A stretch of 37,365 nt of DNA from a virus, in the IMG/VR virus record IMGVR_UViG_3300050821_003429, positions 1 through 37,365 of that record, one strand, 5' to 3'. The position numbers and the translations under genes were made by a program. The notes beneath the pieces are model-generated. The model did not search any database. It saw only the letters and a list, made by a program, of their open reading frames with translations, and was not told the origin of the DNA. Of this stretch, positions 1-37,365 are shown piece by piece; positions within the stretch are counted from its first letter, which is position 1, and each line of letters opens with the position of its first letter.

Positions 1-19
1 CTGTTTCGCAGCCTGTTGT
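1..19. repeat. 19-bp end overlap, left copy
   Basis: The 19 bases starting CTGTTTCGCAG are identical to 37347-37365. This is most simply an assembly overlap of a circular or circularly permuted genome, because the virion gene spanning the join keeps its frame. Confidence 0.9.
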
Positions 20-1134
20 CCGGCCTGTCGAGTCGCTACACCGTTCTTAAGTGCCTCCGAGGTTTGATTCTGAGATTGGATCGCTTGCATGAGCCTTTGT
101 CTCTGGAGTGGATCATTCATTTTTGCTGTCGATTGAGCCATTTGAGCATTATAAAGGTCGATATTGATCGCCCTGGCCATATCTGTCGCATCCTTCATGT
201 TCCCAAACTGTTGATGAAGGGCGGACAGTAAGCTGTGTTTATTCCCCAGATTCATGGCTTGCGTCTGGATGTTTCGATCAATCTGCTGATTAAGAACGGC
301 AACAGCTGGATTCTGTCCTCCGGTAAAACCAGAGCTCAGTCCGCCCATAATCAGGCCGATCGCGTTGGCTACCTTCGCTCCGGCTCCAGGAGCGTTGATG
401 TATTGATTGGGGTCGATATGCCTGTCTGCAACATCCTTAAGGGTGTCCTCAGCCATCTGATTGAGCGTCTTCATGTTTCCGGCCTGCAGATCTTTGAGAT
501 CTTGGGTGTTCTTCGCTAAATTAGCTGCAGCCTTGGCTTCTTGAGTATAAGGATTGTCATATGGCTGTGGTTTCGCCGGTGGCGTCTCATCCTCTGGGGG
601 CATTTCGTACTTAAGCCCGGTCTGTTTAATATTTCCCTGCGAATCGCCTGAAGCGGCATTTTGAGCGACTTGCTGATCCGTCGGCGCATCCTTTCCTGCC
701 AATCCACTAGTGAATCCCTGAGCTGCCTCACCGAGATGTGGAGCGATCGCTTCATAGGCTTTTGACGCCGCTTGCATGGCCACGCGAGCGGGTAGCTGAA
801 AGTTTTTACCGAATTGATTGGCCAAGAAAGAGATCGCAGAGGTTTGATCTGGAGCTGCAGTAGGTGGAGAAGCTGCTGCATCAGCAGCAATCTTGTCTGG
901 GTTATCTGATGTCGTCTGAGACGTTTGACTTGAAGAGGCGTCGGCTGCTGTCGGTTCTGGTTCTGGATCGGGCGTCCCATCGGCCAGATGAACAGGCATC
1001 GATTCAAACTGTTTCTTCAATCCTTCTCCGAGACCAGAATGAGCAATGGTGATCTCATGCCCACTGGGATGCCTAAGAACAGTCATATGGGGAGTTGACC
1101 GAATCTTTTTGAAACCAGAAAGACCCATGCTCAT
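1..1134 (-). CDS. Internal virion protein, N-terminal part (gene crosses the contig ends)
   Basis: This frame is open from the ATG at 1134 to the first base. It continues in frame at 37346 down to the stop at 36879 if the 19-bp end overlap is collapsed, giving a 533-aa protein, of which this part encodes residues 1-378. The start overlaps the stop of the upstream gene as ATGA, with AAAGGGG upstream; a second ATG lies two codons in. The N-terminus carries GHEITIAHSGLG and then an Asp/Glu/Pro/Ala-rich linker. The remainder is Ala/Gln-rich and helical, with no enzyme motif. Its position between a Gln-rich virion protein and a 941-aa internal protein suggests an ejected or internal virion protein. 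That role is inferred from context. Confidence 0.8.
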   Translation of the reverse strand, partial: MSMGLSGFKKIRSTPHMTVLRHPSGHEITIAHSGLGEGLKKQFESMPVHLADGTPDPEPEPTAADASSSQTSQTTSDNPDKIAADAAASPPTAAPDQTSAISFLANQFGKNFQLPARVAMQAASKAYEAIAPHLGEAAQGFTSGLAGKDAPTDQQVAQNAASGDSQGNIKQTGLKYEMPPEDETPPAKPQPYDNPYTQEAKAAANLAKNTQDLKDLQAGNMKTLNQMAEDTLKDVADRHIDPNQYINAPGAGAKVANAIGLIMGGLSSGFTGGQNPAVAVLNQQIDRNIQTQAMNLGNKHSLLSALHQQFGNMKDATDMARAINIDLYNAQMAQSTAKMNDPLQRQRLMQAIQSQNQTSEALKNGVATRQAGQQAAKQ

Positions 1135-2399
1135 GACTGCCCCTTTCTCTGGCTAGCGAGAAGCGCCCGAACAAAAGCAGCGGCATCATCTGGCTTCTTA
1201 GATTTCGATCTTGGAACGATGATATCTCCCTCATTCAAATTTCTAGGGATTGTGTCATTTTGCAACGAATCACTATCTACTCGAGGTTTGCCAGGGATTT
1301 TTTTACCAGACTTAGCCGCGTAGGCAGCATATCGTTCCGCTTCTTTTGGATTCTTGGCCTTGTTTGCTGGAACTCGAATCTCCCCCGGAGATACCATAGC
1401 TGGTACCTTACCGCCTTTAGACATTACTGCTAGATCTTGGCCTGGTGTAGGAGGCTGCTGCATAGTCGGGGTATCCGAAGGAGCGGAAGACGGAGAAGGA
1501 GAATTCTGTGAAGCGGATTTCATACCACCAATTGCAGCACCAATGCCTTGGCCAATTCCCATCATCGAGCTAAAGAAAGGATTATCCGATTTACTGGCTT
1601 GTTGCTGTCCGCTTTTAAGACCCGCCAGCATCTTTCCAAGGGGGGATTGTGGACCGTTTTTAAGACCCTGAGCTGGTGTCTGATTATCAATAACAGCATT
1701 AGCTGCTGCTGGCGTTAGTCCGGACTGGATAAGATTCGTGTAAGGAGATGCTGCAGTAGTGGGATCCACAATACCACCACCGTCATAATGGACAACTCCC
1801 CCATGGGCTGCAAGCATGGGCGCCATGGACATAATCCCTTGGGCAATGCCCCCTACAGTTCCAGCTTGAGCCTGGTTCTGTGCTTGACCGATCTTTGAAG
1901 TCGCTTCTTGTGCCCCTAGTTGGGCCTGCTGATTAGCGTTTTGAGCCGAAAGATCCAATTGTTGTTGTCCAGCTTGCTGATTGGACATATTTCCATAGAC
2001 ATTTCCAAGTTGAGCCTGTGCATTCATCGCTTCTTGAGCTTTGGCTAGAGCAGCGGATTGAGCAGAAGCTTGACTTTGCTGAGCATTAGCCTGCATCGCA
2101 TTCCTATTGGCAAGCGCCGGCGCTTCTCCTCTAGAAGAGGCAGCCTGAGCAAAATTACCGGCCTGTTGTTGTTGAAGGGCCTGCTGTAATTGTTGCCCAG
2201 CGACACTTGGGCCTTGGCCAGCCGCCTGCTGTTGAAGGGCCTGAGCAAACTGCTGCTGCTGATTATAGAGTTGGTTTTGATTCCCAACTAATTGACCGGA
2301 ATCCGTATGGGGATTAATATTTTGAGCAGTAATCGGATTATAAGCCTGCTGAGAAGCTCCGCCACCAAAGATCGAAGAAAGAAAACATCCCTGTCCCAT
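1131..2399 (-). CDS. Gln/Ala-rich virion protein, 422 aa
   Basis: The N-terminal half is extremely Gln/Ala/Asn-rich (about residues 40-180) and probably helical. A Gly-rich hydrophobic segment follows near residues 180-200. The C-terminal half contains VSPGEIRVP (about residue 337) and ends in a basic/acidic tail with FVRALLAS. That SPGE motif recurs in neck or internal proteins of short-tailed phages, as I recall. The start overlaps the upstream stop as TAATG and has AAGGAAAA upstream. It lies in a chain with the tail nozzle and the junction-spanning virion gene, so a structural role is likely. No enzymatic motif is visible. Confidence 0.75.
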   Translation of the reverse strand: MGQGCFLSSIFGGGASQQAYNPITAQNINPHTDSGQLVGNQNQLYNQQQQFAQALQQQAAGQGPSVAGQQLQQALQQQQAGNFAQAASSRGEAPALANRNAMQANAQQSQASAQSAALAKAQEAMNAQAQLGNVYGNMSNQQAGQQQLDLSAQNANQQAQLGAQEATSKIGQAQNQAQAGTVGGIAQGIMSMAPMLAAHGGVVHYDGGGIVDPTTAASPYTNLIQSGLTPAAANAVIDNQTPAQGLKNGPQSPLGKMLAGLKSGQQQASKSDNPFFSSMMGIGQGIGAAIGGMKSASQNSPSPSSAPSDTPTMQQPPTPGQDLAVMSKGGKVPAMVSPGEIRVPANKAKNPKEAERYAAYAAKSGKKIPGKPRVDSDSLQNDTIPRNLNEGDIIVPRSKSKKPDDAAAFVRALLASQRKGQS

Positions 2400-2782
2400 T
2401 ATATTTTCCTTCCCATGCCAATTAATACAGGATTAATAGTTGTAAAATCATGCTTTGATTTCAATCGTTCACAAAGAGCGATAGATTCAAAAGAAGTGAA
2501 TATAACGGAAAAACCAGACTTCTTTGCTTCTGAAACAAGAAGTTCAATTAAATGATCTAAAGATTCGCGTCTAAATTCCTTTTCTGACTGAGGATCTGAA
2601 ACAATATATTCCATGAGCGCCACAGCGCTATCGGTCTTAAAAAGAAACCCAGCACAGATATCGTTAACAATGATTCCTGTTTTTGAAAGACATTCCAATG
2701 CAACAGCATCATGTCTATGATCTACCCACCACTTACAGATCATCGGATAATCTTCTGAAGTAAAAAATCTAACTTTCATCAT
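2399..2782 (-). CDS. GNAT-like acetyltransferase-fold protein, 127 aa
   Basis: The sequence has the order expected of a small GNAT fold: an N-terminal KVRFFTSEDYPMICKWW, a central strand region with AVALMEYIVSD, a helix with SLDHLIELLVSEAKK, and a C-terminal strand GFSVIFTSFES. A clear acetyl-CoA-binding R/Q-x-x-G-x-G/A loop is not obvious, so activity is uncertain. Small GNAT-like proteins often sit in the head/tail cluster of short-tailed phages. The gene overlaps the tail nozzle gene as ATGA and the next gene by one base. The substrate is unknown. Confidence 0.65.
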   Translation of the reverse strand: MMKVRFFTSEDYPMICKWWVDHRHDAVALECLSKTGIIVNDICAGFLFKTDSAVALMEYIVSDPQSEKEFRRESLDHLIELLVSEAKKSGFSVIFTSFESIALCERLKSKHDFTTINPVLIGMGRKI

Positions 2783-5700
2783 CCTACGCTCTTGTATGGC
2801 GATAGTTTGTTTCCGCCTTGTTTCAGTGCCGCCTCAATACTTAACTGGCTGAGATCATAGCCTTCTCCGGGAGTATAGGAAGCAAAAGAGTCGAAAATAA
2901 CAAATCGAACTGACTCGAATTTCTGACGCTCCATGTGATACCTAAACTGATAAACACTATCATCTCCATGAAATCCCAAGGCATTTTGTGGATTAAATTG
3001 GAAAGTGGCGCCTACATTCGTTTCATAATCAAAATAGACTTCTCCGTTGAGAAGATGTTTGGATCGGTAATCTCCGATAACAAATAACCGCCTAATCCTT
3101 TCGAAGTTCTGAATGTCAGTTAGCTTGATCCAAGCGGTTCCGATCTTGAGGGAAATGGGACTAGTGCCATCTTGAAAGAACCCTGGAGTTTCTTGAAAGA
3201 ACTTCCCAGTGCTATCAACATAGGTATACTCATTCAAATAGATGGTCGAACCGACCGCCGGTATTCCCGTAAAAACGGCCCATTGTCCGACATAATAATC
3301 GTAAACGAGAATATCTCCAGAATCTAAAACGAACCGGACTTGGTTCTGATTCTCAAGAGCCTGAGAAGAGATCACATTGAAGTTATTGTAAGCTTCTACA
3401 TCTGCTCCGATGTACCGAAACTGAAGAGATCGGTCGAGCTCCCAGAATCCTTTATCGGATTTAAAGACTAAACCTCCGGGACCATAAGAACCTGCAGGAA
3501 TGGTGACAATGCTCTTAGGATAAGCACAACCCACGGGAGAAATAAGTTCAAATGGATCCTGATAAGCAAAGTTTTGGCCAGCATTATTTGGTCCAGTCCC
3601 AGTAATCAAAAATGCCGAAGATTGTTTAAAAACAATCAGATTACTATCTAGTCGAGCACCGGAAAGAGCAGGCCCTCCACGGGTAGGCATTTGAATTGTA
3701 AATGCATCTGAGAAAGAAACTGGAGTACCGTTCGTGAATGGTTTCGAGTAAGAAATAACCGATGAATTCTCTTCACCGAATAACCAGATTCTTCCATCAA
3801 AAATAGTGCAACTCGTACACGCAGGTGGCGGATCATTATCTAAGATTCCTCCAGTCGTATATAATAGTTCATTAGAATCAATTGTTGCATCTGGAGTATC
3901 GTCTGTCTGAGTGACTATTTGAACACTAGATCCTGATGTGCCATTACTAAAGGCTGCTTGAGTTAAGCGATGGAAAACAGTTCCATTTGCATCAGTTCTG
4001 AATATGTTGATCTGTATTCTACTGGACTGATCAAGTCCATTAAATCCATAATTAGACATAACAGGAGCAGGAATAGTCAGATCAATCGTTGAAGAAGAGG
4101 CAACAACACTTACTGGAATAGAAGGGGCTGATTGTCTTCTCTGCCCATTTCTATCATTAAATTCATAAATAGCCACATATTGATAAGTTCCAGTTAGAGA
4201 GCCACCACCTGCGACATTAGCCGTCATCTGCTCTGGAAATAAAAGGAATCCGGCTTCATAAAACTGAGCACCATCATAAACCGATGGTAGAGTTCCAGTG
4301 ATAAACTGATTCTTATCGAGCTGAGTATTTTGAAAATCGGCGATCGAGTTAGAGAAATCGAGAGTCTCTAAAGTAATCCCCGCAGCGAAAACACTCCCCT
4401 CGAATCTGGCCACAGTAACAGCCATCGGGACTTGGGCTATTTCTGAGGAAACAGTTACTTGGGGAACAATGCGATTCGGAGGAAGCCCGAATGCTAGATT
4501 CGGAAGCATTTGAGCAACAATAAACCCGTCTAGCCGGACAGTGAAATAACAAGGCTGAACATCGGATTGGAAGACAGTATTGACATAGCTGATCCCGTCG
4601 ATCTGAAATATCCGAGAAGCTAGCCCTCCGACAGAAATGAGTGACGTCCCTGGATTGTGAGAATTCACATTAATCGTATAAGCAGTTGGCTCGGTCACGA
4701 CGTAGGTCCCAGTGTCAATCGACCCGATAAGCACCAAATGAAGGGTTGGTTTATCGATAGTGATATCTAGATCAGTTGGTTGCTCAACGAGTACGCTCAT
4801 GGTAGTCGTGGCCGTTTTTGCCAGAGTGATGTTGGTAAATGTCGTGCTACTTGGAAAGATATTGGTTTGTAGGGCTTTCACCGTGACCGTGAGCGTCTGG
4901 TCTAAAACAAAATAATCCACCTTGGTCACGCCGCCCACTTCTGCGGTTAAGATCACCCAAACATTGTTGTTGGCTGGGTCCACGGCGATAGCAATCTGAT
5001 TGACAAAATCCACTGCTCCCAGGCTAATGGTCGTTGTTGTTCCAATAGTCAAATTGGAACCAATCAGAGCAACGGTCACATTCTGATTGGTCAGATAGGC
5101 CATGACCACGCCACCGTTCAGCGCTACAGCATCAAAATAGAGTGCAGGAAGTGGTCGAACCCCAGCAGAAAGATTCGTGTTCACTGCATCGTTAAAAAGA
5201 GGAGTCGTCGTAGATTGGATCGAAGCGCTGGGATTGGTGGAATCAAAGTAATATCCATAATAACCATGATGACCTACTCCCGCTGCGGCGCTTTCAGCGA
5301 TCATGATCACTCGATTGCCAGCGGTGATACATCGGACAGCGCCGTCGCTTTGAAGAACGGCTAAATTTCTGTAAGCATCAAAAACATAAGCACCAGTAGT
5401 CGAATCAATCACCGTAACGTAAGTCGAACTTGTCGGATGAGTCCCAGTAGTCTCCGTGCTAGTGACCTCATTATAGCTATAAACCTGATAAGAACCGACT
5501 TGAGCCATATCCGAATAAGCTGGAGTGATGGATCCTTGAACAATCTGTGCATTCGAAGCAGAGACTGAATAGGCTGGACTTCTTAATATTGAAGAGGAGT
5601 TGTCCGGCAGATAAGAATAGAGGCCGTTATCCGCTGCTTTATTCAGCTGACCATCATAATTAAACGCGGCCTTGGCAGAGACGTTATTGCCGCCTCCGAA

Positions 5701-5874
5701 AATGGTATTCCCTAAATCCGTGTAGCCGTTTCTTTTTCTAATTCTGCCGGGCGTGGTGAAAACACCGTTTTCCAATGTCAGAAGTTTAGAAGAAATAACT
5801 TTCTTATCGTCAGTCTTGGTATCTAGTCCTGCCCCAATATTGATGGGAAGAAGTTGTCTTTGAAGTGGACTCAT
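2779..5874 (-). CDS. Large tail nozzle / DNA-stabilisation-like protein, 1031 aa
   Basis: This is the largest gene in the window. The N-terminus (LPINIGAGLDTKTDDKKV, then LENGVFTTPGRIRKRNGY) is typical of the nozzle proteins of short-tailed phages (P22 gp10 / T7 gp12 type). The middle is rich in Thr/Ser/Val beta strands. The region around residues 680-860, with RIWLFGEENSSVISYSKP, SDKGFWELDRS and VYDYYVGQWAVF, resembles repeated beta-propeller blades. It is coupled by ATGA overlaps to the C1q-like gene before it and the GNAT-like gene after it. The likely role is the distal tail tube that retains packaged DNA. The family assignment is by pattern recognition only. Confidence 0.7.
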   Translation of the reverse strand: MSPLQRQLLPINIGAGLDTKTDDKKVISSKLLTLENGVFTTPGRIRKRNGYTDLGNTIFGGGNNVSAKAAFNYDGQLNKAADNGLYSYLPDNSSSILRSPAYSVSASNAQIVQGSITPAYSDMAQVGSYQVYSYNEVTSTETTGTHPTSSTYVTVIDSTTGAYVFDAYRNLAVLQSDGAVRCITAGNRVIMIAESAAAGVGHHGYYGYYFDSTNPSASIQSTTTPLFNDAVNTNLSAGVRPLPALYFDAVALNGGVVMAYLTNQNVTVALIGSNLTIGTTTTISLGAVDFVNQIAIAVDPANNNVWVILTAEVGGVTKVDYFVLDQTLTVTVKALQTNIFPSSTTFTNITLAKTATTTMSVLVEQPTDLDITIDKPTLHLVLIGSIDTGTYVVTEPTAYTINVNSHNPGTSLISVGGLASRIFQIDGISYVNTVFQSDVQPCYFTVRLDGFIVAQMLPNLAFGLPPNRIVPQVTVSSEIAQVPMAVTVARFEGSVFAAGITLETLDFSNSIADFQNTQLDKNQFITGTLPSVYDGAQFYEAGFLLFPEQMTANVAGGGSLTGTYQYVAIYEFNDRNGQRRQSAPSIPVSVVASSSTIDLTIPAPVMSNYGFNGLDQSSRIQINIFRTDANGTVFHRLTQAAFSNGTSGSSVQIVTQTDDTPDATIDSNELLYTTGGILDNDPPPACTSCTIFDGRIWLFGEENSSVISYSKPFTNGTPVSFSDAFTIQMPTRGGPALSGARLDSNLIVFKQSSAFLITGTGPNNAGQNFAYQDPFELISPVGCAYPKSIVTIPAGSYGPGGLVFKSDKGFWELDRSLQFRYIGADVEAYNNFNVISSQALENQNQVRFVLDSGDILVYDYYVGQWAVFTGIPAVGSTIYLNEYTYVDSTGKFFQETPGFFQDGTSPISLKIGTAWIKLTDIQNFERIRRLFVIGDYRSKHLLNGEVYFDYETNVGATFQFNPQNALGFHGDDSVYQFRYHMERQKFESVRFVIFDSFASYTPGEGYDLSQLSIEAALKQGGNKLSPYKSVG

Positions 5875-6404
5875 GCCGCACGCTCTATGCTGACAAAAGT
5901 GCTTCCGCCAAGGGCCAAAAGAAGAGAACCTCCAGTTCCTTGACGGGTAGAGATAGAAACAGTCTGTCCCTGGACCAGAGGATAAATTTTACTCATCCCC
6001 AAGCATTCGAACGATCCAGATACATTTGATTCTAGTGGACTTTGGCAGATTGCTTTACTAATACCATCAATATTGATCTGACTAGAAATGAATTGAGAAC
6101 CATTTCCATTGAACGCATTGTAAGATACCTGATAAGAAATCCTGTAATTACCAGAAATTCCTGCGGTATATAATCCAGTCGATGGGTTATAGCTTCCAGA
6201 ATTATCAACTAATTTTGAATTGAATATTATTATAGTATCCACAAGATTAGGAATAGAAGTAGAATTCGTGAGATCATAAGAACAAGAACTCGAAGAGACT
6301 TGAAGTGCTGCGATAATATTATTAATCGCCGTATAAGCGTTCTTCTGAACTAAAGAGAGCTTATATTCCAAGCCTTGGATGAGTTGCATCGGACTCAGAG
6401 ACAT
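5871..6404 (-). CDS. C1q/TNF-like jelly-roll virion protein, 177 aa
   Basis: A short helical N-terminus (about residues 1-35) precedes a beta-rich domain with STGLYTAGISGNYRISY and QGQTVSISTRQG near the end. That pattern (TG-x-Y, then G-x-Y-x-x-S) is characteristic of C1q-like trimeric jelly-roll domains. Such domains occur in phage tail or head appendages. The start has TGGAG upstream and the stop overlaps the nozzle start as ATGA. A trimeric tail- or head-decorating protein is the most likely role; a receptor-binding role is possible. Confidence 0.6.
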   Translation of the reverse strand: MSLSPMQLIQGLEYKLSLVQKNAYTAINNIIAALQVSSSSCSYDLTNSTSIPNLVDTIIIFNSKLVDNSGSYNPSTGLYTAGISGNYRISYQVSYNAFNGNGSQFISSQINIDGISKAICQSPLESNVSGSFECLGMSKIYPLVQGQTVSISTRQGTGGSLLLALGGSTFVSIERAA

Positions 6405-6806
6405 TTAAAATGCTCCAGAAGCGAAGTGATGATAAATTCTGACTATATGGGCTCTGAATTGTTCATACCCCATCTTCATTTTGGCGCTATTACAATCAGT
6501 ACAGCAAGGTACACAGTTCCCTCTGACATATCCGATCGAACTATCTTTTCTATCTATTCCGTTCACCATCAAATGACCGTTAAATTTTATTTTTGATGGT
6601 TTATAGGGTCTACACGGAGGGACGCCGCAATAATGACAATCAGATAAGGCCAATTCTTTGAATTCGTCCAAAGTGATTTCAAATACACGATCATTGTGTT
6701 TGGAGGTCCTTTTATAGTCTCCATAATAAGATCTAATCCTGGCTTCTCCGACAGGAAGCCGGCATGGATTATGTAGCCTCATTCTCTTAGAACGCGCCAG
6801 ATCCAT
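6405..6806 (-). CDS. HNH endonuclease, 133 aa, overlapping the adaptor gene
   Basis: The sequence contains CHYCGVPP, then NGIDRKDSSIGYVRGN, then CCTDCNSAKM, a standard HNH/homing-nuclease arrangement with paired cysteines for structural zinc. An ATG at 6806 is preceded by a very strong AGGAGGTGG, and it lies inside the adaptor gene in another frame; an ATG at 6782 is an alternative. The gene fills the gap between adaptor and C1q-like protein and is probably a selfish insertion. Its last residues (SGAF) match the last four residues of the adaptor. Cleavage target unknown. Confidence 0.8.
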   Translation of the reverse strand: MDLARSKRMRLHNPCRLPVGEARIRSYYGDYKRTSKHNDRVFEITLDEFKELALSDCHYCGVPPCRPYKPSKIKFNGHLMVNGIDRKDSSIGYVRGNCVPCCTDCNSAKMKMGYEQFRAHIVRIYHHFASGAF

Positions 6807-7563
6807 ATCCACCTCCTGAACCTGTTGGCCACCAAAGATCGCTCGACTGAGTGTCCCCAACGGTTGCCGGATTGCCAGCATCCCGATTCTCGGCGGCTGC
6901 TTCGATTCGGTTCAGCATCATCTGCTTTTGATTCATGAGAACGTTAGTATCGGATTCTTCTTTTTGAAGACATTTAATCGCTGCATCGATAATCACGTAT
7001 TCAGTCCATCCAGAAATTCCATCGATCGTATCGGTATCATTAACAAGCTGATTAAACCTGGGGATGTACCAAAGTTGAAGCCTTTGACCTTGAGAAGGAA
7101 TAGGAGTCAGATAAAGATTAGAACCATTCAATCGATATCTGAGATTAGTCACTCCATAGAAACTTTGAAAATTGGGAACAGCATATCTATTTCGTTCTGA
7201 AAAATTAAAAGGTCGAATCGTGACAAAAGAATCCAGAGTATTCGATAGTCCCAGGTCTAAACCCAGGAATTTATAAAGAGCCGGAGGAACGAAATTATTC
7301 CCAGCAGCATTCATAAAAGTCAAAACACCGTCAGGAAGTGGATAAAATTGAGACGTACCGTTTGTAAAAAATGTCACCGGAGGAGCGACATTATAGTCGT
7401 CCCCATACTTTTGAACGAGAATATCGTAAAGTTCAAATCCTGACTGATTGATATAGGAATTCAATTCATCGTCTGTGATGAACTGAGAATTCACCATGTC
7501 CGATCTCTGACGAACCGCGATTCTTAAGTCCGATAATCGCATAGTCGTCGGGATATTTGCCAT
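6787..7563 (-). CDS. Head-tail adaptor/connector protein, 258 aa
   Basis: The N-terminus (RLSDLRIAVRQRSDMVNSQFITDDELNSYIN, given here only as the region of residues 8-38) matches a common short-tailed-phage connector family, where a helical start with ITDDELNSYIN is diagnostic. A Tyr/Pro-rich middle includes LYLTPIPSQGQRLQLWYIP, followed by a helical end with YVIIDAAIKCLQKEE. It is placed between capsid-associated genes and the tail nozzle, where adaptors such as P22 gp4 or T7 gp11 occur. The HNH gene begins within its 3' end in another frame. The function is inferred from position and fold pattern. Confidence 0.7.
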   Translation of the reverse strand: MANIPTTMRLSDLRIAVRQRSDMVNSQFITDDELNSYINQSGFELYDILVQKYGDDYNVAPPVTFFTNGTSQFYPLPDGVLTFMNAAGNNFVPPALYKFLGLDLGLSNTLDSFVTIRPFNFSERNRYAVPNFQSFYGVTNLRYRLNGSNLYLTPIPSQGQRLQLWYIPRFNQLVNDTDTIDGISGWTEYVIIDAAIKCLQKEESDTNVLMNQKQMMLNRIEAAAENRDAGNPATVGDTQSSDLWWPTGSGGGYGSGAF

Positions 7564-7566
7564 GGA

Positions 7567-7833
7567 TTAGCTTTCCATTCCCGATTCGTCTTCCTCTTCA
7601 TTTCCATGCGAATATTCGTCGTGAGGCTCTTGTTCTAAACATTGAAATAAAGCTTCGAATGCCTCCACAACTCCTGCAGCATCTCCAGCGTGTACGCAAT
7701 GAATGAGTTCTTGAGCAATAGCATTTTTCTCCCCCCCATGGTCATCCATGTCCTGAGGGGGAGCTTCATCGCCATCCTTGGTATGGAGTTTCGCGATAAT
7801 TCCAATAGCAACTTTTTTAGGATCCCCAATCAT
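7567..7833 (-). CDS. Small acidic conserved phage protein, 88 aa
   Basis: AAAGGAGATT precedes the ATG. The centre (AIAQELIHCVHAGDAAGVVEAFEALF) looks like an amphipathic helical pair, and the last 25 residues are very acidic (EEEDESGMES). Similar small acidic proteins with AGDA-x-GVxxA occur beside the capsid genes of other phages, as I recall. Four bases separate it from the adaptor. The function is unknown. Confidence 0.65.
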   Translation of the reverse strand: MIGDPKKVAIGIIAKLHTKDGDEAPPQDMDDHGGEKNAIAQELIHCVHAGDAAGVVEAFEALFQCLEQEPHDEYSHGNEEEDESGMES

Positions 7834-7850
7834 TGGAAATCTCCTTTGAT

Positions 7851-8255
7851 CTACTGTTCAGTCGTCGGTAGAGCAATTGGATTGACAGTTACTTGCTGAG
7901 CAGTAGGAACAAAATTTGATCCATCCGAAGCAGAGATCAGTGCCCCGATATCGAAAGTTCCGGAACCTGCGCCAATAGGACCAGTTGACGGTGAGAAAAA
8001 TACGACACTAAAGCCGTAAGTTACTGATCCAGAGGCTGGAACAGTAACAACTGCACCAGGACCTAGATTAATCACACCAATCGCACACGATTCCACGGCA
8101 TCCGGAGGACTGGAACCATGAACAATCACATTCCCTTGAGCTGATAGAACATTAACAGCCGAACCACCGCTATTGCTCACTGTCAGCGAACAAGCCACGG
8201 GTTGATTGATAATTACTGTAGAAGGGCTAATTGCTAGAGTTGCCGTCATTGCCAT
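7851..8255 (-). CDS. Ig-like head decoration protein candidate, 134 aa
   Basis: AAGGAGAAATGAATT precedes the start. The protein is almost all beta-strand: it begins TLAISPSTVIINQPVACSL, has LTVSNSGGSAVNV, then VTVPASGSVTYGFSVVF and a closing strand with QQVTVNP. This is an Ig-like/BACON-like layout often used in capsid or tail decoration. Position two genes downstream of the capsid supports a virion decoration role. No host-interaction motif is visible. Confidence 0.6.
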   Translation of the reverse strand: MAMTATLAISPSTVIINQPVACSLTVSNSGGSAVNVLSAQGNVIVHGSSPPDAVESCAIGVINLGPGAVVTVPASGSVTYGFSVVFFSPSTGPIGAGSGTFDIGALISASDGSNFVPTAQQVTVNPIALPTTEQ

Positions 8256-8268
8256 AATTCATTTCTCC

Positions 8269-8949
8269 TTATTCGCCAGAAAGCATAAGTGAGCTATCGC
8301 CCAGATAAAAGGACAGGCTGATCACACTTCCATCTGCTGGAGCTGCGATGGCGCCCGTATAGTCTCGACATTGGAAAATAAACGAAGCACCATAACCTTG
8401 ACCAGCCTGTGGAGCAGGACCGATAGAAAGATTCGGGTCACCCACGGTTTCAATCGAACAAATCCCCGATCCGGCTGCAGCAGTAACTTCTACAGCGCCA
8501 GTTCCAGCGCCTACGCCAGTAACCAAAGCGATGAAAGAAACACCTACTGCCGGGGTAACTCCAGCTGGAACACCCAATGTGTGCCACTGAGTGGTCGTCG
8601 TGGTACCTAAAGTAACAATGATGTAAGCCGTGCCAACGACTAAGTGGGCGCCAGCAGCAGTAACTACAATCGGAGTTCCACTGACTGGAGAAACGATTGC
8701 ATTAAATCCAGAGTAAGAACGGCTATAATTGTCCTGCAATTGGACAAGAATTGTTCCTGCTACTGGATTCGGATTTCCCACCGCTGGAGTGGCAGAAGTA
8801 TTCATGTAAACAGCCTGGATTCCGGGGCCCTTGAGACTTCTAATCCCAAGTCCGTTTCCATTCGTGCTATCGACAACAAAATTGCAGTCCAGCAATACAG
8901 GCTTCGCATGAAGCGTGTTGACAAACTGAACAAATGATCGACTCGCCAT
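8269..8949 (-). CDS. Head-associated beta-rich structural protein, 226 aa
   Basis: The gene directly follows the capsid gene and has AAAAGGAAATAG upstream. The N-terminus (FVNTLHAKPVLLDCNFVVD) is followed by a beta domain. A Thr/Gly/Val-rich insert runs around residues 100-155, with VGTAYIIVTLGTTTTTQW and GVSFIALVTG. Similar inserted modules are common in phage head and fibre proteins. The end (SFYLGDSSLMLSGE) is again beta-strand. Position and composition suggest a head decoration or minor capsid protein. Confidence 0.6.
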   Translation of the reverse strand: MASRSFVQFVNTLHAKPVLLDCNFVVDSTNGNGLGIRSLKGPGIQAVYMNTSATPAVGNPNPVAGTILVQLQDNYSRSYSGFNAIVSPVSGTPIVVTAAGAHLVVGTAYIIVTLGTTTTTQWHTLGVPAGVTPAVGVSFIALVTGVGAGTGAVEVTAAAGSGICSIETVGDPNLSIGPAPQAGQGYGASFIFQCRDYTGAIAAPADGSVISLSFYLGDSSLMLSGE

Positions 8950-8970
8950 AAATCTATTTCCTTTTAGGTT

Positions 8971-9010
8971 TTGTGCCGGAGAGGAAGAGAGAGTGACCTC
9001 TCCGGCACAA
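8971..9010 (-). terminator. Strong hairpin between capsid and next gene
   Basis: Perfect 14-bp arms (TTGTGCCGGAGAGG and its complement) enclose a 12-nt loop, starting six bases after the capsid stop. Read on the minus strand it is not followed by a T-run, so it may act as a 3' mRNA-stabilising or partial termination element for the capsid transcript. Read on the plus strand a TCTTTTT tract follows, so it could also stop antisense transcription. Confidence 0.6.
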
Positions 9011-9015
9011 TCTTT

Positions 9016-10248
9016 TTAAGCCGAGAGTTGAACGACCGCATTCCAACCGGGAGCGTTCGAGCGGAGCTGATAATACGCGCCCACACGCACTTCGCCGGCG
9101 TCCTGGTTTGAGACCCTTAACATCTCCAATCCGTCCCCATAACGAAGGATCTGCGGAACATCACCCAGACCCTCAAGTGCCCAAGTATCCATCTGAAGGA
9201 GATAGCCCTGGAAAACCTGACAGTTACGATCCGGAAATACCTTGATCTGGGAATTAGCTCCGTTGACCAAGATCCCTCGGAAGGCAATCTCCGCCTGTGG
9301 GTGAGAGGCTTCGATGTACTGAACCTTTGCACCAAGTTCCTTCTCGAGAGCCGAATAGCTCTGGAAATTGGTCACAAAAACTCCAGGCTTCCCGCCTTCT
9401 CGGGCGAGCAAGCTCGAAGCATCCACTAGAGCTTCAGAGATTGGCTGAGAAGATCCGTTGTAACGAACACCACCGAGACGCACTGGATCCACAGATCGAT
9501 CGACACCGAAGAAGCTATCCCCAGTCGTCGGAGCCGTAAGCGGAAGCCAACCAGCCAAACCCTTACATTTGGCGTTCAAGTCACCCTGAACGAGTAAGAA
9601 ATCCGTCGCTTGCCATCCACTTGGCGTTCCAGCCACGCCACCTGCAGTTGCCGAAACAGTCACAGTTCCAGCAGACCGATTAACGGCAATGACATATCCC
9701 AGCGCTGCGCGAGGAGTTGCGCCGCCATCAGTCGTATCGGCTTGAAGCACCATGTTGACTTCGAATTGGACGACATCGCCAGCATTCGTCAAAGTGATGA
9801 CACCGGTAGCGATCGAACCAATCGAACCAATTGTACCCGTACCACTTCGGAACAATGCCGAAGCAATCGAGTTCGTGATGGAGCGAATCGCGCCATCGAT
9901 GACCAGCTTCGATCCTTCCAAGAAGGCCATCTTATCGGTCTTCGAGGCTAGCATCGTCTGGTTATCAATAGTCGCAATCGAGTAATCCGAGCTTCGGGTC
10001 AGAAGGAAAGATTCGATCTGAACCGGGCTTTGATTGCCCTGAGCATTACTGAAGGTCGCCGAACGACCCTGAGAAACACCCGTCACGATTGGGATGGGTT
10101 TGTATTTACCGCCGAAGTCCGTGTTCTTCTTCACCATCGCTAGGAACGGATTGTCCGCGTACACCAGGTTTTCAACAACCTGGCCGTCGTACAGCTCCTT
10201 GAGAGCCGCGTTCATAGCGGTTAAGTCTAAATAGCCGCCGAAAGACAT
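9016..10248 (-). CDS. Major capsid protein (HK97-fold type), 410 aa
   Basis: A strong TTAGGAGACTACT site precedes the ATG. The N-terminus (MNAALKELYDGQVVENLVY, then NPFLAMVKKNT) and the following GGKYKPIPI are typical of a family of HK97-fold capsids. The central region (about residues 140-215) holds a Gly/Thr-rich insertion domain, and the C-terminal third (VFVTNFQSYSALEKELGAK, then GVRYNGSSQ nearby) is the conserved core. The gene sits downstream of scaffold and portal in the usual order. A long structured leader with tRNA genes upstream and a 14-bp hairpin downstream suggest that its transcript is separately processed. Confidence 0.85.
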   Translation of the reverse strand: MSFGGYLDLTAMNAALKELYDGQVVENLVYADNPFLAMVKKNTDFGGKYKPIPIVTGVSQGRSATFSNAQGNQSPVQIESFLLTRSSDYSIATIDNQTMLASKTDKMAFLEGSKLVIDGAIRSITNSIASALFRSGTGTIGSIGSIATGVITLTNAGDVVQFEVNMVLQADTTDGGATPRAALGYVIAVNRSAGTVTVSATAGGVAGTPSGWQATDFLLVQGDLNAKCKGLAGWLPLTAPTTGDSFFGVDRSVDPVRLGGVRYNGSSQPISEALVDASSLLAREGGKPGVFVTNFQSYSALEKELGAKVQYIEASHPQAEIAFRGILVNGANSQIKVFPDRNCQVFQGYLLQMDTWALEGLGDVPQILRYGDGLEMLRVSNQDAGEVRVGAYYQLRSNAPGWNAVVQLSA

Positions 10249-10259
10249 AGTAGTCTCCT

Positions 10260-10355
10260 AAGTTTGAGTTGAGAAATTTTTCTCTTAAACTTGGAATGAC
10301 TTAATATGTCCGGAGCTTACCGGCGTTAGATGAGATGTCTTACATGCCCGAAGGC
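10260..10355 (-). promoter_or_regulatory. Structured 5' leader of the capsid gene
   Basis: Within the 155-nt leader, 10260-10292 can form a bulged hairpin (AAGTTT/AAACTT and GAGAAA/TTTCTC). At 10346-10355 GCC-TTCG-GGC forms a small hairpin with a stable UUCG tetraloop on the minus strand. No convincing consensus promoter was found here, so these may be processing or stability elements on a longer mRNA. The whole interval 10249-10817 has no protein gene; it holds this leader, a palindrome and two tRNA genes. Confidence 0.4.
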
Positions 10356-10403
10356 GCTACTTAGATTTAGAATATCTTAATTTGGAAATAGTCTGGCATA
10401 TTT

Positions 10404-10425
10404 TTTTATATTTGCAAATATAAAA
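10404..10425. repeat. 22-bp perfect palindrome next to the tRNA-Ile 3' end
   Basis: The AT-rich sequence centred on TTTGCAAA reads the same on both strands over 22 bp. It starts directly after the encoded CCA of the tRNA-Ile gene (minus-strand sense). It could fold into a hairpin that helps 3' processing of the tRNA, or be a binding site upstream of the capsid leader. Confidence 0.6.
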
Positions 10426-10502
10426 TGGTTGGCCAAAATGGATTCGAACCATTGACCTATCACTTATAGGGTGATTGCTCTAACCATCTGAGCTATTGGC
10501 CA
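10426..10502 (-). tRNA. tRNA-Ile(UAU)-like gene with encoded CCA and C33
   Basis: A complete 77-nt cloverleaf can be drawn. The acceptor TGGCCAA pairs with TTGGCCA, followed by U8A9. The D-stem is GCTC/GAGC, the anticodon stem ATCAC/GTGAT, the T-stem AATGG/CCATT with loop TTCGAAT, and ACCA is encoded at the 3' end. The anticodon loop is CCTATAA, giving anticodon UAU, which reads the rare AUA codon. Position 33 is C, whereas U33 is nearly universal. The gene lies in the capsid leader region and is probably co-transcribed with late genes. Confidence 0.85.
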
Positions 10503-10701
10503 AAATACGTCTCCTAAAAGCAGCTGGTACTCCGAAATGCTGCGAAACAAGTGCAGCTCTTATCTGATCTCCCAAATAAGCCCGAGTAGAATCCAGTTTT
10601 CAATCTAGCTTTGAACTCTAACCTTTTCGCTTTGATAAAACGTCACTTTAAACTCTGAAATTTTAACTTTCAGCTTTTCAAGGTTTTTACCATTTGCACG
10701 G

Positions 10702-10774
10702 TAAAATAGGTTGGAATCGAACCAACTACACATCGATTTACGGTCGATTGCTCTACCATATGAGCTACTATTTT
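10702..10774 (-). tRNA. tRNA-Tyr(GUA)-like gene, short variable arm, C33
   Basis: The cloverleaf has acceptor AAAATAG/CTATTTT, U8A9, D-stem GCTC/GAGC with GG in the loop, anticodon stem ATCGA/TCGAT, T-stem GTTGG/CCAAC with loop TTCGATT, and discriminator A. The following bases are CCG, so CCA is not fully encoded. The anticodon loop CCGTAAA gives GUA. The variable region has five bases, while standard bacterial tRNA-Tyr has a long variable arm. As in the neighbouring tRNA, position 33 is C. Amino-acid identity is therefore less certain than the fold. Confidence 0.8.
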
Positions 10775-10817
10775 GAGTTTTGCTTCTTCTTTCGTATCGC
10801 TTTTGAAGACAAACCTA

Positions 10818-11357
10818 TTAAACGTTGATCAAAACGGTCGCATTCTTGAGAGATAATTGACCGTCCAAGGCTTCAAGCAAGTCATTTGCCTTCTCGGCTT
10901 GTTTTAAATAGTCCAAATAGTTCACATTCAGAACCAATTCTACTAACTTTTGTTTTCCATCAGAATCTGTAACCAGTCCAGGGCGAGCATTCTGCTGGTC
11001 TAAGGCAGTCTTGGTAGACATATGGACTTGTTTGAGGAAACCCAAATAGCCAGGAGCCACTTCCCTCTTCCATGTCAACCATTCGAAAACACTTTTAGAT
11101 GCTTCTCCAACAGTGACCTCAGTCTTGAGATTCGCATCCGCAATACCAGACCTGATCTTTTCCAGGCGTGTCTGAAGATCTTTCATAGACTGATGTTCTT
11201 TTTCAATCCATGAGGTTGTTCCTCCGTCCGACTGCATAGGATCTTGAACGTGAGAATACCGACTCAGATTAGCGAGGACATTCTCACGCTTTTTAACTAG
11301 TTTCTTTTCAATTAATTTCACCTCAGCAAGAGCCTCGGTGATTGTAAGTTTTGCCAT
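10818..11357 (-). CDS. Helical protein between scaffold and capsid, 179 aa
   Basis: GAGGGGAAA precedes the ATG. The first 100 residues are strongly helical and charged (TITEALAEVKLIEKKLVKKR, then IEKEHQSMKDLQTRLEKIR), suggesting coiled coil. A segment around residues 85-110 has SVFEWLTWKREVAPGYLGFL, and DGKQKLVELVLNVNYLDYL lies near the end. I have seen similar sequences beside phage capsid genes, but the function is not known to me. A role in head assembly is plausible from position. The C-terminus lies 44 bases upstream of the tRNA-Tyr gene. Confidence 0.7.
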   Translation of the reverse strand: MAKLTITEALAEVKLIEKKLVKKRENVLANLSRYSHVQDPMQSDGGTTSWIEKEHQSMKDLQTRLEKIRSGIADANLKTEVTVGEASKSVFEWLTWKREVAPGYLGFLKQVHMSTKTALDQQNARPGLVTDSDGKQKLVELVLNVNYLDYLKQAEKANDLLEALDGQLSLKNATVLINV

Positions 11358-11387
11358 TTTCCCCTCTTTTGAAGCGAATCTATAGCA

Positions 11388-12344
11388 CTACTTACTCAAC
11401 GCCGCAATAGCCCTTTGCATCCGATCATTCTCAATTCTCGGAGCCACGATGCTCGGAGTAGAGCCAGTCATCGTGTTATTGAGCGTCGGCCTTGGACCAG
11501 ACAAAGCATTCGAAGCCCGGTCCATAGCCGATTTAGTTTGGAACCCTGGTTCACTGGGTTGACCAGATTTCGCCGGCTGGACCTGCTGCTGGAATTTCTT
11601 CGCCATTCGTTTCTTTTCGGCGTCTTGAGTTAAATACTCTTCTACTAATTTTGCCGCCTGTTCTTTAGGCATGATCTGTTGGGTCTGATAGAAGTGCTGC
11701 TCTACTGTCGAGGCAATGAGATCATAAGCCTCATCACCTTCCATATTCGTCAATTCGAATTCGTCTGGCTTTGATTTTACAAAATCAGCAACCTCTGCTT
11801 TAAATGTATTTAGAGTTTGTTGCACTTGTTGCTGTTGAGCTTGTTGTTGTCTCTGTAAAATAGCCTGTTTTTCGGCTTCTTGACGTCGAACGTATTCTTG
11901 CATCTGCTGTTTAATATTCTTAATCTCCATCTCAGCGGTCGGATTTTGGCCGCCATTGAGTTGAAAATTAGTCACGTCTTCATAGGTTAGCCCTAAAGCT
12001 TTCATCGCTTCGATAGGATTCTGAAGCTTGAGTTGTTCAAATCGAGCGATCTGAGCTTCTCGCTCTTGAATCTGTTGTTCCATTTGACGAAGCTGCGCCT
12101 GTCTGGCACGAAGTTCTCGGTCCTTCTTGGCCATCGCGGCGAACCCTTTAGAAAACTGATCCGGTTTTGGAGCAGTAGCAGCCGGAACATCCTGAGAAGG
12201 CGTCTGTGCGGCAGCCTGGTCTGGAACTGCCGCCGGGACAGGAGATGGGCTGTCTGGAGGTTTAGGTGCCGATGGGAGAACTTTAATCTCTCCGGATTCT
12301 GGATTTAAGGATGCTTGAATAACACCTGGGGCTGATTCTAACAT
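11388..12344 (-). CDS. Scaffolding protein, 318 aa
   Basis: The protein has a Pro/Ala-rich disordered N-terminus (about residues 1-60) and then a long charged coiled coil, including AMAKKDRELRARQAQLRQME around residue 72. A Gln-rich stretch (ILQRQQQAQQQQVQQ) follows, then a conserved-looking segment (DEFELTNMEGDEAYDLI) and a basic C-terminal tail. This layout, together with the position between portal and capsid, is typical of phage scaffolds that leave the prohead on maturation. GGGAG precedes the start. No protease motif is visible. Confidence 0.8.
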   Translation of the reverse strand: MLESAPGVIQASLNPESGEIKVLPSAPKPPDSPSPVPAAVPDQAAAQTPSQDVPAATAPKPDQFSKGFAAMAKKDRELRARQAQLRQMEQQIQEREAQIARFEQLKLQNPIEAMKALGLTYEDVTNFQLNGGQNPTAEMEIKNIKQQMQEYVRRQEAEKQAILQRQQQAQQQQVQQTLNTFKAEVADFVKSKPDEFELTNMEGDEAYDLIASTVEQHFYQTQQIMPKEQAAKLVEEYLTQDAEKKRMAKKFQQQVQPAKSGQPSEPGFQTKSAMDRASNALSGPRPTLNNTMTGSTPSIVAPRIENDRMQRAIAALSK

Positions 12345-12362
12345 GATTCTCCCTTTTTGGAT

Positions 12363-12662
12363 TTATTGAATGACTTGTTTCTTGACTCCCCAGTTCTTTT
12401 CTCTGGGCTGATCTTCCACAACTACTCGATGCTCGACACCATTTTGATCTTTCCAGTGGCATTCACCCTTGTTCAAAATGTCTCGAGCCATCCCAGGAAT
12501 CTTCCCAAAGGTAGTCTTCTTCAATTCAAACTGAAGTTCATGAACAAAAGGTACTTGATCAACCCATTGCGGAGCGCCGATCACTTTGGCCAATTCATTC
12601 GGAAAGTTAAGGTAGTAAGTAAAATACCGGATTTGTCCTGGTGTATGATTTTTAATCCCCAT
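12363..12662 (-). CDS. Hypothetical protein between portal and scaffold, 99 aa
   Basis: AGAGGAAGC precedes the ATG, which lies inside the last codons of the 55-aa gene upstream. The sequence looks folded, with RYFTYYLNFPNELAKVIG, then VPFVHELQFELKKTTFGKIP and CHWKDQNGVEHRVVVEDQ. No family is recognised. Its position in the head operon suggests a small head or morphogenesis protein. Confidence 0.65.
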   Translation of the reverse strand: MGIKNHTPGQIRYFTYYLNFPNELAKVIGAPQWVDQVPFVHELQFELKKTTFGKIPGMARDILNKGECHWKDQNGVEHRVVVEDQPREKNWGVKKQVIQ

Positions 12663-12819
12663 AAGCTTCCTCTTTTTTTGACAAGATCTCTTCTATTTTC
12701 ATCGCTACCAGTGCTGCTAAAATCCGATAAGCTTTATCGGTGTCATGGTGAAATTTATTAGCCAAATAGTAGTTTAAATATACACAATTAATTTCGTGTT
12801 CGTCCAATTCAACAATCAA
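12652..12819 (-). CDS. Small hypothetical protein, 55 aa, TTG start
   Basis: A TTG at 12819 overlaps the portal stop as TTGA and is preceded by GGGGGC. The 55 codons read as a plausible helical protein (VELDEHEINCVYLNYYLANK, then AYRILAALVAMKIEEIL). The 3' end overlaps the next gene by 11 bases. No family recognised. Confidence 0.6.
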   Translation of the reverse strand: MIVELDEHEINCVYLNYYLANKFHHDTDKAYRILAALVAMKIEEILSKKEEAYGD

Positions 12820-14693
12820 GCAGCCCCCGGAACGTTAGGGATCATTGGGGATTGAGGTAACGCCTGCGGTGCTGCCTGCGGAGGCCCCATCCCTGGGCCA
12901 GCAGCGGGAGGAACTGGAGGCATTGCCTTTTGCTTCAGCAGATTCACCTGATCGATGAACTTCCTCAACAACGACAGCTTCTCTTCTTCCAAGTTCGCAC
13001 ACTTTCCTTGAGCATAATATTCAAGAGCCAGTTCTGAAGCGAGTTGGAGGTCATCGAATGGTTCCGGGATCGTATAGACGCCATTGTCCACGATCTTTTC
13101 CAAGATTTCATGCAGATAATCTTCCTCGGAGTTTTGAAGATCCTCGATTTGCTCCAGATCCGGGAAATCGAGGAGACGCCTGCCGGCGCGTGGGGTGATA
13201 AATCCTGCCTGGATATATTCCTGAATCGTCTGAAGCCTACCCGCAGGATCATTGGGAAGAGAAGAAACCGGGAAGATCTTCATAATATATTCATCTTCTT
13301 GCAGATCGACATCTTTCCAGTCAATGGTTTTAATAAATTTCTTACCGGGTACTTTGACTTTATATTCGCCTTCGCGCTCGTAAATTTCTTTGGCAGCTTC
13401 AACTGAGAGCTTAGCAAGATCTAAGAAGAATCTCTCATAAGCTTGGCCTACCGTCATAAACCGATCCGTTTCGATATCGTTGTATTCTCTTAAGGCCTTA
13501 CCAGAATTAAGACCCGCCGGCTTTTGAGAAGCCGCAGAAAGCTGAGAAATCCCGGCCTGTTCATAGGCCATTGTCTTGATGGTTTGAATATGGGAATAGA
13601 CTTCGGGCTGAACGATAGGAGGAACAATATATTGAGGAGGCTCATTCCCAGAGATGATTGCTCCGATATCGTTATTGATATGTTCCTTAGGAAACTTCGA
13701 GCCATTCTTAATAAAAACCTTGAAGGTGCCAGCTAGGTGCATACTTCGCTGGACAACCCATAAGAGTTTATTGAGCTCGAGTTGAAGATTCTGGATCTGT
13801 TCAGCAAGGGCTTGCCCCCAGTAGCCGTACATCCTTTTACCCCACGAGAACTTAGCGAATGGAAAATGGTCCTTCTCCCATTTCTCTTCAAATAAGATAT
13901 GGCCATCGATCCAGATGACGTGAAGACCATCCTTGGCGTCCGGTCCAGACGGCAAGTGCCAGGACTCCCCAACAAAGATCTGGTCAGCTACATTCTGGTA
14001 TTGGCCCATGAGATCAGCTGAAGCGGAGTTAGCGGCCAGAATCTCTGATTTATGATTGGAGAAAAGGTCGACCATGACTGTTCGATCGACATTCTTGCCT
14101 CGATGGAGTTGTCTAGGAGAACCATAAAAGGCTTCTACCCAGTCCACGAAGAGCTCGGAAGCCATCACGCGCTCCCATTTTACTCTACCGTAATGTTCAA
14201 ATACGTGAATAAAGCCATCCCCAAAAACACCAGCGTCACGAAATACATCAGCTCCCAGTCGGTACGCTTCATTCTCGTAAAACACCCCATCCACAAACTG
14301 GTCGAGTTTCTTAGCCTTACGCTGCATCTTGTAATCCCCACCCGAAGTGAGGAAGAGCGGTTTAGGCTTATTCTTGCTGATCTTGGCCGTGACTGTGTCG
14401 ACGGTGCTTTGAACCAGATTGTAGGAGATTCGATCTTTGAGAGCATTGTTCACCGAAGCGATCTTGGTCATCGATAGGCCATTGAGACCCATGAGGTTAG
14501 TGTTCCCGTAGAGGCGGGTGCTGATCTGGTATTGGGTCTGCCTCTTGGAGTCATACTGGGCGATCGCCGTCATAATCTTGGCGAGAGATTCGGCACGCTC
14601 CTGCTTCGGGACTGCCCACCACCGAGCTTCGTATCGCCCACTGGGAGAGTTATCTTTCTGACCAGAGAGAGTGGTATAGTCTATGCGGGACAT
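12816..14693 (-). CDS. Portal protein, 625 aa
   Basis: The size and features fit the portals of short-tailed phages. The N-terminal region has TRLYGNTNLMGLNG and NLVQSTVDTVTAKISKNKP (about residue 93). A core with GVFGDGFIHVFE and RVMASELFVDW follows. A long helical region contains LNKLLWVVQRSMHLAG, and GISQLSAASQKPAGLNSGK lies at about residues 380-400. The C-terminus is Pro/Gly/Ala-rich. The start has GAGGAACAATC upstream and lies within the end of the preceding 80-aa gene. It is followed by scaffold and capsid genes, as expected for the dodecameric DNA-entry ring. Confidence 0.85.
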   Translation of the reverse strand: MSRIDYTTLSGQKDNSPSGRYEARWWAVPKQERAESLAKIMTAIAQYDSKRQTQYQISTRLYGNTNLMGLNGLSMTKIASVNNALKDRISYNLVQSTVDTVTAKISKNKPKPLFLTSGGDYKMQRKAKKLDQFVDGVFYENEAYRLGADVFRDAGVFGDGFIHVFEHYGRVKWERVMASELFVDWVEAFYGSPRQLHRGKNVDRTVMVDLFSNHKSEILAANSASADLMGQYQNVADQIFVGESWHLPSGPDAKDGLHVIWIDGHILFEEKWEKDHFPFAKFSWGKRMYGYWGQALAEQIQNLQLELNKLLWVVQRSMHLAGTFKVFIKNGSKFPKEHINNDIGAIISGNEPPQYIVPPIVQPEVYSHIQTIKTMAYEQAGISQLSAASQKPAGLNSGKALREYNDIETDRFMTVGQAYERFFLDLAKLSVEAAKEIYEREGEYKVKVPGKKFIKTIDWKDVDLQEDEYIMKIFPVSSLPNDPAGRLQTIQEYIQAGFITPRAGRRLLDFPDLEQIEDLQNSEEDYLHEILEKIVDNGVYTIPEPFDDLQLASELALEYYAQGKCANLEEEKLSLLRKFIDQVNLLKQKAMPPVPPAAGPGMGPPQAAPQALPQSPMIPNVPGAA

Positions 14694-14923
14694 GATTGTT
14701 CCTCGACTTCCTTGCGAGTTTTCTCTTTTGGGAGTTCTTCATGGTTTAAGTCCAGGCTAAACCGAACCTCTCCCGTTGTTCGATTCACTCCAACGACCCA
14801 GAACCTCATGCCAACTTCCCAGTGCTTTGCTGGAAATGGATCCGGATCAAAGAATGCTCGGAACATCCGATTGCTGCCGCCTACGGATTGGAATTCATAA
14901 AGTTCCGTGATGGGCTTATTCAT
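14681..14923 (-). CDS. Small hypothetical protein upstream of portal, 80 aa
   Basis: The sequence looks like a compact beta protein (RMFRAFFDPDPFPAKHWEVG, then RFWVVGVNRTTGEVRFSLD) with a charged tail (LPKEKTRKEVEEQ). Its ATG overlaps the stop of the previous gene as ATGA, and its 3' end overlaps the portal start by 13 bases. No family is recognised. Confidence 0.65.
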   Translation of the reverse strand: MNKPITELYEFQSVGGSNRMFRAFFDPDPFPAKHWEVGMRFWVVGVNRTTGEVRFSLDLNHEELPKEKTRKEVEEQSCPA

Positions 14924-15156
14924 TCCTCTGCCTTCGTCGGGATCAGAGGCTTCTCTTCTTCTTTAGGCCCAAACCCCTCGACAGCGGAGAACAAGAACTC
15001 TTCTTCAGTAGGGATCTTTCCGTTGTTGATGAGATCGGAGAGGACTACTGGAGTGTCCTGAATGTCGAAAACAGCCTCTAATTCTGGGGTTTTAATCGAT
15101 CGAATTCCAAATTCTTTACAGAGAGTAAAGACAGCTCTTACCTGTTCAATGTTCAT
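14920..15156 (-). CDS. Small hypothetical protein, 78 aa
   Basis: A soluble mixed protein (RAVFTLCKEFGIRSIKTPEL at the N-terminus, Glu/Lys-rich end). It is the first gene of the portal run and lies just downstream of a -10-like TATAAT (15176-15181) and an inverted repeat. No Shine-Dalgarno site is obvious before the ATG. The function is unknown. Confidence 0.6.
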   Translation of the reverse strand: MNIEQVRAVFTLCKEFGIRSIKTPELEAVFDIQDTPVVLSDLINNGKIPTEEEFLFSAVEGFGPKEEEKPLIPTKAEE

Positions 15157-15175
15157 TAGTTATAGGAGATCAATT

Positions 15176-15214
15176 ATTATATCTGTTGTCAATTGTTATA
15201 ATAATCTTGACAAC
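15176..15214 (-). promoter_or_regulatory. Candidate promoter and dyad upstream of the portal run
   Basis: On the minus strand a perfect TATAAT lies at 15181-15176. Upstream, 15185-15214 is an inverted repeat with 8-bp arms (GTTGTCAA and TTGACAAC) separated by 14 bases. The -35 at 17-bp spacing is poor (TTATTA) and lies inside the dyad, so a regulator bound there could act as activator or repressor. The site begins 20 bases before the ATG of the 78-aa gene. Confidence 0.45.
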
Positions 15215-15234
15215 CTTTTCCAGAGAGTGATGTA

Positions 15235-15480
15235 TTAATGCTTCTCCAAATATCGCAAATACATTCTTAGATCCCGATCCCTGCCTTTAAAAGAGATGTT
15301 AATCTCTTTAGATCCCTGCCTTTCAACCCGTGCTTGAGCTGGTTCGTTAAATAACTCGATCTGTTTAGTTTCGGACATTGAATTCTGTAACTGCGTTTCA
15401 TAAGTTCCACAGGGCATGAATCGTGGTGGTAGTTGACGGTAGTGTATCTTTTCAAGATGAACTGGTATAAGCACGTTCAT
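15235..15480 (-). CDS. Small hypothetical protein, 81 aa
   Basis: A basic soluble protein. It begins MNVLIPVHLEKIHYRQLPPR, and the second half has EINISFKGRDRDLRMYLRYL, which looks like a strand followed by a helix. The Shine-Dalgarno site is weak (TTGGA). It diverges from the plus-strand gene at 15583. No family recognised. Confidence 0.5.
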   Translation of the reverse strand: MNVLIPVHLEKIHYRQLPPRFMPCGTYETQLQNSMSETKQIELFNEPAQARVERQGSKEINISFKGRDRDLRMYLRYLEKH

Positions 15481-15582
15481 TCCAATAATCGAGATGGATT
15501 CAACGAAGGGATCGGGGAGTTACAAGTGTAACTCACATGGGACCGGGAACCAATACAGGCTAGCGAAAGGAAGATGGACTAA

Positions 15583-15822
15583 GTGATCAAGACAAACCAG
15601 CTCTACTACCCAGCCCTCTGCTCTTTAGGTGAGGATCGAGTGATGATCACGAACGAGCTTTACGAGAGTGAGGAAGAAGCAAAAAAGCACTACCCAGGGA
15701 TATTTTTGCGACTGGCCCGCGAGTGGCCGGCGATCGAGATCACCAAAGAGGTGGTTGAGCCGGTAGTGAATAGGAGTTTAGAGTACTTTCAGGATCTCAA
15801 AGAGAAGCTATCTAGGAGCTGA
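15583..15822 (+). CDS. Small hypothetical protein on the plus strand, 79 aa, GTG start
   Basis: This is one of the few plus-strand genes. A GTG at 15583 is preceded by AAAGGAAG at a rather long spacing. The protein reads well (YYPALCSLGEDRVMITNEL, ESEEEAKKHYPGIFLRL, EWPAIEITKEV) and resembles a small alpha/beta protein. It lies between two minus-strand genes and would need its own promoter in 15481-15582, where I see no strong consensus. Function unknown. Confidence 0.55.
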   Translation: MIKTNQLYYPALCSLGEDRVMITNELYESEEEAKKHYPGIFLRLAREWPAIEITKEVVEPVVNRSLEYFQDLKEKLSRS

Positions 15823-15835
15823 CGTCCTGACAGAA

Positions 15836-16069
15836 CTACTCGAACCTTCGCCGGTAACTATGGATTATTTTGACCATTTCCATATAGTACTCCTCGATAG
15901 ATATTTGACCCTGTTCTGTGGCGGTTAGCAGGGAATCGAAACGCTCGCCGTAGAAATGACCAATCTTTCCAATAGCCACGATCGGTTCCATTTCTGAACC
16001 ATCTTTGTGCTTCATTCGGAGCTTAGAGACTAACTTCTCAATGGCGTTGATTGCTTCTAAGAAGGTCAT
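15836..16069 (-). CDS. Small helical protein after terminase, 77 aa
   Basis: The ATG overlaps the TerL stop as ATGA, so translation is likely coupled. The sequence is helical (LEAINAIEKLVSKLRMKHKD, then ISIEEYYMEMVKIIHSYRRR). No family recognised. It could be a packaging or head accessory. Confidence 0.65.
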   Translation of the reverse strand: MTFLEAINAIEKLVSKLRMKHKDGSEMEPIVAIGKIGHFYGERFDSLLTATEQGQISIEEYYMEMVKIIHSYRRRFE

Positions 16070-17499
16070 ATCTCATTCCAAGGATCAGTCATTCCCCACT
16101 CATCGTCAGCCTTTTCACGTCTTAGCTGCGCTTGAGCGATCTCTTCCATCTCTTCTTCTTGCTGCTTTTGCCAGGCTGAGGTGGAGTAATGGGGTCGGAT
16201 AGGCTCGGGTTCGTAAAGCCAATGCAAAGCCTCTCGAAATGCATATAAGACGGCGTCGCAGATATCGGAATGGTAGCTGTCAGATATCCTAAGCTTGTCG
16301 GGGGAGAGTAGATCTCGATCCCATTCGACAAGCGAACAATCTTGCGCGAACTTACTTTCCATTTTGGCATAAAACTTTCCTGTTCTCATGGCGTCATTTA
16401 AGAGTTCGATGAATTCGAACTTTCTGGTCTTTTCCGCCGCATCAATCGGTAGCTGGTATCTCTGGGCCAACTCCTCAGCAATCTTCTTGCCCAGGCCCCC
16501 CGTATCCATGACTACTTTTATCGGCTTATACTTTTGGATCAGAGAGCCGATTTGTTCGGCAAGTTCGGTGATGCCTTGCTTTCGTTTGACTACTTCTTCA
16601 ACGAGATAAGCTTCTTTACTCTTTTCGGACCATCCGACTACCGAAATGGCGTCCGCGTCATCAAACCCGAGATCCACCCCGATAACAAAGCTCCAGCCAT
16701 TACTTTGGGGTCGTTCAGAATAGTGATTCCTAGAAGATTCATAATGAAATACGAGGGAATCACTATCCACAACCCAACGACCAAAACACTCACGCTGTAT
16801 TTTAGGATGCTCAAGCCCTACCCCCATCCTTTCACAGTCGGCTTGGATGAGTGCTTGTGGGGTTTTCCCGCTTTTTTTAGCAAGATGCGGGTTTTGGAAC
16901 ATCGTCCATCCATGGTGTGCCCACGCTTTAGAATGCGCGCAATCATGGAAGTATCCCGCCGGTACGAGCGCAGGAGTTCCGATAAGACAGAGCGTTCCCG
17001 CGTAGTCAAATAAGGCCTTGGATAATACATCGTCCACAAGATCCTGGATATATCCTCGGAATGACTGGCATTCGTCAATATAGACCTTTTTAAGCGGGAG
17101 ACCTCGGAAGTTCTCGATTTCACTTTTGTCTTTCGCACCGGAGACATAGATCACACTCCCATTAGGAAACTTCAGTGAGAGATCCGTCTCGTTCGCTCGA
17201 CCATTCAGCGTGAACAGTCTGTTAAGCTTCAAAAGCTCTGGCCAGATGATCCTCTTAGCATTAACGCGGCTCAGTGTAATGTATAAACAGACAATTCCCT
17301 CGTGCTTGAGGGCTGTATCCATAAGATCAGCAGCACACGCAATCGTCTTTCCAGATCGCCTGGAGCATACTGCCGTCTTGAACTGAGCAGGATCTTGAAT
17401 GAACGCCAACTGCTCATTAAAGCAGAATAGTTTAATATTAAACTGGCCTTTGTTTTGTTCTCGAAGAGTTGCTAAAGCCAGATCAAGACGAAGATTCAT
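16066..17499 (-). CDS. terL: Terminase large subunit, 477 aa
   Basis: This is the packaging motor and headful nuclease. The ATPase half has a Walker A-like SRRSGKT (residues 46-52), Walker B VYIDE (139-143) with the catalytic Glu, and a GTP coupling segment near 174. The nuclease half has GVDLGFDD (Asp276), VVMDTGG (Asp332) and SDICDA (Asp412, Asp415), giving the acidic residues of an RNase H-like fold. The C-terminus is Gln/Glu-rich. A TTG seven codons upstream is possible. The ATG at 17499 is preferred because it overlaps the stop of a tiny upstream frame as ATGA and gives a family-typical length. Confidence 0.92.
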   Translation of the reverse strand: MNLRLDLALATLREQNKGQFNIKLFCFNEQLAFIQDPAQFKTAVCSRRSGKTIACAADLMDTALKHEGIVCLYITLSRVNAKRIIWPELLKLNRLFTLNGRANETDLSLKFPNGSVIYVSGAKDKSEIENFRGLPLKKVYIDECQSFRGYIQDLVDDVLSKALFDYAGTLCLIGTPALVPAGYFHDCAHSKAWAHHGWTMFQNPHLAKKSGKTPQALIQADCERMGVGLEHPKIQRECFGRWVVDSDSLVFHYESSRNHYSERPQSNGWSFVIGVDLGFDDADAISVVGWSEKSKEAYLVEEVVKRKQGITELAEQIGSLIQKYKPIKVVMDTGGLGKKIAEELAQRYQLPIDAAEKTRKFEFIELLNDAMRTGKFYAKMESKFAQDCSLVEWDRDLLSPDKLRISDSYHSDICDAVLYAFREALHWLYEPEPIRPHYSTSAWQKQQEEEMEEIAQAQLRREKADDEWGMTDPWNEI

Positions 17500-17564
17500 T
17501 CTCGATATTCTAAATAGCAAACCACGACTAAGATCAAGATGATTCCAATATCAATGAGAAGCAT
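17496..17564 (-). CDS. Possible 22-aa membrane peptide upstream of terL
   Basis: ATG at 17564 opens a 22-codon frame encoding MLLIDIGIILILVVVC and a short charged tail, a single membrane segment. It overlaps the previous gene by 14 bases and the terL ATG as ATGA. There is no clear Shine-Dalgarno site. It may only serve to couple terL translation. Confidence 0.35.
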   Translation of the reverse strand: MLLIDIGIILILVVVCYLEYRE

Positions 17565-17829
17565 CTAGGATTTTTGGTCGTCCAGGTCCTCTCTTGAGGT
17601 CCACAGATACTTCAGATTCAAGTTCTTCGTCTAGATTGAGAACTTGAGCAAAGGGAACTACAACGGCTTTATCCATTCCAGGCTTAGTGATTCTAATGCC
17701 CACCGGATGGTATTCGATCGTCACATTGTGCATCGTGAGATCCAAGGAACTCCTCGATCCAACGGGTTGAGGAAGGGTGACAGTGGTTCCTTGGGTGAAG
17801 ACGACTCGTAGAATCTTAGGTTTAGTCAT
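17551..17829 (-). CDS. Small beta-rich protein with AT-hook-like tail, 92 aa
   Basis: AAAGGAAACT precedes the ATG. The body is beta-rich (ILRVVFTQGTTVTLPQPVGS, then VTIEYHPVGIRITK). The C-terminus has KRGPGRPKIL, which matches the GRP core of AT-hook DNA-binding peptides. DNA binding is only suggested by this motif. It lies directly upstream of terL. Confidence 0.6.
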   Translation of the reverse strand: MTKPKILRVVFTQGTTVTLPQPVGSRSSLDLTMHNVTIEYHPVGIRITKPGMDKAVVVPFAQVLNLDEELESEVSVDLKRGPGRPKILDASH

Positions 17830-17840
17830 AGTTTCCTTTC

Positions 17841-18071
17841 TTAACTAACAATTTTTCGGATCGAGCTAAGAGCGTCACTACAAACCCCTAACATGAATTC
17901 CGCTGACCGTTCGGAAAGAACGATACATTCGTCTTCTCTGAACCCCATTACACCTTTATCATCTACTCTCACATCGACATATTGAATCCTTGGGCCTAGC
18001 TCATTCTCTTTCTCTGCATATTCTTTTTTATTATAGATTTTGAATCTCATAAGATCTTTTGTTTTTTCCAT
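17841..18071 (-). CDS. Small hypothetical protein, 76 aa
   Basis: A soluble charged protein (MRFKIYNKKEYAEKENELGP, then RVDDKGVMGFREDECIVLSE) with a final helix. It overlaps the preceding 54-aa gene by 25 bases. No family recognised. Confidence 0.6.
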   Translation of the reverse strand: MEKTKDLMRFKIYNKKEYAEKENELGPRIQYVDVRVDDKGVMGFREDECIVLSERSAEFMLGVCSDALSSIRKIVS

Positions 18072-18211
18072 TCTTTGTATGCTTTCCAGTCCTTCTCAAG
18101 GAGGATTTCCCACATACGTCTCATTCCTAAATCTATTTCTCTTTTAACTGCCTCTATGAACTCTTTCTCATTCTCCGGCTTTGGATGGACAATAATAGGG
18201 CAGTATTTCAT
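18047..18211 (-). CDS. Small basic helical protein, 54 aa
   Basis: The ATG overlaps the stop of the GNAT-like gene as ATGA. The protein begins MKYCPIIVHPKPENEKEF and continues as amphipathic, Trp-rich helices (MRRMWEILLEKDWKAYKEW). No family recognised; the regular composition supports real coding. Confidence 0.6.
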   Translation of the reverse strand: MKYCPIIVHPKPENEKEFIEAVKREIDLGMRRMWEILLEKDWKAYKEWKKQKIL

Positions 18212-18738
18212 ATCAAGTAAGGGTTATACACCCAGTTCGGATATTTCTTCGCGATCCATTCATCAGTAGAATCGTTTTTGCAGTAATTTTGATTACAAAA
18301 TCCAACAATCGCTGGTGGTAACGGAGCTCTGTGTGAGCACGACCATAAACGGCAAAGGTGTGTGTAAGATACTTCGTCTTGTTGCTTAATATTGAGTATT
18401 CCGATCAATTTAGTAGCAATGCCCAATCTTTGGAATTCTCTTTTAACAAAAAGATATTGAATAACTACACATTGGCGATCTTCATGTGGAGAACGAACTG
18501 CACTGGCGACCAGATACCCTATGATCTGATCGTCGTCGTCCGGAGATACCGCCACGTAAACCTTTACCATAGGAGAGTCTAAAATAGCGGCAATCACTCT
18601 TTTATGGTGTCCAAAAAAAATCCGATGAGGAACTTTCCTGGCGAAATAAGACATCATTTTGTAGGATTTTAACCAGCTTGAAACCACAAATGGGAAGTCA
18701 GCAGTCTTAAATGGACGGATTTGGATATCTGGGGTCAC
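18208..18738 (-). CDS. GNAT-like N-acetyltransferase, 176 aa
   Basis: A GTG start lies directly after the TerS stop, with GGGAGAG upstream. The GNAT order is visible: N-terminal IQIRPFKTADFPFVVSSWL, a strand with VKVYVAVSPDDDDQIIGYLV, then CVVIQYLFVKREFQRLGIATKLI. The last region carries the R/Q-x-x-G-x-A/G acetyl-CoA loop as QRLGIA (about residue 107). The C-terminus is Cys/Trp-rich. Such enzymes occasionally sit beside phage terminase genes. The substrate is unknown; modification of host or virion proteins is possible. Confidence 0.75.
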   Translation of the reverse strand: MTPDIQIRPFKTADFPFVVSSWLKSYKMMSYFARKVPHRIFFGHHKRVIAAILDSPMVKVYVAVSPDDDDQIIGYLVASAVRSPHEDRQCVVIQYLFVKREFQRLGIATKLIGILNIKQQDEVSYTHLCRLWSCSHRAPLPPAIVGFCNQNYCKNDSTDEWIAKKYPNWVYNPYLI

Positions 18739-19188
18739 TTACTCTCCCTTAAGTTTCACCAATTCTTCTTCCACGATCTGGATCAGTGCTGCCCGATCCA
18801 TCTGCTGGAATTCTTGTGCGGCTTGAATAATTTGTTCCACGGGTCCCCCGTCAGGTCCAGACAATTCTGTCGCCCGTCTCTTTGCGTACAAATACTGAGC
18901 AGCTTCTGAGGCAGCTCGAAGACGTTGATCAAGGGTGATCGGGTTCGGGTCTTTGAGCGCTTCGTTATTGCCAGCAGCAAACATGAAAAGCACATCGAGT
19001 GGATCTACGCCGAGGGCTTTCGCTCGGTCTTGTAGACTGCGTCTGTCTTTGTTGATAGATCCTTTGGGTCTGCCGCCCATCGGGGCATGTCCTGGTTGGA
19101 ATGGCATAGTTCTTGATAGTAAATTATTAAAGTCGGATATTGTCAACTGTTTCTTTGAAAGCGCCGGCAGACTAGCTTTGACACTCAT
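18739..19188 (-). CDS. Probable terminase small subunit, 149 aa
   Basis: The N-terminal third includes MPFQPGHAPMGGRPKGSINK, a basic DNA-contact-like stretch seen at the start of many phage packaging proteins; ATG 19188 or the internal ATG of that stretch could be the real start. A helical domain follows (AKALGVDPLDVLFMFAAGN, LDQRLRAASEAAQYLYAKR), then ELSGPDGGPVEQI and an acidic helix at the C-terminus. Similar proteins with LGVDP and LSGPxGGP sit immediately before phage terL genes. It probably recognises the packaging start. Confidence 0.65.
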   Translation of the reverse strand: MSVKASLPALSKKQLTISDFNNLLSRTMPFQPGHAPMGGRPKGSINKDRRSLQDRAKALGVDPLDVLFMFAAGNNEALKDPNPITLDQRLRAASEAAQYLYAKRRATELSGPDGGPVEQIIQAAQEFQQMDRAALIQIVEEELVKLKGE

Positions 19189-19224
19189 TTGATTTGCCTA
19201 CCGGCGCACAGACCGGATAGAAAC

Positions 19225-19260
19225 TTACTTCTTACCGCCCTTTTTCTTTCCTTTAGCCAT
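19225..19260 (-). CDS. 11-aa lysine-rich micropeptide with perfect Shine-Dalgarno
   Basis: AAGGAGGTGA, a full match to the 16S 3' end, lies nine bases before an ATG that opens a 12-codon frame: MAKGKKKGGKK and stop. A hairpin with 7-bp arms (ATTTCTA/TAGAAAT, 19278-19307) lies just upstream. Such a strong site in front of so short a frame suggests real translation, perhaps as a nucleic-acid-binding peptide or a translational leader for the TerS gene. Confidence 0.45.
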   Translation of the reverse strand: MAKGKKKGGKK

Positions 19261-19328
19261 GTGATCTCACCTCCTTTCATTTCTAGACATTGGTAGATCT
19301 TTAGAAATGACAGGGGTTATTGGCGCAG

Positions 19329-19628
19329 TCAATAACTATTGGCGGATTTCAAAAATTTTTGGCGACACTTTTCGCAGCGTAATTTCGGAAATCGATGATT
19401 GATCTTCTTTTTACAATCGATGCAGCTCTTTACTCGGCAATCCGAGCAGATTTGTGAGAAATGGTACGTCTTCTTTTGATTACAGGCGGTGCAGGTAGGT
19501 TGGCGATCTTCTCGGTTCCATGAGAATAACGACCACTCTTTGCTCTGTACCAAGTAATCTGATCGGTTGGCATCAGCTTCATACTTCTTCAACCTTCTTG
19601 AATTGGTAAATCCCAGGTTCATTAACAC
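19329..19628 (-). CDS. Cys-rich zinc-ribbon protein, up to 99 aa
   Basis: The C-terminal 60 residues contain four Cys pairs: CTAC, CSDC, CIDC and CEKC, consistent with two zinc ribbons or a rubredoxin-like knuckle array. The start is uncertain: GTG 19628 and an ATG two codons later lie inside the previous gene. An ATG at 19582 that overlaps the previous stop opens a different, Cys-free frame of 50 codons. Nucleic-acid binding is plausible. Confidence 0.6.
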   Translation of the reverse strand: MLMNLGFTNSRRLKKYEADANRSDYLVQSKEWSLFSWNREDRQPTCTACNQKKTYHFSQICSDCRVKSCIDCKKKINHRFPKLRCEKCRQKFLKSANSY

Positions 19629-19779
19629 TGATCGTGGCGATTACTGATCGACATCGGCCACAAACCAGATCTCCCCAGATTTTGTCCCCATTCAAAGAAT
19701 CTTTTTGCATCTGATCAATGATCATCGGTGCATCATAATCGCAAGATCCACAATAAATGCGAACATCGCCTAAAGACAT
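19579..19779 (-). CDS. Small zinc-ribbon protein, 66 aa
   Basis: Two Cys pairs (CGSC near residue 10 and CGRC near residue 40) are separated by about 30 residues, the spacing of a zinc ribbon. The end is beta-like (IYQFKKVEEV). It overlaps the previous gene by 10 bases. The role is unknown; it is probably nucleic-acid- or protein-binding. Confidence 0.6.
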   Translation of the reverse strand: MSLGDVRIYCGSCDYDAPMIIDQMQKDSLNGDKIWGDLVCGRCRSVIATISVNEPGIYQFKKVEEV

Positions 19780-19979
19780 GCGTAAATCGGTTCCATCTTG
19801 TAGCTTTCGGCTTTCTGGTTCTTCACCAGCTTTATCCTCAGCTCATCGTTCTCTTTCGCCAACCGGATAATAGCTTCTCGAAGAGCAGTGATCTCGGACT
19901 GGTGGTTACAAACGGATTCGGTTTCTTTCATCTCTCGACTCCAATTCCAGTCGTCATCATTTCCAATCATTGTCTTCAT
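19770..19979 (-). CDS. Small coiled-coil protein, 69 aa
   Basis: The N-terminus is polar (MKTMIGNDDDWNWSREM), followed by a heptad-like helix (SEITALREAIIRLAKENDEL). GAGGGCGAT, the 3' arm of an 18-base hairpin, provides the Shine-Dalgarno site, so translation may depend on hairpin opening. It follows the hypervariable protein gene at 20035. Function unknown. Confidence 0.55.
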   Translation of the reverse strand: MKTMIGNDDDWNWSREMKETESVCNHQSEITALREAIIRLAKENDELRIKLVKNQKAESYKMEPIYACL

Positions 19980-19987
19980 AATTTATC

Positions 19988-20005
19988 GCCCTCTTTTCAG
20001 AGGGC
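19988..20005 (-). repeat. GC-rich hairpin with GAAA tetraloop downstream of variable cassette A
   Basis: On the coding strand GCCCTCT-GAAA-AGAGGGC forms a 7-bp perfect stem and a GNRA loop, 24 bases beyond the end of the cassette shared with the second gene. DGR target genes such as Bordetella phage mtd carry a similar short GC-rich hairpin with a four-base loop just after the variable region, where it promotes retrohoming. It also covers the Shine-Dalgarno site of the next gene. Confidence 0.6.
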
Positions 20006-20029
20006 TAATGATCTAATAATTAATTAATT

Positions 20030-20224
20030 CACGCTCAGCGGCCACCGACGCAGACGACCGATCCATTGCCATTGCTGCGATCGCCGCTGAAGATGCCGCC
20101 ATTAACGCCATTGAAGAAGTAGGCGACGGCGGGATCGTTAGGGTTCCCCGACGACGACCAAAACCACCTATTGCTCAGATCAAGCACTTCTCGAATTCCA
20201 TGCTCTTCACCGATCTCAAATTCT
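20030..20224 (-). repeat. Hypervariable cassette A (195 bp, paired with 20825-21019)
   Basis: Aligned without gaps to cassette B at an offset of 795 bp. The first 37 and last 79 bases are identical. All 20 mismatches fall in 20067-20145, 19 of them at first or second codon positions. This is the pattern of a DGR variable repeat diversified at template adenines. Confidence 0.85.
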
Positions 20225-20439
20225 CCCTTCGTGGGAAGTCTTTTCTTTGAAGAAGAATACTTTTTCGTGGCATCATCGTGATTGTACTTCCTTTTTTCTG
20301 GCTGACGCCATTCCAATTTCGTCTTTTGATCCAAGAATCCGCTCTTAGTTTTTAAAAATGTGAACCCCTTTGAAGTAATGACTCGATCTCCGATCTTTAA
20401 TTCTTCAAATCTAGGTTTTCTTAAATCAATTGTTTTCAT
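20035..20439 (-). CDS. DGR-type variable protein A (C-type-lectin-like), 134 aa
   Basis: The N-terminal half (IDLRKPRFEELKIGDRVITS) is shared in pattern with the paralogue at 20830. The C-terminal half has REVLDLSNRWFWSSSG, a variable stretch, then GSVVCVGGR at the end. This is the ending of the C-type-lectin/sulfatase-modifying-factor fold used by DGR target proteins. Variable residues here are Asn, Asp, Val, Phe, Ile and Gly in codons ending in C or T. The ATG overlaps the RusA stop as ATGA. Likely a binding protein; virion or host location is not known. No signal peptide. Confidence 0.8.
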   Translation of the reverse strand: MKTIDLRKPRFEELKIGDRVITSKGFTFLKTKSGFLDQKTKLEWRQPEKRKYNHDDATKKYSSSKKRLPTKGEFEIGEEHGIREVLDLSNRWFWSSSGNPNDPAVAYFFNGVNGGIFSGDRSNGNGSVVCVGGR

Positions 20440-20816
20440 CCTATTCTCTCCAGTTCAATATCAATTCCTACTCGTTTATCTGTCCAGTCGTATAGCTTCC
20501 TTGCCATTAGAGCTACAATCTGTGAATCGTCTTTCCAGAGAATCCCATTAGCAGCATCTTTGACAGCCTTGATCAGGTTATCCAGATCCGGTCTGACTGT
20601 GTGGTGTTCTCGGACCTTTTTTTTGGGTTGTCCCATGTAGAATACGAATTTTGCTCTAATCGCCCCTAGAATCGGTTCTTGTTTATATTGGGCTCTCAGC
20701 ATCATGGCGACGGCACTTTCATACTGCTTGGTCTTTTGTGGAGTATACGCCCCATTCCTGCCCAGTCTTGGCCTTAATTTCGGCTGAGGAGAAATGGGAA
20801 GAAATAATCGAATCAT
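20436..20816 (-). CDS. rusA: RusA-family Holliday junction resolvase, 126 aa
   Basis: From the ATG at 20816 (GGTGGG upstream) the protein has the length and motifs of RusA: N-terminal LPISPQPKLRPRLGRNG, then a region with TVRPDLDNLIKAVKDAANGI, whose Asp residues (RPDLDN) are the catalytic set, and DDSQIVALMARK near the end. RusA dimers resolve Holliday junctions during recombination-dependent replication or packaging. The frame stays open upstream into cassette B, but the homology starts at MIRLFL. It lies between the two variable-protein genes. Together with ERF it makes a recombination set. Confidence 0.9.
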   Translation of the reverse strand: MIRLFLPISPQPKLRPRLGRNGAYTPQKTKQYESAVAMMLRAQYKQEPILGAIRAKFVFYMGQPKKKVREHHTVRPDLDNLIKAVKDAANGILWKDDSQIVALMARKLYDWTDKRVGIDIELERIG

Positions 20817-20824
20817 TAACCCAC

Positions 20825-21019
20825 CACGCTCAGCGGCCACCGACGCAGACGACCGATCCATAGCCATCGCTGCGATCGAAGCTGTCGAAGCTGCCATTAT
20901 CGCTAAAGAAGACGTAGGCGTAGGCGGGATAGTATGGGGACCCCGACGACGACCAAAACCACCTATTGCTCAGATCAAGCACTTCTCGAATTCCATGCTC
21001 TTCACCGATCTCAAATTCT
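20825..21019 (-). repeat. Hypervariable cassette B (195 bp, paired with 20030-20224)
   Basis: Same cassette as A with 20 substitutions in 20862-20940 and perfect flanks on both sides. The identical downstream flank extends beyond the stop codon, which protein-level selection alone would not keep. I see no GC-rich GNRA hairpin downstream of this copy. Confidence 0.85.
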
Positions 21020-21240
21020 TGTTTAGAAGGTAATCGATCTTTGAATTTTTTCACCGCTTCATCATGAGAATAATTACCTTCTTCTTTTGAACTCCAAATC
21101 AATCCAGAGCTTTCATCTTTCCACGATTCTTTTCCATCTGAATCTCTTGAGAGAAGAACAAAAGAGTGCCCGCTAGAGGTAATCACTTCTGTTCCAATTT
21201 CAACTTTTCTCAAATCTGGCTTTTTAAGATCTATTTTCAT
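20830..21240 (-). CDS. DGR-type variable protein B (C-type-lectin-like), 136 aa
   Basis: The ATG at 21240 aligns with the start of paralogue A; a TTG further upstream is less likely. The N-terminal domain (IDLKKPDLRKVEIGTEVITS, then SGLIWSSKEEGNYSHDEAV) has diverged from A. From EFEIGEEHGIREVLDLSN onward the DNA is identical to A except in the variable window. Variable residues here are Ser, Tyr, Val, Phe, Asp, Gly. The end GSVVCVGGR is conserved. Likely a binding protein with the same fold as A and a different specificity. Confidence 0.8.
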   Translation of the reverse strand: MKIDLKKPDLRKVEIGTEVITSSGHSFVLLSRDSDGKESWKDESSGLIWSSKEEGNYSHDEAVKKFKDRLPSKQEFEIGEEHGIREVLDLSNRWFWSSSGSPYYPAYAYVFFSDNGSFDSFDRSDGYGSVVCVGGR

Positions 21241-21341
21241 TTTATTCCCAAATGCTTCTTCAAAACCCAAAGGACCTTTTCTGCATAGAAACGGTCCCTA
21301 TCTTTCTGTTCTTCTTTTTTCTGTGCAAGCCACTGAGTGAA

Positions 21342-21665
21342 TCATTTCTTTTTGACCTCGACAAACTCGGTCCAATAGGTATCAGGGGCAGGATATTTCG
21401 CTAAACAATAGTTTTTGTTCTCATCGAACAGTTTATCAAGTGCTGATTTTAGAAATTCTGGCTTTACCCAAATTCTATTCCGTTTCTTCTTCACCAGCTT
21501 CCGGCATTGCTTGGGATGAAGTCCTCGTCCTGCTACGCCGTCATCCGTGGTGACCTGGACATAGTCTTCCTTTGCGTAGTCCACAGTCCCAGTCCATCTT
21601 TTGGCTCCTTCTCCTTCTAGGCCAAAGTAGCAAGCGACACGATCGCCTTTCTGAAACTTGTTCAT
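21342..21665 (-). CDS. Hypothetical protein, 107 aa
   Basis: It begins KFQKGDRVACYFGLEGEG and WTGTVDYAKEDYVQVTTDDG, which resembles an SH3/KOW-like small barrel. The C-terminal half is basic and helical (KPEFLKSALDKLFDENKN). The Shine-Dalgarno site is AAAAGAAGA. Nucleic-acid binding is possible. A frame with protein-like composition but no start codon continues after its TGA towards 21240. Confidence 0.6.
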   Translation of the reverse strand: MNKFQKGDRVACYFGLEGEGAKRWTGTVDYAKEDYVQVTTDDGVAGRGLHPKQCRKLVKKKRNRIWVKPEFLKSALDKLFDENKNYCLAKYPAPDTYWTEFVEVKKK

Positions 21666-21700
21666 TTCTTCTTTTCCATTTCTCTATTCCTGACTTCTAT

Positions 21701-22129
21701 TCAAAAATCAATTAAAGTAACCAATGATCCTTCTTCTTTCCTTTGACTATATTGATCCAATGCGTACCCCTCTGAGATTCGAATCTTACCAGAGTAGTAT
21801 CCATTATGATCTAATCTAGTCTCAAAATCGACATAGCCATTGGATGTCATTATTTTAGACCCCATAGTTTGGGTGACTTCGTAACCCTCTTCTTCAAAGG
21901 GCTGCGTCCATTCGGCATTTTCTATATTCAGAATCGTCGACCCAGTTAAATTTTCTGCTCCAGAAATATGAGCCAAGTAGCAATGAGAACAACAATTACC
22001 TACCCAAGAAAGATACAGCGGACCTGTTTCAGTCTGTAAGACAATGACGTCTTTATCATCATTGATCGACGCAGAGATGACCTTCTTTCCAGCTAGTTCA
22101 CCCATCGTCAATTCTTTATATTCGTTCAT
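21701..22129 (-). CDS. DUF7448-like protein, 142 aa
   Basis: The ATG at 22129 overlaps the stop of the previous gene as ATGA, with AGAGGAAGAG upstream. The sequence has MGELAGKKVISASINDDKD, then YLSWVGNCCSHCYLAHISG and GSTILNIENAEW. The GNCCS-x-C motif and following pattern are those of a small phage/bacterial domain of unknown function (DUF7448 as I recall). The Cys cluster could bind a metal. Function unknown. Confidence 0.65.
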   Translation of the reverse strand: MNEYKELTMGELAGKKVISASINDDKDVIVLQTETGPLYLSWVGNCCSHCYLAHISGAENLTGSTILNIENAEWTQPFEEEGYEVTQTMGSKIMTSNGYVDFETRLDHNGYYSGKIRISEGYALDQYSQRKEEGSLVTLIDF

Positions 22130-22296
22130 CTCTTCCTCTTCTCCATTTCTCTCTTCCAAATCTCTCGATACTTCTGTTTCATGCTTTCTGGCAAGTTCTT
22201 CATGAGATCAATCACGACTTGAATGTCTCCTTTTCGGATCTTTTCGATCATCCAGTCCTCTAAAGTCAATGCCTCGGACCAGTCCAATGATTTCAT
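22126..22296 (-). CDS. Small helical protein, 56 aa
   Basis: The frame reads SLDWSEALTLEDWMIEKIRK and DIQVVIDLMKNLPESMKQKY and ends in a very basic tail. Its stop overlaps the DUF7448 start as ATGA. No strong Shine-Dalgarno site is visible. No family recognised. Confidence 0.6.
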   Translation of the reverse strand: MKSLDWSEALTLEDWMIEKIRKGDIQVVIDLMKNLPESMKQKYREIWKREMEKRKR

Positions 22297-22321
22297 TTTG
22301 TTGAATCAACAATCGAATATT

Positions 22322-22546
22322 TTATTCTGGTAGCCCTTTAATATGTTGCACGAGATGAGCAATCTCTTCTTTTAAGATATTCACGTAAATGAACTCGGCA
22401 CCTAGATCATCATCTTCGGTCAATTCTTTTGCAATTATCCTTCGAAGTCTTAGGATCTCCTCGGCCATGCGCTGAACATGTCCAGAACGGCCATCGGTGA
22501 TCGGGTGATGCTCAAACTCCTTCGCGATCTCACGCCAGTCAGTCAT
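22322..22546 (-). CDS. Small helical protein, 74 aa
   Basis: GGAGATGATAC precedes the ATG. The protein is polar and helical (MTDWREIAKEFEHHPITDGR, then RMAEEILRLRRIIAKEL and ILKEEIAHLVQHI), possibly a coiled coil. Function unknown. It is near the start of the leftward early gene run. Confidence 0.65.
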   Translation of the reverse strand: MTDWREIAKEFEHHPITDGRSGHVQRMAEEILRLRRIIAKELTEDDDLGAEFIYVNILKEEIAHLVQHIKGLPE

Positions 22547-22567
22547 GTATCATCTCCAAATGCGAGA

Positions 22568-22729
22568 TCAGTGATCATATGCTAACCCCTTTTGGATCTC
22601 CTTAGCTTCGCGAAACGAGAGACTGAAGATATGCGGGTATTTGTCTGTGGTTTTGAGAGAAGGGCCGGGCTTGATACCGGCTCTCCTGGCGACCTCGTTT
22701 AAGCCTAAGATGAGAACGCCCGCTTTCAA
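22568..22729 (-). CDS. Possible 53-aa protein, TTG start
   Basis: A TTG at 22729 opens a frame reading LILGLNEVARRAGIKPGP, then KTTDKYPHIFSLSFREAKEI. The composition and the EVARRAGI helix look like coding sequence, perhaps part of a small DNA-binding protein. GATGAGG lies about 10 bases upstream. One arm of a 21-bp inverted repeat falls inside the frame. Confidence 0.45.
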   Translation of the reverse strand: MKAGVLILGLNEVARRAGIKPGPSLKTTDKYPHIFSLSFREAKEIQKGLAYDH

Positions 22730-22792
22730 GGTTCACTAGCCTCATCTTATTGGGTATGTCCTTCCACACTGCCTTCTCTCAAAACCACAGAC
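22643..22792. repeat. 21-bp perfect inverted repeat around a 108-bp segment
   Basis: Arms 22643-22663 and 22772-22792 are exact reverse complements (core CTGTGGTTTTGAGAG). Nested inside are GCCGG/CCGGC around an 8-base loop (near 22664-22682) and 9-bp arms TAAGATGAG/CTCATCTTA (22706-22714, 22741-22749). RNA from either strand would fold into a multi-branched structure. It lies just downstream of a minus-strand promoter candidate. Confidence 0.75.
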
Positions 22793-22801
22793 TTACTCTA
22801 T

Positions 22802-22829
22802 TTTATATCATAAATGGTACAACATGCAA
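22802..22829 (-). promoter_or_regulatory. Candidate leftward promoter
   Basis: On the minus strand TTGCAT (22829-22824) and TATAAA (22807-22802) are separated by 16 bases. It would drive the early small-gene run leftward from about 22795, immediately before the 21-bp inverted repeat. Confidence 0.5.
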
Positions 22830-22838
22830 CACAAATTA

Positions 22839-22844
22839 TATACT
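22839..22844 (+). promoter_or_regulatory. Candidate -10 box for the plus-strand RNA
   Basis: TATACT lies about seven bases before the first hairpin of the proposed RNA. The -35 region is poor, so strength or activator dependence cannot be judged. It is back to back with the leftward promoter. Confidence 0.4.
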
Positions 22845-22850
22845 TAGGGT

Positions 22851-23056
22851 ATTTAGGTCCCCGCGTGGACCCGGACGCCTTTCAGCGCCCGTAAATAATG
22901 CTCCTAGTTAACGAGTGAGGAGCGTCCTTCTCGGCGATTTTCAGATTGTGGTTGATTTATTTCGGTGAATCACCGATAACGGCTCAATCATAATCTTGCT
23001 CGCAGCTAGATTAATAATGCCCGTCGGCAGAAATGTCAACGGGCATTATCTTTTTT
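22851..23056 (+). ncRNA. Putative structured non-coding RNA, about 205 nt
   Basis: No convincing plus-strand gene lies here, yet the strand carries a succession of strong helices. GGTCC/GGACC is at 22856-22871; GGAC/GTCC (22873-22876, 22924-22927) stacks on GCTCCT/AGGAGC (22900-22905, 22918-22923). A 12-bp stem joins 22944-22955 with 22984-22995 using two G-U pairs, and encloses a 6-bp hairpin (TCGGTG/CACCGA). A rho-independent terminator ends the unit. G-U pairs that would be A-C mismatches on the other strand favour the plus strand. I do not recognise the family. The interval 22730-23055 otherwise holds only promoters and the inverted repeat. Confidence 0.6.
23014..23056 (+). terminator. 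Rho-independent terminator
   Basis: An 11-bp perfect stem (ATAATGCCCGT and complement) with a 14-base loop is followed by a C and six Ts. It fits termination of plus-strand transcripts. On the minus strand there is no equivalent T-run. Confidence 0.85.
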
Positions 23057-23235
23057 CACTGCTCCCGAATTACTTGGTCTCCCAAAGAATAGATCGTATT
23101 GTTACTTACAAGCTCAATCAGGAGTTGCGCAAATGGTTCCGGTGTCAATAACCGTTGCCGCTTAGAAAGTCGCTGGCAAACGCCTGTCTTGATAACTCTA
23201 GCCCTCTCCTCTTTCGAGAGATACCCAAGATCCAA
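23056..23235 (-). CDS. Possible 59-aa protein, TTG start
   Basis: The frame reads LGYLSKEERARVIKTGVC, LSKRQRLLTPEPFAQLLIEL, then NNTIYSLGDQV. That is a convincing protein-like sequence with no standard ATG. The TTG at 23235 lies 10 bases after the stop of the upstream gene, so coupled translation is possible. The frame stays open further upstream with a CTG. Its stop overlaps the T-run of the plus-strand terminator. Confidence 0.5.
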   Translation of the reverse strand: MDLGYLSKEERARVIKTGVCQRLSKRQRLLTPEPFAQLLIELVSNNTIYSLGDQVIREQ

Positions 23236-23245
23236 CCGAATCCCA

Positions 23246-23464
23246 TTATTTTTTGTGACATCTGCACTCGCATTTTTCAGATTTAAGGTTTGATCTTGGC
23301 TTCATGGCTTCAAAAATATTCAGACTCAAAAAACCGATGCATTCTGAATGGCGATTCTCAAAACACTGGATGCTTAAAGCAGGCAAGTCCTTGTTAGAAG
23401 AACCGATTAGAATTCGAATCTTTTTATGTGGCTGATCTCTGCCACCTTTAAATGTATTTCCCAT
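23246..23464 (-). CDS. Small Cys-rich protein, 72 aa
   Basis: The N-terminus is basic, the middle has LPALSIQCFENRHSECIGFL, and the end has CECRCHKK, a Cys-x-Cys-x-Cys-His cluster typical of small phage zinc proteins. The ATG begins about where transcription would start from the TATAAT at 23475-23470, so it may be translated leaderless. No Shine-Dalgarno site is present. Confidence 0.6.
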   Translation of the reverse strand: MGNTFKGGRDQPHKKIRILIGSSNKDLPALSIQCFENRHSECIGFLSLNIFEAMKPRSNLKSEKCECRCHKK

Positions 23465-23469
23465 TACTT

Positions 23470-23505
23470 ATTATATCTTTTTACATCCACACAGAAAATG
23501 TGTCC
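23470..23505 (-). promoter_or_regulatory. Candidate promoter with perfect TATAAT
   Basis: A consensus -10 (TATAAT, 23475-23470) lies five bases before the ATG of the 72-aa gene. The -35 at 17-bp spacing is weak (TTTTCT). Confidence 0.45.
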
Positions 23506-23527
23506 GAATTTACACAGGTTTGCTGCC

Positions 23528-24754
23528 CTATTCTCTTCTAAAAAGAATAGACCTATTTAGACTGTGCAAACCGATTAGCCTTTTGAAGGCTTCCCGCACT
23601 TGCGCTGGAACAACGGCGTTGCCCAGCCCGCGCAAACGGTCTACTCGGTGCGTCCCTACCGTTTTTGTGCGTTCAAGCGCCCCAAGGCGATCAAACACTT
23701 GCTGCTGCAGGTCTTGTGCTGGTGGGAGTCCAGAGGCGTAAAATCTTCCCCACAGATCACGCAATTCCCCATCTTCTTCGAGCCACGGCCCCAAGTTCCT
23801 TTTTTGACGTGCTCTTCCTTGTGGCATCCCTGGCATAAGATCACGAAGGTGCTCGGAGTATAGATCGGGTGATGACGTTGCAAGTTCTCGCCGCTCCCAC
23901 ACTGAGCGCATGATTTGCCAGAGAGCGATATAAGACGTTGGGTCGCTTTTCGGACGGTTGCCTTCTGCATTCATCTTCTCCTCGTTTTTGCCCAGCGGGA
24001 AGCCCATGGCTCTAAGCGCGTCCAATTCAAAGGGTATCCCATTAGCCACTCGACCCACATCGGGTTCAAACTCCCACCACCGCCGCCCTTGTAGGAGGGG
24101 CGATCTCCCGAGCTCCCACTGAATCGCGCCTGCTCCATATCGCTGATCGTAACCATGCTCGCCGTCGGCCAAAGATTCTTGCGGGCCATCGTGCTCAATG
24201 AGCCCTTGCTTTCGGCTTTGCCTTCTTTGACTCCGTGATTGTTGCTCCCGTAGTCCGCTGCCGTTGGCGTGGGCAAGTAAGAACCATCGTTCCCGCAAGT
24301 GCGGGGCTCCCACTTCCGCGGCTGATACAACCGTCCACCGACAGTCATACCCCAACGCAGTGAACTCCAACAAAACGCGATCAAGCCCCCGAAGAGTGAT
24401 AGCTGGGACGTTTTCCAAGAAAACGAATCGTGGTCGAAGCTCGCGAGCGAGTCGAATGATTTCAAAGAATAGCCCGGATCGCTCTCCTTCCAAGCCTGCT
24501 CCAAGTCCTGCAATACTGATATCCTGGCAGGGGAACCCGCCGTAGATGATATCCACGGGTCCACACATAGAGCCCCGCAAGGTGCGCACGTCGTCCCAGA
24601 CCGGACCCAAGGGCAACCGACCTTCGGCCATCCGTGAAAAGAGAACTGCTTGGGCGTGTCGATCGTTTTCACAATAGGCGACTGGCCACACCCAAGGTTC
24701 CAGGGCAAGAGTGATTCCGCCGATACCGCTAAATAGATCCAGCCCATTTAACAC
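23528..24754 (-). CDS. dcm: C5 cytosine DNA methyltransferase, 408 aa, GTG start
   Basis: All main motifs are present: I (DLFSGIGG, residues 6-13), IV with catalytic Cys76 (GGFPCQDIS), VI (ENV, 114-116), VIII (RERWF, 154-158) and X (GLGNAVVP, 376-383). The enzyme would protect phage DNA or alter regulation. EPDVGRVANGIP (230-241) is usually followed closely by motif X in phage relatives, as I recall, but here about 120 extra residues separate them. Those residues coincide with an HNH gene encoded in another frame of the same DNA. The start is GTG 24754, with GGGGTGA upstream. Confidence 0.88.
   Translation of the reverse strand: MLNGLDLFSGIGGITLALEPWVWPVAYCENDRHAQAVLFSRMAEGRLPLGPVWDDVRTLRGSMCGPVDIIYGGFPCQDISIAGLGAGLEGERSGLFFEIIRLARELRPRFVFLENVPAITLRGLDRVLLEFTALGYDCRWTVVSAAEVGAPHLRERWFLLAHANGSGLREQQSRSQRRQSRKQGLIEHDGPQESLADGEHGYDQRYGAGAIQWELGRSPLLQGRRWWEFEPDVGRVANGIPFELDALRAMGFPLGKNEEKMNAEGNRPKSDPTSYIALWQIMRSVWERRELATSSPDLYSEHLRDLMPGMPQGRARQKRNLGPWLEEDGELRDLWGRFYASGLPPAQDLQQQVFDRLGALERTKTVGTHRVDRLRGLGNAVVPAQVREAFKRLIGLHSLNRSILFRRE
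23656..23970 (-). CDS. HNH endonuclease nested inside dcm in another frame, 104 aa
   Basis: The ATG directly follows the TGA of the 258-aa alternative frame and has GAGGAGAAG upstream. The HNH core is clear: C21-x2-C24, RHH at 32-34, C46-x2-CH at 46-50. A second zinc cluster (C70-x2-C73, C88, C92) and an ending with GRLNAQKR follow, both familiar in phage HNH proteins. The whole gene lies within codons of dcm between the VANGIP region and motif X. This fits insertion of a mobile nuclease that left the dcm frame open. Cleavage site unknown. Confidence 0.8.
   Translation of the reverse strand: MQKATVRKATQRLISLSGKSCAQCGSGENLQRHHPIYTPSTFVILCQGCHKEEHVKKGTWGRGSKKMGNCVICGEDFTPLDSHQHKTCSSKCLIALGRLNAQKR
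23971..24747 (-). CDS. Methyltransferase-associated protein encoded in an alternative frame of dcm, 258 aa
   Basis: ATG 24747 begins seven bases after the dcm start, in the other frame shared with the HNH gene. Several segments look conserved rather than random: FDHDSFSWKTSQLSLF (104-119), MTVGGRLYQPRKWEP (134-148), GSYLPTPTAADYGSN (155-169) and LNPMWVEWLMGYPLNWT (227-243). I recall proteins with SW-x-TSQ, LPTPTA and LNPxWVEWLMGxP motifs associated with phage cytosine methyltransferases; their function is not known to me. The stop abuts the HNH start. The absence of stops over 258 codons opposite a real gene supports dual coding. Confidence 0.6.
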   Translation of the reverse strand: MGWIYLAVSAESLLPWNLGCGQSPIVKTIDTPKQFSFHGWPKVGCPWVRSGTTCAPCGALCVDPWISSTAGSPARISVLQDLEQAWKESDPGYSLKSFDSLASFDHDSFSWKTSQLSLFGGLIAFCWSSLRWGMTVGGRLYQPRKWEPRTCGNDGSYLPTPTAADYGSNNHGVKEGKAESKGSLSTMARKNLWPTASMVTISDMEQARFSGSSGDRPSYKGGGGGSLNPMWVEWLMGYPLNWTRLEPWASRWAKTRRR

Positions 24755-24755
24755 T

Positions 24756-24848
24756 TCACCCCACCCTCGCCATTCCTAGAATAATCTCCATCACCGAAAC
24801 CACCAGCACTCCGATGAGGATGAAGAGCGCATTGGATGAGAAAGTCAT
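24756..24848 (-). CDS. 30-aa single-pass membrane peptide
   Basis: The frame MTFSSNALFILIGVLVVSVM plus a short tail is one hydrophobic segment. It overlaps the previous micro-gene as ATGA and ends one base before the dcm GTG. Chain coupling from the ERF gene through two micro-genes to dcm supports real translation. Confidence 0.5.
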   Translation of the reverse strand: MTFSSNALFILIGVLVVSVMEIILGMARVG

Positions 24849-24946
24849 TTGAATTCACTGACAGCGATGATCACTAAGTCAATGAACATTCCTAGGATTC
24901 CGATGATGGAAATTCCGGCGAATAGAAAGAACGCCCAGTCTCTCAT
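24845..24946 (-). CDS. 33-aa single-pass membrane peptide
   Basis: The frame begins MRDWAFFLFAGISIIGILG, followed by more hydrophobic residues. Its ATG overlaps the ERF stop as ATGA and its stop overlaps the next micro-gene as ATGA. The function is unknown; small membrane peptides of this type can act in superinfection control or lysis timing. Confidence 0.5.
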   Translation of the reverse strand: MRDWAFFLFAGISIIGILGMFIDLVIIAVSEFK

Positions 24947-25608
24947 TTTGCCGCCTCAATCCCCGCCTCCAAGAATTCTACTAAATCACTCAGTTGCTCT
25001 AGACTGAGGAACTTCGATTCTCCGACCTTGTACCGTTCTTGTAGTAGGCCAGCATAGATCGTATTCGGATAGGCCGTCATAAAGGGCCTATAAATGGCCG
25101 CCAATCGCTTCGTTAGGGCTTCTCGATCCTCTGGGAAGGACTTTTGTACTTCTTGAGCCTTGGGCGGTTTAACGACAATAGGAGTTGGTTTATCAACCGA
25201 CTCTGGTTTTTTAGGAAGTGAGGCAGAATTTCCATCATCATCATCTGCTGGAGCAATTCCGACCATAGCCATCAAAGAGTAACGTCTCGCATAGGTGACA
25301 CAAGAGCCATAGGACTGAGGAGAAGGATCCCTAGGAACCAGAATCAGTTCACTGGTCACGAATTGTCCCGAGGAATGAGAAAGAAGCGTCGTAAGCCCAA
25401 CATTCCCTTCCGCAGTCGTAAAGGGCATCTGCATGACTGCCAAATCGTTCTTTGAAAGAGGTCCGCGACAAGCCTCTAAAATGCTTGCAAGATCAGCATA
25501 GGCATTCTTGAAGTGCGGGTTGACGCTGTCTTTAACAGCATCCCGAATTTCTCCTTGAGCTTGAGAAAGAGCATGAGTGAGCTCGTTGATCTGTTCAGAT
25601 TTATTCAT
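24943..25608 (-). CDS. erf: ERF-family single-strand annealing protein, 221 aa
   Basis: ATG 25608 has GGAGGGAGAA upstream. The first 140 residues carry the ERF signature: KDSVNPHFKNAYADLASIL, LVPRDPSPQSYGSCVTYARR, then MVGIAPADDDDGN. A Pro/Lys-rich linker and a helical C-terminal domain follow. ERF proteins anneal complementary single strands and support recombination and genome circularisation. With RusA it forms the recombination module. It follows the 68-aa small gene by one base. Confidence 0.88.
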   Translation of the reverse strand: MNKSEQINELTHALSQAQGEIRDAVKDSVNPHFKNAYADLASILEACRGPLSKNDLAVMQMPFTTAEGNVGLTTLLSHSSGQFVTSELILVPRDPSPQSYGSCVTYARRYSLMAMVGIAPADDDDGNSASLPKKPESVDKPTPIVVKPPKAQEVQKSFPEDREALTKRLAAIYRPFMTAYPNTIYAGLLQERYKVGESKFLSLEQLSDLVEFLEAGIEAAK

Positions 25609-25609
25609 A

Positions 25610-25816
25610 TTATTCTCCCTCCAAATCTTCCTTGAAAGAAAGATTGATTCCATCCATTCCTAGCGAAGTTTGGAACAATTTAACCGCTTCTACAGAACTC
25701 ATTCCTCTTTCGAGATTAAAAATCATTACCGTTAGTTTTTGTCGGATTAAATCTACCGTGTGCTCTACACCCATTTCAACAGCCTCAGTTAAATTCTTTG
25801 CTATCTGAATTCCCAT
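25610..25816 (-). CDS. Small regulatory-region protein, paralogue of 26316-26516, 68 aa
   Basis: The core (IAKNLTEAVEMGVEHTVDLI, then RQKLTVMIFNLERGMS) matches the plus-strand protein at 26316 (IAKTLKQAAELGPEHTADLL, RQKLTVLLYQLQLGMD) over almost the whole length. The two genes sit on opposite strands either side of the HTH regulator. Helical, soluble, no known family. A role linked to the regulator is inferred from the layout. Confidence 0.7.
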   Translation of the reverse strand: MGIQIAKNLTEAVEMGVEHTVDLIRQKLTVMIFNLERGMSSVEAVKLFQTSLGMDGINLSFKEDLEGE

Positions 25817-25868
25817 GATGTAGCTCCTATCGAATTTGTATTCTACTTAAGAAAAAAGGAGGATCGGT

Positions 25869-25883
25869 ATGTCTAAAAGTTAA
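25869..25883 (+). other. Four-codon minigene with strong Shine-Dalgarno
   Basis: AAGGAGGAT (25856-25864) precedes ATG TCT AAA AGT TAA, a complete frame of four amino acids, in the divergent regulatory region. Minigenes of this sort can sequester tRNA or act as leader elements. It may also be chance. Confidence 0.3.
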
Positions 25884-25927
25884 TTTCAAAGCCAGAATTT
25901 AAGTTTCTCATTGTCATGACGATATAG

Positions 25928-25941
25928 TATCAAACTTGATA
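25928..25941. promoter_or_regulatory. Candidate operator in the divergent regulatory region
   Basis: TATCAAACTTGATA is a perfect dyad with 6-bp arms and a 2-bp centre, about 45 bases before the HTH gene. TTGATA within it could serve as a -35 box for plus-strand transcription. A half-site spacing of this size suits a small Cro/CI-type dimer, probably the neighbouring regulator. Confidence 0.5.
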
Positions 25942-25985
25942 TTAATTGCAACATAATAACTAATCAGCATCTAGAGGCTTTGTTT

Positions 25986-26264
25986 ATGAAAGAACCTTGG
26001 GAATTAATAAAAAATAACATTGTCAATTTAATGAAAGAAAAAGGAATGAATCAATCCCATTTGGCAATTCTATGTGGTTGGCCTTCTGGAAATGTAAGCC
26101 GGTATCTCACTGGGAAAACGGTGCCGACCTTAGATAATATTCAAAGAATGGCCGATTGTTTGGGTGTTCCTTTAGTAAGTCTTTTTATAGGAGACAAAGG
26201 ATTTCCAGAGCCCACGAATGATGAAATCCTTTTAATTTTAAAAGAAAGATTATCGAAGACATAG
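25986..26264 (+). CDS. Cro/CI-type HTH transcriptional regulator, 92 aa
   Basis: The protein has a typical HTH_3 domain: NLMKEKGMNQSHLAILCG, then GNVSRYLTGKTVPTLDNIQR and MADCLGVPLVSLF, covering five helices over residues 10-70. The ATG at 25986 with AGAGG upstream is preferred to the TTG two codons earlier. There is no cleavage or oligomerisation domain, so it resembles a small Cro-like repressor. It is divergent from the ERF-led minus-strand run, and a dyad in the shared upstream region is the likely operator. No integrase is present. Confidence 0.85.
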   Translation: MKEPWELIKNNIVNLMKEKGMNQSHLAILCGWPSGNVSRYLTGKTVPTLDNIQRMADCLGVPLVSLFIGDKGFPEPTNDEILLILKERLSKT

Positions 26265-26290
26265 GTCATTTCAGACACAATTGTGGGATC

Positions 26291-26331
26291 TCGTTAGTTG
26301 ATTCATCATGGAAGCATGAATCAACTAACGA
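26291..26331 (+). promoter_or_regulatory. Perfect 16-bp hairpin covering the start codon of the next gene
   Basis: Arms 26291-26306 and 26316-26331 are exact reverse complements with a 9-base loop CATGGAAGC. The ATG of the 66-aa gene is the first triplet of the 3' arm, and the only Shine-Dalgarno-like bases (GGAAG) sit in the loop. In RNA the start codon would be paired. As DNA it could also be an operator. Confidence 0.75.
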
Positions 26332-26516
26332 TCGCTAAGACACTAAAGCAAGCGGCTGAATTAGGACCAGAACACACTGCCGATCTTCTCCGTCAAAAAC
26401 TCACCGTTCTGCTCTATCAGCTTCAATTAGGAATGGATCCAGAAAAAGCCATCAAAGATTTCCAAGAAAATATTGGAATGGATGAGATTCCTGTTTCGTC
26501 TAAAAAAGCAGCCTAA
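26316..26516 (+). CDS. Small regulatory-region protein, paralogue of 25610-25816, 66 aa
   Basis: The sequence MNQLTIAKTLKQAAELGPEH and following residues align with the minus-strand protein at 25610 across about 55 positions, including HTxDLxRQKLTV and the later GMD. A TTG six codons upstream is possible, but the ATG aligns better with the paralogue. The start codon is inside a perfect hairpin. It is probably co-transcribed with the HTH gene. Function unknown. Confidence 0.75.
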   Translation: MNQLTIAKTLKQAAELGPEHTADLLRQKLTVLLYQLQLGMDPEKAIKDFQENIGMDEIPVSSKKAA

Positions 26517-26530
26517 CTTAGGAGTACTCT

Positions 26531-26836
26531 ATGATCAAAATTCTATGGATTGTTATGATTTCGATCATGTCTGTCGGTTGTGCTTCCGTTCGAATGACTG
26601 AATATCATGATAAACAATTTACAATGTGTGGAAATCGCTGGGCAGATGCATCGGATTGGATGGAAGCAGAGATTAATGCCTGCTCAGGCGGTGCTGAACG
26701 GATTGCTGGCTACACTCAATATGTTTCGAGTGGTCGAACCACGATCAGTCAGCAGTTTGGCATGATTAATGTCCAAGAGCATGGACGAAATGAAACTTGC
26801 CGCGTCTACAATTGCTTAGGACATGTGATCTTCTAG
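26531..26836 (+). CDS. Putative exported lipoprotein, 101 aa
   Basis: TTAGGAGT precedes the ATG. A signal peptide (MIKILWIVMISIMSVGC) ends in a Cys at residue 17, but the position -3 to it is Ser rather than Leu, so lipid attachment is likely but not certain. The mature part has four further Cys and is polar. It is expressed with the regulator rather than with lysis genes, so it may be a superinfection-exclusion or surface-modifying protein. It meets the minus-strand gene tail to tail with a 4-base overlap. Confidence 0.65.
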   Translation: MIKILWIVMISIMSVGCASVRMTEYHDKQFTMCGNRWADASDWMEAEINACSGGAERIAGYTQYVSSGRTTISQQFGMINVQEHGRNETCRVYNCLGHVIF

Positions 26837-27234
26837 CCCGTTGAAAGAAGCGTCGAAAGATCCACATTGGCTTGATTTGGGATTTGAATATTCGAGGTGG
26901 TGAGCATCGTCACGAATTCTCCGGATCCATTTTGGTATTGAACACCGATTTGGTAGGGAGAGATATTGATGGATTGAGTTTCCACGAGACCATCAACTAC
27001 TGTGGGATCCGATGGAGTGACGGTTGCGGCTGTCGTCTCTGCTAGGCCGGACTGATTAAAGGCAAAAGTCCTTCGGAAGGGAGCAATCACTAAATTACCG
27101 TATTTAAAAGACTGCTCTAGATTCACCACTAAGACGGCGTTATCTAAACTTCCGATGTCTCCGGAGACATCTTGAAGATAAAGATAAGCAATGCAGCGGC
27201 TGGGAGATGTTGGAGAAGGTGGGGAAAATGGCAT
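26833..27234 (-). CDS. Hypothetical beta-rich protein, 133 aa
   Basis: The N-terminus is Pro/Ser-rich, followed by strands (CIAYLYLQDVSGDIGS, AVLVVNLEQSFKYGNLVIAP) and a Thr/Val/Gln-rich second half. Start TAATG overlaps the DUF5675-like gene. The function is unknown; it could be virion- or lysis-associated. Confidence 0.55.
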   Translation of the reverse strand: MPFSPPSPTSPSRCIAYLYLQDVSGDIGSLDNAVLVVNLEQSFKYGNLVIAPFRRTFAFNQSGLAETTAATVTPSDPTVVDGLVETQSINISPYQIGVQYQNGSGEFVTMLTTSNIQIPNQANVDLSTLLSTG

Positions 27235-27629
27235 TAAGGGACCTCACTAGTAACAGTCAGTAAAAATGAACTAGAGTCACCCTGAAGAGTCATGAAATTT
27301 TCAAAAGCAATATGACTGGAATAAATCCTCGTCGCATCAGATTGCATTCCTAAAAGAACACATCCCTCTGAATCAGTTTGCCAGTCCCCTTGATGGAAAA
27401 GGATTTTGGAATGTCCGGGAACATTTGCAATCTCAAAGGTCATGAATGGGTCTGGGTGTCCTTCAAGCTGATGCAGTCCTCGAACGCAAGTGTAACTTCC
27501 ATCCGGAAGTTTAGGAATGCCAGAATAGGAGTGCTCTAATGTCATGCAAACAAGAATTCCAGACAGTTGTTTTAATTCACCAAAGACACCGTCATTCGTG
27601 AACCGATTTCTAGTGAGTAGTAAATCCAT
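27234..27629 (-). CDS. DUF5675-like protein (L,D-transpeptidase/peptidase-like), 131 aa
   Basis: The sequence begins LLLTRNRFTNDGVFGEL and has CMTLEHSYSGIPKLPDGSYTC early, then ILFHQGDWQTDSEGCVLLG. This is the pattern of the DUF5675 family, whose H-x-G...S-x-G-C arrangement resembles the YkuD L,D-transpeptidase active site (His near residue 77, Cys near 91). In phages these proteins sit in lysis regions and are suspected to act on peptidoglycan, but no activity is assumed here. It overlaps the preceding lipoprotein gene by 20 bases. Confidence 0.7.
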   Translation of the reverse strand: MDLLLTRNRFTNDGVFGELKQLSGILVCMTLEHSYSGIPKLPDGSYTCVRGLHQLEGHPDPFMTFEIANVPGHSKILFHQGDWQTDSEGCVLLGMQSDATRIYSSHIAFENFMTLQGDSSSFLLTVTSEVP

Positions 27630-27957
27630 GGATCTGTTCCGTAATGGAATTCATGTGAGATTGGATCGTTTGTGGAGCGGCATCGTAGCACCAAGAAGCC
27701 CATGCCGATTCTTCAGATTCAGAGGTCATCCAAGCATTTTTTAGACAAGTAGGAGAACAGTAATATCCATTAGCATTCGATTGGCAACACTCCACCAGTG
27801 GACTAGTCGGAGCCAATGAACAATCCGCTCCACCAAAACCGTCCCCCAGACAAACACTCAGAGCAGGGGGACTGGATGTCCTACATGCACTAAGCGCTAG
27901 TACGCCCACGAGAAAGAGCATCTTTCCAGGCTTGAGCCGCTTTGTATCTTTCATCAT
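27610..27957 (-). CDS. Cys-rich lipoprotein, spanin candidate, 115 aa
   Basis: A basic N-terminus and hydrophobic segment (MLFLVGVLALSAC) end in a good lipobox LSAC, so the mature protein would be an outer-membrane lipoprotein starting at Cys25. It contains about eight more Cys, unusual for a phage o-spanin. The gene starts inside the 78-aa membrane gene in another frame, as o-spanin genes often start inside i-spanin genes. An outer-membrane spanin subunit is the most likely role. Confidence 0.6.
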   Translation of the reverse strand: MMKDTKRLKPGKMLFLVGVLALSACRTSSPPALSVCLGDGFGGADCSLAPTSPLVECCQSNANGYYCSPTCLKNAWMTSESEESAWASWCYDAAPQTIQSHMNSITEQIHGFTTH

Positions 27958-28126
27958 CGGTTACCGCCCGAGCTGCTAATGCCGCAGCATCAGCGATTGC
28001 AGCTAAAGTATCGCTATGCTGTTTAGCTATATACCATCCAATAATTCCTTGGATGAGAGTATTGAGATACCCCGCAATTGCGGGGATCGCAGCAATCGCA
28101 TCCAAGATAGCTATCACTAAAGCCAT
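27890..28126 (-). CDS. Membrane protein of the lysis region, 78 aa
   Basis: The N-terminal half is hydrophobic (MALVIAILDAIAAIPAIAG, then LIQGIIGWYIA), followed by an Ala-rich helix and a charged end (DDERYKAAQAWKDALSR). It starts directly after the stop of the holin-like gene. Possible holin or i-spanin partner of the overlapping lipoprotein. Confidence 0.6.
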   Translation of the reverse strand: MALVIAILDAIAAIPAIAGYLNTLIQGIIGWYIAKQHSDTLAAIADAAALAARAVTDDERYKAAQAWKDALSRGRTSA

Positions 28127-28306
28127 TTATGCCGCCGGAGGCTGAACTCCGCCGCCAGCAACCTTTCCTAGAACTGACAACAAAAGACTGATCAAACTGT
28201 TCGATTTAATACTAGGGACCAACTCGATAATAAAATCTAGAATAGCAACGCCCAAAGCCGCGAGAACAACGCCGTGAGACTGAAAAAAAGCAATAACAGC
28301 TGCCAT
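28127..28306 (-). CDS. Holin-like small membrane protein, 59 aa
   Basis: AAGGAGGAATAGATC precedes the ATG. The protein has VIAFFQSHGVVLAALGVAIL, a loop with LVPSIKSN, then SLISLLLSVLGKVAGGG, giving two short membrane segments. The size, topology and position in a cluster of lysis genes suit a holin. The stop is directly followed by the ATG of the next membrane gene. Confidence 0.65.
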   Translation of the reverse strand: MAAVIAFFQSHGVVLAALGVAILDFIIELVPSIKSNSLISLLLSVLGKVAGGGVQPPAA

Positions 28307-28348
28307 GATCTATTCCTCCTTGAAAAGGTTATCCTGAACGAGACTGAT

Positions 28349-28567
28349 TTATTTGTCCAATATTTTCCGAATCTCCAGAACTTGTTCCTTAATTACTGCC
28401 ACATCAGTTTTCATTTCTTCTAGATTTTCTTCTTTAATTCGAACTGATTCGATTTCCTTCGCATTGGCGTCTGCCTTAAATGAAACCATCAGGACGTAGG
28501 CGTAGCCTCCTAAGATAAGGGTAAGCATGCCTACAGCTGCGGTAATACTTTCAGCAAAACGCCTCAT
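28349..28567 (-). CDS. Single-TM coiled-coil protein (i-spanin or holin-accessory like), 72 aa
   Basis: Residues 5-30 form one membrane segment (ITAAVGMLTLILGGYAYVLM), followed by a charged coiled coil with heptads (IKEENLEEMKTDVAVIKEQV). This N-in topology with a periplasmic coiled coil is that of inner-membrane spanins. It lies one base after the His-rich protein stop. Confidence 0.6.
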   Translation of the reverse strand: MRRFAESITAAVGMLTLILGGYAYVLMVSFKADANAKEIESVRIKEENLEEMKTDVAVIKEQVLEIRKILDK

Positions 28568-28568
28568 C

Positions 28569-29444
28569 TTATTTCTTTTTCATAAGCGCGTGGGCAAATG
28601 CTGATTTTCCAGCCATTCCGCCTTCTCCCATCCGGGAAGATTTAGCCCTTCCTTTTGCGGCTAATTTTTGGAAATGTGCCTTTCCTAAGGCCTTACGCCC
28701 GATATAGGCCGCAAGGGCCTTTGGATCGTGGGCGCCCTTACCGGCAAGCTGATGAGTGAGATGTTCAAAACGTTTCCCGGATCCCAACTTTGGTACTCCA
28801 CCGCTAGCAAAGTTTGCCATTTCATGGTCCATGGCATCTTCGTGATCCATTTCTGGATGTTCTTGATCATCTTCCATTTCTCCTTCATGGCCTTGATGAT
28901 GATAGGCCATGCCGCCTTCAGCATACATTCCTGGATGGATTTGATCAGTCGCCATCGAATGAGGCATCAAATCCGGATCTTCTTGTTCCATGTGGTCTAC
29001 ATCGGGATAAGGTTCACCCATCTGATTACTATAGGAAGGATTTGAACCGGAATTCGGATCTTGTTCGTGATGATCCAGATCAGGATGCGGCTCACCGGGT
29101 TGATTAGAATAAGCCATTCCCCCTTCAGCCATGTATTCTATGGGATGTTCGTCTTCGAAGTAGCCATTCGTGTGGGGCTCACCACTGGAGTTATGGCGAT
29201 GGTAGGGTTGTCCATAACCCGGATCGCCGCCAATTTCACCCCAACTATCATTTGGGCTAGCCTTCCCTCCGTTGGCATAATTTTGAGTGGGTTTAGGTTT
29301 AGGTTTAGTTTTGTCGTAATCTAGGCCTGCCGTAGTGGCGATATCCCCACCGCCCTTCCCTTGGCCTTGCACTGTCATAACTGGAAAACCGCCGTCGGCC
29401 ATCTTTTTCTTCAAAAATCGCATATATCCCATCTTGGAAGCCAT
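28569..29444 (-). CDS. His/Met/Asp-rich repeat protein with basic C-terminal domain, 291 aa
   Basis: AAGGAGAATACGACT precedes the ATG. Residues 100-210 are low complexity, with repeated units YSNQPGEPHPDLDH (112-125) and YSNQMGEPYPDVDH (138-151), two EGGMAY blocks (107-112, 176-181) and a His/Asp/Glu/Met-rich stretch that could bind metal ions. Residues 215-265 form a basic domain (LGSGKRFEHL, then AYIGRKALGKAHFQKLAAKG) that I recall from other phage structural genes. Likely a virion protein; position between tail-fibre and lysis genes. Confidence 0.6.
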   Translation of the reverse strand: MASKMGYMRFLKKKMADGGFPVMTVQGQGKGGGDIATTAGLDYDKTKPKPKPTQNYANGGKASPNDSWGEIGGDPGYGQPYHRHNSSGEPHTNGYFEDEHPIEYMAEGGMAYSNQPGEPHPDLDHHEQDPNSGSNPSYSNQMGEPYPDVDHMEQEDPDLMPHSMATDQIHPGMYAEGGMAYHHQGHEGEMEDDQEHPEMDHEDAMDHEMANFASGGVPKLGSGKRFEHLTHQLAGKGAHDPKALAAYIGRKALGKAHFQKLAAKGRAKSSRMGEGGMAGKSAFAHALMKKK

Positions 29445-29459
29445 AGTCGTATTCTCCTT

Positions 29460-29663
29460 CTAAATCGCTTTGTTGACTAACAAATTCTTTGCGTGCTGGT
29501 AACATTTTGGACAAACAATCCGATAAACAACAGTCACATTGAAATGCGAAACAGAGGCGTGAGTTCCATATCTTTGATGGCCCCCAAAAGATCGATAACA
29601 ACGCGGACATTTAGTCCAAAAATTTCCAGTTATTTTAGCCACCAACCAGTGTAAAAATACCAT
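29460..29663 (-). CDS. Small zinc-binding protein, 67 aa
   Basis: The ATG at 29663 with AAAGAGGC upstream is preferred to one 11 codons earlier. The protein has CPRCYRSFGGH and CPKCY about 30 residues apart, a zinc-ribbon pattern, with a hydrophobic N-terminus (MVFLHWLVAKITG). Function unknown. Confidence 0.55.
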   Translation of the reverse strand: MVFLHWLVAKITGNFWTKCPRCYRSFGGHQRYGTHASVSHFNVTVVYRIVCPKCYQHAKNLLVNKAI

Positions 29664-29673
29664 AGATGCCTCT

Positions 29674-30366
29674 TTAGTTTTCAATCTGAATAGCATGTCC
29701 CAACATCACTACGGGATCCGGTGGTAACTGAGTAAAATCCCATTGCATGGCAACGACCTGGGAAGCATCTGGATTGGTCGAAACCTGCATCGCGAACTGA
29801 GCGGCATAGACCGTGATCTGATTTAACCATGTCAAAAGTTGGCCAATATAGGCAGCGCGGTTAACTAGTCCATTGGCTTGAGCTGCAAGATAAAGAGCAA
29901 TAAAGTTTAACTGGGTTTGGGTGTCGTAATGGGATTGGCCAAATACGGTCAGTGCTGCTTTAAACGCAGCCAGCTTCTGAGAAATGGCGACATCGAGTGG
30001 CGGAACGAAAGGGATAAAATTTATCCCGTCATAAGTATCCCCGACGTTCGGGGTAGGATCATCTGATCCTAAAAACACAGCAGAATCGATATTCCCCGCA
30101 TCGGTTTGCTGCTGAATAAAATCTGAGCCAGCTCGAACCACGCTGATCACTACCCCCTTCTTGATAAAGGCATAAGTCCCAGTCCCGGAGGAGACGACTT
30201 CCCCAGCCGGAGTTCCATTCGCCGGAGCAGGATCGCCATCTCCCATCCGAATAACTGAATCTAACAGATTTTGGTCCACCATCGTTTCGATTTGTTCGAT
30301 GGTCAAGACTTCGACGTTAATCACCACTCCGTCTTTGATCTCCGCATAAGTCGCTTGCTTAGACAT
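29674..30366 (-). CDS. Tail-fibre-assembly-like protein, 230 aa
   Basis: Two N-terminal repeats share the pattern YAxIKxGVVIxV: TYAEIKDGVVINVEV (near residue 6) and TYAFIKKGVVISVV (near residue 64), each followed by an acidic Gly/Asp turn. A helical C-terminal half follows (ISQKLAAFKAALTVFG, NQITVYAAQFAMQV). YA-IK-G-VV starts are common in Tfa-type proteins encoded downstream of fibre genes. Its start directly follows the stop of the glycine-rich fibre gene, which supports a chaperone or fibre-tip role. Confidence 0.6.
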   Translation of the reverse strand: MSKQATYAEIKDGVVINVEVLTIEQIETMVDQNLLDSVIRMGDGDPAPANGTPAGEVVSSGTGTYAFIKKGVVISVVRAGSDFIQQQTDAGNIDSAVFLGSDDPTPNVGDTYDGINFIPFVPPLDVAISQKLAAFKAALTVFGQSHYDTQTQLNFIALYLAAQANGLVNRAAYIGQLLTWLNQITVYAAQFAMQVSTNPDASQVVAMQWDFTQLPPDPVVMLGHAIQIEN

Positions 30367-32175
30367 TTATTCTACCCATTCTAGGCACAAGGCCCCGTCG
30401 CTGCCTTTACCGCCATTGGACCCAGATCCGCCCGCACCACCCGAAGTCGCTCCTGACCCACCGCCACCACCACCTGCTCCACCCGATCCACCACGTCCAC
30501 CTGTACCATTAATCGTAGGAGAACCGGTTGGACCGCTACCAGCACTAGCAGTCGTGGCGCTCGCAGCACTTCCATTTCCGCCAATAGAGGATTCGCCACC
30601 CGCTGGAGTGACATCCCCACAAAAAGGAAATTCATCTCCTATGCCTCCGGGTTGTCCACCACCACCACCTCCTCCTCCTCCGTGGACGCCACCGTTCCCA
30701 GCTCCGCCCGTTCCACCACCACTTCCGGTGATAGTCGTTCCATAGAGCGTGGAAGCTGTATTGGTGCCATTGCCACCATTTCCGCCCGCTGTTCCTGCCG
30801 TCCCATTGCCCCCAGTGGCTCCATTTCCACCAGTTCCAGGAGTGATTGAAGTTAGTCCATAGGAAATTCCAGAAGCACTTCCAGCTCCACCTGCACCGCC
30901 CGTTGTAGCCGTTCCAGGACCGCCACCACTTCCAGCTGCTCCACCGCTAGTATTCGAGGCAGAGGGAGTAAATGTAACGAGAGATCCAAAACTAGTCGTT
31001 CCACCATTTCCACCTGTCCCACCATTGTTTCCGACGGTCGCTGGAGCACCGGGATTCCCACCAGTTCCTAAAGCGCCGCCTGCGCCGCCTGCGCCGACAG
31101 TAACTGTATAGCTCGTGTTTGGAACAACCGTGAGATTAGGTGCCCATTGCCAAGAAGCCCCGCCACCGGCGCCCCCAGGTCTGCCGCCGCCTCCACCAGC
31201 GCCTGCAACACCGGTTCTCCCCCCACCGCCTCCTCCGCCTCCTCCGCCGCCTCCGGCACCAGGCCTACCCCAAAGACTGACGATCGTCACCCCAGCCGGA
31301 GCAACCCAGGTCGTGCTACTGGTAAATAGTTTCCGGACTTTATGGGCATTGTTTGCGGTAATAAACCAATCCGTACCATTGCTAGTAATCACCCAGGATC
31401 CCCAGTTGGTCTGGAGAATCTTACTTGCGGCTATTCCTTCGATCTTTTCTGAAGAATGCTGGACTAATGTGAGATTATTGGTCGCAAAGCTACCGGTAGA
31501 ATCTTTGATTAAAAAGACTCTCCCATTCGTGGGAGTGGGCAATGTAATGGAAATGACTCCGCCACTGGTATCTGCGAAAATATCGTAATCAGTCGTGGTG
31601 GTATCAATGGTGAGATTGCCGCTGATGGACCGAGTGGTCATCTGGATGCCGCCATTAATTTGATGTAAGGCCGTACTTGATGCGGTCCCGATCGTGGTCT
31701 TATCTGAAACCGCTGAACCTAAGGTTTTACTTCCAGAAAAGGTCTGAGTTGTCGTGCTAACGCCACCAGGATTACTTCCATCAGCAGGCTCGAGCGTGAG
31801 CGTATTTCCGCTAATGACAGCAGCATTTCCATTCGGAGAACTTCCAAAAGCCCCAAGAGCGAATACAACTCCACTCGGAAGATCGCCAGTCGTAAGTAAT
31901 CTAAATGAAGGGGCACCAGATCCAGAAGTCGGTCCGATGAAAGCGAAGTTTTGAGAAGTAGTCGCCGCTCCAGTGCCGCCGCCAGCGATAGAATTGATAC
32001 CCAGCGATAGTGTTGTCGCTGTGTGAGTCCCAGTAAAATTGGGAAATTGATAGTTGAACGTGACAATATTGTTAGAATCGCCGATCACCTTGGAGGTTGT
32101 GGGAGGCAGTCCCGCATGACACAAATTTCCTACGAGTGATACAAAAAGTAACAGAAGCTTTGTGTGACATCTCAT
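30367..32175 (-). CDS. Glycine-rich tail fibre/adhesin with signal-peptide-like start, 602 aa
   Basis: The ATG at 32175 overlaps the upstream stop as ATGA; an in-frame ATG four codons earlier is an alternative. The N-terminus (KLLLLFVSLVGNLCHA) looks like a cleavable Sec signal, odd for a cytoplasmically assembled virion protein. A fibre-like section has IAGGGTGAATTSQ and FRLLTTGDLPS (about 65-105). Residues about 300-590 are dominated by Gly with runs of up to 12, resembling the polyglycine-II lattices of T4-like gp38 adhesins. It ends CLEWVE. Likely receptor-binding. Confidence 0.7.
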   Translation of the reverse strand: MRCHTKLLLLFVSLVGNLCHAGLPPTTSKVIGDSNNIVTFNYQFPNFTGTHTATTLSLGINSIAGGGTGAATTSQNFAFIGPTSGSGAPSFRLLTTGDLPSGVVFALGAFGSSPNGNAAVISGNTLTLEPADGSNPGGVSTTTQTFSGSKTLGSAVSDKTTIGTASSTALHQINGGIQMTTRSISGNLTIDTTTTDYDIFADTSGGVISITLPTPTNGRVFLIKDSTGSFATNNLTLVQHSSEKIEGIAASKILQTNWGSWVITSNGTDWFITANNAHKVRKLFTSSTTWVAPAGVTIVSLWGRPGAGGGGGGGGGGGGRTGVAGAGGGGGRPGGAGGGASWQWAPNLTVVPNTSYTVTVGAGGAGGALGTGGNPGAPATVGNNGGTGGNGGTTSFGSLVTFTPSASNTSGGAAGSGGGPGTATTGGAGGAGSASGISYGLTSITPGTGGNGATGGNGTAGTAGGNGGNGTNTASTLYGTTITGSGGGTGGAGNGGVHGGGGGGGGGQPGGIGDEFPFCGDVTPAGGESSIGGNGSAASATTASAGSGPTGSPTINGTGGRGGSGGAGGGGGGSGATSGGAGGSGSNGGKGSDGALCLEWVE

Positions 32176-33374
32176 TGGCTCACCCATTGGATGTCATAAT
32201 TCTGGGTGCCACTCTCGGCCACCAATGAGACATTTGCTCCAACGGGAACAAAGCCTGTGTCTCTACCCGGCTGAAGCTGTTGGCCTAGCGTTGTCGTTGC
32301 CGTTCTTCCTACCGCCCAACGAACATTCGCTGTTGAAGTATCTAAACACATCAAGATGAAACCCACAGCGTTTGCAGGAGCGGTCAATGTGATGACTGTA
32401 GAAACAGTTGCTCCAGCGGCGGAACCGGAACCAGTCGTGTTGATGGGCTGTGTAGAACCCGAAGAGTTTACCCGGAGAGCGCCAGCCGTAGTCAAAGATA
32501 GGGGACTAGTTTGTGCTGTAGTATAGGTCGGAGCTGCAGTCGTCACCGCTCCCTGAATCAGAGGTCCAGTTTCACCACTTGTGGTAGATCCTTGGGCATT
32601 GTTTAGTTTTGCACCGGTGGTGTCCAATTGAAGCAAGGAGGTATTAAGATTTGTCCCAGCGTTTGCGGTTACCGACCAGGATCCGCTTTGAACAGCCGAA
32701 ATCGAATCCGATCCAGAACTAAGGGACCAGGTTCTTCCCGTAGTCCACGCTCCAGACTGAGTCGCAAGGATATTTGAATCATTACTGACTGTGACTCTCG
32801 GGATACCTACACCACTGGCTCCAGTCCCAGTAGCCACATTATTCCCACCGAATTGGCTAACATTGTCTACCCAAGGAGAGGTCCCTTGATTGGCAGTTAC
32901 AGTGCCAGAAGCAGTCACAGTTCCGGAAATTACCCACGGCGAAGTGCCCTGCGTAACTGATTGAGTAGCTGGGAAATTATCGATGTTGGCGTGCAGATTG
33001 GATCCGCTAGACTGAGTAACAATATTTGTCCATGTGCCTGATTGTGTGGAGAGCACGTTTGAATCATTAGAGACAGTGACCCTGGGAATCCCCAGTCCGC
33101 TGGCTCCCGTTCCCGTAACAACATTGTTCCCTCCAAACTGAGTGATATTATCTACCCATGGCACCGTCCCTTGAGTGACACTCGTGCTGCCACCGCCGCC
33201 AGATCCGGTTGTCCTCAAATTTCCTGAAGTATCCATCGAAAGAGGTTGAACACTGTTGGTCGGGTAGGACGGAGCGGCCGTGGTCACCACCGCCATACCT
33301 GGAGGAGTGCTACCACCAGAAGCCGATAGGCTAATCAAGAAAGTGACGTACGGAATCCTAAAAATAGGACGCAT
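32172..33374 (-). CDS. Thr/Ser-rich virion fibre protein with two 49-residue repeats, 400 aa
   Basis: GGGAAACT precedes the ATG. A hydrophobic signal-like N-terminus (IFRIPYVTFLISLSASG) is followed by beta-rich repeats: residues 67-115 and 162-210 are near-duplicates with QFGGNNV, GIPRVTVSNDSN and QSG-x-W. Shorter TTAAPxY-PLS-LR units occur near 31-54 and 278-303. The C-terminal domain (TLTAPANAVGFILMCLD, then LVAESGTQNYDIQW) resembles a jelly-roll cap. It is upstream of and coupled to the glycine-rich adhesin. Likely a fibre or appendage protein. Confidence 0.65.
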   Translation of the reverse strand: MRPIFRIPYVTFLISLSASGGSTPPGMAVVTTAAPSYPTNSVQPLSMDTSGNLRTTGSGGGGSTSVTQGTVPWVDNITQFGGNNVVTGTGASGLGIPRVTVSNDSNVLSTQSGTWTNIVTQSSGSNLHANIDNFPATQSVTQGTSPWVISGTVTASGTVTANQGTSPWVDNVSQFGGNNVATGTGASGVGIPRVTVSNDSNILATQSGAWTTGRTWSLSSGSDSISAVQSGSWSVTANAGTNLNTSLLQLDTTGAKLNNAQGSTTSGETGPLIQGAVTTAAPTYTTAQTSPLSLTTAGALRVNSSGSTQPINTTGSGSAAGATVSTVITLTAPANAVGFILMCLDTSTANVRWAVGRTATTTLGQQLQPGRDTGFVPVGANVSLVAESGTQNYDIQWVSQ

Positions 33375-33685
33375 AGTTTCCCATAGGTTATAGTTGAAGA
33401 TTCCAAAGATCTTAAGCTAACGCGGGAATGGGCTGCAAAAGTCACATCTGTTTCCCCAACACCACCTCCAATAACAGCTCGCAAAACTTCTTGCCCGATA
33501 GATCCTGAGTAAACACCTACAAATTCCCCTATCCCATCCAAAAATCGGATCCTATTGACATTGGATGGAAGATTCGCAACCACTTGAAGCGTTGAGGAAG
33601 CGCTTCCTGGAATAGGAGTTACAGAAGCATCTAGCGTCACCGGCGGGTCAAAAAGTGCAATGACCTGGTGAGATATGAGACTCAT
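33335..33685 (-). CDS. Small beta-rich tail protein, 116 aa
   Basis: The sequence is mostly strands (HQVIALFDPPVTLDASVTPI, IRFLDGIGEFVGVYSG), a small Ig- or jelly-roll-like domain. The 3' end overlaps the next gene by 40 bases. The ATG follows the previous stop directly. It is probably a fibre base or connector. Confidence 0.6.
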   Translation of the reverse strand: MSLISHQVIALFDPPVTLDASVTPIPGSASSTLQVVANLPSNVNRIRFLDGIGEFVGVYSGSIGQEVLRAVIGGGVGETDVTFAAHSRVSLRSLESSTITYGKLCVLFLGFRTSLS

Positions 33686-34051
33686 TTACGCAGTGCCATT
33701 TGCATGAGCATAAACAGTCAGCGCACCAGAACCACTAGAGTTGGTATAGGTCACTCGTAGATAATGAGTCGCTCGGCACGGGACATGTAATAATTCGCTG
33801 CCCGCCGAACCAGTCGGACTTGTTAGAGAGGGATTAACGATCGCTGAACTATTGACAGTGTACCAAGTAGTGGAATTCAAAGATTCTTCGATAATCAATG
33901 TTCCAGTTGGAGTTCCAGTCCATCGAATATCGAATGCAGCTGCTGAGATGTGATCCACGTCAATATAATTAGTACTCACCTTACTGGTCCCCGTCATGAC
34001 TAGTGCGGTAGGAGTGAGATTAGTAGTTTCAATACAAGCATAAGTAGACAT
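33686..34051 (-). CDS. Small beta-rich tail protein, 121 aa
   Basis: The sequence has AAAFDIRWTGTPTGTLIIEE, TWYTVNSSAI and ATHYLRVTYTNSSGSGALTV, a jelly-roll-like pattern known from phage tail appendage proteins. It lies two bases after the internal virion gene and begins the fibre block. Confidence 0.65.
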   Translation of the reverse strand: MSTYACIETTNLTPTALVMTGTSKVSTNYIDVDHISAAAFDIRWTGTPTGTLIIEESLNSTTWYTVNSSAIVNPSLTSPTGSAGSELLHVPCRATHYLRVTYTNSSGSGALTVYAHANGTA

Positions 34052-34053
34052 GG

Positions 34054-36879
34054 TTAAGCCCTTTCCCCCCGCTGTGCGGAGGCTTGCATGGGTGTCATGA
34101 TTTGCTGAGCCTTGGTAATACTACTCAGACCTTTTTGTGAAGTTTTAATCTTTTGATTCATCTGATTAGCGGCCTGAGCCTGACCCCCTCCAGAAAGTGC
34201 CGTCTGATTAAATGCGATATTCTGCTGAAAAGTCGAAGCGTCCATATCCTGTCCCAGGAATATGCCCATAGATAGAATTGTCTTGTAAGGGATCATATCC
34301 CCTTTAGACCTGTACTCAACTGCTTGATTCAGAAGCTTTTGAGAAAGTCGTGAGTAAAGCCCTGGATAAAGGGTCTTCAGATGTTGAACGTCTTGAGTAG
34401 AAATGGTGCCCTCTTTGAGGCTATGGATGACCACTAGGGGCTGATTGGCGATCGTTAATGCTCGCTCATATTGAGCGTCTTGGATTTTTGTTGGTGGCAG
34501 CGGTTCTCCCAGTGGACCTTGTGGTGTTGACTCTGGTCGAATGCTATTCAAATAGTTAACTGAAGTTGCCGCCAATTGTCCTAAGGCTTGTCCGTGATCT
34601 GGCAGATAGTGAGGCGTCTTTCCGCCTATATCAATCAATGGATCTGGATTTTGTTGGAATTGCTTCAGTTGGTTGTCGAGTTTTTTGTTTTTTTTCTCAT
34701 CCGGAAAAATGGGACCTTCTCCCTTTTGATCTGAGACCCGAAAAATGCTCTTGACTGCAGCATTAGCCAACTGCTCACCTTTGGAAGCGTGACGGATAAA
34801 ATCAAAGGCCGTCTTAAATCCTTCAGCATCAATCGGTTCTGTGCTTCCAAGGAATTTCAAAAGTGTCAATTTGAGTGCATCTGGAGCCTCTCGACCGACT
34901 AGTCTTTGGATTTGTCCAGCAAGCCAACCCACACCAGCACCCAATGGACCATGGCCAGTTAAGGTACCGATCAATCCGCCGATAGCAGTGCCTTTTCCTG
35001 CAGGAGCCCATCGGTTCAGACGATCAATCATTCCAGGAGTACCCGAGTTTCTTGGTGTAGGAATGCGGTCAAAAAGTTGCTTACTAGCAATGATCTTTTT
35101 TTCTGCTTCATCACCCAGGACAGATTTTCTAAGCTCCGGACTCCACGCTCCTTTTTCAGAGTAGAGTTTATTGAAAAGCTTTCTCGGATCGATTTCTCCT
35201 TTGCTAATACTAGATCGAAGTAGATCATTCAGATGGGCGTCTTTAGCAATCTCAGCAGTTTTTGGAAAATCGCTTTGAATAAGATTAGAAAACTCGGCAT
35301 TATCCTTAACGGACACTCGCTTCAGAAGGTCCTCGTTGCTAAGATCCTTCATGCCTCGAATAAAAGTTCCAACACCCCTATACTTTCCAGGACGGATCTC
35401 TTCTGCTAACGAATCAAGTTTGTTTTTGGCTGTAGAGTATTCTCGCCTAAGCCCATTAAATTCATTGAGAACATCGATCTTACCAGTATCGGTTAATTGA
35501 GTGGATATTGCATTATCGATCGCATCGTCGAAGAGTGTTCTTGCCTCTCTATAAAGTCCTGGTACATGCGCATCCCAAATCTTTCCTAAAACATCCGATT
35601 GAAGACCGCGCATTCCCTCTACAGTTTTAATTGGTCCGATATCGGTAATTGCTTTTTGCAGGATCTCTGATCCTTCGGAATTGGGAAGCTCGGCGAACTT
35701 CTGTTTCCAAAGAGATACGAGATTATCGGCCAGGTATTTACTTTGGGATGGATGTAGATCCATCTTTCCAAAGCCTTCCGTTAAATCGTTGTACCTTTTT
35801 TCAAGTGGAGAAAACTTATCGGTCAGTTCTTCCGTGAGAGCCTGTTTAGCGTTACCCCCTTCAGTGTAAATGGATCTCTGACCTGATGCAATAGCGTCAA
35901 TATCTTCCGGTGTCTTTCCAATCGAATCCAAAATAGATTTTTGAGTATTCTCTCTCATTTCTTGAAGAGCTGAATTTTCTCCGCGTCCTCCCCATGTTCC
36001 TTCGGTCACCATGAGTTCCTCGGCCGCTCTCCTGGCCGTCGGGTCCGACATCAATGACCCAATCATTTCGGGCTTAAGGGGCACACCAGCCTGCTGGCCA
36101 AGTCGTGCAATTTCCATTGCCTCTGGAACCGGATCGCCGCTGGTGACACGAGACTGAAGAGCGGAGAGAGTGGACCCAAGCTTCTTTCCGAACGTGGCTT
36201 TCCATGCTTCAGGGATCACACCAAGACCGGCTCCCATCACCCCGCCTAAGACACCGCTTAAACCGATATTAGCCGCCACAGATCCAACGCCTTGGCCCGG
36301 CTCTGAAGTAATCATCTTGGAAAACTCGTCTCCAGATTGCATGAGGGCGGTTTCGGCAGCGTTCTTGATGAACTGTGATCCTAGGCGCCCACCGATCGTC
36401 GCATTGCCGATACCGGATAGCCCAGCGACACCTTCACCGAGAGCCTTCATGACATTGGCTTCACCGACTTCAGGGATTAAAGAGCTTGCAGCAAGTCCAC
36501 CAATCTGGCCGATCGTATGCAGTCCCGGATTAGTCTCACGGCGCGCTCGAATGGCGTCTTTGTCAGCACCACCGGCGATTTCTGCAGCAGTACTTCCACC
36601 GAAAGTCGCCGCTTCAGCAGCACCTTCGAGAGCGGTTTTTATCTGCTCTATCGGAGAACTGTATTTTGCGTAATCAAGAAGAGATTGGTGCTGTTCATCG
36701 GACGGCTGAGTGTACCCCTGCGCCAAGAGATCGCGAGCTTGATCTAATCCAGCAGTGACTGGATTTCCTTGAGGATCATTGAGCGGAAGCTGATGTGTGC
36801 CCTGTTGCAAGGCGGTGTTTGCCGCTTCTTGTGGCAGATTCTCGGCTAAGCCGCTCTGAGTATTGACTAGAACTGGCAT
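34054..36879 (-). CDS. Large internal/ejected virion protein, 941 aa
   Basis: The N-terminus (PVLVNTQSGLAENLPQEAAN) resembles the short beta hairpin that starts many such proteins. Gly/Ala-rich hydrophobic helices follow (about residues 120-225, e.g. GLSGVLGGVMGAGLGVIPEAW), which could insert into membranes. Then come long helical regions and another Gly-rich hydrophobic segment (IGGLIGTLTGHGPLGAGVGW, about residue 625). There is no recognisable catalytic motif. The layout fits an ejection protein that forms a trans-envelope channel. Start overlaps the previous stop as TAATG. Confidence 0.7.
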   Translation of the reverse strand: MPVLVNTQSGLAENLPQEAANTALQQGTHQLPLNDPQGNPVTAGLDQARDLLAQGYTQPSDEQHQSLLDYAKYSSPIEQIKTALEGAAEAATFGGSTAAEIAGGADKDAIRARRETNPGLHTIGQIGGLAASSLIPEVGEANVMKALGEGVAGLSGIGNATIGGRLGSQFIKNAAETALMQSGDEFSKMITSEPGQGVGSVAANIGLSGVLGGVMGAGLGVIPEAWKATFGKKLGSTLSALQSRVTSGDPVPEAMEIARLGQQAGVPLKPEMIGSLMSDPTARRAAEELMVTEGTWGGRGENSALQEMRENTQKSILDSIGKTPEDIDAIASGQRSIYTEGGNAKQALTEELTDKFSPLEKRYNDLTEGFGKMDLHPSQSKYLADNLVSLWKQKFAELPNSEGSEILQKAITDIGPIKTVEGMRGLQSDVLGKIWDAHVPGLYREARTLFDDAIDNAISTQLTDTGKIDVLNEFNGLRREYSTAKNKLDSLAEEIRPGKYRGVGTFIRGMKDLSNEDLLKRVSVKDNAEFSNLIQSDFPKTAEIAKDAHLNDLLRSSISKGEIDPRKLFNKLYSEKGAWSPELRKSVLGDEAEKKIIASKQLFDRIPTPRNSGTPGMIDRLNRWAPAGKGTAIGGLIGTLTGHGPLGAGVGWLAGQIQRLVGREAPDALKLTLLKFLGSTEPIDAEGFKTAFDFIRHASKGEQLANAAVKSIFRVSDQKGEGPIFPDEKKNKKLDNQLKQFQQNPDPLIDIGGKTPHYLPDHGQALGQLAATSVNYLNSIRPESTPQGPLGEPLPPTKIQDAQYERALTIANQPLVVIHSLKEGTISTQDVQHLKTLYPGLYSRLSQKLLNQAVEYRSKGDMIPYKTILSMGIFLGQDMDASTFQQNIAFNQTALSGGGQAQAANQMNQKIKTSQKGLSSITKAQQIMTPMQASAQRGERA

Positions 36880-37365
36880 TATCTTCCTTGTCCGTAAGAC
36901 TTAGGAACGTTTTGATTCTGATTCACGGGTGTGGCCATAGTCTGATTCGCTGGATTGGCTCCAACAAAATCGAGCATAGGGAAATTCATTTTCTGGCTGA
37001 TGTAATTGTGGGCAGCGATTCTTCGTTTTGCTACTTCCGATGGGCTCACTCCGGCCTTCGGTAAAAGTCCGTGAAGAACCCCCACGTCCATTGGAGTCAC
37101 TCGTCCTTCCGTTTCCTTAGACAAGCTAGCTAAGAAAGCCTCTGCCCTTTGATTGGCGGCGTAGGAATCAATGGGGTGTTTTGCGGCATTTCCTAAAGTG
37201 TTTACCTTGGTGAGTTCATCAAAAATCTGCATGAGATTGTCTCTTTGGGCGACCATATTCTGAGCGCTTTGGAGCTGCTTGAAATAAGGCTCCTGTTCTT
37301 TTTCTGGAATCATGTAGCGGATTAGCATCGACGGATCCGTGCCGCCCTGTTTCGCAGCCTGTTGT
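36879..37365 (-). CDS. Internal virion protein, C-terminal part (continues at 1-1134)
   Basis: This is the 3' part of the junction-spanning gene: residues 379-533 when the 19-bp overlap is collapsed. It contains RYMIPEKEQEPYFKQL, then LPKAGVSPSEVAKRRIAAHN and a Gln/Asn-rich end. An internal ATG at 37328 is not needed as a start because the frame is open through the join. Its stop overlaps the next gene as TAATG. Confidence 0.8.
   Translation of the reverse strand, partial: QQAAKQGGTDPSMLIRYMIPEKEQEPYFKQLQSAQNMVAQRDNLMQIFDELTKVNTLGNAAKHPIDSYAANQRAEAFLASLSKETEGRVTPMDVGVLHGLLPKAGVSPSEVAKRRIAAHNYISQKMNFPMLDFVGANPANQTMATPVNQNQNVPKSYGQGR
37347..37365. repeat. 19-bp end overlap, right copy
   Basis: Identical to bases 1-19. 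It marks the closure point of the circular map and lies inside the junction-spanning virion gene, so it is not a natural terminus by itself. Confidence 0.9.

Follow-up and report, generated by a model that had tools for sequence, protein, structure and literature searches.

The locus described here raises the question of how a phage genome can carry two hypervariable cassettes of the diversity-generating retroelement (DGR) type, and yet encode neither a reverse transcriptase (RT) nor a template repeat (TR). The window, i.e., the whole stretch of 37,365 nucleotides that was analyzed, is the IMG/VR record IMGVR_UViG_3300050821_003429, the first and last 19 bp of which are identical (terminal repeat). 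When the ends are joined, one 540-codon frame crosses the 37365/1 joint without a stop; therefore, the record most likely represents a complete genome of ~37.35 kb with a circular map. A second contig, IMGVR_UViG_3300021432_000047 (positions 1-13729), is 100% identical to positions 9724-23452 of the window, in reversed orientation, over 13,729 bp. Both variable regions (VRs) are identical in this contig, so that the only second assembly shows zero VR variation.

The two cassettes, VR-A and VR-B, are spaced by 795 bp and belong to two genes on the minus strand, along which the gene order is B, RusA, A (Table 1). Between the cassettes there are 20 substitutions, all inside 79 bp, and none in the flanks of 37 and 79 bp (116 bp); the probability that all 20 would land by chance in a 79-bp segment of 195 bp is ~1.4e-8. 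Nineteen of the 20 are at the first or second codon position, whereas the sole third-position change is silent (CCT/CCA, both Pro). All 14 non-synonymous codons keep the same third base, C or T (NNY), in both copies. Transversions account for 17 of the substitutions, and C is found only once among the 40 variable letters (20 sites in two copies). Our recount agrees with the preliminary description in the coordinates, the number and codon positions of the substitutions and the variable codons ending in C or T, as well as in the extension of the identity past the stop codon, which we find to reach 5 bp (GCGTG) beyond the stops of both genes. The minus-strand orientation of the genes is an addition to that description. 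As in a DGR target, the variable region is sharply bounded and 3'-terminal within the gene, with its changes at positions 1 and 2 of NNY codons.

Table 1. Coordinates of the cassettes, the hairpin and the genes discussed in the text.
Feature	Position	Strand	Remark
Cassette A (VR-A), 195 bp	20030..20224	-	sequence comparison
Cassette B (VR-B), 195 bp, without downstream hairpin	20825..21019	-	sequence comparison
Variable segment, copy A, 20 differing sites	20067..20145	-	
Variable segment, copy B	20862..20940	-	
Hairpin GCCCTCT-GAAA-AGAGGGC	19988..20005	- (sense strand)	24 nt beyond VR-A
Gene A, 134 aa, Lcl_C/DUF1566-like, C-terminal variable part	20035..20439	-	
Gene B, paralogue of A; 136 aa when started at ATG, with TTG at 21270 as an alternative	20830..21240	-	
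RusA endodeoxyribonuclease, encoded between genes B and A; ATG 13 nt past gene B stop	20436..20816	-	
ERF-type single-strand annealing protein	24943..25653	-	

This substitution pattern would be expected if AAC and AAT codons of a template had been randomized, and adenine at the variable sites of such a template is consistent with it. However, at six of the 20 sites the copies have G and T, and neither has an A; A is seen in one copy at only 14 of the 20 sites (p ~0.06). Published error profiles of the BPP-1 RT show that, in most contexts, with NAC as the exception, misinsertion of G (read as C in the sense strand of the VR) is disfavoured (PMC12875486). In view of this error profile, the scarcity of C and the excess of transversions would fit an RT that seldom places G opposite A.

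In their 5' parts, the two genes are old paralogues, with 46% amino acid identity over the first 67 aligned residues, and the cassette consists of the last 190 coding bases and 5 bases past the stop. Because the 5' parts are 46% identical and the identity of the cassettes continues past the stop codon, the copying of the cassette took place at the DNA level. The identical flank of 79 bp, on the 5' side in coding orientation, contains 19 adenines, none of them changed, whereas BPP-1 has only one adenine ahead of its first changed site. Such a flank is more readily accounted for by copying of the cassette than by mutagenic homing as the sole process.

The gene ends had also been called lectin-like, which is hinted at by Lcl_C (PF07603) scores of 18.3 and 17.4 bits (E 0.003), below the curated gathering cut-off of 34.9. 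The AlphaFold model was of poor quality (pLDDT 51), and its matches to PDB structures are meaningless. The PDB sequence search yielded no relative, and the searches of IMG/VR, phages and plasmids yielded no protein relatives of A/B except the proteins themselves. In analogy to known DGR targets, a ligand-binding role would be the most likely guess for the variable face.

We compared the window to 80 IMG/VR records related by terminase, including the identical contig; the others have 45-62% identity. In local tblastn searches of the related loci, terminase, portal and major capsid protein were well conserved, and neither of the VR genes nor RusA had a match. Because of this difference, the VR genes can be assigned to an accessory region that is variable. 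The A/B-type gene was absent from the 50 TerL relatives searched, except for the identical contig; a weak Lcl_C match in one of the relatives (G035) contained an internal stop and was rejected. Several other features of the window can be mentioned. A GNAT acetyltransferase gene (18208-18738, minus strand) is near the terminase, and homologues of this gene are present in 48 of the 79 related loci; in BPP-1, a GNAT gene likewise adjoins the terminase. A C5 cytosine methyltransferase gene (23528-24754, minus strand), with a Pfam match over its first half only, is absent from the related loci. Genes at 21701-22159 and 27234-27629 (minus strand) encode the functionally uncharacterized domains DUF7448 and DUF5675, and a pair of diverged direct repeats (39 bp each, 60 bp apart) is found at 2158-2256 within a long minus-strand reading frame.

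An important property of phage DGR targets is a hairpin downstream of the VR, with a GC-rich stem of 7-10 bp and a 4-nt loop of the consensus GRNA in the sense strand, at a distance of 4-34 bp from the VR; in BPP-1, this hairpin is needed for efficient homing (Guo et al. 2011, PMC3240598). VR-A is followed by exactly such a structure (7-bp stem, GAAA loop, 24 nt distance), which is the only GRNA hairpin of the genome; no second GC-rich stem of 7 perfect base pairs with a 4-nt loop is present. As a control, the same scan of BPP-1 returned a single GRNA hairpin, namely the known hairpin adjacent to the VR, and the scan of 79 related loci (990 kb) returned one GRNA hairpin, a terminator-like structure after a gene. 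Using the rate from these 79 relatives, ~3e-5 hairpins are expected by chance at the VR-A position. The VR-A hairpin has no T-run, and its AGAGGG is close upstream of an ATG at 19979, so it may double as the ribosome-binding site of the next gene. The DGR-type target suggested in the preliminary description is strongly supported by this GAAA-loop hairpin at VR-A. VR-B has no downstream hairpin; the RusA ATG starts 13 nt after the gene B stop, and thus gene B has no space for one.

The absence of the machinery, which had been reported together with an apparently complete genome, held up in profile, masked and closure analyses. The RT profile (PF00078) had no match in the window or in the 80 related IMG/VR records, whereas the control, BPP-1 brt, was detected at 9.2e-19. 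No RT remnant was seen in the genome, and there was no Pfam match to an Avd-type accessory protein among the scanned subset of the ORFs. A masked scan of the window detected no third copy of the cassette that could serve as a template (best non-cassette score 53-54 of 120). In the coding strand, a matching template would read GGGGNNCCNNACNATCCCGCCNNCGCCTACNTCTTCNNTNGCGNTAATGGCNGCNTCNNCAGCNNCGATCGCAGCNATGGCNATGGATCGG, with A at N. The search for a template outside the window did not produce one: four patterns in IMG/VR, covering both flanks and the inside of the variable region, matched the identical contig only, and the 5'-flank pattern in GTDB genomes had one match, inside a GTC-rich repeat of an actinobacterium, which was discarded as a chance match. 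Because RT and template, the two defining parts, were both sought and neither was found, the locus should not be classified as a DGR; A and B can be classified as DGR target genes, the adenine correspondence of which is putative.

We consider it probable that A and B are DGR target genes with the RT and the template outside the phage genome, external supply being the most likely source. Under this explanation, mutagenic retrohoming from an adenine-bearing template would have rewritten the 79-bp C-terminal segment at VR-A, the hairpin-bearing copy, and the entire 195-bp cassette would also have been copied from one gene to the other, probably through ordinary recombination and perhaps via the phage ERF protein, which could help either cassette copying or cDNA integration. 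The RT and the template would come, or would have come, from a DGR of the host chromosome, a prophage or a co-infecting phage acting in trans. We infer that gene A is the authentic target, and gene B obtained its cassette by copying; this order of events would also explain the unchanged adenines of the 5' flank. A related reading, in which the phage has the target side of a DGR only and exploits the RT and template of its host, a prophage or a co-infecting phage to diversify two of its non-tail genes, is put forward tentatively, with somewhat less than even confidence. It should be noted that several observations speak against the explanation as a whole: no RT or template was found, the six sites are without A, the flank adenines are intact and VR-B is without a hairpin. 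Furthermore, the VR-A hairpin overlaps a possible ribosome-binding site and similar hairpins act as terminators, and the second contig, 100% identical over both VRs, gives no sign of diversification.

The last observation would also be expected if diversification had stopped, i.e., if the phage lineage recently had a full DGR and lost the RT and TR, leaving two frozen target genes. This is a real possibility, because new variants are absent from the only second assembly, although we regard it as rather unlikely. The present genome, without RT or TR, is what such a loss would leave behind, and strains of Treponema denticola without RT and TR retain remnants of target genes (PMC4891356). Conversely, because the related phages are without RT or the target gene, both a gain and a loss would be needed within the lineage, and there is neither an RT remnant nor any decay of the flanks. 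Supply in trans is favoured over loss for two reasons: traces of an RT are absent from the relatives, and a phage without RT can be supplied in trans under laboratory conditions, as shown by BPP-1 with a deletion of avd-TR-brt, which was diversified from a plasmid (PMC3240598). For PB-PSB1, a cellular case of trans supply has been inferred (PMC10907252).

If no DGR was involved, paralogues would have been homogenized by recombination, and positive selection would have altered a surface loop. The ERF annealing protein encoded by the phage and the true paralogy of A and B are in line with this view. However, 20 changes in 79 bp versus 0 in 116 bp, the lack of third-base changes in the 14 altered codons and the excess of transversions are hard to obtain by ordinary mutation, and the hairpin match would have to be an accident, which makes this explanation improbable. 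Finally, a falsely closed or incomplete assembly, the real genome of which carries the RT and template, is highly improbable: the terminal repeat is just 19 bp and closure rests on one assembly, because the second contig spans only 9724-23452, but the joint lies within the uninterrupted 540-codon frame, the genome size is near that of the longer related records (many 34-39 kb), themselves without RT, and a phage DGR RT adjoins its target (e.g., BPP-1), whereas the target region here is covered twice without a gap.

If this phage carries a bare target and uses the machinery of another genome, DGR surveys that start from the RT undercount diversified genes; an RT-based survey indeed states that remote targets are missed (PMC8144416). 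A hypervariable gene would then not necessarily imply a DGR in the same genome, and trans-hypermutation across genomes would occur in nature. The combination of a hairpin and paired VRs offers a route to orphan targets without an RT. The position of the targets, beside RusA and not among tail genes, is unusual for a phage.

There are precedents for remote targets within one cell genome and for remnants of target genes in Treponema strains without RT. In the literature searched, which covered few subscription papers, there was no complete phage genome with VR/target genes and a hairpin but without RT or template. The T. denticola remnants (PMC4891356) are similar in being target genes without RT and TR, but they are bacterial and have known RT-positive sister strains, whereas no RT-positive sister phage is known here. 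The remote or trans targets of cyanobacteria (PMC7517822) and of Thiohalocapsa PB-PSB1 (PMC10907252) are likewise away from the RT and have a 3'-terminal VR; these share a cell genome with RT and TR, whereas the targets described here are in a phage genome with neither. Proteins A and B have the RLP..EF...WFWSSS arrangement of DUF1566/Lcl_C (PF07603), at the below-cut-off score of 17-18 bits. DUF1566 is mentioned in DGR papers. Compared to the BPP-1 DGR (mtd VR, TR, brt, avd), the phage is without brt, avd and TR, has two target genes, and carries these among replication/recombination genes (RusA, ERF) and not among tail genes; the two systems share a C-terminal VR, the adenine-compatible codons of which occupy the 3' end of the gene, as well as a single GC-rich GAAA-loop hairpin downstream in the sense strand.
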